From Geitlerinema sp. PCC 7407 (GTDB lineage Bacteria; Cyanobacteriota; Cyanobacteriia; PCC-7407): a stretch of 64,000 nucleotides of DNA. Position 1 is the stretch's first letter. Every line of letters starts with the position of its first letter. Position numbers and translations under genes: made by a program. The notes under the pieces were generated by a model. The model saw nothing but the letters and a program-made list of their open reading frames with translations. It had not been told where the DNA came from and made no database searches. The DNA lies in assembly GCF_000317045.1 (NCBI RefSeq), contig NC_019703.1, forward strand, positions 2,406,501-2,470,500, read 5' to 3'. This document shows positions 1-64,000 of the stretch, one piece after another.

Positions 1-93
1 CTCCTCGAAAAGTCAGAGGCGCAGAGGCGCGTGGAGATTCAATCGCTTTCCACGGGCAGATTCTCTCTCAAGGATGATGTGAAAGCTCTTTGA
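1..93 (+). CDS. possible 3' end of a CDS running in from the left
   Basis: Frame 1 is open from the first base to a TGA at 91-93 and encodes about 30 residues, rich in Lys, Glu, Ser and Leu. The other two plus-strand frames are also open over much of this stretch, so the call rests only on an uninterrupted frame followed by an AT-rich tail resembling an intergenic region. No family is recognisable. It could equally be non-coding. Confidence 0.2.
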   Translation, partial: LLEKSEAQRRVEIQSLSTGRFSLKDDVKAL

Positions 94-189
94 GAACCCT
101 TAATCTACTGAGACGCTATTCTAATTTCTTTATAAATTTTTCCATTTTCTTTGTCTTCTTCCCCCGCTTCTCTCACTCTTATCGGTAAC

Positions 190-438
190 ATGATCGACAA
201 AGTCGCCCTAACCAACGCCACACCAGTCCAGAAATTTATCTTTACCGTGGCAGATCACTCCGCGATCAAAGTAATGACTTTCAACCAGGATCTGCTAGTG
301 GTCATTGATCCGGAGCACCCCAGGGCCCGCCGTCTCGCCAGCCTGTGCTGTGACGCTTTTATCGAGTGCTTTTCATGGCCCTGGGAAGTGAGTATCTGGA
401 TTGGCGATCGCATTTTTTGCGATAGTCACGGCCTGTAG
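190..438 (+). CDS. small hypothetical protein
   Basis: A frame of 82 codons starts at an ATG at 190; the same frame extends to a TTG at 151. The product has a plausible mixed composition, with hydrophobic beta-like stretches in the middle and two adjacent Cys near residue 54. No family is recognised. No good ribosome-binding site is seen, and the last residues are encoded through a HIP1 element. It converges on the cyclase gene to its right. It may be a real small protein or a chance frame. Confidence 0.3.
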   Translation: MIDKVALTNATPVQKFIFTVADHSAIKVMTFNQDLLVVIDPEHPRARRLASLCCDAFIECFSWPWEVSIWIGDRIFCDSHGL

Positions 439-462
439 TAGATCGCCGCGCTGAGAGATCTC

Positions 463-1530
463 TCAGCGCACTGTCCCCCGCAAGGCTTCTGCATCCACGG
501 GCCGCAGACAGTAGAGACACAGCAGATTCCAGGCGATCGCGCCGATCAGGGGCAGTTTGCGCAGCAGCTTGAGAAAACGGGGCTGGCCGGTGCGGGCGAT
601 CGCCGCTATCTGTAGGTTGTAGCCAGCGCACCGCTGGAGCCGCCGGAAGAAGTCAGGATGCTCCGTATCGAGAACCGCCGGGAAAGCCCGCGCGGCTGTG
701 GCGTTGGTTTCCCGGATCACCTGCCGATCAAATTCAGTCGGGTCGAGCCCCAGAATTTCGTAAAATTTGGCGCGCTCATGGACCGTGAGGGAATGAGTGG
801 CAAACACAGAGAGCAAGAAGAATCGGCTCCAGAACCGGGCTTTCCAGCCTTGCCACAGCTGAGGCTGCGATCGCAGCAGCGCCTTAAAAATATCTCCATG
901 GCGGTTTTCGTCCTGGCACCAGCTCTCGAAGTATCGAAACAGCGGATAAAACTGATTCTCGGGGTGCTGCTGAAGGTGGCGATAGATGATGATATAGCGC
1001 CAGTAGCCTATCTTTTCAGACAGATAGACGGTGTACAGCACCCACTCTAAAGGGAAAAAAGTATAGGTGCGCTGCTTGGTGAGATAGGCCAGATCGAGAG
1101 TCACCTGAAAGTCTCCCATGGCCTTGTTGAGGAAGCCTGCGTGGCGGGCCTCATCGCGCGCCATGAGGTGAAACAGCTCCGACAGCAGGGGATTGCGCTG
1201 CTTGAGCTTGCGCGCCAGTTCTTTGAACAGTAGAAATCCAGAAAACTCCGAAATACACGATCGCTCTAGATAATCAATGAAGGCGCGGCGAGCTTCGCCG
1301 TCGATGTGCTCCCAGGACTGCTCAAAGGCCTCATCGCGAAGGAAGTGATGGCGATTGTAGTCTGCCTGCATCTCGCTGAGCATGGCCCGGAGTTCTGTCT
1401 CCTGAGCGGATAAATCCAGATTGGCCGCCGTTTCAAAATCAGTGGTGTAAAAGCGCGGCGTGAGAACGGTTTCCGAGGGAAGGGCCTTGAGCTTTTGGGC
1501 AGATTCTTGGTCGGCTGTATAAACGCTCAT
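463..1530 (-). CDS. acsF: Mg-protoporphyrin IX monomethyl ester (oxidative) cyclase, AcsF/ChlA type
   Basis: This is the diiron subunit that forms the isocyclic ring of chlorophyll (Mg-protoporphyrin IX monomethyl ester to divinyl protochlorophyllide). At 355 residues it has the usual family length. The diiron ligand motifs are present: DEARHAGF near residue 126 and DENRHGDIF near residue 208. Its start is 278 bp from a divergent heme oxygenase-hemN-desaturase unit. In Synechocystis and Synechococcus 7002 a second cyclase copy clusters with ho2 and hemN and is induced under low oxygen by the MarR-type activator ChlR. That context suggests this is the low-oxygen (type II) isoform, which is an inference; no chlR gene is in the window. 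The ATG at 1530 gives the expected N terminus. Confidence 0.9.
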   Translation of the reverse strand: MSVYTADQESAQKLKALPSETVLTPRFYTTDFETAANLDLSAQETELRAMLSEMQADYNRHHFLRDEAFEQSWEHIDGEARRAFIDYLERSCISEFSGFLLFKELARKLKQRNPLLSELFHLMARDEARHAGFLNKAMGDFQVTLDLAYLTKQRTYTFFPLEWVLYTVYLSEKIGYWRYIIIYRHLQQHPENQFYPLFRYFESWCQDENRHGDIFKALLRSQPQLWQGWKARFWSRFFLLSVFATHSLTVHERAKFYEILGLDPTEFDRQVIRETNATAARAFPAVLDTEHPDFFRRLQRCAGYNLQIAAIARTGQPRFLKLLRKLPLIGAIAWNLLCLYCLRPVDAEALRGTVR

Positions 1531-1554
1531 TAGATAAATTTCTCAGTTAATCGC

Positions 1555-1568
1555 TAAATAGCTATTTA
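1555..1568. promoter_or_regulatory. 14-bp perfect palindrome upstream of the cyclase gene
   Basis: TAAATAGCTATTTA is a perfect palindrome 25-38 bp upstream of the cyclase start, in the divergent promoter region shared with ho2. Its size and position suit a dimeric regulator. MarR-family ChlR is known to control this gene set in other cyanobacteria, but I cannot confirm that this is its site. Confidence 0.4.
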
Positions 1569-1740
1569 AGCACAAACTTGCGGAAATTTTGCTGTTCGGG
1601 CTGTCGTCAGGTTTTGAGGGGCGATCGCCGAAAAGCACAATTACTTAGATTTGAAGCGTGAACGAAGGGGGCGATCGCCTGAAAACGCGAGAGCGATCGC
1701 TTCCTGAGCAGAGCAATCATCGCGCCTTTGGATCATTTAC

Positions 1741-1778
1741 TTGACAAAACCATGTTTAATAACCATAAAGTGATTAAA
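1741..1778 (+). promoter_or_regulatory. putative ho2-hemN promoter with a flanking inverted repeat
   Basis: TTGACA at 1741-1746 followed after 17 bp by CATAAA at 1764-1769 resembles a sigma-70 promoter. TTTAAT (1755-1760) and ATTAAA (1773-1778) form an inverted repeat around the -10 region. A strong ribosome-binding site, AGGAGG, lies at 1795-1800, eight bases before the ho2 ATG. Confidence 0.45.
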
Positions 1779-1808
1779 GCGTTTCACCTCTCTTAGGAGG
1801 CCGCAAAC

Positions 1809-2549
1809 ATGAGTCTTTCCCTCGACGTTGCTCTCCGCGAAGGCACCAAGCCCTCTCACTCCACCGCCGAGAGCACAGCCTTTATGAAATGTTTTCTCAA
1901 GGGCGTGATCGACCGAAACGTCTTTCGCAAGTTTCTCGCTGATCTCTACTTTGTCTACAGCGCCCTAGAAGTAGAGATGCAGCGGCACCAGCATCACCCA
2001 GTGATTGGTTCTGTCTATTTCCCAGAGCTCCATCGCGCTGAGGGTCTAGCCCAGGATCTCGCCTTCTACTATGGCCTTCGGTGGCGATCGGAGGTCGAGC
2101 CATCCCCAGCGGCCAAGGTCTACCTTGAGCGTATCCAAAGCATTTCAGACAGCGACCCGAGCTTGCTTTTGGCCCATGCTTACACTCGCTACATGGGCGA
2201 TCTCTCCGGCGGACAGGCCCTGAGATCGATCATTCGCCTCGCGCTGAATTTGCCACCCCAAGAGGGGACTCACCTGTACGAGTTTGCGACACTGCCAACC
2301 CCCGAAGCGCGACGCAGCTTCAAGGAGCGCTATCGTCAAGCCCTGCGCGAGGTACCCCTAGATGAGAGCACGGCGCAGCGCATTGTCGACGAGGCAAATA
2401 CAGCTTTTTCGCTCAACTGCCACCTCATGGAGGCCCTAGAAGCAGATCTGCGGATGGCGATCGGAGAAGAGGTCTTTGAGTTAATCACGCGATCGCAAGC
2501 CCCGAAGGCAGCCTGCCCCATGCGAGAGATGATCCAGCGATCGCCCTAG
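1809..2549 (+). CDS. ho2: heme oxygenase (biliverdin-producing)
   Basis: It opens heme to biliverdin, CO and iron, the first step toward phycobilin chromophores. The 246-residue protein has the family's N-terminal proximal-His region (His17 in a TKPSHSTAE context) and the distal-helix motif GDLSGGQ near residue 129. The last 30 residues look divergent. The start is well supported by AGGAGG eight bases upstream. hemN follows after 84 bp. A heme oxygenase placed with hemN and a second cyclase matches the ho2 isoform that works under low oxygen in Synechocystis and Synechococcus 7002. The isoform label comes from context and not from residues that distinguish HO1 from HO2. Confidence 0.9.
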   Translation: MSLSLDVALREGTKPSHSTAESTAFMKCFLKGVIDRNVFRKFLADLYFVYSALEVEMQRHQHHPVIGSVYFPELHRAEGLAQDLAFYYGLRWRSEVEPSPAAKVYLERIQSISDSDPSLLLAHAYTRYMGDLSGGQALRSIIRLALNLPPQEGTHLYEFATLPTPEARRSFKERYRQALREVPLDESTAQRIVDEANTAFSLNCHLMEALEADLRMAIGEEVFELITRSQAPKAACPMREMIQRSP

Positions 2550-2633
2550 GAGAGCCCAGAAGGCTGTCGACTAAAACCCTTGAGCGGCGCTTGATCAGCA
2601 TTTCTATTAGCAACATTTTGGAGGAATCATTGG

Positions 2634-4031
2634 GTGTCTAAACTGCTACAAGCCGTTGAATTTGATCCGGCGCTGCTGCGCAAATACGATCAGCCCCTGC
2701 CTCGCTATACGAGCTATCCGCCAGCCACAGAACTGACAAAGAGCTTTGACCCAGGAGACTTTCAGCGGGCGATCGCCCTAGGAAATTTTCGAAAAACCCC
2801 CTTGTCGCTGTACTGCCACATTCCCTTTTGCCAGAGCGCCTGCTATTTCTGCGGCTGCAATACCGTTATTACTCAACGCCGGGAGGCAGCAGAGCCCTAC
2901 ATTGACGCGCTGATTCGCAATATTCAGCAGGTGGCCGCGCAGGTAGCCGGCGATCGCACGGTCAACCAGATCCATTGGGGCGGCGGCACCCCCAACTATC
3001 TCTCCCTGCCTCAGGTAGAGACTTTGTGGCAGAGCTTGGTTGATCAATTTACCCTTGCTCCCTCAGCCGAAATTTCTATCGAAGTCTATCCCGGCCTGCT
3101 AACGCGAGAATATCTCTTTTTCCTGCGAAATTTGGGCTTCAATCGGATCAGCTTTGGGATTCAGGACTTTGACCCAAAGGTACAGCACGCCGTCAACCGA
3201 GTGCAGCCCGAGGAGATGCTGTTTCGGGCCATGGAGTGGATTCGGGAGGCTGGATTTGAAAGTGTGAATGTGGATCTGATCTATGGCTTGCCCTATCAGA
3301 GCGTAGAGACGTTTCGCGATACGATCGAGCGCACTGCCAAGCTCGATCCAGACCGGATCGCCGTTTTCAATTTTGCCTATGTTCCCTGGCTCAAGCCAGT
3401 CCAGAAAAGACTTCCCCAGGAGGCGCTGCCCAGCGCCGCAGAAAAGCTCAAGATCCTGCAAATGACCATCGAGTCTCTGACCGATCGCGGATATCGTTTT
3501 ATCGGCATGGATCATTTTGCCAAGCCAGCGGACGAGCTGGCGATCGCCCAAGAGGCCGGACAGCTCCACCGAAATTTCCAGGGATATACAACCCAGCCTG
3601 AGTCCGATCTGCTGGGGTTTGGCATGACGTCTATCAGCATGCTGCAAGACGTCTATGTCCAAAATCACAAGCGTCTGAAAGACTTTTGTCGCACGGTGGA
3701 CGGGGGCGAGCTTCCCATTGAGAGAGGCGTCACCCTGACCCGAGATGATCAGATTCGGCGGGCGATCATCATGGAGCTGATGTGTCAATTCCGGCTCTCC
3801 CAAGATGCGATCGAAGAGAAGTATCACTTGGGGTTTGATCTGGATTTGGGAGAGTATTTTGCGCGGGAGCAGGCCGATCTGCGCAGGCTAGAAGCCGACG
3901 GCTTGCTGCGCATTCACCAGCGCCAGATCGAGGTTTTGCCCCCAGGACGGCTGCTAATTCGCAATATCGCAGCGGTATTTGATGCCTATCTGCGCCATCA
4001 GGCTGGACAGCGGTTTTCGCGAGCGGTCTAA
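2634..4031 (+). CDS. hemN: oxygen-independent coproporphyrinogen III oxidase (radical SAM)
   Basis: A radical SAM enzyme that decarboxylates coproporphyrinogen III to protoporphyrinogen IX without oxygen. It is 465 residues long, close to the family norm. The iron-sulfur motif CX3CX2CXC is Cys66, Cys70, Cys73 and Cys75, with the usual Tyr just upstream. The GGGTPNYL SAM-binding motif follows near residue 116. The GTG start at 2634 has GGAGGAA at 2620-2626. The extra Cys of the N-terminal CX3CX2CXC separates true HemN from HemW-type paralogues. It lies between ho2 and a desaturase on the same strand, in the likely low-oxygen operon. Confidence 0.92.
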   Translation: MSKLLQAVEFDPALLRKYDQPLPRYTSYPPATELTKSFDPGDFQRAIALGNFRKTPLSLYCHIPFCQSACYFCGCNTVITQRREAAEPYIDALIRNIQQVAAQVAGDRTVNQIHWGGGTPNYLSLPQVETLWQSLVDQFTLAPSAEISIEVYPGLLTREYLFFLRNLGFNRISFGIQDFDPKVQHAVNRVQPEEMLFRAMEWIREAGFESVNVDLIYGLPYQSVETFRDTIERTAKLDPDRIAVFNFAYVPWLKPVQKRLPQEALPSAAEKLKILQMTIESLTDRGYRFIGMDHFAKPADELAIAQEAGQLHRNFQGYTTQPESDLLGFGMTSISMLQDVYVQNHKRLKDFCRTVDGGELPIERGVTLTRDDQIRRAIIMELMCQFRLSQDAIEEKYHLGFDLDLGEYFAREQADLRRLEADGLLRIHQRQIEVLPPGRLLIRNIAAVFDAYLRHQAGQRFSRAV

Positions 4032-4103
4032 AAAAGATAGATCTGGACTTTGCAGCTGGCAGTCTAGAAGTTTTGAGTTATTTGTGAGCAATTTTGCACA
4101 GGT

Positions 4104-4952
4104 GTGAGAGTGAAACCACAACTTGAGTTTGATTCGAGCGAAACGCTGAAGCTGGACTGGAAAACGGTGCTGTTTTTTGCGGCAGTCCATGGGTTAGCGC
4201 TCCTCGCCATTCCCTTTTTCTCTTGGTCGGCGCTGGGGGTCATGCTCGGCCTGCACTGGCTGTTTGGGAGTATTGGGATCTGTTTGGGATATCATCGGCT
4301 GCTGAGCCACCGGAGCTTTCGGGTGCCGCGCTGGCTGGAGCGATCGATCGCCCTTTTGGGGGCTTTGGCGCTCCAGGGTGGGCCGATCTTCTGGGTGGCG
4401 GGGCATCGTCTCCACCACGCCTACACCGAGGACGAACAAAAAGATCCCTATTCTGCGCGTCGGGGATTTTGGTGGAGTCATGTCCTGTGGATTTTCTATC
4501 CGCGATCGCAGTTTTTTGACTACGAGGAGTATCAGCGCTTTGCGCCGGATTTGGCGCGCGATCCCTTCTACCGCTGGCTCAATCGATACTTTTTCTGGCT
4601 GCAATTTCCCCTAGCGCTGCTGCTCTACTTTGTCGGTGGCTGGTCTTTTGTGGTGTACGGCATCTTTGTGCGGGCGGTCTTTTTGTGGCACACCACCTGG
4701 CTGATTAATTCGGTGACCCACCTGTGGGGCAGCCGAGCATTTGACTGTCGCGACAACTCTCGCAATCTTTGGTGGGCAGCCCTGCTCACCTACGGCGAAG
4801 GCTGGCACAACAATCACCACGCCTATCCCCAAGTGGCTCGGTGCGGCTGGCGCTGGTGGGAGATCGACGTGACCTGGTGGGCGATCGCCCTCTTGCAGCG
4901 GTTGGGCCTAGCCACAGCGGTGCAAAATCCCCCGACCTCAGCGTCTCGCTGA
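4104..4952 (+). CDS. membrane fatty-acid desaturase (DesC/DesF-like)
   Basis: An integral-membrane diiron acyl desaturase of 282 residues. The three histidine boxes are clear: HRLLSH at 64-69, HRLHH at 101-105 and HNNHH near 235. Hydrophobic segments lie around residues 22-60 and 170-200. The spacing fits the Delta9-type acyl-lipid/acyl-CoA desaturases of cyanobacteria. It begins 72 bp after hemN with a GTG and a weak ribosome-binding site. I recall that the low-oxygen acsFII-ho2-hemN2 operon of Synechococcus 7002 ends with a desaturase called desF, so this may be its counterpart. Regioselectivity cannot be read from sequence. It converges tail to tail with the next gene, 8 bp apart. Confidence 0.88.
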   Translation: MRVKPQLEFDSSETLKLDWKTVLFFAAVHGLALLAIPFFSWSALGVMLGLHWLFGSIGICLGYHRLLSHRSFRVPRWLERSIALLGALALQGGPIFWVAGHRLHHAYTEDEQKDPYSARRGFWWSHVLWIFYPRSQFFDYEEYQRFAPDLARDPFYRWLNRYFFWLQFPLALLLYFVGGWSFVVYGIFVRAVFLWHTTWLINSVTHLWGSRAFDCRDNSRNLWWAALLTYGEGWHNNHHAYPQVARCGWRWWEIDVTWWAIALLQRLGLATAVQNPPTSASR

Positions 4953-4960
4953 GACGGATT

Positions 4961-6145
4961 CTACAAAAAACCCATCTCCTGGAGGGACCGACGCAGGCGA
5001 TCGCCCTCCGGAGACTGGCGCTGATCGTAGAGGGCGATCGCGCTCTGAAACGATCGCAGGCTCTCCGGGACCCGGCCCAGCTTCAGCAGCACCACGCCGA
5101 GATTTTGGTGGGCCTCGGCGTAGTCCGGCGCAAACTGCAGCGCCCGCTGGTAGGCGGCGATCGCGCCGGACAGCTGCCCCAGGGCCTTGAGGGCCATCCC
5201 CAGGTTGTAGTGGGCCTTGGCCAGCGTCGGATCAACGGCGATCGCCGTCTCATAGGTTTCTCGGGCCAGCGCCGCCTCGCCCGCCGCTAGCTGCAAATTA
5301 CCCAAGTTGAGATAGGCGCCCAGCTTCAGCTGGGGCAGGATCGGCTGCTTGAGCGCGGCGGCGTAGTGGGTGGCGGCGGCCTGAAGATTCTGCTGGCGAT
5401 CGCGCGCGATCCCCAAGTGGTAGTGCAGCTCATAGCGCAAACTGGCATCCAGATTAGGCGCCTGGAGCCCCTGCTCTAGCAGCGCAACTCCCTCCTCGAC
5501 TCGGCCCTGGGAAACGTACAGCGCCCCCAGCTTGCTGCACACGTAGGGGTCCGTCGGGTGGGTCTCCAAAAAGCGGGACATCGCCGCCTCGGCCTGGGCA
5601 GACTTGTCTCGGGCCGCGATCGCCGCCGCCTGATAGCCATCGTGGAGAATCGCCACCTGGGGCAGCGAAACTACCCGCCAGTGGGGCTCACGCTCCAGCA
5701 GATCGATCACGCTGTCATCGATCATGGCGTGGTAGGGCCGGGAAAAAGAAAGATCTGGGTGACGCCGAAACAGCCGCGACACCAGGGAATAGGGCGACTG
5801 GGCAGCCCCGATCTCTTGGCGAATGAGATTGACCACCAAATGATCTTCGACGGCGATCGCCTGCCGGATCGCTCCAACGCACTCTGGCGTCAGGGTTTCA
5901 TCCGCATCGAGCACCAGCACCCAGTCACCCGTCACCTGAGCGAGGGCCTCATTGCGGGCCGCCGCAAAATCTTGCTGCCAGGTGCTTTCAAACACCTTCG
6001 CCCCAAACTGACGGGCGATCGCCGGCGTCTCATCTGTCGACCCCGTATCTAGCACGATCATTTCATCGACCACCGCCTGGACGCTCCGAAGACACTGCGG
6101 TAGACGAGTAGCCTCATTCTTCACGATCATGCAAAGGCTCAACAT
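4961..6145 (-). CDS. family 2 glycosyltransferase with C-terminal TPR repeats
   Basis: The N-terminal domain (about residues 1-120) begins LSLCMIVKNE, typical of GT2 enzymes of the SPBc2-type/TPR class. It has an LDTGSTD nucleotide-binding segment near residue 31 and a DADET (DXD-like) motif near residue 77. From about residue 160 to the end are tetratricopeptide repeats, visible as repeated A-hNhG-L motifs such as AHYNLGMAL and AHQNLGVVL. It probably transfers a sugar onto a cell-envelope or protein acceptor; the acceptor is unknown. The frame extends to a TTG at 6169, but the ATG at 6145 gives the usual family N terminus. A terminator hairpin lies just upstream of the start, separating it from the FAS1 gene. 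Confidence 0.8.
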   Translation of the reverse strand: MLSLCMIVKNEATRLPQCLRSVQAVVDEMIVLDTGSTDETPAIARQFGAKVFESTWQQDFAAARNEALAQVTGDWVLVLDADETLTPECVGAIRQAIAVEDHLVVNLIRQEIGAAQSPYSLVSRLFRRHPDLSFSRPYHAMIDDSVIDLLEREPHWRVVSLPQVAILHDGYQAAAIAARDKSAQAEAAMSRFLETHPTDPYVCSKLGALYVSQGRVEEGVALLEQGLQAPNLDASLRYELHYHLGIARDRQQNLQAAATHYAAALKQPILPQLKLGAYLNLGNLQLAAGEAALARETYETAIAVDPTLAKAHYNLGMALKALGQLSGAIAAYQRALQFAPDYAEAHQNLGVVLLKLGRVPESLRSFQSAIALYDQRQSPEGDRLRRSLQEMGFL

Positions 6146-6176
6146 AAAGTGCGATCGCCGCTCTCGCAAACAGAAA

Positions 6177-6200
6177 CCCCCCAGATTATAGGCTGGGGGG
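6177..6200 (-). terminator. rho-independent terminator of the FAS1 gene
   Basis: CCCCCCAG and CTGGGGGG form an 8-bp stem with an 8-nt loop. On the minus strand it is followed by a T-rich tract (TTTCTGTTT). It lies 58 bp beyond the FAS1 stop codon and just before the glycosyltransferase start, so it insulates the two genes. Confidence 0.75.
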
Positions 6201-6257
6201 TCACCAAGTGGGAGTCAGTCTGAGTTAGAAGTTGGCAACTTTGAGACCACAGTCTGC

Positions 6258-7127
6258 CTAGCTCTCAGGCAAAATCACCTTATCAATCACGTGAATCACG
6301 CCATTGCCAGCCTCAATGTCAGGCTGCACCACCTTAGCGTCATCCACCATCACCATGCCGTCCTCAACCGTAACGTTCACAGTGCTGCCCTGGACCGTCG
6401 AGACTTCGCCCGACTGAATTTGATCAGAGGTCACCTTGCCGGGAACCACGTGATAGGTCAGGATAGCCGCCAAAACCTCACGGTTTTCGGGCTTCATCAG
6501 CTCCTCAAGGGTGCCTTCGGGTAATGCGGCAAACGCCTCATCCGTAGGCGCAAACACCGTGAAAGGACCTTCTTGAGACAAGGTTTCTGCTAAGCCTGTT
6601 GCTTCCAAAGCTGCCGTCAGGATTTGGAAGGAGCCAGCAGAGGCGGCAACATCCACAATAGAAGCATTAGCCGTGGGCTCTGCCGGATCTTCGCTCGAGG
6701 TCGGAGCCATCCCTTCTTCGGTCATGGGCTCTGCCGGAGCCTCCGTCGAGTCCCCAGGCATCTCCATCATGGAGTCTTGCATCATGGGGTCTTCGGGGGC
6801 TTCCATCGTGGAGTCTTCGGGAGCCTCCATCATGGAGTCGTCCGCAGGCATGGTCTCAGGAGCAGCCATCGGCTCGGAGTAGGAATCTTCTGCGGGCTTG
6901 GAGTAGGAGGGGGCCATCTCAGCCGCAGGGGCTGCTTCGGAGGCAGGATCACCAGGCATCATGGTGCCTGCGTTGTTGCCAGCTCGGTTGTAGGGAGGTT
7001 CGCTAAAGATGCTGGGGTTGGGATTGGTCTGAGCAAGGGCGGGAGAAACAGCGAGGGTCCCTAGGCCAACGGCACCAGCGATCGCACTTAGACGCTTGAG
7101 GAAGCTCTGGGATTGCTTCTTCGTCAT
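6258..7127 (-). CDS. secreted fasciclin (FAS1) domain protein with Met/Pro/Glu repeat linker
   Basis: The 289-residue protein has an N-terminal signal peptide (Lys-rich start, hydrophobic core, cleavage probably after ALA at about residue 32). A long low-complexity region (about 33-150) is rich in Met, Pro, Glu, Ser and Asp, built from variants of SMMEAPED. One C-terminal FAS1 domain (about 153-287) follows, with the conserved FTVFAPTDEAF and the H-box segment LTYHVVPG. FAS1 domains mediate adhesion at cell surfaces. The linker DNA is itself repetitive (about 6730-6890). The Met richness is unusual and could bind metal or act as an oxidant sink, but that is speculation. The ATG at 7127 has GGAG a few bases upstream. 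Confidence 0.85.
   Translation of the reverse strand: MTKKQSQSFLKRLSAIAGAVGLGTLAVSPALAQTNPNPSIFSEPPYNRAGNNAGTMMPGDPASEAAPAAEMAPSYSKPAEDSYSEPMAAPETMPADDSMMEAPEDSTMEAPEDPMMQDSMMEMPGDSTEAPAEPMTEEGMAPTSSEDPAEPTANASIVDVAASAGSFQILTAALEATGLAETLSQEGPFTVFAPTDEAFAALPEGTLEELMKPENREVLAAILTYHVVPGKVTSDQIQSGEVSTVQGSTVNVTVEDGMVMVDDAKVVQPDIEAGNGVIHVIDKVILPES
6730..6890 (-). repeat. imperfect repeats encoding the Met/Pro/Glu linker
   Basis: Short imperfect repeats of the type CATSATGGAGTCTTC recur about every 24-36 bp inside the FAS1 gene, keeping frame. Such tracts expand and contract easily, so linker length may vary between strains. Confidence 0.6.
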
Positions 7128-7445
7128 GGAAACTCCTTAAATGAGTCTGATTCAGATGAGTGGAATCGTTTTAGACCTCACAAAGACTCTTAAATTGAGT
7201 TTTGTGAAGTTTATCTCTGCCATTATAAAGTTTTCCTAAAAATGCCAACCCCCCACCAAGGGGATTTATGTCAAAAGGTAGAGCAGCTGAAGAACCCAAA
7301 AACTGGTTATTCTGAGCAAAAGGCGTCACTTCACAGCTCTTCCATAGAATTGACATAGGCGACGCGCCTGTGTTGCGAATCGTTACGAACGATCCCTCCC
7401 AGGAGAGTTTCCAACACTGAACCAGAATCTCAGGAGCGAATTTCC
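7128..7445. other. divergent intergenic region with a hairpin in the FAS1 leader
   Basis: No convincing gene is seen. TCACAAA (7178-7184) and TTTGTGA (7201-7207) pair, and ACTC/GAGT pair inside with one bulged base, giving an 11-bp stem about 50 nt upstream of the FAS1 start on the minus strand. It could act as an operator in DNA or a structure in the 5' leader. The rest holds the divergent promoters of FAS1 and the GST gene. Confidence 0.4.
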
Positions 7446-8228
7446 ATGCTGGAGCTTTATCAATTTGAGATGTCGCACTACTCCGAGAAGGTGCGCCTCA
7501 TCCTGGACTACAAAGGGTTGGCGTATCGGACGGTGGAGGTAACTCCGGGCCTCGGGCAGTTTGACCTGTACCGGATGTCGGGACAGCGCCAGGTGCCGGT
7601 GCTCAAGGACGGAACCCAGGTGATCGCAGACTCTACGGCGATCGCCCTTTATCTCGAGCGCCAGTATCCCGATCGCCCTATCCTGCCCACAGATGCCCGC
7701 GATCGGGCGCTGTGCCTGATGATGGAGTCCTGGGCCGACGAAGTGATCGGCACCAAGGGGCGCATTGCCATGCTGGCCGCCTTCAGCCAAGATCCCAGCT
7801 TCCGCACCTCGGCGCTGCCGTCGTCGACGCCGGACATCATCCGCAATCTGGTCAGCGCGGTGCCTGGCGATCCGCTGCGGGCCCTCGATGACCTCACCGG
7901 CGCCAAGGCCGCCCGGGAAGAGCTCAAGCAAGCCCTCGAATCCCTAAGCGCGCTGCTGCTCGATCGGCCTTACCTGATCGGCGATCAGCCCACCCTGGCC
8001 GATTTTGCGGTGGCGGGCCTGAGCATGTACCTGAAGTTTCCCGCAGGGCCGTATCTGCGGATTCCTGAAACCCTCAAGGGTCGAGGGGTGCCCGGTCTAG
8101 CCGACAGCCCAGAGTATGCGGGCTTCTTCGCGTGGCGCGATCGCCTCTATGACGACTACCGCAAGCCGCCCCTGTCCCCTGCCGAGCCCACCAACGACGA
8201 CGCTCCCAAGCGCATCGTGATCGACTAG
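7446..8228 (+). CDS. glutathione S-transferase family protein
   Basis: 260 residues, with an N-terminal thioredoxin-like domain (about 1-78) and an all-helical C-terminal domain (about 90-220). The N-terminal motif HYSEKVRL places Tyr/Ser at the usual catalytic position near residue 12. QVPVL (cis-Pro loop) and DSTAIALYLE (glutathione gamma-Glu contact) follow. The C-terminal domain has the N-capping motif PTLADFAVAG near residue 180. The linker between domains is longer than in minimal GSTs. The substrate is unknown; roles in detoxification or redox defence are general for the family. Flanked by its own promoter region and a good terminator, it is probably monocistronic. Confidence 0.85.
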   Translation: MLELYQFEMSHYSEKVRLILDYKGLAYRTVEVTPGLGQFDLYRMSGQRQVPVLKDGTQVIADSTAIALYLERQYPDRPILPTDARDRALCLMMESWADEVIGTKGRIAMLAAFSQDPSFRTSALPSSTPDIIRNLVSAVPGDPLRALDDLTGAKAAREELKQALESLSALLLDRPYLIGDQPTLADFAVAGLSMYLKFPAGPYLRIPETLKGRGVPGLADSPEYAGFFAWRDRLYDDYRKPPLSPAEPTNDDAPKRIVID

Positions 8229-8331
8229 ATCACCCTGACTGCGCGGCAGACCATCAAAACTCGGGAACCTGAGGTTCTTCCGGGCCTTGTCCCGCACAAA
8301 ACCTCTTAGGGCAGCGCTTTTTGCGCAGCTC

Positions 8332-8368
8332 AGCAGCCCCTCCGTTCTCTGGATTGGGGCTGCTTTTT
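8332..8368 (+). terminator. rho-independent terminator after the GST gene
   Basis: AGCAGCCCC (8332-8340) pairs with GGGGCTGCT (8356-8364), followed by a run of T. It lies about 105 bp past the GST stop. A second small hairpin (GAACCT/AGGTTC) precedes it near 8264. Confidence 0.75.
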
Positions 8369-8450
8369 AATTTTCGGTGCTGTCTGTATGGGCTCCGGAT
8401 GAGTACAGTAGCAGTACAGAGCGTGAAATTCAGCCTAAGATAGGCCAAAG

Positions 8451-8476
8451 GCAGACACGGTAAGCAGACACGGTAA
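8451..8476. repeat. 13-bp perfect tandem duplication next to a start codon
   Basis: GCAGACACGGTAA occurs twice in tandem (8451-8463 and 8464-8476) and ends four bases before the ATG of the HerA-like gene, where a Shine-Dalgarno sequence would be expected. Just upstream AGTACAG is repeated at 8402 and 8413, one helical turn apart. Confidence 0.8.
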
Positions 8477-8480
8477 AACG

Positions 8481-10199
8481 ATGAGTCTGGAAACACCCCT
8501 GGGATCGGTTGTTCAGGGCTCGTTGAGCCAAGGCTTGGAAGTGCGTCTCCACGCAGACGTCTCGGTGGAGGAGATGCGCGTGGGGAAATTTCTTGTCGTT
8601 CAGGGGACGCGATCGCGCTTTTTCTGCATGCTGACTGACGTGGTGCTGGGCACCACCAGCCCCCGCATTTTGGCCAATCCGCCCGATCCCGCCAACGGTT
8701 TTTTGCGTGAGGTCTTGGCGGGCTCCGGGACCTACGGCACCGTGAACCTGTCGCCCATGCTGATGTTCACGCCGCGCGAAGCCCCGATCGCCTCAACCAA
8801 CGGCAGCAAAAACGGCAAGAGCAGCAGCGGGCTCGCTTCCTTCGAGGCGCAAAGCAGCGCCGAGATCGACCTGCTGCCGGTCAAGACGATCCCCAGCCAC
8901 TTTAGTCAGGTCTTTGAGGCCAGCGATCGCGACTTTCGGGCGGTTTTTGGCTGGGAAGACGATCCCCACCGCCGCAACTTCGCCATCGGTGAGCCCATCG
9001 ACATGGCCGTGCCGGTGTGTCTCGACCTCGATCGCTTCGTCGAGCGCAGCAACGGCGTCTTCGGCAAGTCCGGCACCGGCAAATCCTTTCTCACCCGGCT
9101 CCTGCTGTCTGGGATCATTCGCAAGCAGGCCGCCGTGAATTTGATCTTTGATATGCACTCGGAATATGGCTGGGAGGCCGCCCGCGAAGGCAAAACCTTC
9201 AGCACCGTCAAAGGTCTGCGCCAGCTTTTCCCCGGCCAGGTGCAGATCTATACGCTTGACCCCGAATCCACCAAGCGGCGCGGGGTGCGAGACGCCCAAG
9301 AACTCTATATCAGCTACGACCAAATCGAGGTCGAAGATCTCGCCCTCGTGCGCAACGAGCTGAATCTCTCCGAGGCCAGTCTCGAGAACGCGATCATTCT
9401 GCGCAACGAGTTTGGGCGCGCCTGGATCGCGCGGCTCCTGACGATGAATAACCAGGAGATCCAGGAGTTTTGTGAGACCAAGATGGGCAGCAAGTCCTCG
9501 ATCATGGCGCTCCAGCGCAAGCTGACCCGCCTCGACGACCTGCGCTACCTCAAGCAAAGCTCTCCCCACAATTACGTCGGCCAAATTTTGGATGCGTTGG
9601 AAGCCGGGAAAAACGTGGTGATCGAGTTTGGATCCCAGTCCAACATGCTCTCTTATATGTTGGCGACCAACGTGATCGCTCGCCGGATCCACCAGGCCTA
9701 CGTGAAAAAGTCCGAGAAGTTCTTGCAAACCAAGAACCCCAGCGATCGCCCCCGTCAGCTAGTGATCACCATTGAGGAGGCTCACCGCTTTCTCGATCCG
9801 AGCACCGTGCGCCAGACCATTTTCGGCACGATCGCGCGGGAGATGCGCAAATACTTTGTGACGCTGCTGGTGGTCGATCAGCGGCCCTCCGGCATCGACA
9901 ATGAAGTGATGTCTCAGATCGGGACGCGTATCACGGCCCTGCTCAATGACGAAAAAGATATCGAGGCGATCTTCACAGGCGTCTCGGGATCCCAGGCCCT
10001 GCGATCGGTCTTGGCCAAGCTCGACTCCAAGCAGCAGGCGCTGATCCTGGGCCACGCTGTACCGATGCCCGTAGTAGTACAGACGCGGCCCTACGACGAG
10101 AAGTTTTACGCTGAGATTGGGGATGTCATGTGGGAGGAGCTACCCACCGCCACAGTGCTCAAAGCCGCAGAGTCCGCCAAGGCCGATCTGGGCCTCTAG
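8481..10199 (+). CDS. HerA-like ATPase (DUF87/HAS-barrel)
   Basis: A 572-residue P-loop ATPase of the HerA/FtsK class. The N-terminal part (about 1-90) looks like a HAS-barrel. Walker A is GKSGTGKS near residues 195-202, and Walker B is the hydrophobic strand ending in Glu-Glu-Ala-His near 430. A late Arg-rich segment (VDQRPSG) fits the motor's arginine finger or sensor region. Archaeal HerA works with the nuclease NurA in end resection, and bacterial homologues include DNA pumps and defence components. Here no NurA, Sir2 or other nuclease gene is adjacent, so its role is open. Composition and HIP1 content match the chromosome, suggesting a resident gene. The ATG at 8481 lacks a recognisable ribosome-binding site. 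Confidence 0.8.
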   Translation: MSLETPLGSVVQGSLSQGLEVRLHADVSVEEMRVGKFLVVQGTRSRFFCMLTDVVLGTTSPRILANPPDPANGFLREVLAGSGTYGTVNLSPMLMFTPREAPIASTNGSKNGKSSSGLASFEAQSSAEIDLLPVKTIPSHFSQVFEASDRDFRAVFGWEDDPHRRNFAIGEPIDMAVPVCLDLDRFVERSNGVFGKSGTGKSFLTRLLLSGIIRKQAAVNLIFDMHSEYGWEAAREGKTFSTVKGLRQLFPGQVQIYTLDPESTKRRGVRDAQELYISYDQIEVEDLALVRNELNLSEASLENAIILRNEFGRAWIARLLTMNNQEIQEFCETKMGSKSSIMALQRKLTRLDDLRYLKQSSPHNYVGQILDALEAGKNVVIEFGSQSNMLSYMLATNVIARRIHQAYVKKSEKFLQTKNPSDRPRQLVITIEEAHRFLDPSTVRQTIFGTIAREMRKYFVTLLVVDQRPSGIDNEVMSQIGTRITALLNDEKDIEAIFTGVSGSQALRSVLAKLDSKQQALILGHAVPMPVVVQTRPYDEKFYAEIGDVMWEELPTATVLKAAESAKADLGL

Positions 10200-10406
10200 G
10201 GAACCCGACGCTTCATTTTGCGCTGAATCAAGACTGTGAGGGTGGTTTACTCGCGATCGCTCGGCCGATCTGGGCCTAGCTCGGTGTCCATTGAAAGGCG
10301 ATCGCCTTCTCCAGCACCTGCCCGATGGCGGGAAAACTCCCCTGCCGGGGCCTCCCAAAAGTTCGGTTATCTACCCCCGCGACTCTCTTTTCAATTCTCT
10401 TTTACT

Positions 10407-10427
10407 AGTACACAATTATCATGTACT
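10407..10427. promoter_or_regulatory. inverted repeat AGTACA-N9-TGTACT
   Basis: Perfect 6-bp arms with a 9-bp AT-rich spacer, about 600 bp upstream of the sigma factor start. It superficially resembles half-sites of the cyanobacterial LexA box, but the spacing is wrong. It is an operator candidate only. Confidence 0.35.
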
Positions 10428-10635
10428 GAGTAATTCTGGCTCAGGGAGGTGGCCAAATCGTTGCTTTTTCGGACCGCCAAAACAGCAAGCACTGCAAGGG
10501 TTTGCCCCTCAGCAAGCGCGTGATTTCTACTCTCTTCATCTCACCGAGATGGGCGCTCCACAGCGCTCTATCGCGAGTCTAGTTCGTGCCTAAATCACTC
10601 TGTTGGATGAATCCTTCTGTCTTTACGAACGTCTA

Positions 10636-10657
10636 TATTTGTATTACGATACAAATA
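10636..10657. promoter_or_regulatory. 22-bp perfect inverted repeat upstream of the sigma factor
   Basis: TATTTGTAT and ATACAAATA are perfect 9-bp arms around a TACG core. The AT-rich, symmetric form is what a dimeric repressor or activator would bind. It lies about 370 bp before the sigma factor ATG, within the long leader. Confidence 0.45.
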
Positions 10658-11025
10658 CAAACTCATACTGACTTCGGATTAGAGGCCAAAGGGAGATTCT
10701 GAGTCCTGGATTACCCAGTCTGCCGCCCCTAAGCCCACTTCCTCAGTAGTGTGTGGCGTTTCGCAAACGGCAGAGCTAAACTTGCCGGATGCCCGAGGTT
10801 CCAGCTTCAGTTGAACGTTGTTTTTCTTCAACTGATTTGTCCATTTATGATCCCAACGACCTAGCGCGCAGGGTGAGTTGGGTGGCTCCACCGTCCTTTA
10901 GTTGCGCACGTTGTTTGTTTTCCAGAGAGTCTCAAGTTCCTTCCTTGATCCCGCCCCATCTTTTGTCTCTGGCTACGTCCGTTACTCATCCTCAATACTC
11001 GCTTTACGGAGCCCAACACAGACCG

Positions 11026-12009
11026 ATGACTTCTGCTAACACAGTTGAGAACAAAAACAGACCTACCCTCCATACTGACATGGTACGGACCTATCTGCAT
11101 GAAATCGGTCGTGTGCCTCTTCTGACCCACGAGCAAGAGATCATCTACGGCAAGCAGGTTCAGCAGATGATGGCGCTGCTGCAAAAGCAGGAGGCGATCG
11201 CCGAGACCCTCGGCCGCGAGCCGTCCCAGCAAGAGTGGGCAGAGGGAGTCCAGCTGAGCGAGGCCGATCTGGCCAAGGCGCTCAAGCAAGGTCAGCGTGC
11301 CAAGCAAAAGATGATCGAGGCCAATCTGCGATTGGTGGTATCGATCGCGAAGAAATATCAAAAGCGCAATCTAGAATTCTTGGACCTGATTCAGGAAGGA
11401 ACCCTCGGCCTAGAGCGCGGGGTAGAGAAATTTGATCCCTCTCGGGGTTATAAATTCTCGACCTACGCCTACTGGTGGATTCGCCAGGCGATCACCCGGG
11501 CGATCGCCCAGCAGGCCCGCACGATCCGCCTGCCGATCCATATCACCGAGAAACTCAACAAGATCAAGCGCACCCAGCGAGAGCTGGCGCAGAAGTTTGG
11601 CCGCAGCGCCACCCCAGCGGAGATCGCTGAGGCCCTAGAGCTAGAGACTGAGCAGATTCGCGAATATCTCACCATCTCTCGCCAGCCGATTTCTCTCGAC
11701 GTGCGGGTGGGAGACAATCAGGATACGGAGCTGCAAGAGCTGCTGGAAGATGAGGGCGCGTCGCCGGAGCAGTACACCGCCCAGGAGTCTCTGCGCCACG
11801 ATCTCGACGGACTGATGTCTGAGCTGACTCAGCAGCAGCGAGATGTGTTGAATCTCCGCTTTGGGTTAGTAGACGGCCACGGTCTCTCTCTAGCCAAAGT
11901 GGGAGAAAGGCTCAATCTCAGCCGTGAGCGAGTCCGTCAACTGGAGCGTCAGGCGCTCGATCATCTGCGTCGCCGTCGCGCTTTGGTAAGAGAGTATCTG
12001 GCCAGCTAG
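11026..12009 (+). CDS. group 2 RNA polymerase sigma-70 factor
   Basis: 327 residues with the architecture of cyanobacterial group 2 sigma factors: region 1.2 ([15 protein letters not shown]-like, near residue 20), region 2 ([28 protein letters not shown] and the -10-recognition segment with [15 protein letters not shown] near 145-165), region 3 ([11 protein letters not shown]) and region 4 ([20 protein letters not shown], the -35 helix-turn-helix). It redirects RNA polymerase to alternative promoters, often in stress or light/dark response. The opening resembles SigD of Synechocystis, but I cannot assign the paralogue with certainty. The ATG at 11026 gives the family N terminus; an upstream in-frame extension to 10789 is unlikely to be translated. 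A second candidate operator lies in its leader. Confidence 0.92.
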
Positions 12010-12184
12010 TGAGTGAATGCTCTCCATAGGGTTGATGGCAAACAGCCCGTCAGCATGCGAAGACTAAAGAGGGACGCTTCAATCAGGAAACATTTTGTAA
12101 ACGTTTGTAACTTTTACGTAAATGCCTGGTGCAGAAGGTGAATCCCTTTATTGAGAGTACGGTTGGTTTTAGGAGGAAGCTGCG

Positions 12185-12712
12185 ATGAACAGCCAATCTA
12201 GTTTTTCCGCAACACACTGGTTTTCGAGACTGCGTAGCGGAGCGATCGCGGCTTCCTTCCTTTTCGTTGGTTTAATAGGAGGAGCCGTTGCTGCTCAAGA
12301 GGTTGCGGGTTCTGAAGCTGAACCGATCGCAGCCAGCCAGACGCTGCCGGGAGACGGTATCTATCTCTACGGCCAGTCAGCCGAGCCTGAGCAGATTGGC
12401 CAGGCCTATATGGTTTTTGAGGCGCGTCAAGGAAAGGTGGTTGGCGCTTTCTATATGCCCCGATCGTCTTTTGACTGCTTCTACGGAGATCTCGGTAGCC
12501 AGCAGATGGCGCTGAAGATTGTCGATAGCTACGGCGAGGGAACCTACGACTATGCGATCGCCCTCGAGAGCACTCAGCCGATCGCCAGCGCCGCAGGCGG
12601 CACCAGCACCCTCGGCATCGAAGGATTTCAGCCCCTAGAGATCGTCAGCAGCAACGACCAGCGCATCCTGGAGACTTGCAAAGCTGAGTATCAAGATCAA
12701 GTGTGGCAATAG
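12185..12712 (+). CDS. secreted hypothetical protein
   Basis: 175 residues with a strong ribosome-binding site (AGGAGG at 12171-12176). A hydrophobic segment (about 19-36) ends in VAAQE, looking like a cleavable signal peptide. The mature part has a GDGIYLYGQ motif near residue 56, a region suggesting an all-beta fold, and two Cys (in SFDCFYGD and ETCKAEY) that could form a disulfide outside the cytoplasm. I think related secreted proteins occur across cyanobacteria, but I know no function. It is probably transcribed alone. Confidence 0.75.
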   Translation: MNSQSSFSATHWFSRLRSGAIAASFLFVGLIGGAVAAQEVAGSEAEPIAASQTLPGDGIYLYGQSAEPEQIGQAYMVFEARQGKVVGAFYMPRSSFDCFYGDLGSQQMALKIVDSYGEGTYDYAIALESTQPIASAAGGTSTLGIEGFQPLEIVSSNDQRILETCKAEYQDQVWQ

Positions 12713-12794
12713 CTCAAAGATAGAGAAGAAGAGCGCCGTGCGGTTCTCCTTTTCACGCTGATAGAGCTTCAATTGATACATTTTCCAGTTTATT

Positions 12795-12825
12795 ATACCT
12801 CTTCCAAATTATCTGGAAGAGGTAT
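12795..12825. terminator. 12-bp-arm hairpin between the secreted protein and the NACHT gene
   Basis: ATACCTCTTCCA (12795-12806) and TGGAAGAGGTAT (12814-12825) are perfect arms around a 7-nt loop. There is no strong T tract on either side, so it may be a weak terminator, an operator for the NACHT gene, or a mark of the island's left boundary. Confidence 0.5.
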
Positions 12826-12930
12826 TCCGTATAAGCTTACCAAGCGACATAAATAATCTTATGAATTTGACAATCACTCTTGTAGCCTTCTAAGAGAGAA
12901 TAGCTTTGTATTTTATTATTTCTTGTCACA

Positions 12931-15783
12931 ATGAGCAGTAATTTTCATGGCCGTTCAATAAAAAAACCTGTTTCTATTTGGAAGCGCGATCTCGGAGTAG
13001 ACCTCAAAGATTTATTTAAATCTTTGACCAAATTTTTGATTGATGGCGGAACTCAAAACTGGAGCGCTCTAGCTAAAGATTTAGTAGATATAGCAGCATC
13101 TGTAAGAGTTAAATTAAGCTTTGAGCAAGTGGCACGGTTACTAATCTTTCGCTCGCTACAACGGGCAATTGTAAAACTGATCCAAGACAATCATGGTTTT
13201 ATAAAAGTACCTTTAAATTTGACTGATAAAGAATTATCAAAACTGTACGAACGCCTTGATCATTTGCTAGAAACGACAGAGGTTAAAATTACTCTTAATT
13301 TTCTTGAGGAACCAAAAAATTTATCGATTTTGCCACAAATACAGAGTAGCTTGAGTGAGTGGCTAAAAGTTTTCGGAGCAGATCCAGTTCAAGCCCAATT
13401 GATAAGCGCTCGTTTGCCAGGAACTTTTGTCATAGCTCTAGACGAGGAGTGGCGAGATCGTTCAAGGGATTATGAAGTACTCTTCAGTAATGACACGCCC
13501 TTTACTAAAGGAGCGGTCCAAGAAGAAGCGTGGCAACAGTATAAGACTTGGCTACAAAAGCAAGTTGAGGAACCCATATTTCTTGGAGCTTTTGGCCTAA
13601 AGCAAGTGTATGTGCCACTTAAAGCCTATTACAACTGTAAGGCAAGGACTGCATCGAACAAAGAGTCCAGGTATAACAACTCAACGGACAAACTTCAAGA
13701 AAAGCAAGTGGTCGACTTATCCCAAGAAATTCATGCTTGGCTAGAGAAGCCCAATATTGAAGACACTATACGTGTAATTTGTGGTGGATTAGGCTCTGGA
13801 AAATCGTCTTTTACAAAGATGTTAGCTGCTGATTTAGCCGAAAAAACGCATTTATTAGTCTTATGGGTACCTCTTCATAAATTAGTTTTGGAGACCTCGC
13901 TGAGAAATGCAATTAATTCTTGGGCTAAGATTTATCACAAAATAGTTCCGCTTAAATCTCCAGAAGATCATGAGTCTCAACAGAGACTACTAATTATTTT
14001 TGATGGCCTAGATGAGTTTTCAATGTCAGGCAAGGTGAGCAGCGAAGCTACGCAGCAGTTTATGCACGCAGTTCAAGAGCTAGTTTCTCCTTTTAACCAG
14101 AATGAGGCTCGACTTCAAGTACTAATTAGCGGACGAGATCTAGTGATTCAAACAATTATCAAAAAGGTACGTCACAAGGAGAAAGTTCTATACCTTTTGC
14201 CTTACTTTGTACCAGAAGAACAACGCAAAGAGTACAAAGATAATAATGGGCATCTATCCGAGGATCAGCGGCATACGTGGTGGCGTAAATATGGGGAACT
14301 CAATGGCCAGGAATATACTGGCTTACCACGAGAATTGGACCGTTATAATCTAATCGAACTTACCGCCCAGCCTCTGCTCAATTATTTGTTGGCTTTGACT
14401 TATGAGCGAAAGCGTCTAGTCTTTTCTAGAGCAGTTGATTTAAATATCATCTATGATAATCTCCTCGAGGATGTTTATGAGCGGCAATGGGCTGACAAGC
14501 AAGGACACTACACACTAGATGATTTACACCTAGAAGAGTTTATCTACATTTTAGAAGAAGTTGCTCTTGCGATATGGCATGATCAAGATAGAGGTGCAGC
14601 AACGACTGAGAAAATTAAAATCTATTGTGAGCGTAGTGGTCTTAAAAAACCATTAGAAATTTTTCAACAAGAGGCCGAAGCAGGGGTCATTCGTTTGCTG
14701 ACAGCCTTCTACTTTCGCGAAGGGAATAATACACTAGGCAAAGAAAAAATATTTGAATTTACTCACAAGAGCTTTGGAGAGTACCTGACAGCCCGACGTA
14801 TTGTTAGAGGAATAGGCGAAATCGCTTCTAAACTTGCACAGCATCAACAGAATAAGAACAAGGGCTGGGGTGAGAAAGAAGCATTAATTTACTGGGCTAC
14901 TCTGTGTGGTCCATCAGACATAGATTTCTATCTATTAGAATTTATTCGCAATGAGATACGGCGCCACCCTGAAGAGAGCGTAGCAAACTGGCAACAAAGC
15001 TTGACGAAACTGTTTGAGGTTATGCTGAAATATGGGATGCCTATGGAGTGCTTAACCCCCAGACCTGACTGCTATGCGGAAGAAGCTCGCCAAGCTCAGA
15101 ACTCTGAGGTAGCTCTTTTAGCAGTTCTCAATGCTTGTGCTCGCTATACGCAAGAAATAGTGAATATTGAGTGGACTTCAGAGGTTTTTGGAACCTGGCT
15201 AGGAAGAGTTCAAGGTCAAGTAATGAATCGTCATTTCAAAGAGAGAAGCCTTGTTCTTCAATGCTTAGGATTTCTCAATCTAAAAAACTGTATTTTGGTT
15301 TGCAGAAATCTAGACGGATCCAACCTCGTTAGGACAAATCTCGCTGAAGCAGATCTTGCAGGGGCAAGCCTGTTTGGAGCCGATTTGGAAGGAGCTAATT
15401 TAGAACAGGCAAACTTGCATGAAGCAAACTTAGCAGAGGCAGCATTATTTGATGCGAATTTGAGTAAAGCAACCCTGGTTGCTGCAAGATTAGAAGGGGC
15501 TGGCTTGGAAGGAGCTAATCTTAAAGAGGCAAGGTTATTTTGTGCAAATCTAGTTGGCGCCAATCTAGAAAGAGCAAATTTGGAAGGTGCCGATTTAGGA
15601 AATGTCGATTTGACAGCCGCAAATCTCATTAAAGCCAATCTTCAAGGTGTCAATATCGAACATGCGAATTTTTCCTCTGTTCGTTGGACTGGGGAAACTT
15701 CTTGGCAAGGTGTACAAGGATTAGAAACTGTTAAAGGTATGTCAATAGATTTGCAGAAGCACTTAGGGATTCAGACTGATTAA
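12931..15783 (+). CDS. NACHT-type STAND NTPase with C-terminal pentapeptide repeats
   Basis: A 950-residue protein. The N-terminal third (about 1-270) is not recognised. A P-loop GGLGSGKS lies near residue 284, and the Walker B strand ends in DGLDEF near 356, the acidic signature of NACHT NTPases. A helical, winged-helix-like region runs to about 770. From about 780 to 925 it is a pentapeptide-repeat beta-helix, roughly 27 repeats of the A(D/N)LXX type. STAND NTPases switch by ATP-driven oligomerisation, and many bacterial NACHT proteins act in antiphage defence. Here the pentapeptide domain may be the sensor and the N terminus an unknown effector; this is inference. The gene is markedly AT-rich, uses A/T-ending codons unlike its neighbours, and contains no GCGATCGC, which suggests horizontal acquisition. 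No good ribosome-binding site precedes the ATG. Confidence 0.85.
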   Translation: MSSNFHGRSIKKPVSIWKRDLGVDLKDLFKSLTKFLIDGGTQNWSALAKDLVDIAASVRVKLSFEQVARLLIFRSLQRAIVKLIQDNHGFIKVPLNLTDKELSKLYERLDHLLETTEVKITLNFLEEPKNLSILPQIQSSLSEWLKVFGADPVQAQLISARLPGTFVIALDEEWRDRSRDYEVLFSNDTPFTKGAVQEEAWQQYKTWLQKQVEEPIFLGAFGLKQVYVPLKAYYNCKARTASNKESRYNNSTDKLQEKQVVDLSQEIHAWLEKPNIEDTIRVICGGLGSGKSSFTKMLAADLAEKTHLLVLWVPLHKLVLETSLRNAINSWAKIYHKIVPLKSPEDHESQQRLLIIFDGLDEFSMSGKVSSEATQQFMHAVQELVSPFNQNEARLQVLISGRDLVIQTIIKKVRHKEKVLYLLPYFVPEEQRKEYKDNNGHLSEDQRHTWWRKYGELNGQEYTGLPRELDRYNLIELTAQPLLNYLLALTYERKRLVFSRAVDLNIIYDNLLEDVYERQWADKQGHYTLDDLHLEEFIYILEEVALAIWHDQDRGAATTEKIKIYCERSGLKKPLEIFQQEAEAGVIRLLTAFYFREGNNTLGKEKIFEFTHKSFGEYLTARRIVRGIGEIASKLAQHQQNKNKGWGEKEALIYWATLCGPSDIDFYLLEFIRNEIRRHPEESVANWQQSLTKLFEVMLKYGMPMECLTPRPDCYAEEARQAQNSEVALLAVLNACARYTQEIVNIEWTSEVFGTWLGRVQGQVMNRHFKERSLVLQCLGFLNLKNCILVCRNLDGSNLVRTNLAEADLAGASLFGADLEGANLEQANLHEANLAEAALFDANLSKATLVAARLEGAGLEGANLKEARLFCANLVGANLERANLEGADLGNVDLTAANLIKANLQGVNIEHANFSSVRWTGETSWQGVQGLETVKGMSIDLQKHLGIQTD
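15290..15680 (+). repeat. 15-bp-period repeats encoding pentapeptide repeats
   Basis: The DNA has a 15-bp period (GGAGCTAATTTAGAA-like units) matching about 27 five-residue repeats at the C terminus of the NACHT protein. It is a coding repeat and not a CRISPR or satellite. Confidence 0.8.
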
Positions 15784-15850
15784 GATAGAGAGATGAGAAT
15801 GGTCAAGGTTGTACTCATAAATTAGCGAAGAAAATAAATTAACAAAGAAA

Positions 15851-15881
15851 AACCGAGGTCTTTGAAGATCCTCGGTCTTTT
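15851..15881. terminator. bidirectional terminator after the NACHT gene
   Basis: ACCGAGG/CCTCGGT (15852-15858 and 15870-15876), extended inward by TCTT/AAGA, forms a strong stem. It has CTTTT after it on the plus strand and TTTTT on the minus strand. It closes the AT-rich island; HIP1 resumes about 40 bp further on. Confidence 0.8.
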
Positions 15882-15950
15882 AGTCTGTTAGATCCCTCGA
15901 AAAGTCGAGGTGAGAGTTCCCAGGCGATCGCCCTTTGCTAGAGCGACCTC

Positions 15951-16169
15951 TTAGTCCATGGCCGAGAGGTCATCGGCGACAGTCACTCGGTGGCGGTAGA
16001 TGGCGTAGAGAAGACGATCGATGGAGGCTTGCTCCTCGTCCGTGAGGGAGTCCGAGAGCAGAGCCGCCAAGAGGCCGTAGCGATCGGCGAGGGTGAGGTT
16101 GCCGGTGAGGCTAGCGTAGGCAAACAGTTCAGCGACGGCACCGGGGATGAGAGAGAGGGGGGTCTGCAT
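15951..16169 (-). CDS. small conserved-looking hypothetical protein
   Basis: 72 residues, mostly helical, with an ADRYGLLAALL segment and a late DEEQASIDRLLYAIYRHR segment. It has the feel of the small helical proteins widespread in cyanobacteria that often sit beside regulatory or photosystem genes. I know no function. Codon use and base composition match the chromosome. The ATG at 16169 lacks a clear ribosome-binding site. The coordinate choice is simple because the frame is closed just upstream. Confidence 0.6.
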   Translation of the reverse strand: MQTPLSLIPGAVAELFAYASLTGNLTLADRYGLLAALLSDSLTDEEQASIDRLLYAIYRHRVTVADDLSAMD

Positions 16170-16583
16170 AGGACGAACGGTCTGGGAACTCTGTATCTTT
16201 AATATCTTCTTTTTGAGCTAGGTTTCTGGTGATGATAAGGCCCCAAACCTGTGATAGTCGAGCGTTTGATCTGTGACGGGTAGCATCACTAGACAGTGAC
16301 TCTGACAAGCTTAAAAAGTGATAAAGGTCACATTTTTTGTATCGCCACGCCCACATCCTTCTCAGAGCAAGCGGTTCAGGGATTTAGCAGATTTTCACCT
16401 TGTGCAGGCGATCGCGGCTTTTTAGCAAGACGGGTATCGGAGAGCCCCTAGAGAATTTAGCTAAATCTTGCACGTTGTATTACTATATAGTAGTATAATA
16501 ATACAAAGGAAGCAGAGACCCACACTCAAAGTCCTGCCCCTTTCTGGCTTACATCGCCCCCACCTCACTAGGAGAGTGACAGT
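16170..16583. other. intergenic region before the sulfur operon
   Basis: About 414 bp without a convincing gene. The left part is the promoter side of the small minus-strand gene. The right part has an AT-rich palindromic block, listed separately, just before the persulfide dioxygenase. Confidence 0.5.
16475..16506. promoter_or_regulatory. nested palindromes, putative operator of the sulfur operon
   Basis: TTGTATTA (16475-16482) and TAATACAA (16499-16506) are inverted arms. Within them TACTATATAGTA (16481-16492) is a perfect 12-bp palindrome. The block ends about 78 bp upstream of the persulfide dioxygenase ATG. In other bacteria, persulfide dioxygenase-rhodanese-exporter operons are repressed by ArsR-family persulfide sensors (BigR, SqrR) that bind AT-rich palindromes. 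This is the obvious place for such a site, though no arsR-type gene is in the window. Confidence 0.5.
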
Positions 16584-17276
16584 ATGCTCTTTCGCCAACT
16601 CTTTGATCCCGAAACCAGCACCTACACCTATCTGATTGCCGATCCTGAGAGCCGCGAAGCAGTGCTTGTCGATCCGGTCATTGAGCAGATAGAGCGCGAT
16701 CGCACTTTGCTCCAGGAGCTCGGCCTCACCCTCAAGGCGTGCCTCGAAACCCACATTCACGCCGACCACATCACCGGCACCGCTGAGCTGCGCCGCTTGA
16801 CGGGCTGCCAAGGCATCGTGCCCGAGAACGCCCAAGCGGCCTGCGCCGATCGCTTTATTCGAGATGGCGAGGTGTTGCAGGTGGGTAATATCTCCATCGA
16901 GGCGATCGCCACGCCAGGGCACACCGACAGCCACTTTGCCTACTGGGTCAATCAGACCCATGTGCTGACCGGGGACGCGCTGCTCATCCGGGGCTGCGGC
17001 CGGACTGACTTCCAGAGCGGCGACGCAGGCACGCTTTACGACAGCGTGACCCAGCGCCTGTACAGCCTGCCGGACAGCACGCTGGTCTATCCCGGTCACG
17101 ACTATCGCGGCCTCACGGTGTCCACCATCGGCGAAGAAAAGCAGTGGAACCGCCGCTTTGTAGGACGCGATCGCGCACAGTTTATCGAATTTATGGCAGG
17201 GCTGAATTTGCCCGACCCTAAAAAAATCATGGAAGCCGTCCCGGCCAATGAGCGCTGCGGAAACGTTGCTCGCTGA
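16584..17276 (+). CDS. persulfide dioxygenase (ETHE1-like metallo-beta-lactamase fold)
   Basis: It oxidises glutathione persulfide to sulfite with oxygen, using a mononuclear iron. The 230-residue protein has the metal motif THIHADH near residue 56 and the ETHE1-type GRTDFQSGD motif near 138. The downstream metal ligands are His112 in TPGHTDSH, the Asp in TGDALLI and the His in YPGHDY. These motifs separate it from glyoxalase II. The start at 16584 follows AGGAGAG. It heads an operon with a rhodanese-membrane protein and a TauE-type exporter, so persulfide oxidation, sulfur transfer and sulfite export are probably coupled. Confidence 0.88.
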   Translation: MLFRQLFDPETSTYTYLIADPESREAVLVDPVIEQIERDRTLLQELGLTLKACLETHIHADHITGTAELRRLTGCQGIVPENAQAACADRFIRDGEVLQVGNISIEAIATPGHTDSHFAYWVNQTHVLTGDALLIRGCGRTDFQSGDAGTLYDSVTQRLYSLPDSTLVYPGHDYRGLTVSTIGEEKQWNRRFVGRDRAQFIEFMAGLNLPDPKKIMEAVPANERCGNVAR

Positions 17277-17336
17277 TTGGCTGCTATCTCACTTTTTTCG
17301 CTCTCGTTCCCTCTCTTTCCCTTGGAGTCTATTGCC

Positions 17337-17882
17337 ATGACCACAACGCCCAACTTCCAGGCCATCAAGACCATTTCTCCCGCCACGCTGCATCACCGGC
17401 GATCGCAAGACAATTTGGTGCTGATCGACGTGCGAGAGGGAGCCGAATACGCGGGCGATCGCATTGCCGAAGCGGTGTCTGCGCCCCTGTCCCAGTTTGA
17501 TCCGCAGCAGGTCCCCAGCGATCGCCCCGTGGTGCTCTACTGCCAGAGCAGCAAGCGCTCCGAGAAAGCCGCCCAGCGTCTCCTGGATGCGGGCTGGAGC
17601 GAAGTCACCCATCTCGAAGGCGGCCTGAACGCCTGGAAAGCGGACGGCTACGCCACCGTGGCCAGCCGCAAAGCACCCATCAGCCTGTTTCGGCAAGTGC
17701 AGATTGTGGCCGGTTCGCTGGTCTTCACCGGGACGGTGCTGGGCGCCTTTGTGTCGCCGTGGTTCTTGATTTTGAGCGGATTTGTGGGTGCGGGGCTGGT
17801 CTTTGCGGGCGTCACGGACACCTGCGCCATGGGCATGCTCCTGGCGAAGCTCCCCTACAACCAAAACGCCGGGAGAAACTAG
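17337..17882 (+). CDS. rhodanese domain fused to a DUF2892 membrane domain
   Basis: A sulfurtransferase of about 181 residues. The rhodanese domain (about 5-105) carries the persulfide-forming Cys in the loop CQSSKRS, with the DVREGAEY segment before it. Two transmembrane helices at about 120-165 form the DUF2892 region, as in E. coli YgaP. It probably moves sulfane sulfur between thiosulfate or persulfide and an acceptor at the membrane face. The frame extends upstream to 17277, but the ATG at 17337, preceded by TTGGAGT, gives the normal N terminus. It ends 3 bases before the TauE-like gene. Confidence 0.85.
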   Translation: MTTTPNFQAIKTISPATLHHRRSQDNLVLIDVREGAEYAGDRIAEAVSAPLSQFDPQQVPSDRPVVLYCQSSKRSEKAAQRLLDAGWSEVTHLEGGLNAWKADGYATVASRKAPISLFRQVQIVAGSLVFTGTVLGAFVSPWFLILSGFVGAGLVFAGVTDTCAMGMLLAKLPYNQNAGRN

Positions 17883-17885
17883 ACC

Positions 17886-18752
17886 ATGCTCTGGCTTCTA
17901 GGACATGTGCTGGCGGCGGGCATCGGCGTGAGTTTGGGCCTGATCGGCGGCGGCGGGTCGGTGCTGGCTCTGCCGATCCTGGTCTACGTGATGGGCGTGG
18001 CGCCCAAATCCGCGATCGCCATGACGCTGATTATCGTGGGTGTAGTCAGTCTGCTCGGGGCGATTCCCCACTGGCGAAAGGGGCGCGTCAACCTGAAAAC
18101 CACCGCGATTTTTGGTTCGACCACCATGCTGGGGGCTTTCTTAGGAGCGCGCCTAGCCAGCCTGCCCGTGGTCAGTGACACCTTCCAGATGATGCTGTTT
18201 GCGGTCATGATGCTGGTGGCGGCGGGCTTCATGATCTACCGCAGCGCCAAGAGTCCGGCCAGCACCGAGCCCGAGGCGATCGCCGCCTATCCCAAGCCCC
18301 TGTGCCCCCACTGCTGGCTGTGGCTGATGACCGAAGGCCTGGGCGTGGGCGTACTCACCGGCCTGGTAGGCGTGGGTGGGGGCTTCGCCATCGTGCCGGC
18401 CCTGGTGCTCCTGGGCAACACGCCCATGCGAGAAGCCATCGGCACCTCGCTGGTCATCATTGCTCTAAATGCGATCGCCGGTTTGCTGGGCTACCTGGGC
18501 CAGCTGACCATTGACTGGGAGCTGACCCTGTCCTTCACGATCGCCGCTGGCTTCGGTACGCTCCTCGGCAGCTATCTCGCCCAGTACGTTTCGGCGCGCG
18601 CCCTCCAAAAAGGCTTTGGCTATTTCCTGCTGGCGGTGGCGGCCTTCGTGCTGGCCCAGAACTGGCACAAAGTGGCCCCGAGCGCCGAAACAGAAGTTCG
18701 TCCTCAAACAGCCCGCCTCGCTCCGGCCAGTGGGCGATCGCTCGATCGTTAG
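17886..18752 (+). CDS. TauE/SafE-family (TSUP) membrane exporter
   Basis: 288 residues with about eight predicted transmembrane segments and the duplicated TSUP pattern: GLIGGGGSVLALPIL near residue 18 and GLVGVGGGFAIVPAL near 158, the paired glycine-rich helices of this family. TSUP proteins export sulfite, sulfoacetate or thiosulfate. Behind persulfide dioxygenase and rhodanese genes, sulfite or thiosulfate is the likely substrate. The start codon lies just 3 bases after the rhodanese stop, so translation is probably coupled. A hydrophilic loop of about 25 residues with Cys residues (LCPHCW) splits the two halves. It converges on the DUF4336 gene. Confidence 0.85.
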   Translation: MLWLLGHVLAAGIGVSLGLIGGGGSVLALPILVYVMGVAPKSAIAMTLIIVGVVSLLGAIPHWRKGRVNLKTTAIFGSTTMLGAFLGARLASLPVVSDTFQMMLFAVMMLVAAGFMIYRSAKSPASTEPEAIAAYPKPLCPHCWLWLMTEGLGVGVLTGLVGVGGGFAIVPALVLLGNTPMREAIGTSLVIIALNAIAGLLGYLGQLTIDWELTLSFTIAAGFGTLLGSYLAQYVSARALQKGFGYFLLAVAAFVLAQNWHKVAPSAETEVRPQTARLAPASGRSLDR

Positions 18753-18779
18753 GCGTGTCCCAAACTGGCGATCGCCCAG

Positions 18780-20015
18780 TTACGAGCGCTGAGCAGGCGG
18801 CGTAATGCCCGTGCGGTTGAGGGTTTCCTCGATCTCCCGCAAGAAAGCAAAGTCCTCGGCAGGCAGCGATCGCTCGCCAGCGGCCCCCTCCTCCAAAAAG
18901 CTAAAAGCCTGCCGAAACGCCTGGGGGCCTTGCTCGATGGGCGCTTCGAGGTGACAGGGGATAATTCGCTCGAAGTTCCAGCGGGCAACTGTGTCGGCCC
19001 AGTCGAGGACCGCCCGAGGCGATCGATTGAGGATCAGGGTTTGCAAAATCGGCGCTACCAGCAGCTGGCCGCCCCGGCGCAGCGACTCAAAGGACTGTCG
19101 CCAGCCGTTTTTCCAGCGGAACGGGAAAAGCCCAAAGTAAGCGCGGCGAGAGCGATCGGGAGCCTGGAAAGCATCGCGCACCGTTTGCCAGGTGCTCGTC
19201 ACATCCAGGGCGCTGGGACGGAAATAAAACGAAAACAGCGCGATGCGCTGCCAGCCTTTCAAGCGCTGCTCCTCGGTGTCTTGGATCGGGTCGCTGGCCT
19301 GGTCCTTGGCATGAAACAAGAGCGGATAGGGGTCGAGGCTGACGATGGCAGGCGGACGCTCCGGGATGACCACCACCGAATCGGTGACCAGCAAGGTGCG
19401 CGATCGCCGGTGGAAAAACGCCACCTCCTCAAACGGCCCCAGGCCCAGGTCGATCGGCCCCAGCATCGCGTAGTCAAACTCATCGGCAAAGGGCGCTTTG
19501 CCACTGTCGGTCGGCAAAACCTGGGTGCGGCGAGCCGGCAGGCCCAGCCAGCTCAGGGGCAGATTGAGCGGAAAGCTCCACTGATCCGGCGCAATGAAGA
19601 CCTGGGCGGCGGGGAAGCAGCGGGCAAACGGCCCCACAAACACCTTGTGCTCGATGCCCGAGACCGTCGGCAAGATGATGTATTTCACCTCGCCGTGGCG
19701 ACTGACTAGCTCCTCGACCAAGCGGATGCACTCGGGGGTGGGCGCCACGGGCGAATAGACCAGCAGCCCGCCCGCCTCAAGGCGCACCACGGTCATGCGG
19801 ATCGGCACCACGACGTACAGGATGCCCTGCAACTGATCAAAGGTCCAAATCGTGTCCTTCACCACCTCGGTGCGCAGGGTGCGGCGCTGGCCGTAGGGGT
19901 AGAGGGGCACGGCAGGCCAGAAGGGCCAGGAAAATTCCTTGGACCGATGAGTCTGTGTGTGAGCTGTTATCGTGGTTTTCTCCACGCCGCGATCGCCTCC
20001 CAAAACACCAAACAT
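18780..20015 (-). CDS. DUF4336 domain protein
   Basis: About 411 residues. It contains the cyanobacterial/plant DUF4336 pattern: an N-terminal SWPFWPAVPLYPYG segment, TIWTFDQLQGILYVVVPIRMTV, then a metallo-beta-lactamase-like layout with ILPTVSGIEHKVF and a late NFERIIPCHLEAPI strand. The canonical HXHXDH metal site is absent; conserved His residues in GIEHK and PCHLEAP may replace it. DUF4336 proteins are conserved in cyanobacteria and chloroplast-bearing eukaryotes, but their role is not established as far as I know. The frame extends to a TTG at 20060; I chose the ATG at 20015, also without a clear ribosome-binding site. Confidence 0.75.
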   Translation of the reverse strand: MFGVLGGDRGVEKTTITAHTQTHRSKEFSWPFWPAVPLYPYGQRRTLRTEVVKDTIWTFDQLQGILYVVVPIRMTVVRLEAGGLLVYSPVAPTPECIRLVEELVSRHGEVKYIILPTVSGIEHKVFVGPFARCFPAAQVFIAPDQWSFPLNLPLSWLGLPARRTQVLPTDSGKAPFADEFDYAMLGPIDLGLGPFEEVAFFHRRSRTLLVTDSVVVIPERPPAIVSLDPYPLLFHAKDQASDPIQDTEEQRLKGWQRIALFSFYFRPSALDVTSTWQTVRDAFQAPDRSRRAYFGLFPFRWKNGWRQSFESLRRGGQLLVAPILQTLILNRSPRAVLDWADTVARWNFERIIPCHLEAPIEQGPQAFRQAFSFLEEGAAGERSLPAEDFAFLREIEETLNRTGITPPAQRS

Positions 20016-20203
20016 TGCAAGCTTTTGTGGATCGATGCTACGCGCTAGAGCTCTGTCCAAGCAAGAGCCCGATCGTTTCCCCGAAATGGATTGCTAGCTT
20101 TTGCAGTTCTGTCTTTTTTCGTTTGCTTTGTCAAAAACACCCTTGTGGGACTCAGTTTTTTTGTGTCAGCCTGGATCTGAGTTTCATTTGATTGGGCGAA
20201 AAT

Positions 20204-20770
20204 ATGGCGGACTTCAAGGAATATCGCAGCGTGAGCGAGTTTCCGCTGCACACGGCTGATCTGCCTCGGGAGGAGCTAGAGAGCGCCTACCACGATCTGC
20301 GAGGCACCTACAAAAATCTCAACCAGAGCCGCGCGCAGCTAGTCCGCCGCCAGCAAGAGACTAAGGAAAGAGTTACAGCCATTAGTACCAAGCTCAATCA
20401 CCTCCATCAAACCCTGGCCAAAGTCCAACAGGAAAAACTTCAGCTTCAACAGGCTTTGAGCCACAGCCTCGAAAAGAGAGAGCAGCTACAAGCCTGGGGG
20501 AATGACTTAGATCGAGAGGTGAATGAACTCACGCAGCAAGTTAACGCAACAGCTCGCCTCTTGGGTGAGTTTGAGGACGTGTACGAAGAAGTTAGTCAAA
20601 GCACCAATATTTTGTCCCTAGGACAGCGTTTCTGGCGCTTGATCCAGGCAGCTCGGCGCTTGCTGACAACCGATCTTTCAGACCTCAAACCTGGGCCCAA
20701 TCCGCCTGAACCCGATTTGTTTAGCAGTGAAAGTCCAAGGGACATTAACCGGAAGCTATTGGATCGCTAA
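20204..20770 (+). CDS. coiled-coil hypothetical protein
   Basis: 188 residues, dominated by a coiled coil from about residue 28 to 125 (regular Leu/Val/Ile heptads, rich in Gln, Lys and Glu). A short hydrophobic helix follows at about 137-155, then a Pro-rich acidic tail. No enzyme motif is visible. A scaffold or membrane-edge role is possible but not shown. The ATG at 20204 is preferred to the in-frame TTG at 20192. It lies upstream of another helical hypothetical gene on the same strand. Confidence 0.65.
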   Translation: MADFKEYRSVSEFPLHTADLPREELESAYHDLRGTYKNLNQSRAQLVRRQQETKERVTAISTKLNHLHQTLAKVQQEKLQLQQALSHSLEKREQLQAWGNDLDREVNELTQQVNATARLLGEFEDVYEEVSQSTNILSLGQRFWRLIQAARRLLTTDLSDLKPGPNPPEPDLFSSESPRDINRKLLDR

Positions 20771-20823
20771 ATTTTGAATCTCGCGTCAAGACGTCTCACG
20801 CACTTCACTCCTACGCACCGCAA

Positions 20824-21366
20824 ATGGGCAAATTAACGGATTCTTTGAAAAACACGAGTCAGCGGCTGAACGCGCTTCAGCAGGGGATTCGCCAGATGCA
20901 ATCCATCGGAGAAGAGCTGGCTGACAATACGCTGGTGGTGGCGGAGGCGGCTTTGCGGGCGGGCTATGCCTACGCCCAGGCCGAGGCGGAAACGGTGGCC
21001 GAGGGCGATCGCCCGCTACCCGCGATCGCCCCGAGTTCCTCTTCAGCATCCAGTGACTGGAGCGTCGAGGCTCTCAAGGCCCGCTTTGGCACCTGCGCCA
21101 AGGCCTACCGCTATCTGCGCGATCGCCACGGCGTCACGCTCAAGACCCGCAGTTGGCAGGCGATCGCCACCGTCCTCCAGGACGCCGAGGCGTCTGCTCA
21201 GGCCGCACCCACCGCCACACCGGCAGGCGATCGCCCGGCCAGTGCGCAGACTCTGGAGTCTCGGGTGAGCCAGCTAGAGCAACAGGTGACGGCCCAGGCG
21301 CTCCAGATCGCCGAGCTCCAGGCCCAGATCCAGGCGCTTTTGGCCAGCCGGAGCCGCGCGAAATGA
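20824..21366 (+). CDS. hypothetical protein with a C-terminal coiled coil
   Basis: 180 residues in three parts. An N-terminal helix (about 1-60) resembles an amphipathic, possibly membrane-lying segment. A central part (about 80-120) includes WSVEALKARFGTCAKAYRYLRDRHGV and may be a small DNA-binding-like or helical fold. A Gln/Ala-rich C-terminal coiled coil spans about 142-175. Two disordered linkers are partly encoded by HIP1 elements (GDRP). The function is unknown. Its stop overlaps the next start (ATGA at 21363-21366), implying translational coupling. Confidence 0.65.
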   Translation: MGKLTDSLKNTSQRLNALQQGIRQMQSIGEELADNTLVVAEAALRAGYAYAQAEAETVAEGDRPLPAIAPSSSSASSDWSVEALKARFGTCAKAYRYLRDRHGVTLKTRSWQAIATVLQDAEASAQAAPTATPAGDRPASAQTLESRVSQLEQQVTAQALQIAELQAQIQALLASRSRAK

Positions 21367-21845
21367 TGATCCGATCGGGTTTGGGGGCGATCGCCCTGGT
21401 CCTGGGCCTAGGCTCGTCGGCCTGGGCAGAAACCCTGGTGGTCACGGGCCAGTTTGACCAGCGCACCTTCCCCGGCAGCAATCTCCAAAATGGACGCTTT
21501 CAGGGCCAGTTTGCCTACAGCGACACCACCGGCCAGCTAGAGCCTGAGTTCAGGCTGGATCTGGTGCGGGCCGACGGCAGCACGCTGTACACCTTCTCTC
21601 CCGCCACGGGCACGCTGACCCTCCAGGAGCCGATCCCGGGCATCTTTTCTCTGACCTTCCAGGGCTCAACGCCCAAGACGCCGGATCTGCCGAGGTTTCA
21701 GCTCTTTTTCGCTGATGGCGATCGCCCCGACGGAGACAGCCGCTTTCTCAGCGCCACCCTCGTGGATCCGGCGCGTCAGGCCCGGGGCGTCGTGCGGGCC
21801 ACCCTTCAAGACGCCAACGCCAGCACCGCTTCGCCCCGCCGATAG
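21363..21845 (+). CDS. secreted hypothetical protein
   Basis: 160 residues with a clear signal peptide (MMIRSGLGAIALVLGLGSSAWA, cleavage after AWA). The mature part is beta-rich, with Phe/Gly/Thr-rich strands like those of small exported cyanobacterial proteins; no PEP-CTERM anchor is seen. Its ATG overlaps the upstream stop codon. Its last 40 bases overlap the 3' end of the convergent GH57 gene. Confidence 0.7.
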   Translation: MMIRSGLGAIALVLGLGSSAWAETLVVTGQFDQRTFPGSNLQNGRFQGQFAYSDTTGQLEPEFRLDLVRADGSTLYTFSPATGTLTLQEPIPGIFSLTFQGSTPKTPDLPRFQLFFADGDRPDGDSRFLSATLVDPARQARGVVRATLQDANASTASPRR

Positions 21846-23305
21846 ATCTCCCGGGCGTAGTCCGTCCAGGCTCCCTGACCCCAGTAGCGAAAGCAGCTGG
21901 TCTGGAGCAGCAGGTTGTAGAGCAGGGCCTCTTGGTAGTCGGGGCGCTGGGTGACGGCTGGATCCGCCGCCACCTGGGCATCGTAGACCTGGTGGAAGCG
22001 AGCGCTGAGCTGACTCATCGGTTCTAGGACGTTTTCGTAGCCCTGGACCCAGCTCATGTGGTTGGTCCAGGAGGCCCCGTCCATATGAAAATTGTGATCG
22101 CTGGCTTTGAGATCGGCGATCGCCCGCTCCACCGCCTCCGGCGTCGCCCGCTCCGGGTCCACCTGCTGCCACAGCCGATGCTGCTGCACCGCCTGACAAA
22201 CCGGGAAGTCTTCTGGCTTCACACCTGCCGCCTCCACCAGCTCCAGGTACTCGGTCCCATTCATCGGCACCGTGCCCGTGCGTCCGCCCCCCTGGTCCCG
22301 CAGCTCGTACCAGATGCGGAAAAAGTCGCGGGGGTATTCATTCATCATCACGCCGCCATTTTCCCCGTCAGCGATCTGGGTGACCAGCGACGGAATGGAA
22401 ACCTCGCCGAGGGTCTGCCGTCCCCGCCCCTTCGCCTCGAAGTAGGGCTGCATCTGGGCCACCAGCTTGGTGTCGGAGCCCTGGGTCTTGATCAGGGCCG
22501 TCATGGCGATGGTTTCGCCCCGAGAGTTGCGAGCGACCAAGCGATTGGGCACGTACTTTTGGTCCTGGGGCAGGCCGTGGCCTTCGAGGGTTTCGACGGA
22601 GTGCTCCTGCACCATCAGCCAGCGATAGCCGCACTCCTGGAGAGCCTTGAGGTACTCGTAGAGGGTGTCGGGGTGGTTAGGCAGGTGCATCTCGGGGGGC
22701 GAGAAGCCCTTGACCCGGGCCAAGGCCTCGTAGCCAAACAGGGCCGCGAAGTACTGCTGCCAAGCCTGGATATGCAGTTTGATGTCTGGGATCGGCGTGG
22801 AGGGGACGACGGCGTGACTCCACATGGTCCCGAGCCACTCCACGTAGGGCCACATCGCGCGATCGCCCGTCAGGCGGCGGAGCTTCTCCAGCACGTCCTC
22901 GCGATTCATTTGGCGCAGGCCCCACAGCAGATTGCCGGAGTAGTCGAGCATGATGCGCGGGTTGCAGCCCTCGGCCACCAGCTGGGGGATAAAGTCGCCC
23001 ATGCGGCCATAGCAGTGGGCAAAAACGCTGGCGTTGTGGTTGTCGCCATCGTGGGGATGCTCGAACATGTGCTGCAAGTTGCTGATCAGCATCCCGTCGT
23101 GGCCAGCGGGGATCGTGGGCTGATGCATGTGAAGGGCGCACGCAAACCCAGCGCTGATGTCCGAGAGGCGCAGATTGGTGATGTCTCGAAAGAGGGGGCG
23201 ATCGGGGTTGACGACGCGCTGAATCGTGGATTCCCAGCCGCAGAGGTTGGGCAGTCCCGATCGCAGATCATCCAGGATGGGATGCTCACTCACCGATGAC
23301 GCCAT
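21806..23305 (-). CDS. glycoside hydrolase family 57 protein
   Basis: About 499 residues. The N-terminal half has GH57 features: ALHMHQPTIPAG near residue 58 (the family's early HXHQP motif), HNASVFAHCYGRMGDFIP and PPEMHLP with a Glu that may be the nucleophile. A C-terminal helical part follows, including NFHMDGASWTNHMSW. GH57 enzymes are alpha-amylases, 4-alpha-glucanotransferases, branching enzymes and alpha-galactosidases. Divergent pairing with glgA suggests alpha-glucan remodelling; the exact activity is not readable. The ATG at 23305 replaces a longer frame reaching 23350. Its end overlaps the convergent secreted-protein gene. Confidence 0.82.
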   Translation of the reverse strand: MASSVSEHPILDDLRSGLPNLCGWESTIQRVVNPDRPLFRDITNLRLSDISAGFACALHMHQPTIPAGHDGMLISNLQHMFEHPHDGDNHNASVFAHCYGRMGDFIPQLVAEGCNPRIMLDYSGNLLWGLRQMNREDVLEKLRRLTGDRAMWPYVEWLGTMWSHAVVPSTPIPDIKLHIQAWQQYFAALFGYEALARVKGFSPPEMHLPNHPDTLYEYLKALQECGYRWLMVQEHSVETLEGHGLPQDQKYVPNRLVARNSRGETIAMTALIKTQGSDTKLVAQMQPYFEAKGRGRQTLGEVSIPSLVTQIADGENGGVMMNEYPRDFFRIWYELRDQGGGRTGTVPMNGTEYLELVEAAGVKPEDFPVCQAVQQHRLWQQVDPERATPEAVERAIADLKASDHNFHMDGASWTNHMSWVQGYENVLEPMSQLSARFHQVYDAQVAADPAVTQRPDYQEALLYNLLLQTSCFRYWGQGAWTDYAREIYRRGEAVLALAS

Positions 23306-23575
23306 GGATTGTTCTCCAGAATGGAATGGAGCCGGTTGGCTCCCCGGCATTCTAGATCCTTCTCGCCCAGAAGCCCATGGGTACAGTTGCGGCGGAGGGA
23401 TTTTTGGCGGGCGATCGCCCCTGAAATACTTGCATCGGCGCGCAGAAGCCGTACCCTAGCACCTAGAAACTTTCCGCGCTGTTTATGTCAAACGGCGGGG
23501 CAAAGGATTCATCGGGAAATATATACTTTTGTGAAGTATAACCAAAGCCGTTTTTAAACAGGTAAGGAGCAAATA

Positions 23576-25051
23576 ATGTACATCGTGCAGATTGCCTCTG
23601 AATGTGCTCCTGTCATTAAGGCTGGAGGTCTAGGCGACGTCGTGTACGGCCTGAGTCGGGAGCTGGAAGCCCGCGGCCACTGTGTCGAGCTGATCCTGCC
23701 CAAATATGACTGCATGCGCTACGACCACATTTGGGGGCTTCACGACGCCTACCGCGATCTGTGGGTGCCCTGGTATGACGGCGAGATCCATTGCTCGGTG
23801 TACTGCGGCTGGGTACACGGCCGCGTGTGTTTCTTCATTGAGCCCCACTCTCAAGACAACTTTTTTAACCGGGGCTGCTACTACGGCTGCGAAGATGACA
23901 CCATGCGCTTTGCTTTCTTTAGCAAAGCCGCTCTGCAATTCTTGCAGCACAGCAACAAGCGTCCCGATGTCATCCACTGCCACGATTGGCAGACGGGCCT
24001 CGTCCCTGTGATGCTCTACGAGATTTTTCAGTACCACGGGATGGGCAGTCAGCGGGTGTGCTACACCATCCACAACTTCAAGCACCAAGGGTTCGCGGGT
24101 AATGAGCTTTTGGCGGCGACGGGCCTCAATCGCCCCGACCACTACTTCCACTACGATCGCCTGCGGGACAACTTTAACCCCTTTTCGCTCAATCTGATGA
24201 AAGGGGGAATTGTCTACTCTAATGCGGTCACGACGGTATCACCTCACCACGCCTGGGAGGCAAGTCATACGGAGGTTGGCTGCGGCCTGGGCCACACGCT
24301 GCATTTGCACCAAGGTAAATTTAGCGGCATTCTCAACGGCATTGACCATGATTTCTGGAATCCGGCGGGCGATCGCTACATTCCCTATCACTACAGCCGC
24401 GAGGACTTCGAAGAGAAGCACAAAAATACCAAAACTCTGCGCGAGCGCCTGATGCTCGACCATGCAGACAAGCCCATCATTGCCTACATTGGTCGCCTAG
24501 ATGGCCAGAAAGGCGTGCACCTCGTTCACCACGCCATGTACTACGCGCTCCATCGCGGGGCGCAGTTTGTTCTGCTAGGCTCGGCCACAGAGCCCGGCAT
24601 CAATGCCCACTTCTGGCACGAAAAGCATTTCCTCAACAACAATCCCGATGTGCATCTGGAGCTGGGCTTCAATGAGGAGCTGTCTCACCTGATCTATGCA
24701 GGGGCCGACATGATCGTGGTACCGAGCAACTTCGAGCCGTGCGGTCTGACCCAGATGATTGGTCTGATGTACGGTACGGTGCCGATCGTGCGCGGCGTCG
24801 GGGGCCTGGTGAATACGGTGTTTGACCGTGACTACGACCAGACCAAGCCGCCGGAAGAGCGCAATGGCTATGTGTTTTATCAGAGTGACTATCAGGCGCT
24901 GGAGTCAGCGATGGATCGGGCGATCGGCCTTTGGTTTGAGTATCCTGAGGAATTCCGCCAGCTGGCGCTCCAGGGGATGAGCTACGACTACTCCTGGAAG
25001 CATCCGGCCCAGGCGTACATCGATCTCTATGACCAGATTCGCTGCCAGTAG
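23576..25051 (+). CDS. glgA: glycogen synthase (ADP-glucose type)
   Basis: It elongates alpha-1,4-glucan from ADP-glucose (GT5). The 491 residues include the N-terminal substrate loop KAGGLGDVVYGLSREL near residue 15, the HCHDWQTGL segment near 140, the GT-B C-terminal motif GRLDGQKGVHL, and the catalytic ESFEPCGLTQ-type region, here NFEPCGLTQMIG near 387. Cyanobacteria usually have GlgA1 and GlgA2. The aromatic-rich, shorter N terminus suggests the GlgA2 type, but I am not certain. A good ribosome-binding site (AAGGAG at 23564-23569) precedes the ATG. The divergent GH57 gene and a strong terminator bracket it. Confidence 0.92.
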   Translation: MYIVQIASECAPVIKAGGLGDVVYGLSRELEARGHCVELILPKYDCMRYDHIWGLHDAYRDLWVPWYDGEIHCSVYCGWVHGRVCFFIEPHSQDNFFNRGCYYGCEDDTMRFAFFSKAALQFLQHSNKRPDVIHCHDWQTGLVPVMLYEIFQYHGMGSQRVCYTIHNFKHQGFAGNELLAATGLNRPDHYFHYDRLRDNFNPFSLNLMKGGIVYSNAVTTVSPHHAWEASHTEVGCGLGHTLHLHQGKFSGILNGIDHDFWNPAGDRYIPYHYSREDFEEKHKNTKTLRERLMLDHADKPIIAYIGRLDGQKGVHLVHHAMYYALHRGAQFVLLGSATEPGINAHFWHEKHFLNNNPDVHLELGFNEELSHLIYAGADMIVVPSNFEPCGLTQMIGLMYGTVPIVRGVGGLVNTVFDRDYDQTKPPEERNGYVFYQSDYQALESAMDRAIGLWFEYPEEFRQLALQGMSYDYSWKHPAQAYIDLYDQIRCQ

Positions 25052-25142
25052 CCCGCCGAGAAATGCAAAAGTCCAAAGAGACAGTTTTTGGGTAAATAAC
25101 GCAAATTAGCTGAAAATTTTCTGTATCTTTTCGCAGGTCTTT

Positions 25143-25173
25143 CAGGGATATCCGTAGATATCCCTGTTTTTTT
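25143..25173 (+). terminator. rho-independent terminator after glgA
   Basis: CAGGGATATC and GATATCCCTG are perfect 10-bp arms around CGTA, followed by seven T. It lies about 90 bp past the glgA stop. Confidence 0.92.
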
Positions 25174-25728
25174 GTTATTAAAGAATCGATTATTCTTTGG
25201 ATTTCCCGAGAAAACACCCACGCAAACTTGATAGGGCGATCGCAGTTTTTGCGGATATTCCTGCCGCCTATTCTCACAAATTGTCACGATCACTTCTTTG
25301 CGATCGCCTCCAAGGCAATTGATCTGCGCTCTATCGGTCATGGAGAAGATCGCCCCAGCTTTTACGCCTTTCAAGGGGCGATCGCCCTAGATTTTTACTT
25401 TGCTAGCCAAATTTTTTAGACATGAAATGCTGCTCACGGCAATAATCAGCTGAGCAATAGACCCAAACTTTTTGGAAAGGCCGCGAGACTTTCATGAAAG
25501 TTTCTAGTCAAACTTTGGGTCATGGCTAGATTATTCAATTAAGAGTTATAAACTTTTAGTGAGAAATCCAAAAAAGCATCAAGGTTATGAATAAAATGTC
25601 GCTTCTATGGGGCACGATGAAGAGTACCTTAGCTCAGGTTCAAAAGGGTTTGTAAACCTAAGAAACACCTGGGTAAAAGCACGTTTATTCACGATAAAGT
25701 AGGATATAGGATCTGCTTCTTGGCAGCC
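25174..25728. other. intergenic region between glgA terminator and the GAF kinase
   Basis: About 550 bp, AT-rich in the middle, with no convincing gene. It contains a nested palindromic block at 25460-25521, listed separately, and a probable promoter closer to the kinase. Confidence 0.5.
25460..25521. promoter_or_regulatory. nested inverted repeats, possible structured RNA or operator
   Basis: GACCCAAA (25460-25467) pairs with TTTGGGTC (25514-25521). Between them ACTTTCATGAAAGT (25488-25501) is a perfect 14-bp palindrome. The result is an outer stem with a second hairpin inside, about 210 bp upstream of the kinase start. No T tract follows, so a terminator is unlikely. Confidence 0.4.
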
Positions 25729-27393
25729 ATGAAACCCTTTCGCCTTCTGTATCTTGGGCATCAACCCGCATCTATTTCTCAAGTTCAGCAACAGCTAAGT
25801 ATGCTGCAACTCGACATTGCTTTGCGAACTGTGGAGACATGCTCCAAGTTTCTAGCGGCGATCGAGCAGTTTTCGCCCCACCTGATCTTGGCGGACACCC
25901 AGTCAGAAGAGTTTTCGGGCTATGGCGCGTTCGCCATCGTGCGCGATCGCTATCCAGGAATTGCGGTCATTTTGCTAGGACCCGAAATCAACGAAGCCGA
26001 ACGCTTAGCCTGGCTACGGCAAGGCGTCATGGCCTATCTGACACCCGAGCAGCTTCCTCAGCTGTCGATCATCATGCCGAGCCTGCTGGCTGAGGTATAC
26101 GCCTCCACCGAGCGGCAAGCCCAAGAGCGCTGGGCAAAAGGGATGGAGCACTTGGTGGGCGTGATTCAAGATCTCTCCTTGGCTCGCACCCTAGAGGAGA
26201 TCACCAAAATTGTGCGTCATGCAGCCCGCCACCTCACCGGGGCAGACGGTGCGACCTTTGTGCTGCGTGACGGGAACCAGTGCTACTACGTGGATGAAGA
26301 TGCCATTGGTCCACTGTGGCGGGGCAGTCGGTTCCCCATGAGCGCATGCATCAGCGGCTGGTGCATGCTCAATCGCCACACGGTTGCGATCGAGGATATC
26401 TATCAAGACGATCGGATTCCGGTCGAGGCCTATCGTCCGACCTTTGTGCAGAGCTTGGTCATGGTTCCCATTCGGCCCGAGTCTCCCATTGGAGCGATCG
26501 GCAACTATTGGGCCGAGACCCATGTGGCCACACCGGAGGAGATCCGGCTCTTGGAGATTTTGGCCAATACCACCTGCGTCGCCCTCGAAAATGTCCAAAT
26601 CTACGATGAAATCGAAAAGCGGGTCCAAGATCGCACAGCCCATCTAGAGGCGATGAATCATGAGCTGGAGGCGTTTGCCTATACGCTATCTCACGATCTG
26701 CGATCGCCTCTATCTGTAATTAATGTGCTGATCAGCTTACTGAAAATGAAGCACGCCACCGACCTAGGAGAAGAAGGGCTGGCCTATGTCGAACAGCTCC
26801 ACGGAGCCGTCAATCGCATGGACTGCTTGATCGATGAGATCTTGACGCTGCACCGCGTAGCCCAGTCCCCCATTCAGCCGATGATGATCGATCTCAGCCA
26901 GATGGTCAAAGAGATCCTGGATGATTTGCAGGCGATGCACCCGACCCGAAAAGTAGATGTTGCCATTGACCCAGAGCTGTCGGTATACGCCGATCCGGTG
27001 CTGCTGCGCACCATGCTCGAAAATCTGCTTTCCAACGCCTGGAAATATACTTCCAAGCGATCGCGAGCCACCATCGAAGTGGGCAAGCACGCCAACAATT
27101 CCCGAATTATCTATGTCCGCGATAACGGGGTAGGCTTTGACATGGCGAAGGCCGACAAGCTTTTTTCACCCTTCCAGCGCTTTCACGCCGCCACAGAGTT
27201 TCCAGGAACTGGCGTAGGACTCGCGTCGGTACAGCGCATCGTCCACAAGCACGGCGGCAACATCTGGGCTGAGGCCCAGCTCAACGAGGGTAGCACCTTC
27301 TACTTTTCGCTCCCTAGCCCTCCAAACTCAGCCTCTAACCCTCTCGGCGTCGTACTGAGCACTCCCAGCATCAACTCCGCCTCAACAAGATAG
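25729..27393 (+). CDS. GAF-domain sensor histidine kinase with N-terminal pseudo-receiver
   Basis: 554 residues. Residues 1-120 resemble a receiver fold (LLYLGHQPASISQV, then LILADTQS) but lack the acidic pair that normally binds Mg2+. A GAF domain spans about 140-290, followed by a short coiled coil. The HisKA box is LSHDLRSPLSV near residue 320, and HATPase has its N box ENLLSNAWKY near 430 and the G boxes DNGVGF and GTGVGLA. The HK core resembles phytochrome-type kinases, but no chromophore-binding Cys is evident in the GAF domain. The GAF domain is closely similar to that of the diguanylate cyclase at 41.5 kb. The ATG at 25729 is preferred to the TTG at 25720. Confidence 0.85.
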   Translation: MKPFRLLYLGHQPASISQVQQQLSMLQLDIALRTVETCSKFLAAIEQFSPHLILADTQSEEFSGYGAFAIVRDRYPGIAVILLGPEINEAERLAWLRQGVMAYLTPEQLPQLSIIMPSLLAEVYASTERQAQERWAKGMEHLVGVIQDLSLARTLEEITKIVRHAARHLTGADGATFVLRDGNQCYYVDEDAIGPLWRGSRFPMSACISGWCMLNRHTVAIEDIYQDDRIPVEAYRPTFVQSLVMVPIRPESPIGAIGNYWAETHVATPEEIRLLEILANTTCVALENVQIYDEIEKRVQDRTAHLEAMNHELEAFAYTLSHDLRSPLSVINVLISLLKMKHATDLGEEGLAYVEQLHGAVNRMDCLIDEILTLHRVAQSPIQPMMIDLSQMVKEILDDLQAMHPTRKVDVAIDPELSVYADPVLLRTMLENLLSNAWKYTSKRSRATIEVGKHANNSRIIYVRDNGVGFDMAKADKLFSPFQRFHAATEFPGTGVGLASVQRIVHKHGGNIWAEAQLNEGSTFYFSLPSPPNSASNPLGVVLSTPSINSASTR

Positions 27394-28000
27394 GTTAAAA
27401 ATATCAAGCTATACAAATAAGAGTATACAGATCATATATCATGGCCATCTTAGGCCATGGCTAAACAGCATGACTGTCAATGGGTTTAGCCATCACTATC
27501 TTGGCCATAACTATACCAAGGCAAATAGCAAAGATAGAGATGCGCCAAAGATAAAAACAAAGAGATAGAAATTAGAGAAGTAGAGAGATAGAGATACGGA
27601 AAGATAGCTTGTCCTGAAGCAGAGAAACACGCTCAAGCATGTAGCGATGAGCGATGAGTTATGGCTTTGATTTCAGGTGTTTTCTGAGCCTCTAAGCCAG
27701 CAAACTTGCGAAATCTTCAGTGAATCTTTATTTTTGTGAGCTAATTTGCGCTCATATCCCTAAACCTTCTAGGATCAAAGGAGTTGAGGCTCAATCCCAA
27801 AGCGAGGGAGGATTGACCCAAGTTGGGTCAATGTTCTTCACCTGAGCCCTGAGTCTCTGGAATTTGGGCCATGGACGGGACACAGCTGCCCCCTTGCCTT
27901 CTTGATCAAAGATAAGGAACTTGGCGGGACGAGCGATCCCAATCCTGAGCATGCTTTTGTGTTCTTGGTGCCGGAGGGATGGGGATTCCCGATATCATCC
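27394..28000. other. intergenic region before the RcaC-like gene
   Basis: About 600 bp with no convincing gene. The left part has GGCCAT-rich repeats, including an ATGGCC/GGCCAT hairpin at 27441-27458. The middle (about 27530-27610) is a purine-rich run of AGATA-like repeats. The right part carries two palindromes, listed separately. The RcaC-like frame is open from 27902, but the ATG at 28001 fits the family. Confidence 0.5.
27784..27832. promoter_or_regulatory. pair of palindromes upstream of the RcaC-like regulator
   Basis: TTGAGGCTCAA (27784-27794) is an 11-bp palindrome. Eighteen bases on, ATTGACCCAA and TTGGGTCAAT are perfect 10-bp arms around a single G (27812-27832). The two lie about 170-220 bp upstream of the regulator's ATG. 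Such symmetric sites suit an OmpR-type protein or another dimeric regulator. Confidence 0.45.
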
Positions 28001-29875
28001 ATGAAAATTCTGGTTGTTGAAGATGATGAGCTAACGGGGTTAGCCCTTTCGCAAGCGCTGACCTATCATCATTACACGGTTGATGTGGCGCAGGATGGCC
28101 GAGCGGGTCTAACGCTGACAGAGACCTATGAGTATGATCTGCTGCTGCTTGATGTGCTGGTACCGGAGCTAGACGGCATTAGTCTGTGTCGGAAGCTGCG
28201 CGATCGCGGCTATCAAAAGCCTATTTTGCTTCTCACGGCGAAGGATTCCCGCACCGATCGCATCACAGGACTAGACGCCGGGGCGGATGATTATGTGGTC
28301 AAGCCCTACGATCTTTCAGAGCTTTTGGCGCGGATTCGGGCGCTTTTGCGGCGCAGTCAGGAGACTCGGCCGACGCCGACGCTGAGCTGGGGAGAGCTGT
28401 GTTTCAATCCGATTTCCAGTGAGGTGACCTATCGCCAGCAGGCGATCGCCCTCACCCCCAAAGAGTACAGCTTGCTAGAGCTCTTTCTGCGCAGTCCCCA
28501 GCGGGTTTTTAGCCGGAGCGCGATTCTCGATCGGCTGTGGTCCCTGGGGGCTTCGCCCGCCGAGAGCGCTGTCACCACCCACATCAAGGATCTGCGCCAA
28601 AAGCTGCGAGCCAGCGGTCTGCGAGCAGAGGTCATCGAGACGGTGTATGGTCTGGGCTATCGCTTGGCCACGGCCCCCAGCACCACAATGCCTGAGCCCA
28701 AAGCCCAGGAAAAAGCCGCTCGACTCGCTCAGGGGATCGAGTCCTTGAGGCAGGTGATTGAGCGCTTTCGCCATAGCTTTGGGGATCAGGTGGCGGTTTT
28801 GGAGCAGATGCAGGAAGCCCTGCAAGCTGGCACTCTAGCAGCAGATCTGTACCAGCAGGCCTACCATGAGGCGCACAAGCTGGCAGGATCTCTGGGCATG
28901 TTTGGCTATCCAGCAGCCTCCAAGACGGCGCGAGAAATCGAGCATTTGCTGGTGGGATCGTCTCCCGAGCAACTCGATGCCAAGCTGTTTTCTGCGCTGC
29001 TGCAACGCCTGCAAACGGAGATGGCCCAGCCCCCCGAGGCCACGGTGGCGGATCACTTTCCGCAGCCCCAGGCTGAGGCTCAGCCCAAGGTTTTGTTGAT
29101 TGATGATGACGTGGCGCTGGCGGAGGCGCTGCGGAGCGCGGCGATCGCCCATCGACTGGAGCTTCAGGTCGTGACAGATTTGTCCGCAGCGCGCCAAGTG
29201 CTGATCCAGTGCTCCCCCGAGGTGGTGCTGCTGGACCTGAACTTTCCGGAGGAAGAGGAGGGCGGCATGGCGCTGCTGGCAGAAATTCGGCAGCAAATGC
29301 CCAAGCTGCCGGTGCTGGTATTCACGGGGCGCGACAGCCTGAGCGATCGCCTAGAGGCGTCGCGGCTCGGGGCTCAGGGCTTTCTCAGCAAGCCAATTCC
29401 CACAGATCAGGTCATCCAGGCCGTGTTGCGGCTGCTGACGCCCCAACCCGCCGATGAGGCGCGCATCCTGGCCGTGGACAACAACCTTCACACCCTCCAG
29501 ACGCTAGCCGAGCTGCTGCGCCCCTGGGGGGTCAAGGTGTTTACCCTGGATGATCCCCAAAATTTTTGGCAAGGGCTGACTAGCACCCTGCCAGACTTGC
29601 TGATCCTGGCCCAGGAGATGACCGAGATTGGCGGCCTGGAGCTGTGTCAGGTGGTACGCCAAGACTGGCGCTGGGGCAATTTGCCGATTTTGGTGATGAC
29701 GTCCCAAACTGACAGCGCCTTTGTGCGGGCGCTTTTTCGGGCCGGGGCCGATGACTTTATCCGCACACCCATCCTAGAGCCAGAGCTGATCACCCGGGTG
29801 CTGTGTCGCCTAGAGCGGGGGCGATCGCGCTTGGCGGCCAAAGGGCTGTCTGCCCCATTCTCGGTCTCACCCTAG
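28001..29875 (+). CDS. RcaC-like multidomain response regulator (REC-wHTH-HPt-REC-REC)
   Basis: 624 residues. Receiver 1 (about 1-120) has its acidic pair, phospho-Asp in LLLLDVLVPELDG and Lys in LLTAKDS. An OmpR/PhoB winged helix follows (about 125-225, with PKEYSLLELF and a TTHIKDLRQKL recognition helix). An HPt domain (about 235-345) carries the phospho-His in HEAHKLAGSLGMFG. Receiver 2 (about 364-480) has Asp in VVLLDLNFPE. Receiver 3 (about 488-605) is degenerate: its Asp position lies in LLILAQEM. Fremyella RcaC, the light-colour regulator of phycobiliprotein genes, has REC-wHTH-HPt-REC, so this is RcaC-like with an extra pseudo-receiver. The ATG at 28001 is chosen over an upstream in-frame start at 27902. 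Confidence 0.85.
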   Translation: MKILVVEDDELTGLALSQALTYHHYTVDVAQDGRAGLTLTETYEYDLLLLDVLVPELDGISLCRKLRDRGYQKPILLLTAKDSRTDRITGLDAGADDYVVKPYDLSELLARIRALLRRSQETRPTPTLSWGELCFNPISSEVTYRQQAIALTPKEYSLLELFLRSPQRVFSRSAILDRLWSLGASPAESAVTTHIKDLRQKLRASGLRAEVIETVYGLGYRLATAPSTTMPEPKAQEKAARLAQGIESLRQVIERFRHSFGDQVAVLEQMQEALQAGTLAADLYQQAYHEAHKLAGSLGMFGYPAASKTAREIEHLLVGSSPEQLDAKLFSALLQRLQTEMAQPPEATVADHFPQPQAEAQPKVLLIDDDVALAEALRSAAIAHRLELQVVTDLSAARQVLIQCSPEVVLLDLNFPEEEEGGMALLAEIRQQMPKLPVLVFTGRDSLSDRLEASRLGAQGFLSKPIPTDQVIQAVLRLLTPQPADEARILAVDNNLHTLQTLAELLRPWGVKVFTLDDPQNFWQGLTSTLPDLLILAQEMTEIGGLELCQVVRQDWRWGNLPILVMTSQTDSAFVRALFRAGADDFIRTPILEPELITRVLCRLERGRSRLAAKGLSAPFSVSP

Positions 29876-29943
29876 GGCCGTAGCCCTTGGGTTAAGCTCC
29901 CTTGCATCCCTGTGGCACAATCGGGCAAAGGGCGCGAGTATGC

Positions 29944-30333
29944 ATGTCCCGCACGCAAGTTATGGTGAAATACGTTTTGGTCATAGACGATGAGGAGCGC
30001 ATTCAGGAAGTTGTTTGCGCCTGCCTAGAGGACATTGGCGGGTGGCAAACGGCGATCGCAGACTCGGGGGAAGCTGGCTGGCAAGCGGCCACGGCCTCAC
30101 CGCCCGACGCGATTTTGCTGGATGTCTCGATGCCGGATATGGATGGCATCACCCTGTACGAAAAGCTGCAAAATGAGCCCAAAACCCAGGGAATTCTGGT
30201 TATTTTCTTGACGGCAAAGGTGCTGCCAGCGGATATGGCCAAGTTTCAGGCCCTGGGAGTGGCGGGAGTGATTACGAAGCCGTTTAATCCGCTGACGCTG
30301 GTGGAAGAACTAAAGCAGATATTGGGCTGGTAA
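29944..30333 (+). CDS. single-domain response regulator (CheY-like)
   Basis: About 129 residues forming one receiver domain: acidic pair in VIDDEERI, phospho-Asp in ILLDVSMPDMDG, Thr/Ala in FLTAK and Lys in ITKPFNP. There is no output domain. The next gene encodes a similar receiver with the same unusual CLEDIGGWQ-type alpha1-beta2 segment, so the two are probably tandem paralogues. The ATG at 29944 is used; another at 29962 (MVKYVLVIDDE) is equally possible. It lies 68 bp after the RcaC-like gene, likely in the same transcript, and ends at a terminator. Confidence 0.85.
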   Translation: MSRTQVMVKYVLVIDDEERIQEVVCACLEDIGGWQTAIADSGEAGWQAATASPPDAILLDVSMPDMDGITLYEKLQNEPKTQGILVIFLTAKVLPADMAKFQALGVAGVITKPFNPLTLVEELKQILGW

Positions 30334-30368
30334 GGGACGCCCCAGCCAGACAGAAAGTACTCCTCCAG

Positions 30369-30398
30369 CAGAGCCGCGATCGCGGCTCTGGCTTTTTT
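30369..30398 (+). terminator. terminator whose stem is a 22-bp palindrome centred on HIP1
   Basis: CAGAGCCGCGATCGCGGCTCTG (written as two halves: CAGAGCCGCGA and TCGCGGCTCTG) is a perfect palindrome at 30369-30390, followed by GCTTTTTT. The GCGATCGC element forms the tip of the hairpin. It lies 35 bp after the first receiver gene. Confidence 0.88.
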
Positions 30399-30669
30399 GT
30401 GCCCTCGGACCGAGAGCCGCCAGCCTCAGGTCACTCGCCAGAAATCTTCCCGGGCGGCGGCGGTCTTCATAGAATCCTCATTTTATTTCAGTAGTTTGAG
30501 GAGTGGCGCCGCTCAACAATGCTTCGAGCGGCCGTCCCCTCCATCATGCATCTACCGCTTCCGGGCCTGCTCTGTCGGGCTCGGGGCGGCGTTTCTTCGC
30601 CCTGCTGCGAGCAGAGGGGCTGCTTTATTCGAGGTTAAAAGCCCTATGAGAGTTCGAGGGACGATCACG

Positions 30670-31062
30670 ATGCTGAGCCATCACGTGCTGATTGTGGATG
30701 ATGAAGCGAATATTCGAGAGATTTTGCAGGCCTGCCTGGGAGACGTGGCGGGGTGGCAGGTCTCGGCGGCAGCTTCGGGGCCAGAAGGACTCACCAAGGC
30801 GATCGCAGAGCGCCCAGACGCCATTGTGCTGGATTTGATGATGCCAGAAATGGACGGGATCGCCTTTCTGCGGCGGCTGCGGATGCACCCCGAAACCGAA
30901 ACCATTCCCGTGGTGATTTTGACAGCCAAAACCTATTTGGTTGAGCTGGGACAGCTCGATCACTTGGGGGTCGCAGGGGCGATCGCCAAGCCCTTCAATC
31001 CGCTAGAGCTCCCCACGCAGATTGCTCGAGCGCTGCAGTGGCACGCTGCCATTGATGCGTAG
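30670..31062 (+). CDS. single-domain response regulator (CheY-like), paralogue of the preceding one
   Basis: About 130 residues. The receiver motifs are intact: IVDDEANI, IVLDLMMPEMDG, ILTAK and AKPFNPL. The alignment with the preceding gene product is strong over the whole length (shared DEExIxEIxxACLxDxxGWQ and GVAGxIxKPFNPL patterns). The ATG at 30670 has GAGGG nine bases upstream; an in-frame ATG at 30646 and open frame further upstream are less likely. A terminator separates it from its paralogue, so the two may be expressed independently. Confidence 0.85.
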   Translation: MLSHHVLIVDDEANIREILQACLGDVAGWQVSAAASGPEGLTKAIAERPDAIVLDLMMPEMDGIAFLRRLRMHPETETIPVVILTAKTYLVELGQLDHLGVAGAIAKPFNPLELPTQIARALQWHAAIDA

Positions 31063-31420
31063 CTAAAACCCGATTTTTGGCGGATTTTCTCAAATACTTA
31101 ACCTCCTAAAATTTTTTCAGGTTTCTGAGATTACAGTCTCAGATCTTCGATCAATCGCTCCTCAAGGCTCTATCAAACGCTCAGGCAGCGAAGATTCGTT
31201 GTGTCTTGAAACTGTGTTAAAAGATACTTTTCAATCTAATTGGAACTTTTGTCAACAAAGCTGATAAAGCTAGCAAAATGAATCATGTTTTTGCAATCGC
31301 CTTTTATATCTTCAGTAATTCTTCATCTTTATAGCCTATGCTCAAAGAAGAGCTGAACATACAATTTGTATTAAGTTCAGGCAGTCTGTTAGATACTCGT
31401 ATCAATTTGTCGAGGTTAAC
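31063..31420. other. AT-rich intergenic region
   Basis: About 358 bp without a convincing gene. Short overlapping frames on both strands near 31304-31532 conflict with the small zinc-ribbon gene and look like chance. It presumably contains that gene's promoter. Confidence 0.4.
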
Positions 31421-31618
31421 ATGGAAAATTGCCCTTGCTGCTCTAGTCAAATGCTTCGGCATATTCGACAAAACAGCGCTTACTGGTTTTGTCGCCACTG
31501 TTGGCAGGAAATGCCATCTTTTTCTGAGCTAGAAACCTCGAAACTTTTCTTAAAATCTTCGATTGGTTATCATGCAAAACCCAAGCTAATTCGAAGCCTA
31601 GTAGGGGTCAGTCCCTAA
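31421..31618 (+). CDS. small zinc-ribbon-like protein
   Basis: 65 residues. The N-terminal half has two CXXC pairs, CPCC at residues 4-7 and CRHC at 24-27, spaced like a compact zinc ribbon, with the aromatic run YWFC preceding the second pair and QEMP after it. I recall short proteins with this same opening in many cyanobacteria, usually as small stand-alone or N-terminal modules, with no known function. The ATG at 31421 has GAGG upstream. The C-terminal half looks unconserved. Confidence 0.6.
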   Translation: MENCPCCSSQMLRHIRQNSAYWFCRHCWQEMPSFSELETSKLFLKSSIGYHAKPKLIRSLVGVSP

Positions 31619-31822
31619 ACAAGGTCTTCCTGCTAGGCCCAAGTAGGACAGGAGTGATCGGCATTTTTAGGCAGCGTCTCCTCAAAGCAAGTACTGCCTA
31701 GTTGAGTGACTAGATGTGTGATTGTTGAGGAGTGGATAACAACATTTTAAGAAATCCCGCAGGGAGGCCAATTCTAGCTTAGAGTCCAAGCGCTCATGAG
31801 GGAAAGCCTCTACCATCACAGG
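31619..31822 (+). ncRNA. candidate structured RNA ending in a terminator
   Basis: No frame of note, but several inverted repeats follow each other: TAGGCAG/CTGCCTA (31668-31674, 31694-31700), TGTTG/CAACA (31723-31727, 31740-31744), TCCC/GGGA (31755-31758, 31762-31765) and GAGG/CCTC near 31797-31810. They lead into a rho-independent terminator at 31823-31885. This could be a small RNA or the structured 3' UTR of the zinc-ribbon gene. It matches no RNA family I recognise. Confidence 0.35.
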
Positions 31823-31885
31823 GCGATCGTTGGTTTTGAGAGACCCCAATTTTAGCTCCTAGTCTCTCGGTAACGATCGCTTTTT
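31823..31885 (+). terminator. rho-independent terminator with HIP1-like stem base
   Basis: GCGATCGTT (31823-31831) pairs with AACGATCGC (31872-31880), and GAGAGAC (31838-31844) with GTCTCTC (31862-31868), followed by five T. It lies well upstream of the next kinase gene. Confidence 0.75.
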
Positions 31886-32082
31886 GCTCAGTGTCAAGAT
31901 TTTTTCTTTTTTTAATTATTTTCTGTCCAGATCAAGAAAGGTTTTTCACGAATTTTGCGAACACCAGTCATAGGAAGCCGTTCAGTCTTTCGGCCCCATA
32001 GAAGCGAAAAATCTCTGACGATCGCTTTTGGCAAACAAACGCTCTGTCTGAGACATTTTTAGGACTAATACCAGGTTGAGGA

Positions 32083-34026
32083 ATGGCCATGGCGAATTTT
32101 CTGTTTGATAATTTTAATATCCCTCAGCGGGATAGATCTCAAACAGCGATCGCCTCCAAGAGTCGTCTGGACGCTAACCTTATGCAGGGCTCAGAATACA
32201 ACCTCTTCGAGCCTGCGCTTCAGGCGGCCCTCCAGCGAGAGCAATCCCTCAACTGGCTGCTCAAAATGATTCACGCGTCGCTCGATCCAGCGACGATCGT
32301 CACCACCGCCGTGTGCGAAACGGCCCAGCTCCTGGCGGCAGACCAAGTCCTGATCCTGCAAGGCCTGCCCTCCCAGGCTTGGCAACTCATCAAGAGCTGG
32401 GCACCGGTCAGCGAGCCCGAGCACCAGGCGATCGCCGAGGTCCTCAGCTCACCGGATTTGGCGATCGCCGTAGAGCGCTCTCAGTCGATTCAGCTGTGCG
32501 GCCTGGAGGCGACAGAGGGCTTTGCGGTAGGCCCGACCTACTTGCTCGTGCCCCTCACCTACCAGCTGGCGGCCTGGGGCGTGCTGGTCCTGATGCGGGT
32601 CCAGGGAAACCGCTGGCGCGAGAGCGAGGTGCAGTTTCTAGAGACTGTGGCCGATCAGGTGGCGATCGCCCTCCACCAGGCGGAAATGCACCAGCAAATC
32701 CAGCAGATCAACGCTCAGCTCGAAGCCGAGATCCAAACGCGCACCGCAGAGCTGCAATCGGCCCTCGACTGCGAGACGCTGCTCAAGCAGATCACCGATC
32801 GCGTCCGCGACTCCCTCGATGAACACGACATTCTGCAAACCACCGTCGAGGCGCTGGGGCAGTCTCTGGGCCTCGACTGCTGCGACACGGTCCTCTACGA
32901 CGCCCAGCGGCTCACTTCGGTCATCGACTACGAGTACACCCGGCCCGGCATCCCGTCGCGCCAGGGCCAAGCGCTGCCTCTGGGCGATCGCCCCGAAATC
33001 TATGAGCAGCTCTGGGCGGGCCAGACCTTTGCGTTTTGTCAGATCGCCTCTAGCAGCATTCGCAATCACTCAGCGATTTTGGCCTGCCCGATTGTGGACG
33101 GCACCAAGATTTTTGGGGATTTGTGGCTGTTTCGGCCCACTCAGTCGACCTACAGCGATCTCGAAATTCGCCTGGTCAAGCAGGTTGCCAATCAGTGCGC
33201 GATCGCCATTCGCCAGGCCCAGCTCTATCAAAGCGCCCAGGGCCAAGTCCAGGCCCTAGAAGCCCTCAATGGCCTCAAAGACGACTTTCTGAGCACCATC
33301 TCCCACGAGCTGCGCACGCCGATTTCCAACGTGAAGATGGCGGTGGAGATGATGGCGCTGATTCTCGATCAGTACCCTGCGCTGGCTGAGCTGACCCTGG
33401 ATGTCCACACGACTCCCCTGGGGCAGTACCTCAAAATTGTCCAGCAGGAGTGCGATCACGAGCTGCACTTGGTCGAGGACCTGCTGGAGCTGCAGCACCT
33501 GGACGCCGGCACGCGCCCCTTGGCCCTCTCCCAGGTGAACTTGGCGGACTGGCTGCCCCACGTTCTCGAGGACTTCGAGGCACAGACCCAGCGCAAAGGG
33601 CAGCGGCTGCAAATCCAGGTGGCAGAGACGCTGACGCACTTTACAACAGACGCGTTTGGCCTGAGCCGGATTCTGCGGGAGCTGATGACCAATGCCTGCA
33701 AGTACACGCCAGCGGGTGGACAGATTCGCGTGAAGGCAGACTGGGTTGATGGCTATCTCCAAATCGAAGTCAGCAATTCGGGCGCTGAGATCTCTCCAGA
33801 CTCCCTCAGCTCGATTTTTGACAAGTTTTATCGGGTGCCCAATGGAGATCCGTGGCGACACAGCGGGATGGGGCTCGGATTGGCGCTGGTCAAGGGATTG
33901 ACGGAGTATTTGGGAGGCTCGATCGGGGTCAAAAGCGATCGCAGCAGCACCTGCTTTACGCTGCGTCTCCCCTGCGGGGCGATCGCCGATTTCTCTATGC
34001 GGGACGAATCTTTTGCAGATCGCTGA
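32083..34026 (+). CDS. double-GAF sensor histidine kinase
   Basis: 647 residues. After a variable N terminus come two GAF domains (about 55-205 and 235-395) joined by a coiled coil (about 205-235). The kinase core has the H box TISHELRTP near residue 407 and an HATPase domain with N box RELMTNACKYTP and G box GMGLGLAL. It lacks a membrane segment, so it is cytoplasmic. The kinase core, including the FYRVPNGDPWRHSG segment, closely resembles that of the REC-PAS kinase at 56.8 kb, showing module sharing. Neither GAF has an obvious bilin-binding Cys motif. The ATG at 32083 is chosen; another follows two codons later. Its last 32 bases overlap a small minus-strand gene. Confidence 0.88.
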   Translation: MAMANFLFDNFNIPQRDRSQTAIASKSRLDANLMQGSEYNLFEPALQAALQREQSLNWLLKMIHASLDPATIVTTAVCETAQLLAADQVLILQGLPSQAWQLIKSWAPVSEPEHQAIAEVLSSPDLAIAVERSQSIQLCGLEATEGFAVGPTYLLVPLTYQLAAWGVLVLMRVQGNRWRESEVQFLETVADQVAIALHQAEMHQQIQQINAQLEAEIQTRTAELQSALDCETLLKQITDRVRDSLDEHDILQTTVEALGQSLGLDCCDTVLYDAQRLTSVIDYEYTRPGIPSRQGQALPLGDRPEIYEQLWAGQTFAFCQIASSSIRNHSAILACPIVDGTKIFGDLWLFRPTQSTYSDLEIRLVKQVANQCAIAIRQAQLYQSAQGQVQALEALNGLKDDFLSTISHELRTPISNVKMAVEMMALILDQYPALAELTLDVHTTPLGQYLKIVQQECDHELHLVEDLLELQHLDAGTRPLALSQVNLADWLPHVLEDFEAQTQRKGQRLQIQVAETLTHFTTDAFGLSRILRELMTNACKYTPAGGQIRVKADWVDGYLQIEVSNSGAEISPDSLSSIFDKFYRVPNGDPWRHSGMGLGLALVKGLTEYLGGSIGVKSDRSSTCFTLRLPCGAIADFSMRDESFADR

Positions 34027-34192
34027 CCGCAACGCCCACCAGACAGCGTCCTTCGGGATTGATGCAGATGGCGCGTCTTTGTACCCTGTCGGTGGCAACA
34101 ATGGTTAAAGGACCGCCATAGTCTGCTTTGATCTTCGGATCTGGGCCGACGTAGCGCACAGCGTCGCCAGCGATCAGGTCTTCTACGACCAT
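33995..34192 (-). CDS. small conserved-looking hypothetical protein
   Basis: About 65 residues, with a GDAVRYVGPDPKIKADYGGPL core, an ICINPEGRCLVGVAV strand pair and a DLQKI end. It looks like a small beta-barrel (SH3-like). I believe short proteins of this type occur in cyanobacteria, but I know no function. The ATG at 34192 is preferred to an upstream frame reaching 34240, which codes through unconserved sequence. It overlaps the 3' end of the double-GAF kinase on the opposite strand. Confidence 0.55.
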   Translation of the reverse strand: MVVEDLIAGDAVRYVGPDPKIKADYGGPLTIVATDRVQRRAICINPEGRCLVGVAVSDLQKIRPA

Positions 34193-34244
34193 AGGATTGT
34201 CTGAAGGGCAGGGTCTTTTGCGATGGAGTCGCCCGGTCATAGGC

Positions 34245-34270
34245 CCAGAGAGGCGCGATCGCGGCTCTGG
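34245..34270. terminator. HIP1-centred hairpin
   Basis: CCAGAG and CTCTGG flank GCGATCGC with short asymmetric spacers. It resembles the terminator at 30369, sharing the GCGATCGCGGCTCTGG half, but has no T tract, so termination is uncertain. Confidence 0.35.
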
Positions 34271-34469
34271 CAGCTGAAGGCGAAATGGGGACTAGCCATG
34301 AAGAGGGTCAATGCAGTATTTCCCCATTGAACAAGCCAACGCTAAATGTCAGGGAAATTTAACTCAATCTTTTTAGAAGTTTGGGCAAGTTTGCATCTAT
34401 TTACAGCGGGAAATACCTTGCGATCGCCCCAAAAAATTGGGCAAGATGCGATCGCCCGATCAAAGCACG

Positions 34470-35042
34470 ATGTTGTTTGTCCCTGCCAAAATGATGGAAC
34501 CCGCAGCGCTCGGCAATGCCTGGACCAGCACCCTCGAAAGCCGCAGCCCCGAGGCGATCGCCCAAGCACGCCGCCTGCTCGACGTGACGCGCTACTGCTC
34601 CCTTTCAACTTGCTCATCTGCGGGAGAGCCGTGGGCATCGCCGCTGCTGTTTGCCTATGACCGGCGCTGGCAGATCTACTGGAGCTCAGCCGTGGTGGCT
34701 CAGCACTCCCAAAACATCTATCAGACCGGCAAAGCGGCGATCGCCATCTACGCGTCTGGGGTGCCCCAGGCCGCTGTCGAAGGGCTCTATCTCTCGGGAA
34801 GCGCGCAAGAGCTAGAGCGCGATCGCGCTGCCGAAGTCGCGGCTCTCTTCGATCAGCGATCGCCTAGGCCCACGCCGCGATCGCCCAAGGATTACCAAGA
34901 TCCGTCTCCCCGCCGGTTCTACCAGTTTTCGCCCGAAGCGGTCTGGATCACGGGCGATCGCCTGCTGTACCAAGACCAGCTCATCGACACCAAAATTCGC
35001 CTTGATTTAGAGAGTTTGATCGCGGCTTTCGAGGCTGAATAA
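34470..35042 (+). CDS. pyridoxamine 5'-phosphate oxidase-like flavin-binding protein
   Basis: About 190 residues. The N-terminal half has the FMN-binding split-barrel pattern: YCSLSTCSSAGEPWASPLLFAYD, then WQIYWSSAVVAQHSQNI and KAAIAIYAS. The C-terminal part has RRFYQFSPEAVWITGD, typical of the HugZ/pyridoxamine oxidase-like families. The cofactor may be FMN or F420-like; the substrate is unknown. The in-frame ATG at 34470 is chosen from several (34446, 34470, 34491) because it excludes sequence encoded by HIP1 elements. The ribosome-binding site is weak. Confidence 0.7.
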   Translation: MLFVPAKMMEPAALGNAWTSTLESRSPEAIAQARRLLDVTRYCSLSTCSSAGEPWASPLLFAYDRRWQIYWSSAVVAQHSQNIYQTGKAAIAIYASGVPQAAVEGLYLSGSAQELERDRAAEVAALFDQRSPRPTPRSPKDYQDPSPRRFYQFSPEAVWITGDRLLYQDQLIDTKIRLDLESLIAAFEAE

Positions 35043-35169
35043 TTCCCGAAACGGCGCTCTAATGGGTTGAATCTAGTCTGTGGGCCTTTTGCCCCTGATA
35101 AGCTTGCGAATGCAATCGTGATTGAAGTAGCGATCGCTCACAACGTTCAACCCACTGGAGAATCAAAAC

Positions 35170-35763
35170 ATGCGACGCCAAACAGTCGCCCTCGGAGCCA
35201 GCCTCGGTTGCGTCTTTGCCGTGCTGGGTATCCTCTTCAGCAGCCAACAACCAACGCCTCAGACCACCGCCCGGGCCGATAGCCAACCGGCAGCGTCAGC
35301 GCTCACGCCCGCGCAGCAGCAGTTGCTCGAAGCCTCCGGCCTTGCGATCGCCCTTCCGACCTATGTCCCGCGGGGATTTGTCCTTGAGAAGGTCATAACA
35401 GAAGCCAGTCGTCAAGCCAGAGTCGGCGGGGTTAGCTACGCCCTGCTTTATCGATACTACGATAGCAGCACCGATCAGGATTTTTGCTTCGCGATCGAAG
35501 CAACCAACGGCGGCATCGGCGGTATCCCCACGGGTGAAGAGAGCTTTGCCATTGACTCTCCCACTTTCGGTGAGAGCACCCTAGAGTATGGCATCTACGG
35601 CGCAGCCCAGGGGCCAACCTATATCTCTAACTGGCTGGGCGAAGAAACAGGGCCTTTTTATCGCTTTGTGGGGGCTGATGTCCTGCCGAGCCTCTCTCGC
35701 TGTGAAAATATCCCTGCTCAAACGGCTATCCAAGTGTTGGAGTCGCTCACTTACCAAAATTAG
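35170..35763 (+). CDS. exported hypothetical protein
   Basis: 197 residues. An N-terminal hydrophobic segment (about 7-24) looks like a signal peptide or membrane anchor, followed by a Thr/Gln/Ala-rich spacer. The rest resembles small exported cyanobacterial proteins with a PTYVPRGFVLEKV beta-rich start and two Cys (in DFCFAIE and SRCENI). The function is unknown. GGAGAA lies eight bases before the ATG. A hairpin follows the gene. Confidence 0.65.
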   Translation: MRRQTVALGASLGCVFAVLGILFSSQQPTPQTTARADSQPAASALTPAQQQLLEASGLAIALPTYVPRGFVLEKVITEASRQARVGGVSYALLYRYYDSSTDQDFCFAIEATNGGIGGIPTGEESFAIDSPTFGESTLEYGIYGAAQGPTYISNWLGEETGPFYRFVGADVLPSLSRCENIPAQTAIQVLESLTYQN

Positions 35764-35835
35764 GCAGCTCAAAATTAGGCCGTAGAGATAGCCAGGATCA
35801 TCAGGCATTCAGGCTTTTGGGCGTTGAGAAGAGAT

Positions 35836-35880
35836 TTGTATGGCTGCTGGGCGATCGCCTAGGAGCCATACAAGCCTTTC
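35836..35880 (+). terminator. hairpin with HIP1 at its tip after the exported protein gene
   Basis: TTGTATGGCT (35836-35845) pairs perfectly with AGCCATACAA (35864-35873), and GGCGATCGCC forms an inner stem. A short pyrimidine run (GCCTTTCT) follows, so it may act as a terminator. A second, weaker hairpin (TCTCACC/GGTGAGA, 35990-36008) lies between this gene and the convergent ATPase. Confidence 0.6.
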
Positions 35881-36054
35881 TATTCAGGATTAGACCGTGG
35901 ACCGTCATCGAGAAAATATATTTCTCTCTATAGCGAATCTCTCTGCGAGTGTCTCTTTTGCTTTGAATGGACGTCTTGCTTGCTCAATTTCTCACCTGGT
36001 TGGTGAGAGATTCCTTAGATCTAGATTTGCACTCATGAGTCTCTGGATCAGCCA

Positions 36055-39051
36055 CTACGCAGCCGGTTGCTGACTGACAAGGCGGTGGGCGCGACGCTGA
36101 CGGAGCCTGACCCATCGCTTGCGCAGCTCCTCCGGAAGGAAAACCAGGGGTGGGCACACCAGCAGCAGCAGCCACTGCCAGGGAGCGAGCGGCGCTACTG
36201 CAAACACCTCTTGCAGAAATGGAACGCTGATGATGAGAAGAATCAGGAGCCACTCAGCGCCGATCCCGAGCCAGATCAGCGAATTGGAAAAGAAGCCGAT
36301 CGCCAGAGCGGGTGCACGCTCGGAGCGACAGGCAAAGACATTACCCACTTGGCTGGCAACGATGCTGGCCAGGGAAAGCGTCGTTGCCTGGACATAAATA
36401 GCGGTCACGGTGGGATCCGCCGTATGGGCCAAGATCGCTGGGGTCACCGCTCGCAGATCGGCCAAATCATACCCGTAGCTGCGCCACACCACCAGGAAAG
36501 CAGCCATGCCCAAAATGGCCTCGATCACGCCCAAAAAGCCATAGGCGCGCAGCAGCAGCGATCGATCGAGGAGGGGTTTATCTTTGGGGCGGGGGGGCTG
36601 GTGCATGGTGCCCGCTTCGGCGGTCTCGGAGCCCAAAGCCAGGGCGGGCAGCATGTCTGTGCCAAGGTCGATGGCGAGGATCTGCATGATGATCAGGGCA
36701 GGGGGAATCTTGAGGGCGACCATGGCCAGGAAGGGCACCACCTCCGGCAAATTGGAGGCCAGGATATAGGTCATGAACTTGCGGATGTTTTGATAGATCG
36801 CCCGCCCCTGCTCCACCGCCACCACGATGGTGGCGAAGTTGTCGTCGGTGAGCACGATGTCGGCGGCCTCTCGGGCAACGTCGGTGCCATTCATGCCCAT
36901 GGCAATGCCGATATTGGCCGATCGCAGGGCAGGAGCATCATTGACGCCGTCACCAGTCACAGCCACAATGTCGCCCATATCTTTGTAGGCCTGGACGAGG
37001 CGCAGCTTGTGCTCGGGGGACATGCGGGCAAACACGAGCCCCGTCCGGTATTTCAGGATTTGGCGGAGCTGGGCGTCGGAGAGGTGCCCCATGCCTTCGC
37101 CAGTGACCACCCGCACCCGCTGATCGATCAGGCCGATCTGGCGGGCGATCGCCTCCGCAGTGAGGCCATAGTCGCCGGTCACCATGGTGACCTTGATGCC
37201 TGCTTGGTGGCACTGGGCGATCGCCCCTGGCACCTCCGGACGCGGCGGATCAAACATCGCCACCAAGCCGATCAAGACCAGGCCTTGCTCGAGATCTTGA
37301 GCCCGCATATCCAGCAGATCCGGTCCTCCCTTGCGGGCAGCCACGCCCAGCACCCGAAATCCCTGGCGCGCCAGATCGTCGTTTGCCATCACCACATCCT
37401 GCCAATCTTCTTGGGTCAGCTCCTGCACCTCGCCATTGCGCAAAATCTCTTGGCAGTGGCGCAGCACCTCCAGGGGAGCCCCCTTGGTAAAGGCCAGCAG
37501 GGGAAATTCGCTGGGCCACAAGGACGACGCCTGCCAGTCCAGCACCACGGTCATCATTCGCCGCCGCGAGTCAAAGGGCACCTCGCGCCGCCGCGGAAAC
37601 TGCTGTTGCAGCGTCTCCAGATTGAGGCCCGCCTTAGCGGCGGCCACCAGCAGCGCGGCCTCGGTCGGATCGCCGATTTCTTGCCAGCGGCTGGGCGTTT
37701 GCAGGTGGACCAGGCGCGCATTGGAGCACAGCGCTGCCCCCGTCAGCAGCAGATGCATTTTCCAGGGGTCCGCGAACTGGGGCGGCAGGACGACTTGGCC
37801 CACAGTAGGGTCATACCCTGCGCCGGTCACCTCCAGCAAGGTCGCGATCGCGCTGGTTGCAGCTGACGGCCTAGGGCCATTTGGGGCCGCGGCCCCAGGA
37901 TCGCCCTTTGTCTCCCCAGAGACAGGGGGCGACGTCTGGGACGGCAGCCAGAGGTAGCGCACCGTCATTTCGTTTTTGGTCAGGGTGCCGGTTTTGTCGG
38001 TGCAGATCACCGTGGTGGCGCTCAGGGTCTCCACCGCCGACAGACGGCGCACGAGGGCGTTGCGGTGGGCCATGCGCTGCACGCCGAGGGCCAGAGCCAG
38101 GGTCACCGTAGGCAGCAGCCCCTCCGGAACGAGGGCCACAATGATGCCGATAGCAAAGATAAAACTTTCCCTCACGTCCATGCCCACCAGAAGCGAGGTG
38201 AGCAAAAAGACGATCACGCCCATACCAACGGCGATCGCCGTGATCAGGCGGACAATCTGAGCAATCTGCACCTCAAGGGTGCTGGGCTCTCGCTTCACCA
38301 CAGCGGTCAGGTGGGCAACCTGGCCAAATTCCGTTTGGGCACCCGTGGCATAGACCACAGCCACCCCGCGCCCGGCGGCGACCGTCGAACCAGCCAGGAC
38401 CAGGTTGGCGATTTCTGCTGGGTTGACGCGCTCCTGGAGGGGCTGCTCGCCCGGTCGCAGGAGGGTTTTGCCGCCCCGGATCGGGACGGCCTGGCGCAGG
38501 CGCACCGGATAGGCGCTGCGGGCCACGGGCAGCGACTCCCCGGTCATGACCGAGATGTCCACGTACATGCTCTCGGAGGAAATTAGCCGCGCATCGGCCG
38601 AAATGCGATCGCCCTCTTCGAGCTGCATCACATCCCCACGCACCAGCTCTCGGGCGGGGATTTGCTTGAGCTCTCCATCCCGAAAAACTTTCACCTGCAT
38701 GGGCAGCACTTTTTTGAGGGCGGCCAAGGCCCGTTCTGCTTGGAACTCCTGCCAAAAGCTGAAAACGGCGTTAATCCAAATCACGGCCCAGATGGCCCAG
38801 CCCAGTTCTGGCGTCCGCGAAATAAAGGCTAGTATCCCGGCGACCCACAGTAGCAGGGCCATGAAGTGGGTGAGCTGGTCGGTGAAGCGCAGCCACAGCG
38901 GTCGATGGGCGGGCTCGGGCAGCTCATTGGCACCAAACTGGTCAAATCTGCGGGCGGCTTCGCACTCGGCGAGCCCCTCTGAGGCACTCCCCAGGGAGTC
39001 GTACACTTCGTCAACGCTCAATGCCCAGACGGGTTGATGAAACGACACCAT
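36055..39051 (-). CDS. P-type cation-transporting ATPase (P2 type)
   Basis: 998 residues with all P-ATPase signatures: TGES in the actuator domain (near 170), PEGL in TM4 (near 312), DKTGTLT with the phosphorylated Asp near 351, MVTGDYGLTAEAIA near 625 and TGDGVNDAP near 700. The TM4 segment LVPEGLLPTVTL resembles Na+/K+- and H+/K+-type pumps (PEGLL) more than SERCA-type Ca2+ pumps (PEGLPA). Cyanobacterial relatives are annotated as Ca2+ or Na+ pumps, so the ion remains open. About ten transmembrane segments are seen. The N domain has a Pro/Gly/Ala-rich insertion (near 375-400). The ATG at 39051 fits the family. Confidence 0.88.
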   Translation of the reverse strand: MVSFHQPVWALSVDEVYDSLGSASEGLAECEAARRFDQFGANELPEPAHRPLWLRFTDQLTHFMALLLWVAGILAFISRTPELGWAIWAVIWINAVFSFWQEFQAERALAALKKVLPMQVKVFRDGELKQIPARELVRGDVMQLEEGDRISADARLISSESMYVDISVMTGESLPVARSAYPVRLRQAVPIRGGKTLLRPGEQPLQERVNPAEIANLVLAGSTVAAGRGVAVVYATGAQTEFGQVAHLTAVVKREPSTLEVQIAQIVRLITAIAVGMGVIVFLLTSLLVGMDVRESFIFAIGIIVALVPEGLLPTVTLALALGVQRMAHRNALVRRLSAVETLSATTVICTDKTGTLTKNEMTVRYLWLPSQTSPPVSGETKGDPGAAAPNGPRPSAATSAIATLLEVTGAGYDPTVGQVVLPPQFADPWKMHLLLTGAALCSNARLVHLQTPSRWQEIGDPTEAALLVAAAKAGLNLETLQQQFPRRREVPFDSRRRMMTVVLDWQASSLWPSEFPLLAFTKGAPLEVLRHCQEILRNGEVQELTQEDWQDVVMANDDLARQGFRVLGVAARKGGPDLLDMRAQDLEQGLVLIGLVAMFDPPRPEVPGAIAQCHQAGIKVTMVTGDYGLTAEAIARQIGLIDQRVRVVTGEGMGHLSDAQLRQILKYRTGLVFARMSPEHKLRLVQAYKDMGDIVAVTGDGVNDAPALRSANIGIAMGMNGTDVAREAADIVLTDDNFATIVVAVEQGRAIYQNIRKFMTYILASNLPEVVPFLAMVALKIPPALIIMQILAIDLGTDMLPALALGSETAEAGTMHQPPRPKDKPLLDRSLLLRAYGFLGVIEAILGMAAFLVVWRSYGYDLADLRAVTPAILAHTADPTVTAIYVQATTLSLASIVASQVGNVFACRSERAPALAIGFFSNSLIWLGIGAEWLLILLIISVPFLQEVFAVAPLAPWQWLLLLVCPPLVFLPEELRKRWVRLRQRRAHRLVSQQPAA

Positions 39052-39261
39052 AAGCCCGACCTTGCGCTGTAAAAGGTTACTTTCCTTTGTCGCATGTTTC
39101 GCCCAAAACGGCGTCTCCTCCTAAACAAACCTTCGCTTTACGGCACGGTTTGCGGCCTAGAGGCGATCGCCCTCTTGCAGCCAAATCAGTTTAGACCCGC
39201 AATCAGCCCTAAGTTTTGAGCGCGCGGCCTGGTGGTCTGAGGGGCGATCGCCCAGGACACC

Positions 39262-40917
39262 TCAGGCGCTGGCAGGCGTTTGGGTACTGCCATCCTGGCC
39301 CGATGGAACGACCAACCGCAGCAGCCACGGCGTTTCGGTTGGCTCTAGAGAGACATTCGGCAGCTGGGAGAGGGCAGCCTGCAAGCCATCGGAGGGTTGG
39401 TAGAGAAAGATATCTTTCGCCTCTAGCGGGAGCTGCAGCTGGGCTGGATCCTGCACCAGCTGTAGTTGCGCCTGGGGCTCCAGGAGATAGGCGAGGGAAA
39501 AGACTTTTTCGATCGGGCTGTCGCTAATCACGAGAGGGCGATCGCTGCGGTTGACGATCGCGGCCACTTCAGGATTTCGCTTGGTTTTCGAGGGTCCTTT
39601 GTTCCACCAGATCACTTGCTGGGAGCTGATCAGGCAGGAAGCCACTCCCGCCACAACTAGAAACGCCACACCGCGCCGCCACCCAGCTTGCTGACGGAGA
39701 GATAGAGAGAGATCGGTGAGTTTTTGGGTGAGGCAGTAGGCGACGGCTAGCTGAATCCCCAGATAGCAGGGAATCGGGTAGCGGGCGATCGCCGATCGCT
39801 GGCCCCCGAGCAAAAGATCTGACAAAATCAGCGCCGATCCTGTCGTGCCAATCAGGGTGAGAACCAGGAGCCAAACCCGTTTGGGCGTGTGGTGACAGAG
39901 AAAGACAAGACTATAAATTGCTAAGGCTGCGGCGCCGTAGGTGAGCGGGTTAAACCAGCTGGGACCTTGGTTAACGTCATAAAAAAGACGGCTCAGATTC
40001 AGCAGCCAAGTCTCTACAAGGGCCGATTGAACCTGGTTGAGATGAGCAACGTTATTTCGCAGGGTATCGAGACGGCTCGCCACCACCCAGAGCCAGGGAG
40101 AGAAGAGACCGAGAGCCAGAGCCGCCGCGCCCAGGTATTGCCAGAGAAGCTGCTTGGGGCGATCGCCCACGAGTCCCACATAGAGCCCCTGGCCCACCAG
40201 CACCAGTCCCGAAAAGAGAAAAGAGTAGAGCCCCAGAGCAGCCGCGATCCCATAGGTGAACCAGCTCTCGAGAGATGGGCGTCGCAGGGCTCGCAAAAGC
40301 GCCGCGCAGGACAAAAGGGTCGTCAAAATATAGAGGCTGTAGCCACGGGCTTCTTGGGCATAGAGAACGTGGAAGGGCGACACGGCCACCAGGGCGATCG
40401 CCGTCCAGGCGACCCGAGTCCGCCCAAAGAGCTCCAAGCAGAGCCAGTACAGGGTCGGAAAGACCAGCAGGCTGAGCAGCCCGGACAGACTGCGAATCCA
40501 GGCGATCGCCCCCTGGACCTGCTGACGAAAAATTTCCGGTGTGGTGGACTGCGGCGTCTCCGTCCCCTGGACCCACAGGCGCGCCATTCCGTAGTACAAG
40601 GGAGTGTGCTCGGGGCTGCCCAGCAGGGCACGCAGCGTATCATCCCAGCCGCGCTCTGGCTGGGGATGCTGGTAGCGCTGGAGATCCACCGGCGTCAGGC
40701 GATCGCCGTCATAAATCTCTTGCACCACTTCCGAGGCGCTGTAGCCCGAAATCCGCAGGGAGGTAAACACCTCGTCTCCCCAGTAGACCTTGTGATCTAG
40801 GTTGAAAAACCGAAAAAAGACGCCCAAAATTAGCAGTCCTAAAACGATCTGCTTCCAGCGAGGCAGCCTCTGTACCCTTGGGTGCAGCCCTACCAGACGC
40901 TCCAACATCGCTTTCAC
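39262..40917 (-). CDS. GT39/ArnT-like membrane glycosyltransferase
   Basis: 551 residues, about ten transmembrane segments, with the signature VYWGDEVFTS near residue 47; the acidic pair in the first periplasmic loop is the catalytic feature of GT-C family enzymes (GT39/GT83) that use polyprenyl-phosphate sugars. A soluble C-terminal tail (about 430-551) is periplasmic. It may glycosylate lipids, proteins or polysaccharide intermediates; the acceptor is unknown. The GTG at 40917 has GGGAGAGAG upstream on its strand; an ATG three codons later is an alternative. A 620-bp gap with AT-rich DNA follows on the right. Confidence 0.8.
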   Translation of the reverse strand: MKAMLERLVGLHPRVQRLPRWKQIVLGLLILGVFFRFFNLDHKVYWGDEVFTSLRISGYSASEVVQEIYDGDRLTPVDLQRYQHPQPERGWDDTLRALLGSPEHTPLYYGMARLWVQGTETPQSTTPEIFRQQVQGAIAWIRSLSGLLSLLVFPTLYWLCLELFGRTRVAWTAIALVAVSPFHVLYAQEARGYSLYILTTLLSCAALLRALRRPSLESWFTYGIAAALGLYSFLFSGLVLVGQGLYVGLVGDRPKQLLWQYLGAAALALGLFSPWLWVVASRLDTLRNNVAHLNQVQSALVETWLLNLSRLFYDVNQGPSWFNPLTYGAAALAIYSLVFLCHHTPKRVWLLVLTLIGTTGSALILSDLLLGGQRSAIARYPIPCYLGIQLAVAYCLTQKLTDLSLSLRQQAGWRRGVAFLVVAGVASCLISSQQVIWWNKGPSKTKRNPEVAAIVNRSDRPLVISDSPIEKVFSLAYLLEPQAQLQLVQDPAQLQLPLEAKDIFLYQPSDGLQAALSQLPNVSLEPTETPWLLRLVVPSGQDGSTQTPASA

Positions 40918-41536
40918 AGCAAGCTCTCTCCCTAGATCACCTCATGGTCTCTAGCATTTTTGCATCTTCTGCCGATCGCCATCGGCTCATGGATGCGCAG
41001 GTATTGATGAGTGTTTCGACGGAAAAAAGACGATCGACCTTTAGGGAAATAGCCCAATTTTTAGGGTGAAATAAAGCCCTAATTCTGCGGATTTTGCCGA
41101 ATTTTTGAGATGACTGATCCCAAAGGGCGATCGCCATTTTTAGGGTTTTAACTATGGCCCAAACAAGCCATCATCCCTGCAAGTCAAACTGCGGCAGCGC
41201 CACGCGGGTCAGAAAGCAAAGAAATCGTCTCTCAAGGTTCGCGATCGCCAGTCTGCCGAAGAGTCCCCTTGATTTTGTCATCAAATCCAGACAAAATTTA
41301 AGAATATAAGAGAATAATCTAAAAAACTAACGTAACCACAAGGAACAGATCCATGAACTTGACAAAATTTTTCAGGGATTGAAGGAGATTTCACGGAATG
41401 GTTTTTAGGGTCTTTAGATTATGATGAAAAATCAAATACTTTAGGCTAAAAAATTTATTTTTCCCAAAAATTCAAAAATACAGGAAAAATTTTCCCTGTT
41501 GCCTTAGGACCAAGGCTACCCCATTTCCTCGGTGCC
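40918..41536. other. AT-rich intergenic region between the membrane glycosyltransferase and the diguanylate cyclase
   Basis: About 620 bp without a convincing gene. TTAGGG/CCCTAA (41061-41066, 41077-41082) forms a small hairpin, and ATTTTGTC/GACAAAAT (41272-41279, 41290-41297) a second. The motif GACAAAATTT recurs near 41361. The part closest to the cyclase is strongly AT-rich, consistent with its promoter. Confidence 0.45.
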
Positions 41537-42661
41537 ATGCTAAACCCTTCGCCAGAGAACCATCCCTCCCAATCGACTCCCGGCTCGGGGGCGATACTGC
41601 CCGTAGAGCGCTTGGTGCAAACGATTCAAGACTTATCTTTGGCGCGGAGTTTAGAGCAAATCATGGCGGTGGTGCGCCAATCGGTTCGCGAGCTGCTGCA
41701 AGCAGACGGCACAACCTTCATTTTGCGAGACGGCAATCAGTGTTTCTATGCGGACGAAGATGCGATCGCCCCCTTGTGGAAAGGGCTCCGCTTTCCGATC
41801 AACACCTGCATCGGCGGCTGGGTCATGGATCAGCGCCAGTCCGTGGCGATCGAGGAGATCCAGGGAGACGAGCGGATTCCCTACGAGGCCTACCGGCAAA
41901 CCTTTGTCAAGAGCCTGGCGATGGTGCCGATTCGGACGCTGCAGCCCATCGGGGCGATCGGGGCCTACTGGGCAGAACTGCACCTAGCGACGGCCGCTGA
42001 AATGAAGCTGCTTCAGGCGATCGCCGATACCACTGCCGTCGCGATGGAAAGCGTGGAGCTCTATCAGGCCCTGGAGCAGCGGGTACGCGATCGCACCCTA
42101 GAACTAGAGCTAGCCAATCAAAAGCTCGTCGCCGAAATCCAAGAGCGCGTCAAAGCCGAGGAAGCCGTGCGGCGTCTCTCTCTCACCGATGAGCTGACCA
42201 GTTTATACAATCGCCGGGGCTTTTTCTTGCTAGCAGAGCAGCAGCTCCGCCTCTCCCGGCGCATGAATGCAGAGTCCTATCTCCTCTTTGCCGACTTGGA
42301 TGGCCTAAAAGGCATCAATGATACTTTTGGCCATGATGCAGGCGATCGCGCCATCATTCAGGCAGCGAACATTCTGCGCCATACCTTCCAAGAAGCAGAC
42401 ATCATAGCCCGCTTGGGCGGAGATGAGTTTGCAGTCTTGGTGACAAGTTCGCTGGGCAGTGCAGATGCCATCCAGAGCCGTCTCACCGAAGAGACCCACA
42501 AATCTAATCAAAATTCCCCAGCCCCTTATTCAATCTCTATAAGTATTGGAATCGAGGCTTGTCATCTCATCCAAAACGCTTCCCTCGAAGATCTCGTGAC
42601 GCGAGCTGATGCCGCCATGTACCTCCGAAAGCGCGATCGCAAAGAAGTCAGTCACCGCTAA
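41537..42661 (+). CDS. GAF-GGDEF diguanylate cyclase
   Basis: 374 residues. A GAF domain (about 25-185) is followed by a coiled coil (about 185-212) and a GGDEF domain. The active site GGDEF is intact near residue 293, with the DGLKGIND-type substrate loop, so it should make c-di-GMP. The inhibitory I-site, normally RXXD five residues before GGDEF, reads QEAD, suggesting loss of product feedback. The GAF domain is strikingly similar to that of the kinase at 25.7 kb (shared LRDGNQC, DEDAI, PLW and AIGxYWAE motifs). No good ribosome-binding site precedes the ATG. Confidence 0.88.
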   Translation: MLNPSPENHPSQSTPGSGAILPVERLVQTIQDLSLARSLEQIMAVVRQSVRELLQADGTTFILRDGNQCFYADEDAIAPLWKGLRFPINTCIGGWVMDQRQSVAIEEIQGDERIPYEAYRQTFVKSLAMVPIRTLQPIGAIGAYWAELHLATAAEMKLLQAIADTTAVAMESVELYQALEQRVRDRTLELELANQKLVAEIQERVKAEEAVRRLSLTDELTSLYNRRGFFLLAEQQLRLSRRMNAESYLLFADLDGLKGINDTFGHDAGDRAIIQAANILRHTFQEADIIARLGGDEFAVLVTSSLGSADAIQSRLTEETHKSNQNSPAPYSISISIGIEACHLIQNASLEDLVTRADAAMYLRKRDRKEVSHR

Positions 42662-43033
42662 AAAGCTACAAACCAAAAAGCTCTAGATAGGTCTCTAGAT
42701 CCAGATCGAGAGGAGCGCCTTTCCAAAGTCAAAGAATCTTGAAAATTGGCCATTTATTAGTCATTTGAGCTGGGATCAAGCAGCACCAGAATCTAGCTTC
42801 ATCCAGGCTTTAATGTACTCACAAAAACTTAACTTATGTATAAATCCTAACGAAGCCATCATCGGTATACTGAAAAAATCTCTCGACCAGCATTAAACCA
42901 AAGCATTCATCTTGAATGACGAGTTGTGGTCAAACAACACCTGCTGAGCGATTCATTTCGGCAGGCAAGGGATGCTCGGGGCAAGCCTAGTCAGAAGAGG
43001 TAATTTTTATAAACTTCTACAAAACTTGGATAA
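42662..43033. other. intergenic region between the two c-di-GMP genes
   Basis: About 370 bp without a gene or a strong repeat. Several short AT-rich stretches near 42830-42870 and 43000-43030 may be promoter elements of the GGDEF-EAL gene. Confidence 0.4.
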
Positions 43034-44728
43034 ATGTCTGATCAACTTGGTCTTTACCGTTTCTTAGCCCGTTTCAAAGTCTTTAAGCGAAGCTATATCG
43101 CCAAAGTGATGGCAGTTGCTTTTTTGGGGACCCATGTCCCCCTTTTAGTTCTGCTTTTGAGCTTTATCCTCTCTCCCGGCATGGCCTTGGGAATGACGCT
43201 ACGGGTATTGCTGATTACTCTATTAGCAACGTTGGCGGGCACCGTTGCGACTCTCCTTGCGCTGCATCATCTTCTGCGGCCCGTCACCCTGACCTCAAAA
43301 GAACTCCAAAACTATCTCCGCTCCCAGCAACTGCCAGATTTACCCACTGAATTTGCAGACGAGGTTGGCACCTTGATGGCCAATACCTCGCAGACGCTGC
43401 GCAAGCTCGATGAGCTGATTCACTATATCCAGAACTACGACGATCTGACAGGACTCCCCAACCGGGAGCTTTTGCGCGATCGCGTTGCCCAGGCCTGCTT
43501 AGCAGAGACCGCTCCCCCGCGCCTAGTCGCTGTTCTTCTCATTGGCATCAACGACTTCGTAGAAGTGAGCCACGCTTGGGACCCAGAAACCGCATCGCTG
43601 CTGATTCGCAGCATTGCCCAGCGCCTCGAAAACACTGTCTACCCAAACAACATTGTGGCGCGGCTAGAAGGAGATGAATTTGCGATCGCCCTCATCGATA
43701 TTCCTTCTTTTGAAAATGTCATTAAACTAGCCCAGCTGCTGCTCAGTACCTTGGCAAAGCCCTTTTCAATCCACGGCAACGGAATTCACGTCACCGCCGG
43801 AATTGGAATTACCCTCGAGCATCTGAGCGATCGCAATGGGATTGATCTACTGTTGCAGCAGGCCCATATGGCCCTGCATACCGCCAAGCAGCAGGGCCGG
43901 AGCCGCTATCAGTTCTACTCTCCCGAAATCACGGCGCAGCTCCAAGAGCGAATGCTCCTAGAAAATGAACTCTACGGTGCCCTCGATCGCCAAGAAATGC
44001 GGGTACACTATCAACCACTAATCGACCTGCAAACTGGAGAAATTCGCGCCGTCGAGGCTCTAGTACGCTGGCAGCATCCGACCTTTGGTCTTGTGTCTCC
44101 AGGCAAATTTATTCCCATCGCCGAGGCCAATGGCTTCATTATTCCGCTGGGAGAGTGGATCTTGCGGACTGCCTGCGCCCAAAACAAAGCGTGGCAGAGC
44201 GCTGGATTGCCCCCCATTCGTCTTTCCGTAAACCTGTCAGCACGCCAGTTCGAGCAGGCCGACTTGGTCGATCGGGTTCGGGAAACTCTTCAAGAAACCC
44301 AGCTAGACCCCGTCCATCTCGAATTAGAGGTTACCGAAAGCGCTCTCATGAATGATATGGGCCGCTCTATCAATACATTGAATGATCTGCGTAATCTAGG
44401 CATTTCCCTTGCGCTGGATGACTTTGGGACGGGCTACTCTTCGCTGAACTATCTCAAGCAGTTCCCGGTAAATATGCTCAAGATCGATCGCTCCTTTATC
44501 CACGACATCATCTCCAATCCAGATAGCGCAGCAGTCACCAACGCCATCATTGCCCTAGCCCAAAACCTAAATTTGGGCATCACAGCAGAAGGCATTGAAG
44601 ATGAAGGACAGCTTACCTATCTAAAGACGCGGGGATGCCACGAGGGACAAGGGTTCTACTTTAGCCGCCCAGTCCCCCCAGAGGCGATCGCCCCCATGCT
44701 CACCCAAGCACTCCAGCCCTCTTCCTAA
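43034..44728 (+). CDS. membrane GGDEF-EAL protein, likely c-di-GMP phosphodiesterase
   Basis: 564 residues. Two transmembrane helices (about 23-45 and 52-78) are followed by a HAMP-like or coiled segment and a GGDEF domain whose signature reads EGDEF (near 211). An intact EAL domain follows: EALVRW near 342, the metal ligand region NLSARQFE, ELEVTES, DDFGTGYSSL and the catalytic Lys in LKIDRSFI. With a degenerate GGDEF site and a complete EAL set, hydrolysis of c-di-GMP is more likely than synthesis. It follows the GAF-GGDEF gene by 370 bp on the same strand, so opposing enzymes are neighbours. Confidence 0.9.
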   Translation: MSDQLGLYRFLARFKVFKRSYIAKVMAVAFLGTHVPLLVLLLSFILSPGMALGMTLRVLLITLLATLAGTVATLLALHHLLRPVTLTSKELQNYLRSQQLPDLPTEFADEVGTLMANTSQTLRKLDELIHYIQNYDDLTGLPNRELLRDRVAQACLAETAPPRLVAVLLIGINDFVEVSHAWDPETASLLIRSIAQRLENTVYPNNIVARLEGDEFAIALIDIPSFENVIKLAQLLLSTLAKPFSIHGNGIHVTAGIGITLEHLSDRNGIDLLLQQAHMALHTAKQQGRSRYQFYSPEITAQLQERMLLENELYGALDRQEMRVHYQPLIDLQTGEIRAVEALVRWQHPTFGLVSPGKFIPIAEANGFIIPLGEWILRTACAQNKAWQSAGLPPIRLSVNLSARQFEQADLVDRVRETLQETQLDPVHLELEVTESALMNDMGRSINTLNDLRNLGISLALDDFGTGYSSLNYLKQFPVNMLKIDRSFIHDIISNPDSAAVTNAIIALAQNLNLGITAEGIEDEGQLTYLKTRGCHEGQGFYFSRPVPPEAIAPMLTQALQPSS

Positions 44729-44749
44729 GCCATCTTCAAACAGAGGGCC

Positions 44750-44769
44750 TACAGCGGCGCTGTATTTTT
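44750..44769 (+). terminator. rho-independent terminator after the GGDEF-EAL gene
   Basis: TACAGCG and CGCTGTA form a tight stem followed by TTTTT, 22 bp after the stop codon. Confidence 0.75.
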
Positions 44770-44927
44770 CCAAAATTGCAGGCAAGTTCGCAATTTGCTA
44801 AGCTTTAAATAGATCGGACTAAGAGTTAGTCATGAGTAACGAGTGACCCAGGTATCTTCCCTGTCGAGTTACTGGACGTTCTATCTCTTTTGGAGATTTG
44901 GTATGTTCTGCATCTTCCTAAGTCGCA

Positions 44928-45230
44928 ATGCACATTATTACTCGCTCTCGCCTTGTAGAGTTTTGGGAGAAGCATCCTGATGCAAAGACCAGTTTACTCC
45001 TCTGGTATAAGTTAACGATTTCGAGTACTTGGCTAAGCCTTGTAGAAGTGCGCAAAGTTTTTCCTGCTGCCGATCAGGTTGGAAATTTTACGGTTTTCAA
45101 CATAGGAGGCAATAAGTACCGGCTGATTGCTTTTGTCGATTACACATATCAAAAAGTTTTCATTCGATATATCCTGACTCACTCAGAATATGACAGGGAT
45201 ACTTGGAAGAAAGACGATTGGTATAATTGA
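44928..45230 (+). CDS. higB: HigB-family toxin (mRNA interferase)
   Basis: 100 residues matching the HigB toxin pattern: an early R-LVEFWEKHPDAK segment, a central WxxVxEVRKVFPAAD, FNIGGNKYRLI and a late RYILTHSEYDR with catalytic-region His and Tyr. HigB cleaves mRNA on the ribosome and is neutralised by HigA. As usual for this family, the toxin gene comes first and the antitoxin gene follows 78 bp later. The gene is AT-rich and lacks HIP1 elements, as does the region around it. Confidence 0.9.
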   Translation: MHIITRSRLVEFWEKHPDAKTSLLLWYKLTISSTWLSLVEVRKVFPAADQVGNFTVFNIGGNKYRLIAFVDYTYQKVFIRYILTHSEYDRDTWKKDDWYN

Positions 45231-45308
45231 GTTAATCACACAGCTTTCTATCTTAATTAATTCAAGTTTTTATTGGGTCTTCGTCATTACGGAAGCTAAA
45301 CATAAACT

Positions 45309-45716
45309 ATGTTTACCACTGAACCAAACAGTTACATAGAGCTTTTACAAAAATTCCCGCCGCGCCCGATCAAATCAGAGGCAGAGTTCCTCGCAACGCA
45401 GGAAATGATAGACACTTTGCTTGATTCTGGACAGATCACTCCAGAGCAACAAGAATATATTAATTTGCTAGGTATTCTTGTCCATGAATACGAGGAAAAG
45501 CATGTATCTATTCCAGATTTGAGCGGTGTTGAGCTGCTAGCAGCGCTCATTGAAGAATTGAACCTTAAACAGAAGGATTTGGTTCCAATCTTTAAAACTG
45601 AGTCAATTGTTTCCGCGATTCTCCATGGTCAGCGAAAATTTACCGTGGAGCATATTGAAAAACTGGCTAGTTTTTTCAATATTTCTCCATCCGCTTTTTT
45701 TGATCGATCAGTGTAG
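45309..45716 (+). CDS. higA: HigA-family antitoxin (XRE-type HTH)
   Basis: 135 residues. The C-terminal half has the XRE helix-turn-helix typical of HigA: LIEELNLKQKDLVPIF, a short turn, then VSAILHGQRKFTVEHIEKLASFFNISPSAF. The N-terminal half wraps the toxin in related complexes. It presumably binds HigB and represses the pair's promoter. The spacing from higB is larger than in compact pairs but on the same strand. No ribosome-binding site of note. Confidence 0.9.
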   Translation: MFTTEPNSYIELLQKFPPRPIKSEAEFLATQEMIDTLLDSGQITPEQQEYINLLGILVHEYEEKHVSIPDLSGVELLAALIEELNLKQKDLVPIFKTESIVSAILHGQRKFTVEHIEKLASFFNISPSAFFDRSV

Positions 45717-45884
45717 TGCTTCACTCTGCCAAGTAGGGCGAAAATGTCTAGCAGGATGAATACTCAGCATCGATGTGAAAAAGCATGCAATGGAGAAGTA
45801 AAGATTTATTGACTAGATCTAGAAAATAACAAGGGCAGCAGTTGTGATACTATCCAGCCAAGCTTGTCATTGCGCAATGAATTG

Positions 45885-46214
45885 ATGACTGATTCGCCCC
45901 ATCCTCAGGAGCTCACCATTAAGGCTCCTCCTGACTACGAAATGCGTCTCCTGCGGGCTTTGTCCTACTTTTTGGGCCGAAAAGTAGAAGCGCAGGCTGT
46001 AGCTTGTTTATCAATGTATCTGCGCCAGAGTGAGGGACGGATTTTGTCCCAGGTGCGCTACTACGCCCATCGCCTCCAGATGCATGAGTATGATCTGCTG
46101 GATCTGATTACAGAGGATCCGGCGGCGGTTGATCGACTGCTGCAAGCGACAGACAAAGTCCATCACCCTGAGGATGGGCCAGATATCTTTGAGCCGACGG
46201 ATTCAGCCCAGTAG
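45885..46214 (+). CDS. hypothetical protein
   Basis: About 109 residues, largely helical. It contains LLRALSYFLGRKVEAQAVACLSMYLRQSEGRILSQV and an acidic C terminus. No family is recognised. The frame extends to a TTG at 45864, but the ATG at 45885 is chosen. It ends 20 bp before the glycosyltransferase start, so the two may be co-transcribed. Confidence 0.6.
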   Translation: MTDSPHPQELTIKAPPDYEMRLLRALSYFLGRKVEAQAVACLSMYLRQSEGRILSQVRYYAHRLQMHEYDLLDLITEDPAAVDRLLQATDKVHHPEDGPDIFEPTDSAQ

Positions 46215-46234
46215 CGCATTGCGAGGGAGCGACG

Positions 46235-47443
46235 GTGCGTATTCTGTTTCTGCACAACAACTTTCCGGCGCAGTTTCGCCACGTGGCCCAGGTGCTGGCC
46301 CAGGACCCCAGCAATCAGGTGGTCTTCGGGACCATGCGGGCCGAAGGACAGATACCTGGGGTTACCAAGGTGATCTACGGACCGTCCCGCGAGCCCCATC
46401 CCCAGATTCATCACTATGTGCGGCCCCTAGAGAGCGCAGTGCTGCACGGGCAGGCTGTATACCGCATGGCCCAAAAGCTTCGAGAGCAAGGCTTTGAGCC
46501 AGATGTGGTGTATGCCCACTCGGGCTGGGGACCGTCTCTATTTGTTAAAGATATTTTTCCGCGATCGCGCCTCCTGTGTTATTTCGAGTGGTTTTACCAT
46601 GCGCGGGGGAGTGACGCAGATTTTGACCCCAGCGAGCCGCTGATGGCTGATGACGAGACGCGGATTCGGGTGAAAAATGCACCCATTTTGCTCGATCTCT
46701 ACGGATGCGATCGCGGCTTGTCGCCGACGCTTTGGCAGCGATCGCAGTTTCCCCCGGAATATCACGCCAAAATTCAGGTGTTCCACGATGGGGTAGATAC
46801 GGCCTACTTTGCGCCGGAGCCGGGAGCCAAGCTGGTCTTGCCCGATCGCAGTTTAGATCTTTCCGAGGCCAGCGAAATCATCACCTACGTCGCTCGCGGC
46901 ATGGAGCCCTACCGCGGATTTCCCCAATTTATGAAAATGGTGGAAATCTTGCAGCAGCAGCGATCGCGCGTTCAGGTCGTCGTTGTGGGAGAAGATCGCG
47001 TAGCCTACGGGAGACCCTTACCCGATGGCAAAACCCATAAGCAAAAAATGCTAGAGACTCTCTCCCTCGATCTCTCGCGGCTGCACTTCACCGGCCCCCT
47101 ACCCTACAGCCAATATCGACAGGTGCTGCAAGCCTCCTCGGTCCACGTCTACTTGACCCGTCCCTTTGTGCTGTCGTGGTCGATGCTGGAGGCGATGGCG
47201 ACGGGGTGTCTGGTCGTGGGTTCGGCGACGCGCCCCGTCATGGAAGTGATCCAGGACGGCGACAACGGCCTGCTAGCGGACTTCTTTCAGCCCGAGCAGA
47301 TCGCCGATCGGGTCGAGGCCGCCCTGGATCATCCCGACCGGATGGCGACGCTGCGCCAGCGTGCCCGGGAGACGATCTTGGAGCGCTACGATCTGTCCCG
47401 CCTGCTGCCCCAGCATCTAGCCTGGATCCAGAGCGCCCTCTGA
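46235..47443 (+). CDS. GT4-type glycosyltransferase (GT-B fold)
   Basis: 402 residues. The N-terminal domain begins MRILFLHNNFPAQFRHVA, a common GT4 opening; the linker region has VYAHSGWGPS. The C-terminal domain has YVARGMEPYRGFPQF and a sugar-nucleotide site of the E-X7-E type in SWSMLEAMATGCLVVG near residue 315. It probably transfers a hexose in exopolysaccharide or lipopolysaccharide formation. The GTG start at 46235 has GAGGGAG upstream. Its 3' end overlaps the convergent TPR gene by 27 bp. Confidence 0.85.
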   Translation: MRILFLHNNFPAQFRHVAQVLAQDPSNQVVFGTMRAEGQIPGVTKVIYGPSREPHPQIHHYVRPLESAVLHGQAVYRMAQKLREQGFEPDVVYAHSGWGPSLFVKDIFPRSRLLCYFEWFYHARGSDADFDPSEPLMADDETRIRVKNAPILLDLYGCDRGLSPTLWQRSQFPPEYHAKIQVFHDGVDTAYFAPEPGAKLVLPDRSLDLSEASEIITYVARGMEPYRGFPQFMKMVEILQQQRSRVQVVVVGEDRVAYGRPLPDGKTHKQKMLETLSLDLSRLHFTGPLPYSQYRQVLQASSVHVYLTRPFVLSWSMLEAMATGCLVVGSATRPVMEVIQDGDNGLLADFFQPEQIADRVEAALDHPDRMATLRQRARETILERYDLSRLLPQHLAWIQSAL

Positions 47444-48091
47444 GAGCAGTCCGCTCGGGGGTGAGAGCCAGCCTCGCCGAGAGCCATGGACGCGGGCCAG
47501 GTGCCACATATAGTCATCTGGGCAGCACTTTTCGACGGCCCGAGTGATCCACGCTTGGGCCTGGGCGTCCTCTCCGGTCACTTCGCAGTAGAGCCCCCCA
47601 TAGAGCGCGCTATAAAATTCGCCGCGATCGCCCGCCTGCTGGCCTACCTGCACCAAATCCTGAGGCGTAATCTCCCCAGCAAAGAGCCGATAGACCTGAC
47701 GCAGGACCGGGCGCGGGTCGCGACCGACGGGCAACAGCGCAGCGCGCGCCGCTGCGGGCGATCGCGATCGCGCCAGACAGAGATAGCACCACACCGTCTC
47801 TTCGACGTCGCGGCCATTGACCGCCAAATCTGCCTCAAACTGGGCCGCTCCCGCCTCAAACTCCCCAGCGTAGTATCGCGACAGACCCCGCTGCCAGAGG
47901 TAGGGAGTCAGCGCGGGCCGCACCTGCTCAGCCCGGTCGAAAGCAGCGATCGAGGCTGCCACCTGCCCTAGGCGAAAATGGGCCATGCCGCAGCGGACCC
48001 ACGCCCCAGCGTCATCGGGGTGGGCCTGCACGGCGGCTTGCCAGTGTGCAAGATCCTCAGAGAGGGCAGTATTGAGGGCGATCCAGTCCAT
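47417..48091 (-). CDS. TPR-repeat protein
   Basis: About 224 residues built from tetratricopeptide-like helical pairs; AWVRCGMAHFRLGQVAASIAAFDRA and YLWQRGLSRYYAGEFEAGAAQFEADL show the pattern clearly. The remainder is helical with conserved Trp and Cys (CCPDDYMWHLARV). It is a likely protein-protein adaptor; the partners are unknown. The ATG at 48091 is chosen over a frame extending to 48106. It overlaps the convergent glycosyltransferase. Confidence 0.7.
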   Translation of the reverse strand: MDWIALNTALSEDLAHWQAAVQAHPDDAGAWVRCGMAHFRLGQVAASIAAFDRAEQVRPALTPYLWQRGLSRYYAGEFEAGAAQFEADLAVNGRDVEETVWCYLCLARSRSPAAARAALLPVGRDPRPVLRQVYRLFAGEITPQDLVQVGQQAGDRGEFYSALYGGLYCEVTGEDAQAQAWITRAVEKCCPDDYMWHLARVHGSRRGWLSPPSGLLSEGALDPG

Positions 48092-48173
48092 GGTTAGCGA
48101 GGCCAAAAACGCGCGATCGCCATTCTACGACGAACGCGATCGCCCTCCAGAGCGCAGGCTCAGCTTCCGAGGA

Positions 48174-50837
48174 TCAGTTGTCCTCCGTTCCCAGAGGCGC
48201 ATTGATCACCCGAGGACGATTCGGGGCAATGCTCAAAAACCCGTCTAGCTGCTCACCCTCCGGAAACACCGTAAAGGAGCCGCTGACGCTTTGCAGAGGG
48301 CTCAGGAAATTACGTAGTTCCCGCCCTGCCAGGGGTCCCGGCAGCAGCAGGTTGTAGATCATTGACAGAGTCGAGCCCGCATTCATGTAGAAATAGCCGT
48401 GGTTGGGATCCGGCAGCAGGTCCGTTGCCTGACGGAAAGTGTAGAACTCATTGAGGGGCTGGCCATAGGGTTTAGCCAGCAGCGAAAAGTCCTCAATGCC
48501 GCTTGTGAAAGCCAAGACGTCATTCGAGAGCCAACCCCGCGCAGCCAGACTGGTCGGCGCACCATCGGGTCCCGGCACCTTCCACAGGGTGACCGGCGTA
48601 TTGTCTACATTCTCTTGCACCACATTCACCGTCGACCCAAACTGTTTGGCGATCAGCTCGTCGATCTTTTGGAACGTAGACTCTGCCCGCGCGCGATCGC
48701 TCGTTTGGAACATCACCCCAATGCCCACCTGAAGTTTCGGGTCAATCTGGGTCAGCAGTCCCTGGCGACTGGGATAGAGGAAAGTCCCAAACTCGCCATC
48801 CATCCAGCCCACGACGTCCTCATCCAAATCGAGGCCTGTCCCGCTCTTGAGGATGCCGCGCAGCCCCTCCACGATGACCTGAGTCCCCGGATCGGCCTCA
48901 AAAAAGGCCAAAGTGTCGTTCCACTGCTGCCGAAAATCCACGCCCGTGGTCGCCATGTAGGTACTCGCTGGCAGTCGGCCCAGCAGCGCACTCTCCGCAC
49001 GACCCACCGGCACAATGCGCTCGGGCATGGCCGCATCGTAATAAAAGCTGCTCTGAACCCGCATTCCCTCCGTCTGCGGCCAAACCGTAAAGTCCACCGT
49101 ATCGTAGGGCTCGAGCAGCCGCTGAAGCGTCGACTGAGCAAAGTCTGGCGATAAAAACGGCACATCGGGCACCGATGCCGCTGGGGGCGGCGCATTGGCG
49201 ATCGCCAGATCGGCCAGACCTTGCAAGCTGCCGTAGCCCACCATCAGCGCCTGGGAAAACTGTGGCTTCACCAGGGTCCGCTGAAAGCGAGCGTCCTGCA
49301 CCAGACGCTGACCGCTGCCCTGGTAGGCGTCAATGAACCGCTCCACCGCGCCGCTGTCGCTGGAGTAGACCAGATATCCCGGCAAAACGGCGATCGCGAT
49401 GCCAGGACGCCGCAGCGGAAACTGCCAGGGCGAGTTTTCATCCAGCGGACCAGGAATAAACCCTTCCTCTCCGGGCAGCGGCGGCAAAAATTCTTCGCTC
49501 TCCCCCGCCGGATCGGGCAGTGCACTCGGGATCGGCTCTGGCATGGGAGCCGATGCAGGGTTCGGCGCAGGCACAGCCGTCGCTGGCAAAGAAAGTTCAG
49601 GCGCAGGGGGCGTCGACTGCGATGGGCGACTCGCCGGTAAGGGTGAAATCGTAGGCACAGGGGTCGTCGACTGCGGTAAGACCACTGGGCGGTCATCCAG
49701 AAAGGGTGGAATCCTGGGCAGCACAGGCATCGGCACTTGGGGTGCAGGCACCGCACGCGGCTCACTGATGGGGGGAAGGGAAGGAAGGGGGTATTCGGGC
49801 GCTGGGGTCATCGACTCCGGAAAAACCACTGAGCGGCCAGCCGGTAATGGTGGAATCACAGACGTTGGCACTTCGGGCGCAGGCGGCTCAACCCTAGGGG
49901 GGAGTGTGGGAGCAAAGTCTGCCGGCAACGGAGGGAGCGACTCATCAGGAAGGATGGGAAGCCCAAAGCCAGGACCTTGCCACTCTTCTGGCAGATCCGG
50001 ATTTAGTGGCATCTCCTCAGACGGCGTCTCGGCTTGGGCCAGCCGCTGAGTCTCAGCTTCAGATGCTTTGACCGATTTCATAGCAGCCTGGGCCGTAGGC
50101 TCCTCTGGTGCTATCTCATCGGGGCTGACAGGCTCCTCCTGAGGACTCTCAGATTCCGCTTCGGGGTCCATCGGCTCTTCTAGAGCCTCTTCAGGGGTTT
50201 CTTCCTCCAGGATCTCGGAGTCCTCCGGAAGCGCCTCCGGCGTTTCGTCTCCAGGGAATTGCTCCCTCAGTAGTTCTTCATCGATCGCGCTGGGCATCTC
50301 CTGGGACGGAGGCGGGCAGAAGAGATCGTAGCTGGGGTCAGTGTCGGGGACAACTTCGCAAGCGTCATAGGGCGCCCATTCCAAAATCTGGACTCCGGCA
50401 TACTCTCGCTCGCTCAGAGTTTGCTTGGAGAGTTCCTGGCGCAGGAGCTCCAGGTAGGCGTCTCGTCCCGCTGGCTTGCCGACAGGAATGACGGTCAGCG
50501 GCTGGGCGGCGGCTGGATCATCCGAGGGCAGGAGGACCGTTGCTACGTGGGTGCCGCCGATCCAGGGCTGAATCTCCGAAAAAGGCCGGTTGGCCGGCAA
50601 AAAAGGCACTAGCGGCGGAATCACAGCCCCCGGTGGCACCATGGGATACTGGGAGAGCCGCTCCCAGGCGTCTTGGGTGGTGTTTACCAGCAGCAGCCCG
50701 GTCACATCAGCAGGCAGATCAAAGGCCACATTGGGCGGTAGCAGAGGGTCACTCGAAAAGGTGAGGGACTGTGCGAGGGCACTGGTCGGGGCGATCGCGA
50801 CTCCAAGAGCAACAGCGAGGGAGATGCGAGATAGCAA
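48174..50837 (-). CDS. secreted DUF3352-type protein with a long Pro-rich insertion
   Basis: About 887 residues. The signal peptide (LLSRISLAVALGVAIAPTSALA) is followed by a first DUF3352-like part (to about 180). A region of about 290 residues rich in Pro, Glu, Ser and Val (about 180-470) precedes the rest of the DUF3352-like sequence (about 475-887), which includes GYLVYSSDSGAVERF and FTSGIEDFSLL. DUF3352 proteins of cyanobacteria are exported, with no known role. The usual ATG is missing: the best start is TTG at 50837, with AGGAGG seven bases upstream; a longer frame reaching 50861 has no ribosome-binding site. Confidence 0.75.
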   Translation of the reverse strand: MLSRISLAVALGVAIAPTSALAQSLTFSSDPLLPPNVAFDLPADVTGLLLVNTTQDAWERLSQYPMVPPGAVIPPLVPFLPANRPFSEIQPWIGGTHVATVLLPSDDPAAAQPLTVIPVGKPAGRDAYLELLRQELSKQTLSEREYAGVQILEWAPYDACEVVPDTDPSYDLFCPPPSQEMPSAIDEELLREQFPGDETPEALPEDSEILEEETPEEALEEPMDPEAESESPQEEPVSPDEIAPEEPTAQAAMKSVKASEAETQRLAQAETPSEEMPLNPDLPEEWQGPGFGLPILPDESLPPLPADFAPTLPPRVEPPAPEVPTSVIPPLPAGRSVVFPESMTPAPEYPLPSLPPISEPRAVPAPQVPMPVLPRIPPFLDDRPVVLPQSTTPVPTISPLPASRPSQSTPPAPELSLPATAVPAPNPASAPMPEPIPSALPDPAGESEEFLPPLPGEEGFIPGPLDENSPWQFPLRRPGIAIAVLPGYLVYSSDSGAVERFIDAYQGSGQRLVQDARFQRTLVKPQFSQALMVGYGSLQGLADLAIANAPPPAASVPDVPFLSPDFAQSTLQRLLEPYDTVDFTVWPQTEGMRVQSSFYYDAAMPERIVPVGRAESALLGRLPASTYMATTGVDFRQQWNDTLAFFEADPGTQVIVEGLRGILKSGTGLDLDEDVVGWMDGEFGTFLYPSRQGLLTQIDPKLQVGIGVMFQTSDRARAESTFQKIDELIAKQFGSTVNVVQENVDNTPVTLWKVPGPDGAPTSLAARGWLSNDVLAFTSGIEDFSLLAKPYGQPLNEFYTFRQATDLLPDPNHGYFYMNAGSTLSMIYNLLLPGPLAGRELRNFLSPLQSVSGSFTVFPEGEQLDGFLSIAPNRPRVINAPLGTEDN

Positions 50838-51332
50838 GGTGAGGCCTCCTGCGGTGGGCAAAAGTGTGTAGGAGGTGAGGAAGCGAACGGGAGCAGAGCG
50901 AGAACAGGCGGTACAATTACGGTCGCGAACTGTCGAATATCCGTCAGACTAGCTGATCCCTTAGAGGGGTGCAAATTAAAGAAAAATTTCGTACAACTCC
51001 TTCAGCGCTTGGCCAGAAGCTGAGATTTGGGGGCTCGCAGCAGGAAACCCCACGGTCCCAACGACAGCCTCATGGGACGCTCGCTCAACTGGCCCAAACC
51101 GGGACTCAAGCAAGCTAGGCTCTCTAGAGGGAGGCTCTAGGACAAAACGGCGGGGCCAGACTCTACCGTTGCTTTTGGCCAAAGCGCTGGTATGTTACAG
51201 AATAGACACAGAGCCCGAGTTCCTGATCTTCGCGCCAAAGCCCTGTATGACACTTACAAGACAGACTACTCCTCCTCATTGGCTTGCGCGATCGCGTCTT
51301 CAATGGACTATAGAGCCCAAGGAGAATATTTC

Positions 51333-51533
51333 GTGACGGTTCATCGCTCGCTTTTGTTTTCTCTCTCGTTGCTGGCTCGCTGCCTCACTTCACCCATCAT
51401 GGCAGCGGCTATTTTCGGCTCTCTCTTGCCGCTGGCTCTGGCGACTTCTCGGGGCGATCGCCCGACCCAGCCCCCACCACCTCCGCCGAGCCGCTCGGCT
51501 CCGGCTCGCAGCCTCGCCCCTGCAACTCCCTAG
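51333..51533 (+). CDS. small exported or membrane protein
   Basis: 66 residues starting at a GTG with AAGGAGAAT at 51319-51327. One hydrophobic segment (about residues 6-38) with a signal-peptide look is followed by a Pro/Ser/Arg-rich tail. No family is recognised. The frame is open back to 51192, but that extension lacks a ribosome-binding site. A strong terminator follows 18 bp after the stop, which supports a real transcription unit. Confidence 0.5.
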   Translation: MTVHRSLLFSLSLLARCLTSPIMAAAIFGSLLPLALATSRGDRPTQPPPPPPSRSAPARSLAPATP

Positions 51534-51550
51534 ATTTTTCCCTTCGGCTC

Positions 51551-51581
51551 AGCGGCACCCGTGCGGGTGCCGCTCTTTTTT
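51551..51581 (+). terminator. strong rho-independent terminator
   Basis: AGCGGCACCC (51551-51560) and GGGTGCCGCT (51565-51574) pair perfectly around GTGC, followed by CTTTTTT. Confidence 0.92.
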
Positions 51582-52456
51582 GCTTTCTCACGATTTTTTT
51601 GCAAGTTCGCTGAGACAGACTCACTCTCTCAACGCGTTTTATTTTCGCGCTTTATTTTGAAGTGTCTTAGTCGCGAGATTGGAGCGATCGCCCGGTTTCT
51701 TCAGGCGATCGCCAGTGCGGCAAATTTCTCACTTGTCTTTCTGGAGCAGTTTGGCCAGATATCTGGCAATCATCAAACGTTTGCTTAGAGACATTGCTTT
51801 TAGCGATTGTTTTGTGCGCCCGTGAGGCGATCGCCTGAGTCAGAGATCAATTTAGCTGCACGAAAAATATACAAATCTCTGTCGTCTTGATTGATGTCTT
51901 GATTGATCGCAAATTTCACGAAGCTCGGAGTTCATTTTTTGGCTTTCTTTGATTTTTAAATTTATTAAAAATTTCAAATAATTTTATAGATTGCTTGTTT
52001 ATCTTTATCTCTATTCAATCTAAACTTACTCAAGCGTAATGCAGAGAGATCTTGAGGGCGATCGCCCTGTTCATCTCCAAAGCATCACCCTATTTGTGAC
52101 GTGACAAAAACAGGCCCGGTCGATTGTTGAGAAAGATAAAATAATCTATTTGCTCCCGAAGATAAAACAATTCTCTGAGGCATTCACTCAGGAAAAAAGC
52201 CTTGGCTTCCGTCATACTAAAACATGAGCGAAGGTAGGGTAGATTTTCCTGTTTGCCTTGAAACCCTTAGACCCAAAATTTTGCGTTTTGATGCTCTCTT
52301 CACCCTCGAATATTCGCTTTTGACTGTCTAAAACAGGCTGCGATCTACTAACCGGGAGTCTTTAATTTTGGGGCACCGATTTTCTCCTGAGATATTGCTC
52401 AAGCGAGGTCGCGAGGGAAATCGGCGATCGCCAAAGGACTACCAACGTCGCGAGAG
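51582..52456. other. long AT-rich intergenic region before the double-kinase gene
   Basis: About 875 bp without a convincing gene. It contains two tandem copies of GTCTTGATTGAT (51884-51895 and 51896-51907) and several HIP1 elements. The central part (about 51930-52030) is strongly AT-rich. It presumably contains the promoter of the 1433-residue kinase gene and may be a long leader. Confidence 0.5.
51884..51907. repeat. 12-bp perfect tandem duplication
   Basis: GTCTTGATTGAT is repeated head to tail without a spacer in the AT-rich region about 550 bp upstream of the double-kinase gene. Confidence 0.8.
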
Positions 52457-55400
52457 GTGACCATTGTGCAAGCGGGCAATCAATGCAACACGCTAGACAG
52501 CCTGTTTTCGGGAAATGGCGAAATGGCGGCCCTCATGCGCGCTCACGACTGGACCAAAACCCCGCTAGGTCCGGTGGAGCACTGGCCCCAGAGTCTGCGG
52601 ACCACTCTCAGCATCATTCTGAATTCGGGCTATCCCATGTTTGTCTGGTGGGGCAAGCACTACGCAAATCTCTACAATGACGCCTACCGGCCAGTCCTTG
52701 GCGCTAGCAAACATCCCCAATTTTTGGGACAGTCCGGCAAAGATTGCTGGAGCGAGATTTGGGATGCGGTCGGCGGTATGGCCGAGCGCGTGATGACGGC
52801 CGGAGAGCCCAGCTGGGCAGAAGATTTTTTGCTGCTGATGGATCGCTACGGCTATCTCGAAGAGACCTATTTCACCTTTTCCTACAGCCCGGTGCGGGAT
52901 GAAACGGGGGGAGTCGGCGGCATCTTTTGTGCCTGTATCGAGACCACCAAGCAAGTGCTAGGAGAGCGGCGGCTGCGCACTCTGCGCGACTTGGCTGCCC
53001 AAGCGGGCGAAGCCAAAGACGTTGACGTTGCTTGCAAAATTGCCGTTACGACTCTGGCCAATAATCCGGCCGATCTCCCTTTTGCGCTGCTCTATTTGCT
53101 GGATGAAAGTGGAGAGTCTGCCCACCTTGTGGGAGTAGCGGGGCTGGAGGCGGGCACGCCCGCCAGCCCGACCACCCTTGATCTATCCGGGGATCTATCC
53201 GGAAATAGAGACCTTCAGCCCCACATTTGGCCTTTGCATGAGGCGATCGAGACCAATCAGGCGGTGCGCGTGGAGCAGGTGATCGAGCGCTTTGGGGCGC
53301 TCAGCGGCGGGCCCTGGGATGAGTCGCCCCACACGGCGCTCATTGTGCCGGTGGCGTCCCACGGGCAGGCGCGACCGACGGGGCTGTTGGTGGCGGGGAT
53401 TAGTCCGCGGCGGGCGCTAGATGATGACTATCAGGGGTTTTTGGAGCTGGTGGCCAGCCAAATTGCCTCTGCGATCGCCGATGCTCGGGCCTACGAGGTG
53501 GAGCGCCAGCGGGCTGAGTCTCTCGCCGAAATCGATCGCGCAAAGACGCTGTTTTTTAGCAATGTTTCCCACGAGTTTCGCACGCCGCTGACCCTCCTGC
53601 TGGCCCCCGCCGAAGACGCCCTGGCAGATACCGACGCCCCTCTGGCACCGGCGCAGCGCGATCGCATTCACACGATCCACCGCAACGCTCTCCGTCTGCT
53701 CAAGCTGGTCAACACCCTGCTGGATTTTTCGCGCATCGAGGCAGGGCGGATCGAGGCGGTGTATGAGCCGACCGACGTTGGCACCCTGACTGCCGAGCTC
53801 GCCAGTACGTTTCGATCGCTGATCGAGCGGGCGGGTCTGGACCTGATCGTCGACTGTCCGCCCCTGGCCAAGACGATCTATCTCGATCGCGAAATGTGGG
53901 AAAAGATTGTTTTCAATCTGCTCTCCAATGCCTTCAAATTCACGCTGACGGGGTCGATTACCGTGGGCGTGCGCGACCTCAAAGATCGAGTCGAGCTCAC
54001 GATCGCAGATACGGGTATTGGGATTCCCAAGGATGAGCTGCCCCGTCTCTTCGAGCGTTTTCACCGCATCAAAGGGTCTCAGGGCCGCAGCTTCGAGGGA
54101 TCGGGCATTGGGCTGTCTCTGGTTCAGGAACTGGTCAAGCTCCACGGTGGGGCGATCGCCGTCACCAGCAGCCCCGGTCGCGGCACCTGCTTCCAGATCT
54201 CCCTCCCCACCGGCTCAGCGCACTTGCCGGCCAACCGGATCGGCTCAACGCGAACCCTGGCCACCACGGCTCTCGGAGCCATACCCTACCTGGAGGAAGC
54301 GGCCCGCTGGCTCCCCAACGACACCCCTAGCCCGCCAACCTGGGACAGCAGCGACATGCCCCAGCAATTCGGCCCATTTTTGGTGCGGGCCGCCCCGGCG
54401 ATCGCCCCCGCCTCCATCCTGGTGGTGGACGACAACAGCGACATGCGGGACTACCTCAGGCATCTCCTGGAGCAGCGCTACAGCATCAGAACCGCCCAAG
54501 ACGGCATCGCCGCTCTGGAAATGGTGCGCCAGAGCTGCCCTGACCTGGTTCTGACAGACGTCATGATGCCCCGCCTCGATGGCTTCGGGCTCTTGCGAGA
54601 GCTGCGCGCCAGTCCCCAAACTCGCGAGATCCCGATTATTCTCCTCTCGGCCCGCGCCGGGGAAGAGTCCCGCGTTGAAGGTCTCGAAGCGGGCGCCGAT
54701 GACTATCTGACCAAGCCTTTTTCGACTCGTGAAATGCTGGCCCGGGTCGAAGCCAACCTGAAGATGGCCCAGGTGCGACGAGAAACCGCCCGGGCAGAGC
54801 AGATGCTGCGGCGATCGGCAGAAGAGGCGCGTCACGAGGCAGAGGCGATCGCCGAACGGATGACGCAGATCCTCGAAAACATGCACGATGCCTTTGTGTC
54901 CCTGGACGCCGACTGGCGAGTCACCTACCAAAACCGGGCCGCCGAGCACATCAACAACGACATTCCCCGCAGCCAGACCCTCGGCAAAACCCATTGGGAG
55001 GTCTGGCCCGCCTCCGTGGGCAGCGAGATCGAGATCCAGTACCGCCGTGCCGTGGCCGATCAGGTTCCCATCCATTTCGAGCACCATTACTACGATCCGC
55101 CCCACTACGCAGTGTGGCTAGAAATCCATGCCTGTCCCTTCCGGGGGGGACTCAATATCTTTTTCCGAGATATCAGCGATCGCAAGCAGGCCGAGGCCAC
55201 CCTCCACGACAATCAAATCCAGCTCCAGCAGCAGCTCGCAGAAATCGAAGCGATCTATCAATCTGCCCCTGTAGGACTCAATGTTCTAGACGCCAATCTC
55301 CGCTTTGTGCGGATCAATCGCCAGTTTGCCGAAATGAATGGACGACCCATGGAAGCCCATCTCGGCCGAACCCTCCGGGAAGTCCTGCCTGATCTGGCAG

Positions 55401-56758
55401 ATACCCTCGAAGGTCTCTTGGAGCCCTTATTACAGACAGGCGTTCCACTATTTAATGTTGAGATTAGTGGTGAAACCTCCTCCCAGCCAGGGGTAGAGCG
55501 CACGTGGCTGGAACACTTTTCCCCTCTCAAAAATGGCGAAACAGTCATTGGCATCAGCACGGTATGCGAAGAGATCACCGAGCGCAAGATTATTGAGCGA
55601 GAGCGCCAAAAAGCAGCCGAGGAGCTTCGCAGAGCCAAAGAAGAGTTAGAAATTCGCGTTCTAGAGCGCACCGCCGCCCTACGCCAAAGCAACGCTGAGC
55701 TACACCAGAGCGAGTCTACCCTGCGCAGCTTCTTCAACAGTGGCGCTATGTTGATGGGCATTATCGAGCTGTGCGGAAAGACGATTTTGCATATCTCCGA
55801 CAATGTAGCAGCGGCGCGCTTTCTCAAGACCACTCCCGAAGCGATGAAAAATCAGCGCGATCGCGCCTTGGGGATTCCGCAAAAGGTAACTCAGGCGTGG
55901 ATCAGGGCCTGTCAGCAAGCCGCAGCTCAGCAGTCTCCCGTCCAGTTTGAGTACTGCCACAGCTTTGACAGCGAGCAGAGATGGCTGGCGGCCAGCGTCT
56001 CTCCCATCACGGTCCAAGAGCCGGATTCACCGCGATTTTCTTACATCGTGGAGGACATCACCCAGCGCAAACTCGCGGAGGCCGAGCACCGCAAAGCCGA
56101 GGAGCAAATAGAGGCCTCTCTGCGCGAAAAAGAGGTGCTGCTCAAAGAAATCCATCACCGCGTCAAAAATAACCTTGGGATTGTCAGCGGTCTTTTGCAG
56201 ATGCAGGTCCGCCGCAATCAAAATCCCCAGGCCAATATCATTCTGCGAGATAGCCAAAACCGCATTGCTTCGATCGCGCTAGTGCACGAAAAGCTCTACC
56301 GGTCGGACGATCTGGCCAATATCGACTTCTCACAATATGTCCGGGATTTGGTGGTGTATCTCTTTGACTCCTATGACATCAGCTCTCGCCAGATCGCTCT
56401 CACCATCCACGTCGAAAACGTCAGCCTCGATATCGAAACCGCCATTCCCTGCGGCCTGGTGATCAATGAGCTCGTTTCTAATGCCCTCAAGCACGCCTTT
56501 CCCAATAATCAAGCAGGGCAAATCCAGATCCACTTTTCCCAGCAGCCTGCGGCTGAAACTTCACACAGTCAGCGCAAGTTCACGCTCATGGTCCGAGATG
56601 ACGGTATTGGGCTGCCGGTCGATTTGGATATCCGGAGAACCAAAACCTTGGGAATGGCTTTGATTCAGGGGCTTGTTCGACAGATTGGCGGCCAGCTAGA
56701 GATCCACAACCAAACTGGCACGACATTTATCATTTCCTTTACCCAAAACTCACTGTGA
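52457..56758 (+). CDS. hybrid sensor protein with two different histidine kinase modules
   Basis: 1433 residues, no clear membrane segment. In order: PAS-like domain (about 25-160), GAF (about 185-345), first kinase (H box SNVSHEFRTPL near 371; HATPase with NLLSNAFKF and GIGIPKDE), receiver (about 654-770, ILVVDDNSDM and LTDVMMPRLDG), PAS (about 800-905), PAS (about 925-1035), a coiled coil, PAS (about 1085-1205), then a second, HisKA_2-type kinase (EIHHRVKNNLGIVSGLLQMQ near 1231; N-box-like VINELVSNALKHAF). Two kinase cores of different families in one chain are uncommon. The GTG at 52457 begins just after AGAGGTGA, a weak ribosome-binding site. Its stop overlaps the next start. Confidence 0.88.
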   Translation: MTIVQAGNQCNTLDSLFSGNGEMAALMRAHDWTKTPLGPVEHWPQSLRTTLSIILNSGYPMFVWWGKHYANLYNDAYRPVLGASKHPQFLGQSGKDCWSEIWDAVGGMAERVMTAGEPSWAEDFLLLMDRYGYLEETYFTFSYSPVRDETGGVGGIFCACIETTKQVLGERRLRTLRDLAAQAGEAKDVDVACKIAVTTLANNPADLPFALLYLLDESGESAHLVGVAGLEAGTPASPTTLDLSGDLSGNRDLQPHIWPLHEAIETNQAVRVEQVIERFGALSGGPWDESPHTALIVPVASHGQARPTGLLVAGISPRRALDDDYQGFLELVASQIASAIADARAYEVERQRAESLAEIDRAKTLFFSNVSHEFRTPLTLLLAPAEDALADTDAPLAPAQRDRIHTIHRNALRLLKLVNTLLDFSRIEAGRIEAVYEPTDVGTLTAELASTFRSLIERAGLDLIVDCPPLAKTIYLDREMWEKIVFNLLSNAFKFTLTGSITVGVRDLKDRVELTIADTGIGIPKDELPRLFERFHRIKGSQGRSFEGSGIGLSLVQELVKLHGGAIAVTSSPGRGTCFQISLPTGSAHLPANRIGSTRTLATTALGAIPYLEEAARWLPNDTPSPPTWDSSDMPQQFGPFLVRAAPAIAPASILVVDDNSDMRDYLRHLLEQRYSIRTAQDGIAALEMVRQSCPDLVLTDVMMPRLDGFGLLRELRASPQTREIPIILLSARAGEESRVEGLEAGADDYLTKPFSTREMLARVEANLKMAQVRRETARAEQMLRRSAEEARHEAEAIAERMTQILENMHDAFVSLDADWRVTYQNRAAEHINNDIPRSQTLGKTHWEVWPASVGSEIEIQYRRAVADQVPIHFEHHYYDPPHYAVWLEIHACPFRGGLNIFFRDISDRKQAEATLHDNQIQLQQQLAEIEAIYQSAPVGLNVLDANLRFVRINRQFAEMNGRPMEAHLGRTLREVLPDLADTLEGLLEPLLQTGVPLFNVEISGETSSQPGVERTWLEHFSPLKNGETVIGISTVCEEITERKIIERERQKAAEELRRAKEELEIRVLERTAALRQSNAELHQSESTLRSFFNSGAMLMGIIELCGKTILHISDNVAAARFLKTTPEAMKNQRDRALGIPQKVTQAWIRACQQAAAQQSPVQFEYCHSFDSEQRWLAASVSPITVQEPDSPRFSYIVEDITQRKLAEAEHRKAEEQIEASLREKEVLLKEIHHRVKNNLGIVSGLLQMQVRRNQNPQANIILRDSQNRIASIALVHEKLYRSDDLANIDFSQYVRDLVVYLFDSYDISSRQIALTIHVENVSLDIETAIPCGLVINELVSNALKHAFPNNQAGQIQIHFSQQPAAETSHSQRKFTLMVRDDGIGLPVDLDIRRTKTLGMALIQGLVRQIGGQLEIHNQTGTTFIISFTQNSL

Positions 56759-58386
56759 TGGATGCCGACACCCTCTCTCCTACCAATGCGTTAAGTCTCG
56801 TCCGTATTTTGATTGTTGAGGATGAATATATTCTGGCGGTCAATCTCCAGGAGGGGCTGGAGTCCTTGGGATATACCGTCTTGGATATCGCAGATTCGGC
56901 GGAGTCAGCGATCGAGAAGGCCGTCGAGCTACAGCCTAACTTGATCTTGATGGATATCCGCCTGCGCGGCGATCGCGACGGCATTGAGGCGGCCGAGCAG
57001 ATCTGGAATTTGCTGCAAATCCCCATCATCTATATCACGGGGCACTCCGACAAAAGCACCGTCGAGCGGGCTACGCTCACCTCGCCCTTCGGCTACATTC
57101 TCAAACCCATTCGCGAGAAAGAGCTCTACGTCGCCATCCAAACCGCCCTCAACCGCTATGAGCGAGAGCAGTTTTTGGGCACTGTTCTGCGCGGCATGGG
57201 AGATGGGGTGATCGTGGTGGACGCCCAGTGCCGGGTCAAATATCTCAATCGAGTTGCCGAGGGGCTGACAGGGTGGAGTTCGGAGGAGGCAAAAGATCAA
57301 GACATTGGCAGCGTCGCTACTTTCCTAGATGAAAAAACGCGATCGCCCATCGACAATCCTTTGCTGGAGGCGATCGCTCACGAGAACACCGTTTATCTCA
57401 GCACGGGAGCACTATTGGTCCTGAAAAATGGCCGCACGATTCCCGCCTCTGACAGCGCGGCCCCACTCAGAGATAACAGCGGACGCATTACCGGCGCGGT
57501 TTTGGTCTTTCGAGATGATACCCAGCGGCGCCTAATCGAGGAGCGAAATCTTGCCAATGAGCGCACGCTTCAGATGGAAAAACAGCTCATCGAGCTACAG
57601 CGCCTCAACCAACTTAAAGATGATTTTTTAGCAACAACGTCCCACGAACTGCGGACTCCCCTCTCGAATATCAAATTAGCAATTTGTATGCTGGAAACCG
57701 TTTTAAATAATCAAGAAAATATCCCTACCATCGCAAACACCAAAGCAGAAACGGTGAGCCGCTATCTGTCTATTCTCCGAGATCAGTGCGATCAGGAATT
57801 GAGTCTGGTGAATGATCTCCTCGATATGCGATCGCTAGAGGCAGAGTCCTATGTACTCGAGCTCGCAGAGATCTCTTTTCAGGAGTGGCTCCCCCAGCTG
57901 CTAGAGGGTTTTCAGGAGCGTGCTCGCTCCCACCACCAAACCCTCGAGATCAGCATTGACGAGGATCTACCGCTCTGCACATCAGACATAGCCAGCCTCA
58001 CGCGCATCGTCGCTGAGCTGCTAAACAATGCCTGCAAATATACGCCGGCCCATGAATCGATTCAGGTGATGGCGCATCTTCTACCGGCTCCCCCAGCGCC
58101 AGAATCCTGCGCGATGACCCAGGCCCAGGGTGCAGTGCCTTGGGTGGAGATCGTCGTGCGCAACTCTGGTGTGGAGATTCCAGATGCTCAGCTTTCGAAG
58201 ATTTTTGATCCCTTCTACCGCATCCCCAACAACAATCCCTGGAAGCATCGCGGTACAGGGCTGGGCTTAGCGCTGACCAAACGATTGGCGGAGTATCTCC
58301 AGGGAGCGATCGCTGTGGAGAATAAAGGAGGATGGGTTGTATTTCGGGTACAGTTTCCCCTGAAAGTCCCACCGCCGACCCTATGA
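56755..58386 (+). CDS. REC-PAS sensor histidine kinase
   Basis: 543 residues. A receiver domain comes first (about 15-130; IVEDEYIL, phospho-Asp in LILMDIRL, Lys in ILKPIRE), then PAS (about 135-255), a short coiled coil, and a kinase with H box TSHELRTPLSN near 297 and HATPase (ELLNNACKYTP, GTGLGLAL). The start overlaps the stop of the 1433-residue hybrid kinase (GTGATGGA: GTG at 56755, ATG at 56758), so translation is coupled and the two should be produced together. The receiver could accept phosphate from the hybrid protein's HisKA_2 module. The kinase core resembles the double-GAF kinase at 32 kb. Confidence 0.88.
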   Translation: MMDADTLSPTNALSLVRILIVEDEYILAVNLQEGLESLGYTVLDIADSAESAIEKAVELQPNLILMDIRLRGDRDGIEAAEQIWNLLQIPIIYITGHSDKSTVERATLTSPFGYILKPIREKELYVAIQTALNRYEREQFLGTVLRGMGDGVIVVDAQCRVKYLNRVAEGLTGWSSEEAKDQDIGSVATFLDEKTRSPIDNPLLEAIAHENTVYLSTGALLVLKNGRTIPASDSAAPLRDNSGRITGAVLVFRDDTQRRLIEERNLANERTLQMEKQLIELQRLNQLKDDFLATTSHELRTPLSNIKLAICMLETVLNNQENIPTIANTKAETVSRYLSILRDQCDQELSLVNDLLDMRSLEAESYVLELAEISFQEWLPQLLEGFQERARSHHQTLEISIDEDLPLCTSDIASLTRIVAELLNNACKYTPAHESIQVMAHLLPAPPAPESCAMTQAQGAVPWVEIVVRNSGVEIPDAQLSKIFDPFYRIPNNNPWKHRGTGLGLALTKRLAEYLQGAIAVENKGGWVVFRVQFPLKVPPPTL

Positions 58387-58436
58387 GCGATCGCCTGCGG
58401 AGGGACTTTGCGCATCTCTAGAACGCTCCTAGAGCC

Positions 58437-58961
58437 CTAGTTTTGAGCGGCGCGGGCTTGGGTGAGCTCAGCATATTTTGCCTCTGCTGCCTGGTAGGAC
58501 ACGAGATAGTCCTGGCCGCCAAGCATCACATCTCCGTAATACTCATAGGGCATCTCTCCATAGATGGGCAGCGGATCATCGTCTGGATAGTCTTCTTTGG
58601 CTTCTTCGACGGCGGCTTTGAGCTGCTTGGGGGTGAGGCGATGGGCCGGGAAATAGTAGAGATTTTCGGTGCTGGCGTTGAGGTAGGGCAGGTTGGGATC
58701 GACAATGACGACGCCAGGAGTATCGGGAGCCTCTGGAGCTTCGGGGACATCCGGGGCATCAGCCGCGCGATCGCCCACCTCGATCCAGCTATGCTCGACC
58801 AGCTTGCAGCGGCCACCGCCCGCCACCAAAAATCCTTGGACGTAGGTTGCTCCCTTCACCGCCAAGGCTGCTCGATAGGCGTTGTCAAAGGGCTTTCGAG
58901 ACTTGCTTTTGACCTTTTGCGCCACTTCTCGAGATAGAGCCTCATCAATCCGTACTTCCAT
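58437..58961 (-). CDS. hypothetical protein
   Basis: About 174 residues. The first half includes EVAQKVKSKSRKPFDNAYRAAL and a WIEV strand; the middle is Pro/Glu/Asp-rich; the end is acidic with YPDDDPLPIYGEMPYEYYGDV. No family is recognised. The ATG at 58961 is chosen over a TTG at 58970. It converges on the REC-PAS kinase, 50 bp apart. Confidence 0.65.
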   Translation of the reverse strand: MEVRIDEALSREVAQKVKSKSRKPFDNAYRAALAVKGATYVQGFLVAGGGRCKLVEHSWIEVGDRAADAPDVPEAPEAPDTPGVVIVDPNLPYLNASTENLYYFPAHRLTPKQLKAAVEEAKEDYPDDDPLPIYGEMPYEYYGDVMLGGQDYLVSYQAAEAKYAELTQARAAQN

Positions 58962-59060
58962 AGCAACCAAGCTACCCGCAATAGTTCATCACTCGCTGAG
59001 TATAGCGGTTTGGTGGGCTGGTGGGGCGATCGCCCCACCAGCCGCGCGATCGCTCCAGAA

Positions 59061-60158
59061 CTAGCTCACACCCGCCATTGTCGTTGGCGTGGGCGGCTGG
59101 ACATTGGCTCCCTGACGAGCGCGGTAGTAGTCACCCAAGCGCTCTTCGTGGAGCGCCAGATTCATCTCTACCTCGTCAAAGATCTCCGCCGTGATCGGGT
59201 CGGTGAGGCTGATGCTGATCTGAAAGGCATCTACCACTCCCGTCTGCAAATCTCCAAGCGCTCGCCGAACAATACTCATCTGGTCATTGTCATTGGCCTG
59301 GAGCCAGTTTTGCAGCGTCGCGTAGGCCTCGCTGGCCGTGGACTGCCAGGTCACCCGCTCCCCAAAGTCCGCCAGACGAGACTCCAAACGATGCAAGTTC
59401 CGCTCCTTGGTGACGCAGACTTCTTGTAGCACCAGGGTCAGCTCTGGATCGCGAGCCCGCTCAGCGTATTGACGAAACTCAGACAGGGTATAGCGTTCGC
59501 CAATGATGGCCGTCTCTAGGGCTCGGATGATGTCGCCGCGACTGGATCCGCCCCAGTTTTCGCCCAGCTTCCACCAGGCAAACTGGCGATCGCCCAAATC
59601 AGGCAGGTGCGTATCCTTTAGGGACAGGCCCAGCTGGCTGAGGATCACCGTCGTGAACATCGGCAGATCGCCCGGCTGACGCGACGTAATTAGGTTGCCA
59701 TCCACCACCACCGCCTCGTCGATGTAGGTGGCCCCCGCATTCTGCATATCCTTGCGAATGGCGCGGAACCCTGTCGCCCGTCGCCCGCGCAGCTGGTCCG
59801 CCTCGATCAGGAGCTGCGGCCCGTGGCAGACCGCCGCAATCAGCTTTTCTTGGCCCATGGCGTCCATGATCAGCCGCACCATGTTGGGGTTGGTGCGCAT
59901 CACGTCCGGCGCATGCCCCCCCGGAATCACAATCAGATCAAAATCCTCCGATCGCACCTCCGTCGCGGTGGCCTCGGGCTTGACGGTGACTTTGCCCTGC
60001 TTGCCGTGATACTCGCTATTCATGCGGGAGCCCACGACGGTCACTCGGGCTCCAGTCTCTCTCAGGGCCAGATAAGGAATCTGAAATTCTGAATCTTCAA
60101 ACCCTTGCTCAATCAAAAATGCAATGTGAATGGATCGATTGCCGTTCGTCGGAGCCAT
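59061..60158 (-). CDS. DJ-1/PfpI-family domain fused to a ferritin-like helical domain
   Basis: About 365 residues. The N-terminal part (about 1-180) is PfpI/YhbO-like: IAFLIEQGFEDSEFQ with the acidic residue, IVIPGGHAPD, and the nucleophile Cys in AAVCHGPQLL near 110, then TSRQPGDLP. A C-terminal all-helical domain (about 205-345) contains paired Glu residues and TKERNLHRLE-like segments, resembling ferritin-like or DUF2383-type four-helix bundles. PfpI-class proteins are proposed to protect against aldehydes or act on damaged proteins; ferritin-like bundles bind iron or shield proteins under stress. The fusion suggests a stress role. The ATG at 60158 has a strong ribosome-binding site, GGAGG, upstream on its strand. 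Confidence 0.75.
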   Translation of the reverse strand: MAPTNGNRSIHIAFLIEQGFEDSEFQIPYLALRETGARVTVVGSRMNSEYHGKQGKVTVKPEATATEVRSEDFDLIVIPGGHAPDVMRTNPNMVRLIMDAMGQEKLIAAVCHGPQLLIEADQLRGRRATGFRAIRKDMQNAGATYIDEAVVVDGNLITSRQPGDLPMFTTVILSQLGLSLKDTHLPDLGDRQFAWWKLGENWGGSSRGDIIRALETAIIGERYTLSEFRQYAERARDPELTLVLQEVCVTKERNLHRLESRLADFGERVTWQSTASEAYATLQNWLQANDNDQMSIVRRALGDLQTGVVDAFQISISLTDPITAEIFDEVEMNLALHEERLGDYYRARQGANVQPPTPTTMAGVS

Positions 60159-60549
60159 TCTATTTTTTCCTCCGTGGAATGTCGGCACTACTCACCTCAT
60201 CCTAGGTAAGCTGCCCAGTGCCGACGTCAATCAACGGAGATATCTCTCCCGAACCTCCAGCAGAGAATTACAGCAAAATTGCGATCGCCCTTTGTTATCA
60301 ATCGGTCACTAAATGGGCTTATTAAATACACAGACTTTATTCAGAATCTTGAATAAAGACATTCAAAATACAGACCTCCCAGATTTCAAACCCGAGAGAA
60401 AGTCGAGCGTCTTTTACCTCAGCAGCGACTTCAGATCAGCGGTTTTGCCATGCCAAGTCAGGCTTAGGGAAGTCAGTTTGAATTTTTGCCTTATATAAGA
60501 AAAGTTTATTCTACAGTAAGTCGGTCGGAATAGGATTGATTTTTAGAGT
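60159..60549. other. divergent intergenic region with a 9-bp-arm hairpin
   Basis: About 390 bp without a convincing gene. CTTTATTCA (60335-60343) and TGAATAAAG (60350-60358) form perfect arms around GAATCT, an operator or RNA hairpin candidate. The region holds the divergent promoters of the PfpI-fusion gene and the cyclotransferase-like gene. Confidence 0.45.
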
Positions 60550-61161
60550 ATGTCTGATAGGATATTGACTCATATACATAGCATTGGTTATGGCGTTATG
60601 AGCGTTCACCCTGGACAGCCCACTCGTGTATGGGTCCCCGAGAGCCAAGCTGCTGAACCCAGCTTTTATTACTTCGCCTACGGCTCTTGCATGTGTCCAG
60701 TGGATCTGAAGCGATCGCTCGGTGAATCGACCCACGCCTACGTCCTGGGGCCTGCCAGTCTTCACGGCTATCGCCTCGGCTTCTATCGCCGCTCTCCTTT
60801 TCGGGACTGCGGCGTCCTGGATGTGGTGAAAGATGCCCGCTCGTCGGTCCAGGGGGTTCTCTACAAACTGCCCTGGCGCTTGAGCGATCGCCTCGATGAG
60901 CGCGAAGAAGTCCCCCGGGGCGGCTATCGCCACGAGACGGTCAGCGTCCAGTGCCGAGGACGCCAGTTCAGCAGCGTGCGCACCTACGTCGTCGTCAACA
61001 AGCTCGCGCGCGAACTCGCCCCCAATGACTGGTACTTCAATGTGGTGATGCGCGGCGCCGTGACTTGCGGACTGCCGGAGCAGTACTGCTGGCAGCTTTT
61101 TCAGCACATGCACCAGCTCCAGCAGCGCGAAGAGCCAATCCAGATTCGTCGCTCTGCTTAG
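60550..61161 (+). CDS. gamma-glutamylcyclotransferase-like (AIG2/GGCT fold) protein
   Basis: 203 residues. The FYYFAYGSCM segment near residue 43 matches the YGSLM signature of the GGCT fold, and the acidic cluster DEREEVP near 115 fits the catalytic Glu region. Members act on gamma-glutamyl peptides or as unknown housekeeping enzymes. The start is uncertain: the ATG at 60550 is used, but ATG 60598 is possible and would remove a leader of 16 residues. It converges on the hybrid kinase gene. Confidence 0.75.
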   Translation: MSDRILTHIHSIGYGVMSVHPGQPTRVWVPESQAAEPSFYYFAYGSCMCPVDLKRSLGESTHAYVLGPASLHGYRLGFYRRSPFRDCGVLDVVKDARSSVQGVLYKLPWRLSDRLDEREEVPRGGYRHETVSVQCRGRQFSSVRTYVVVNKLARELAPNDWYFNVVMRGAVTCGLPEQYCWQLFQHMHQLQQREEPIQIRRSA

Positions 61162-61177
61162 GAATTCTTGGGCTGGG

Positions 61178-63799
61178 CTAGGTGGACTGGACGAGCTGAA
61201 GAATGGCGCGGATGACCGAGAGGGGTTCGACGGGTTTGGCGATGTGCTGCTGGAATCCGACGTCTCGGGTGCGCTGGGTATCGGCTTCGGAGGCGTAGGC
61301 GGTGAGGGCGATCGCCGGTAGCTGGGCAAGGTCGTCGGTGCGCGATCGCAGCGATCGCAGCAGCGTGTAACCGTCCATCTCCGGCATGCCAATGTCGCTC
61401 AGCAGGATATGGGGAGGGGGGTCTCGATCCAAGATCGTCAGTACCTCTCGGGCCGATTGGGCGATCGTCACCTGGGCACCATACTGCGTCAGGGTGCAGG
61501 CCACGACCTCCCGCGTATCCTCTTCGTCATCCACCAGCAGCACCCGAATCCCGCTCAGATCAAGCACCAGCGAGGCGTCTGGCGGCTCCAATGCCGCCTC
61601 GCTGGTGGCAGACAGCAGCGGCAGCAGCACGGTGAAGGTCGCCCCGTGGCCCTCGCCTTGGCTCTCGACCCAGACGGCCCCGCCGTGCATCTCGATCAGG
61701 TAGCGGACGATGGCCAGCCCTAGGCCCAACCCCCCAAATACCCGGGTGGTGGTGCTGTCGGCCTGTCGGAAGCGCTCGAACACGTAGGGCAAAAAGTCAG
61801 GTTTGATGCCGCGGCCCGTATCGATAACCTCGATCTTGGCGTAGGGAAGGCGATCGCCCATGGACTGGGTGGGCCACATGCCAATCACGGCCTGATCCGG
61901 CGGTACTGGGTCTTCATCGACCCGCCGGAGGCGAATGGTGACCGTGCTGCCGTCCGGCGAGAACTTCACCGCATTAGACAGCAGATTCCAGATCACCTGC
62001 TGTAGCCGATTGGGATCGCCCAGCACAGGCCCCAGGGTCGTATCTAGGTCGCTGACGATGGAGATGGACTTGGCGTCGGCGCTGAGCTGGACCGTCTCGA
62101 TGGCGGCTTCGATGGTCGATGGCAGGGTGACGTGGGTCTGGTTGAGCACCAGTTTCCCGCGCAGAATGCGGGAGACATCGAGGAGATCTTCGATCAGCTG
62201 GGCCTGGAGCTTGACGTTGCGCTCGATGGTTTCCAGGGCTCGGTGGGTGGTGGCCTCGTCTAGTTTGCGCGATCGCAGCAGCTTGGCCCAGCCCAAGATC
62301 GGGTTGAGGGGCGATCGCAGCTCGTGGGACAAGATCGCCAGAAATTCATCCTTGATTCGGCTGGCCGCCTCCGCTTCAGCCCGGGCCGCCTGCTCGCTGG
62401 CCAGGAGCTGCTCGCGCTCGGCTTCGCTCTGTTTGCGATCGGTGATGTCCTCGGTAATGCCCGTCACGCGCACCACTTCACCACTTTGGGCGTCGCGCAC
62501 CGGAAAGCCGCGATCGCGCACCCAGCGGATCGAGCCGTCGGGTCGGATCACCCGATACTCCACCGAGAACTCGTCTCGCACCATGTTTTCGCACAAGAAA
62601 AGCATCACGCGATCGCGATCGTCTGGGTGAATGGCGTCTAGCCACTCGTGGTAATCGTCATAGAGCGCTGACAGCGATCGCCCCCAGATCTGCTCATAGG
62701 CCGGACTGACGTAGAGCAGCCGCTTCTGGTCCTCCGCCAGCTCAAAAATCCAGAACACATCTTGGATATTGTCCGCAAACTGGCGAAAGCGCTCATCGCT
62801 CTGGCGCAGCGCCGCCTCCGTGGCCTTGCGTTTCGTAATGTCCAGGACCACCCCCATCATCTGGACTGCCTGCCCTTCAGCGTTGTAGAGGCCCCGTCCG
62901 CGAGCCGCAATCCAGCGAATCTGGCCATCGGGCTCCAGCACCCGGTACTCTTCGTTGTACTCCTGGCGCGACCGGAGCACCTCAGCCACCACCCCCTGAA
63001 TGCGATCGCGATCGCCTGGGTGCAGCTTCGCCACAAACTCCGGATAGGTCATAGAGGTCTGGCCCTGAACCCCAAACAGATCCAGGCCTCGCGGCGTGAA
63101 GACAATTTCCCCCGTCGCCAGATCCCAAAACCACATGCCCAGATTCGCCGCCATCGTCGCCAGCCGCAGCCGCTTTTCGCTCTCCTGGAGCGCCAGTTCC
63201 GCCTGCTTGCGATCGCGAATCTCGCTTTCCAGGCTGCGATTGGTCGCCTCCAGCTGCGCCGTCCGCTGGAGCACTCGCTGCTCGAGGTCCGCATTGAGAT
63301 GGTTGAGCTGGCTATTGGCCACCTGGAGCTCGCGCTGAGTCATCTCAAGCTGCCGAGCCTGACGCTCCAGGGCCGCCGTTTTGCGGTAGAGATCGACAAA
63401 CACATTCACCTTAGAGCGCAAGATCGCCGGCTCCAGAGGCTTGAGCAGATAGTCCACCGCTCCCAGGGAGTAGCCCTTGAAGACCAGATTATTGCTAGTG
63501 CTAAAGGCCGTGACAAAAATAATCGGCGTCTGGCGCGATCGCGGCCGCTTGCGAATCAGCGTCGCCGTCTCAAAACCGTCTAGCTCCGGCATCTGCACAT
63601 CCAGCAAGATCACCGCAAAATCTTGCTCTAGCAGACAGCGCAGCGCCTCCTGGCCCGAGTGGGCCTTCACCAAGTTCTCCCCCAGATCCGCCAAGATCGC
63701 TTCCAGGGTCAAGAGATTTTCTGGGTGGTCATCCACCAGCAAAATATTCACCTTCTCCTGGTGAACCTGCGGCTCACAGGGCAAGACATCTGGCTGCAT
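61178..63799 (-). CDS. hybrid histidine kinase (REC-PAS-PAS-HK-REC)
   Basis: 873 residues, soluble. N-terminal receiver (about 17-135; LLVDDHPENL, phospho-Asp in VILLDVQMPELDG, Lys in LLKPLEP), coiled coil (about 140-205), two PAS domains with PAC-type ends (about 215-335 and 345-460), HisKA (ILSHELRSPLNPIL near 494), HATPase (NLLSNAVKFSPD, GLGLGLAIV) and a C-terminal receiver (about 750-865; LLVDDEEDTR, ILLSDIGMPEMDG). The upstream neighbour is a CheB-type gene that ends 4 bp before its start, a frequent pairing in bacteria, so the two probably form an operon and work in one pathway. Confidence 0.9.
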   Translation of the reverse strand: MQPDVLPCEPQVHQEKVNILLVDDHPENLLTLEAILADLGENLVKAHSGQEALRCLLEQDFAVILLDVQMPELDGFETATLIRKRPRSRQTPIIFVTAFSTSNNLVFKGYSLGAVDYLLKPLEPAILRSKVNVFVDLYRKTAALERQARQLEMTQRELQVANSQLNHLNADLEQRVLQRTAQLEATNRSLESEIRDRKQAELALQESEKRLRLATMAANLGMWFWDLATGEIVFTPRGLDLFGVQGQTSMTYPEFVAKLHPGDRDRIQGVVAEVLRSRQEYNEEYRVLEPDGQIRWIAARGRGLYNAEGQAVQMMGVVLDITKRKATEAALRQSDERFRQFADNIQDVFWIFELAEDQKRLLYVSPAYEQIWGRSLSALYDDYHEWLDAIHPDDRDRVMLFLCENMVRDEFSVEYRVIRPDGSIRWVRDRGFPVRDAQSGEVVRVTGITEDITDRKQSEAEREQLLASEQAARAEAEAASRIKDEFLAILSHELRSPLNPILGWAKLLRSRKLDEATTHRALETIERNVKLQAQLIEDLLDVSRILRGKLVLNQTHVTLPSTIEAAIETVQLSADAKSISIVSDLDTTLGPVLGDPNRLQQVIWNLLSNAVKFSPDGSTVTIRLRRVDEDPVPPDQAVIGMWPTQSMGDRLPYAKIEVIDTGRGIKPDFLPYVFERFRQADSTTTRVFGGLGLGLAIVRYLIEMHGGAVWVESQGEGHGATFTVLLPLLSATSEAALEPPDASLVLDLSGIRVLLVDDEEDTREVVACTLTQYGAQVTIAQSAREVLTILDRDPPPHILLSDIGMPEMDGYTLLRSLRSRTDDLAQLPAIALTAYASEADTQRTRDVGFQQHIAKPVEPLSVIRAILQLVQST

Positions 63800-63803
63800 G
63801 GGC

Positions 63804-64000
63804 TTACCTCAGCAAAGGCTGACACAACTTCATCAAGCAAGGAACAATTTCCGCTAGAGACAACACATAGTCCACCTCTGTCGTCGCGATCGCCGCCGTC
63901 GGCATCGTTGCACTTTCTGCCGTTCCCGGATCCTGCACAATGGTCCACCCCCCCTTCGCCTTAATTCGCTGTAATCCCTGCGCCCCGTCGCGGCTTGCCC
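63804..64000 (-). CDS. CheB-type protein-glutamate methylesterase, C-terminal part
   Basis: The minus strand is open from the window edge to a TAA at 63804-63806, encoding about 65 residues. These match the C terminus of CheB methylesterases: DGAQGLQRIKAKGGWTIVQDP, then SATMPTAAI, the conserved end of the catalytic domain. The catalytic Ser-His-Asp and any receiver domain lie outside the window. It is followed after 4 bp by the hybrid kinase. It may be a stand-alone CheB or a CheB-CheR fusion; this cannot be told here. Confidence 0.75.
   Translation of the reverse strand, partial: ASRDGAQGLQRIKAKGGWTIVQDPGTAESATMPTAAIATTEVDYVLSLAEIVPCLMKLCQPLLR

Follow-up and report, generated by a model that had tools for sequence, protein, structure and literature searches.

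A likely rewired RcaC-type phosphorelay in Geitlerinema sp. PCC 7407 whose regulator ends in a pseudo-receiver

Introduction

RcaC-type response regulators are widespread in cyanobacteria, and the members or kin named in the literature cited here are RcaC and RfpB. RcaC acts in the complementary chromatic acclimation of Fremyella diplosiphon. Three CheY-like receivers plus a winged helix have been assigned to it (PMC4390838). RfpB, a regulator of far-red photoacclimation with the CheY-like protein RfpC and the phytochrome RfpA as partners, also combines receivers with DNA binding; its two receivers flank the DNA-binding domain, and the C-terminal one is absent in some strains (PMC4390838). For tandem receivers lying by an HPt domain, phosphotransfer has been measured in the CdgK/CdgS system of Anabaena PCC 7120, in which the phosphoryl group passes from the kinase histidine to the aspartate of REC2, to the HPt histidine and then to the aspartate of CdgS, with only one of the tandem receivers feeding the HPt (PMC9927289). 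Receivers lacking the phosphorylatable aspartate account for approximately 4 to 13% of receivers, depending on the definition and the set (PMC12632262).

The locus described here lies in a stretch of 64,000 nucleotides of the Geitlerinema sp. PCC 7407 genome, hereafter called the window. Its regulator resembles RcaC, as described in PMC4390838, in having three receivers and a winged helix, and single receivers that are RcaF-like in kind lie alongside it. RfpB, according to its description in the same source, is set apart by having two receivers rather than three. CdgK differs in that its receivers and HPt are located on the kinase and not on a DNA-binding regulator, and in that its dispensable receiver retains the aspartate (PMC9927289). 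The last receiver of the Geitlerinema protein shares with pseudo-receivers the lack of the phospho-aspartate in a predicted receiver fold that is kept, but it is the third receiver within a multi-receiver phosphorelay regulator. An earlier note on this DNA had given RcaC as REC-wHTH-HPt-REC, with two receivers, and had therefore viewed the third receiver of the present protein as an addition. Both statements have to be corrected, since RcaC itself is described with three receivers (PMC4390838) and colinear three-receiver relatives are common.

Architecture of the locus and of the regulator

The two kinases and two single receivers that had been reported as neighbours of the regulator gene are all present: HK1 and HK2 flank it, and RRa is the next gene directly 3' of it. 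Start codons were checked for the regulator, RRa and RRb, as was the ATG of HK1.

25720-27393, + strand: HK1, histidine kinase with an N-terminal receiver-like stretch (weak, below the Pfam cut-off) followed by GAF-HisKA-HATPase; ATG at 25729 (Pfam, kinase tree)
28001-29875, + strand: RcaC-type response regulator, 624 aa (Pfam, alignments, AlphaFold2 model)
29962-30333, + strand: RRa, single receiver, RcaF-like in kind (ORF list, Pfam, relatives' loci)
30369-30400, + strand: terminator-like hairpin with a T-run, 3' of RRa (terminator search)
30670-31062, + strand: RRb, second single receiver (ORF list, Pfam, relatives' loci)
32083-34026, + strand: HK2, histidine kinase GAF-GAF-HisKA-HATPase (Pfam, kinase tree)

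The open frame of the regulator stops at 29875. The ATG at 28001 (MKILVVEDD) is most likely the true start, given that at least 90% of 90 aligned proteins retain Met1; the TTG at 27902 was discarded as merely an in-frame codon further upstream. Pfam detects three Response_reg domains, one Trans_reg_C and one Hpt in the order REC-wHTH-HPt-REC-REC, which correspond to REC1 (aa 1-120, D51), the winged helix (127-224), HPt (237-345, H292), REC2 (362-480, D412) and REC3 (486-606, A537). The receiver followed by a Trans_reg_C winged helix, both above the Pfam cut-offs, places the protein among OmpR/PhoB regulators. The homology to relatives is colinear over the full length, including HPt and the two C-terminal receivers, and D51 of REC1 and H292 of HPt are intact; the RcaC-type architecture proposed earlier is thus borne out by both the Pfam domains and the full-length relatives. 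The N-terminal 223 residues also match the NCBIfam model for RppA (NF041734), with a whole-protein score of 282.5 against a cut-off of 250, but this model covers 229 positions and REC-wHTH only, whereas the regulator is about 400 residues longer and continues with HPt-REC-REC, so that it does not have the RppA architecture.

An AlphaFold2 model built on an alignment of 90 sequences reached a mean pLDDT of 88.2 and a pTM of 0.48, indicating that the individual domains are sound and their mutual arrangement is not. In a profile search against solved structures, the best 60 of 89 matches span REC1-wHTH or REC1 alone, and the best 50 Foldseek matches of the model are mainly OmpR/PhoB regulators, plus PleD and related proteins. 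The hairpin at 30369-30400 suggests that the regulator and RRa may close one transcription unit, although it is a weak sign by itself; six terminator-like sites were detected in the region, compared with a mean of 3.4 in shuffled sequences.

An eroded active site in the last receiver

The active sites of REC1 and REC2, as well as His292 of HPt, are intact in the alignment, and the contrast within the protein lies between its two C-terminal receivers.

29084-29440, + strand: REC2 (aa 362-480), active site complete, D368 D369 D412 T442 K464 (alignment)
29456-29818, + strand: REC3 (aa 486-606), active site erased, N494, N495, A537, T541, T589 (alignment, AlphaFold2)

At the site positions, REC3 has D493, N494, A537, T567 and T589, with alanine at the phospho-aspartate position, an asparagine within the acidic pair and a threonine in place of the lysine. 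An alignment of receiver active sites had been set beforehand as the test of the claim that the third receiver lacks its phospho-aspartate; no conserved aspartate was found in REC3, and the domain stands as a degenerate receiver. It matches PF00072 and keeps the predicted (beta-alpha)5 fold, with five strands and five helices and a block pLDDT mostly above 90 in the AlphaFold2 model, and it falls among aspartate-less receivers on these grounds. We take D51 to be also the number of the phosphorylated aspartate in the first receiver of RcaC, identical to that of REC1 here, and the aspartate of the RcaC last receiver is presumably D576; against this assumed position, the last receiver of the regulator differs in carrying A537.

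Departures from conserved columns, defined as those conserved in at least 85% of relatives, are concentrated in REC3 (5 of 39 columns), compared with none of 43 in REC1, one of 34 in the winged helix, none of 12 in HPt and none of 7 in REC2; outside REC3, the four domains together have 96 conserved columns and a single departure, in the winged helix. All five REC3 departures fall on the active site or next to it, and the remaining 34 conserved columns of this domain are kept. Three of the four canonical REC3 site residues are among the five departures (hypergeometric P 0.004, in a test devised after the departures had been seen). A single sequencing error behind the missing aspartate can be dismissed, since five conserved columns differ at the site. 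Because the departures are confined to the active site, the pattern argues for a retained, non-catalytic role of REC3 over decay. The number of departures alone is not rare, being equalled or exceeded in 19 of the 162 relatives.

Variation of the receivers across the family

Matches at E 1e-90 or better occur in 191 of 388 genomes, some of them spanning only about residues 1-345, and other shorter relatives also exist, such as those matching residues 1-343. The family comparison was based on 162 distinct full-length relatives, picked for their similarity to the query and for matches that start no later than residue 30 and reach at least residue 580, so that all of them have three receivers by construction. 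In this set, all five site residues are intact in REC1 of 149 proteins, in REC2 of 56 and in REC3 of 138, and the phospho-aspartate is present in 154, 122 and 148, respectively. As judged from these alignments, the HPt-to-REC1 step is the conserved core of the family, since 161 of 162 relatives retain the HPt histidine and 154 the REC1 aspartate, and the aspartates of REC2 and REC3 are more replaceable. At least one of the five site residues of REC2 is changed in 106 relatives. Thus, the middle receiver is usually the variable one in the aligned family, and the query is reversed, with a complete REC2 and a dead REC3.

The REC3 aspartate is lost in 14 of the 162 relatives, which amounts to eight changes on a tree of 163 rows that includes the query. 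Eight of the 14 form one lineage (support 100) in which the aspartates of both REC2 and REC3 are gone, and whose relays may run on external receivers only. No relative has lost both the aspartate and the lysine of REC3 while keeping REC1 and REC2 intact. The five nearest relatives on the tree keep the REC3 aspartate, and all five have a kinase adjacent or fused (the fifth being L041). Compensation of REC3 loss through retention of REC2 was considered and is unsupported across the 162 relatives: REC2 is intact in 4 of the 14 proteins that lost the REC3 aspartate and in 52 of the 148 that kept it (Fisher P 0.77), and tree-based pairs revealed nothing, the informative pairs being too few to reach significance. 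A takeover by REC2 is therefore no rule of the family.

A weak trend of another kind was observed among the 162 relatives, in which REC2 is intact in 9 of 13 proteins with a damaged REC1 and in 47 of 149 with REC1 intact. It fell short of significance when independent pairs from the tree were used (median P 0.125, range 0.0156-1), for which the REC1 acidic pair was taken as D8/D9, compared with E7/D8 in the counts over the 162 relatives.

A GGDEF or GGEEF motif occurs within the open frames of 30 of the 162 relatives, and a second RcaC-type regulator in the same genome carries a GGDEF extension. This paralogue belongs to an operon (L272:4218-14616) that comprises the regulator with its GGDEF extension, a PAS-rich kinase, a single receiver and a kinase resembling HK2 that carries a receiver at its N-terminus.

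A receiver-pattern scan of genome contigs, run with a pattern common to many bacteria, gave 80 loci, nine of them cyanobacterial by name and none from Fremyella. A search of plasmids gave nine homologues, eight annotated and none of these named RcaC, the remaining record being unannotated. Four plasmid-borne relatives were examined, and the three annotated ones (L264, L265, L267) lie among copper or heavy-metal genes, including those for a CopA-family protein or multicopper oxidase and a cation/heavy-metal P-type ATPase. This suggests a metal-responsive branch, as a lead for those members only.

A kinase missing from the operon

In relatives, the recurrent arrangement is a regulator gene, a sensor kinase gene after it and finally a single receiver or two. 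Among 139 loci, the first signalling gene to follow on the same strand within 600 bases encodes a kinase in 72 cases and a single receiver in 10; in 6 loci, regulator and kinase are fused. Another 40 loci lack a kinase or receiver within this distance, among them the paralogue in the same genome (kinase about 1 kb downstream, L272) and a few whose kinases lie 670-3300 bases away, and 11 have too short a flank. Thus, a sensor kinase is directly downstream or fused in 78 of the 139 loci, and it is absent from this position at the regulator studied here. Wide loci of near relatives contain at least one downstream single receiver in 18 of 20 cases and two in 14. Of the 14 relatives without the REC3 aspartate, 10 retain a kinase in the 600 bases downstream; in other members, loss of REC3 is therefore not coupled to loss of the kinase.

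A candidate for the missing partner was found outside the window:

G000:C1:2475812-2478163 (L271:5813-8164): CHASE3-PAS histidine kinase, 783 aa, with CHASE3, a sub-threshold GAF, PAS, HisKA and HATPase

This gene starts approximately 39 kb downstream of the regulator end and 5 kb beyond the window. The operon kinase of the closest relative (G072, CHASE3-PAS-PAS-HisKA-HATPase) has its best match in the Geitlerinema genome at C1:2477027-2478121 (57%, E 1.5e-134), and the regulator-fused kinase of another relative (G185) also matches best at the CHASE3-PAS kinase (66%, versus 59% for the kinase of the paralogous operon). A quick tree with 119 kinase rows places the CHASE3-PAS kinase as sister to the G185 fused kinase (support 88). 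Both lie in a set of 52 rows (support 95), and every one of the 51 rows other than the CHASE3-PAS kinase is a kinase encoded downstream of an RcaC-type regulator or fused to one. These similarities and the quick tree are most simply explained by a departure of the cognate kinase from the operon, and the CHASE3-PAS kinase is probably the displaced partner of the regulator. The earlier proposal of a complete multi-step phosphorelay at the locus is accordingly retained in part: the multi-step character is supported by the domain anatomy and by the gene order of relatives, but the local set is probably incomplete owing to the departure of the usual operon kinase.

As for the flanking kinases, HK1 belongs to a distinct set of six rows (support 99) that excludes the operon kinases, and its relatives gave no pointer when examined for a partner; it could nevertheless be the true partner simply through adjacency. 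The kinase core of HK2 belongs to a four-row set, starred in the tree, together with kinases near three RcaC-type loci (the own paralogue L272, L241 and L041), two of these three being on the strand opposite to their regulator. HK2 may thus represent a second, older companion of the regulator.

Regulator and sensor kinase share one open frame in six relatives (L244:7833-12293 from G185, L161, L176, L167, L175 and L044). The 1487-aa frame of L244, the only one of the six scanned with Pfam, contains three receivers, Trans_reg_C, Hpt, PAS repeats, HisKA and HATPase. Directly upstream of this G185 fusion lies a copy, 76-77% identical, of a 514-aa protein encoded at 21806-23350 of the window, which has no Pfam match even at E 10; a tentative GH57 label for this protein was not borne out by Pfam. 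Elsewhere in the window, 41537-44728 and 52457-58386 contain GAF-GGDEF and GGDEF-EAL genes, followed by a gene that encodes 1433 aa with both HisKA and HisKA_2 kinase parts and overlaps a REC-PAS-kinase gene.

Palindromes upstream of the regulator

Two upstream palindromes had been reported, and both exist:

27784-27794, + strand: 11-bp palindrome TTGAGGCTCAA (palindrome search)
27812-27832, + strand: 21-bp perfect palindrome ATTGACCCAAGTTGGGTCAAT, some 170 bp 5' of the ATG (palindrome search)

The shorter one, TTGAGGCTCAA, is at chance level, because about 1.1 palindromes of at least 11 bp are expected per 607 bp. The longer one is unlikely under a simulation that yields 0.17 palindromes of at least 20 bp per 64 kb, a null that understates real sequence, as the window has four of them. 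Two of these four share a GCGATCGC core, at 30369-30390 (terminator-like) and at 59016-59043; the latter, a 28-bp perfect GGCTGGTGGGGCGATCGCCCCACCAGCC, is the longest palindrome in the window. ATTGACCCAAGTTGGGTCAAT has one exact place in its own genome and two others at 2 and 3 mismatches, and the local ORFs at the 2-mismatch place (L262) suggested no connection. Exact copies in 263 loci were restricted to three overlapping stretches of its own locus, so ATTGACCCAAGTTGGGTCAAT is unconserved in the loci examined. No promoter-like or terminator-like sites were found in 27380-28020, the upstream RNA fold was scarcely better than in shuffles (z -0.76), and Rfam gave no match over 25000-36000.

OmpR-type regulators generally bind direct repeats. 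KdpE is a described example of this mode of binding (PMC3264566). A search of the genome for L-box-like sites, the type of target associated with RcaC, using what we take to be the L-box pattern, gave nothing convincing, with none at 0-1 mismatch and 11 at 2 mismatches, compared with 3 for the reversed control.

A proposed phosphorelay and its alternatives

A rewired RcaC-type phosphorelay is likely at this locus. The reading that we prefer, with a probability of roughly 0.55, is that phosphate passes from a kinase to RRa and/or REC2, then to HPt and REC1, and so to DNA, with REC3 being non-catalytic. The sensor kinase, for which the CHASE3-PAS kinase is the best candidate and HK1 or HK2 the alternatives, would phosphorylate RRa and/or D412 of REC2, and the phosphoryl group would be transferred to His292 of HPt and further to D51 of REC1. 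Phosphorylation of REC1 would lead to dimerisation of the regulator and to binding of DNA by its winged helix, and REC3 would remain outside the phosphate chemistry as a structural or docking module. CdgK, with a single one of its tandem receivers feeding the HPt, is the comparable measured case (PMC9927289). Points against this reading include the lack of a link between REC3 loss and REC2 retention in the family, the eight-member lineage without either aspartate, the 19 of 162 relatives with at least as many REC3 departures and the adjacency of HK1. A more specific version, in which the entry port has been switched so that REC2 is the HPt donor, REC3 a phosphorylation-independent docking or brake module and the kinase gene uncoupled from the operon, is offered tentatively.

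The same lineage enters into a contrasting explanation, in which REC2 is idle, HPt is fed solely by the stand-alone RRa in the role of RcaF, and loss of REC3 is neutral because RRa suffices. Single receivers recur beside the regulator in relatives, and the eight proteins without REC2 and REC3 aspartates keep the HPt histidine and D51, and all eight are followed downstream by a kinase and a receiver resembling RRa. Yet REC2 of the regulator keeps all five catalytic residues and does not depart from any of its 7 conserved columns, and given that this site is altered in 106 of 162 relatives, its intactness here suggests use; we regard entry through RRa alone as doubtful. The HPt histidine is conserved in all but one of the 162 relatives, which favours a phosphotransfer route by way of HPt and speaks against an ordinary two-component regulator in which HK1 or HK2 partners REC1 directly and the HPt-REC2-REC3 tail serves chiefly as an allosteric brake. 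Such a scheme fits the position of both kinases at the flanks of the regulator gene and the score of the REC1-wHTH part, which alone exceeds the RppA cut-off, but HK1 groups apart from the operon kinases, and the scheme seems unlikely. The least probable explanation is that REC3 is a functionless remnant decaying since the adjacent kinase left. A displaced kinase and a dead REC3 do coincide at this locus, and the five nearest relatives retain both the REC3 aspartate and an adjacent or fused kinase; however, general decay would not be expected to spare 34 other conserved columns and strike only at or beside the active site, and most REC3-Asp-less relatives (10 of 14) retain the downstream kinase.

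Significance

By its aligned sequence, the regulator is an RcaC-type factor whose last receiver has apparently turned into a pseudo-receiver, a variant member of a widespread cyanobacterial family. If the port switch were true, tandem receivers would be interchangeable ports by which regulators change kinases. Mutants of one protein give only a partial answer as to which tandem receiver feeds the HPt, and the disarmed receiver described here, together with the 14 of 162 relatives that have lost the REC3 aspartate, constitutes a ready-made set for testing this question.
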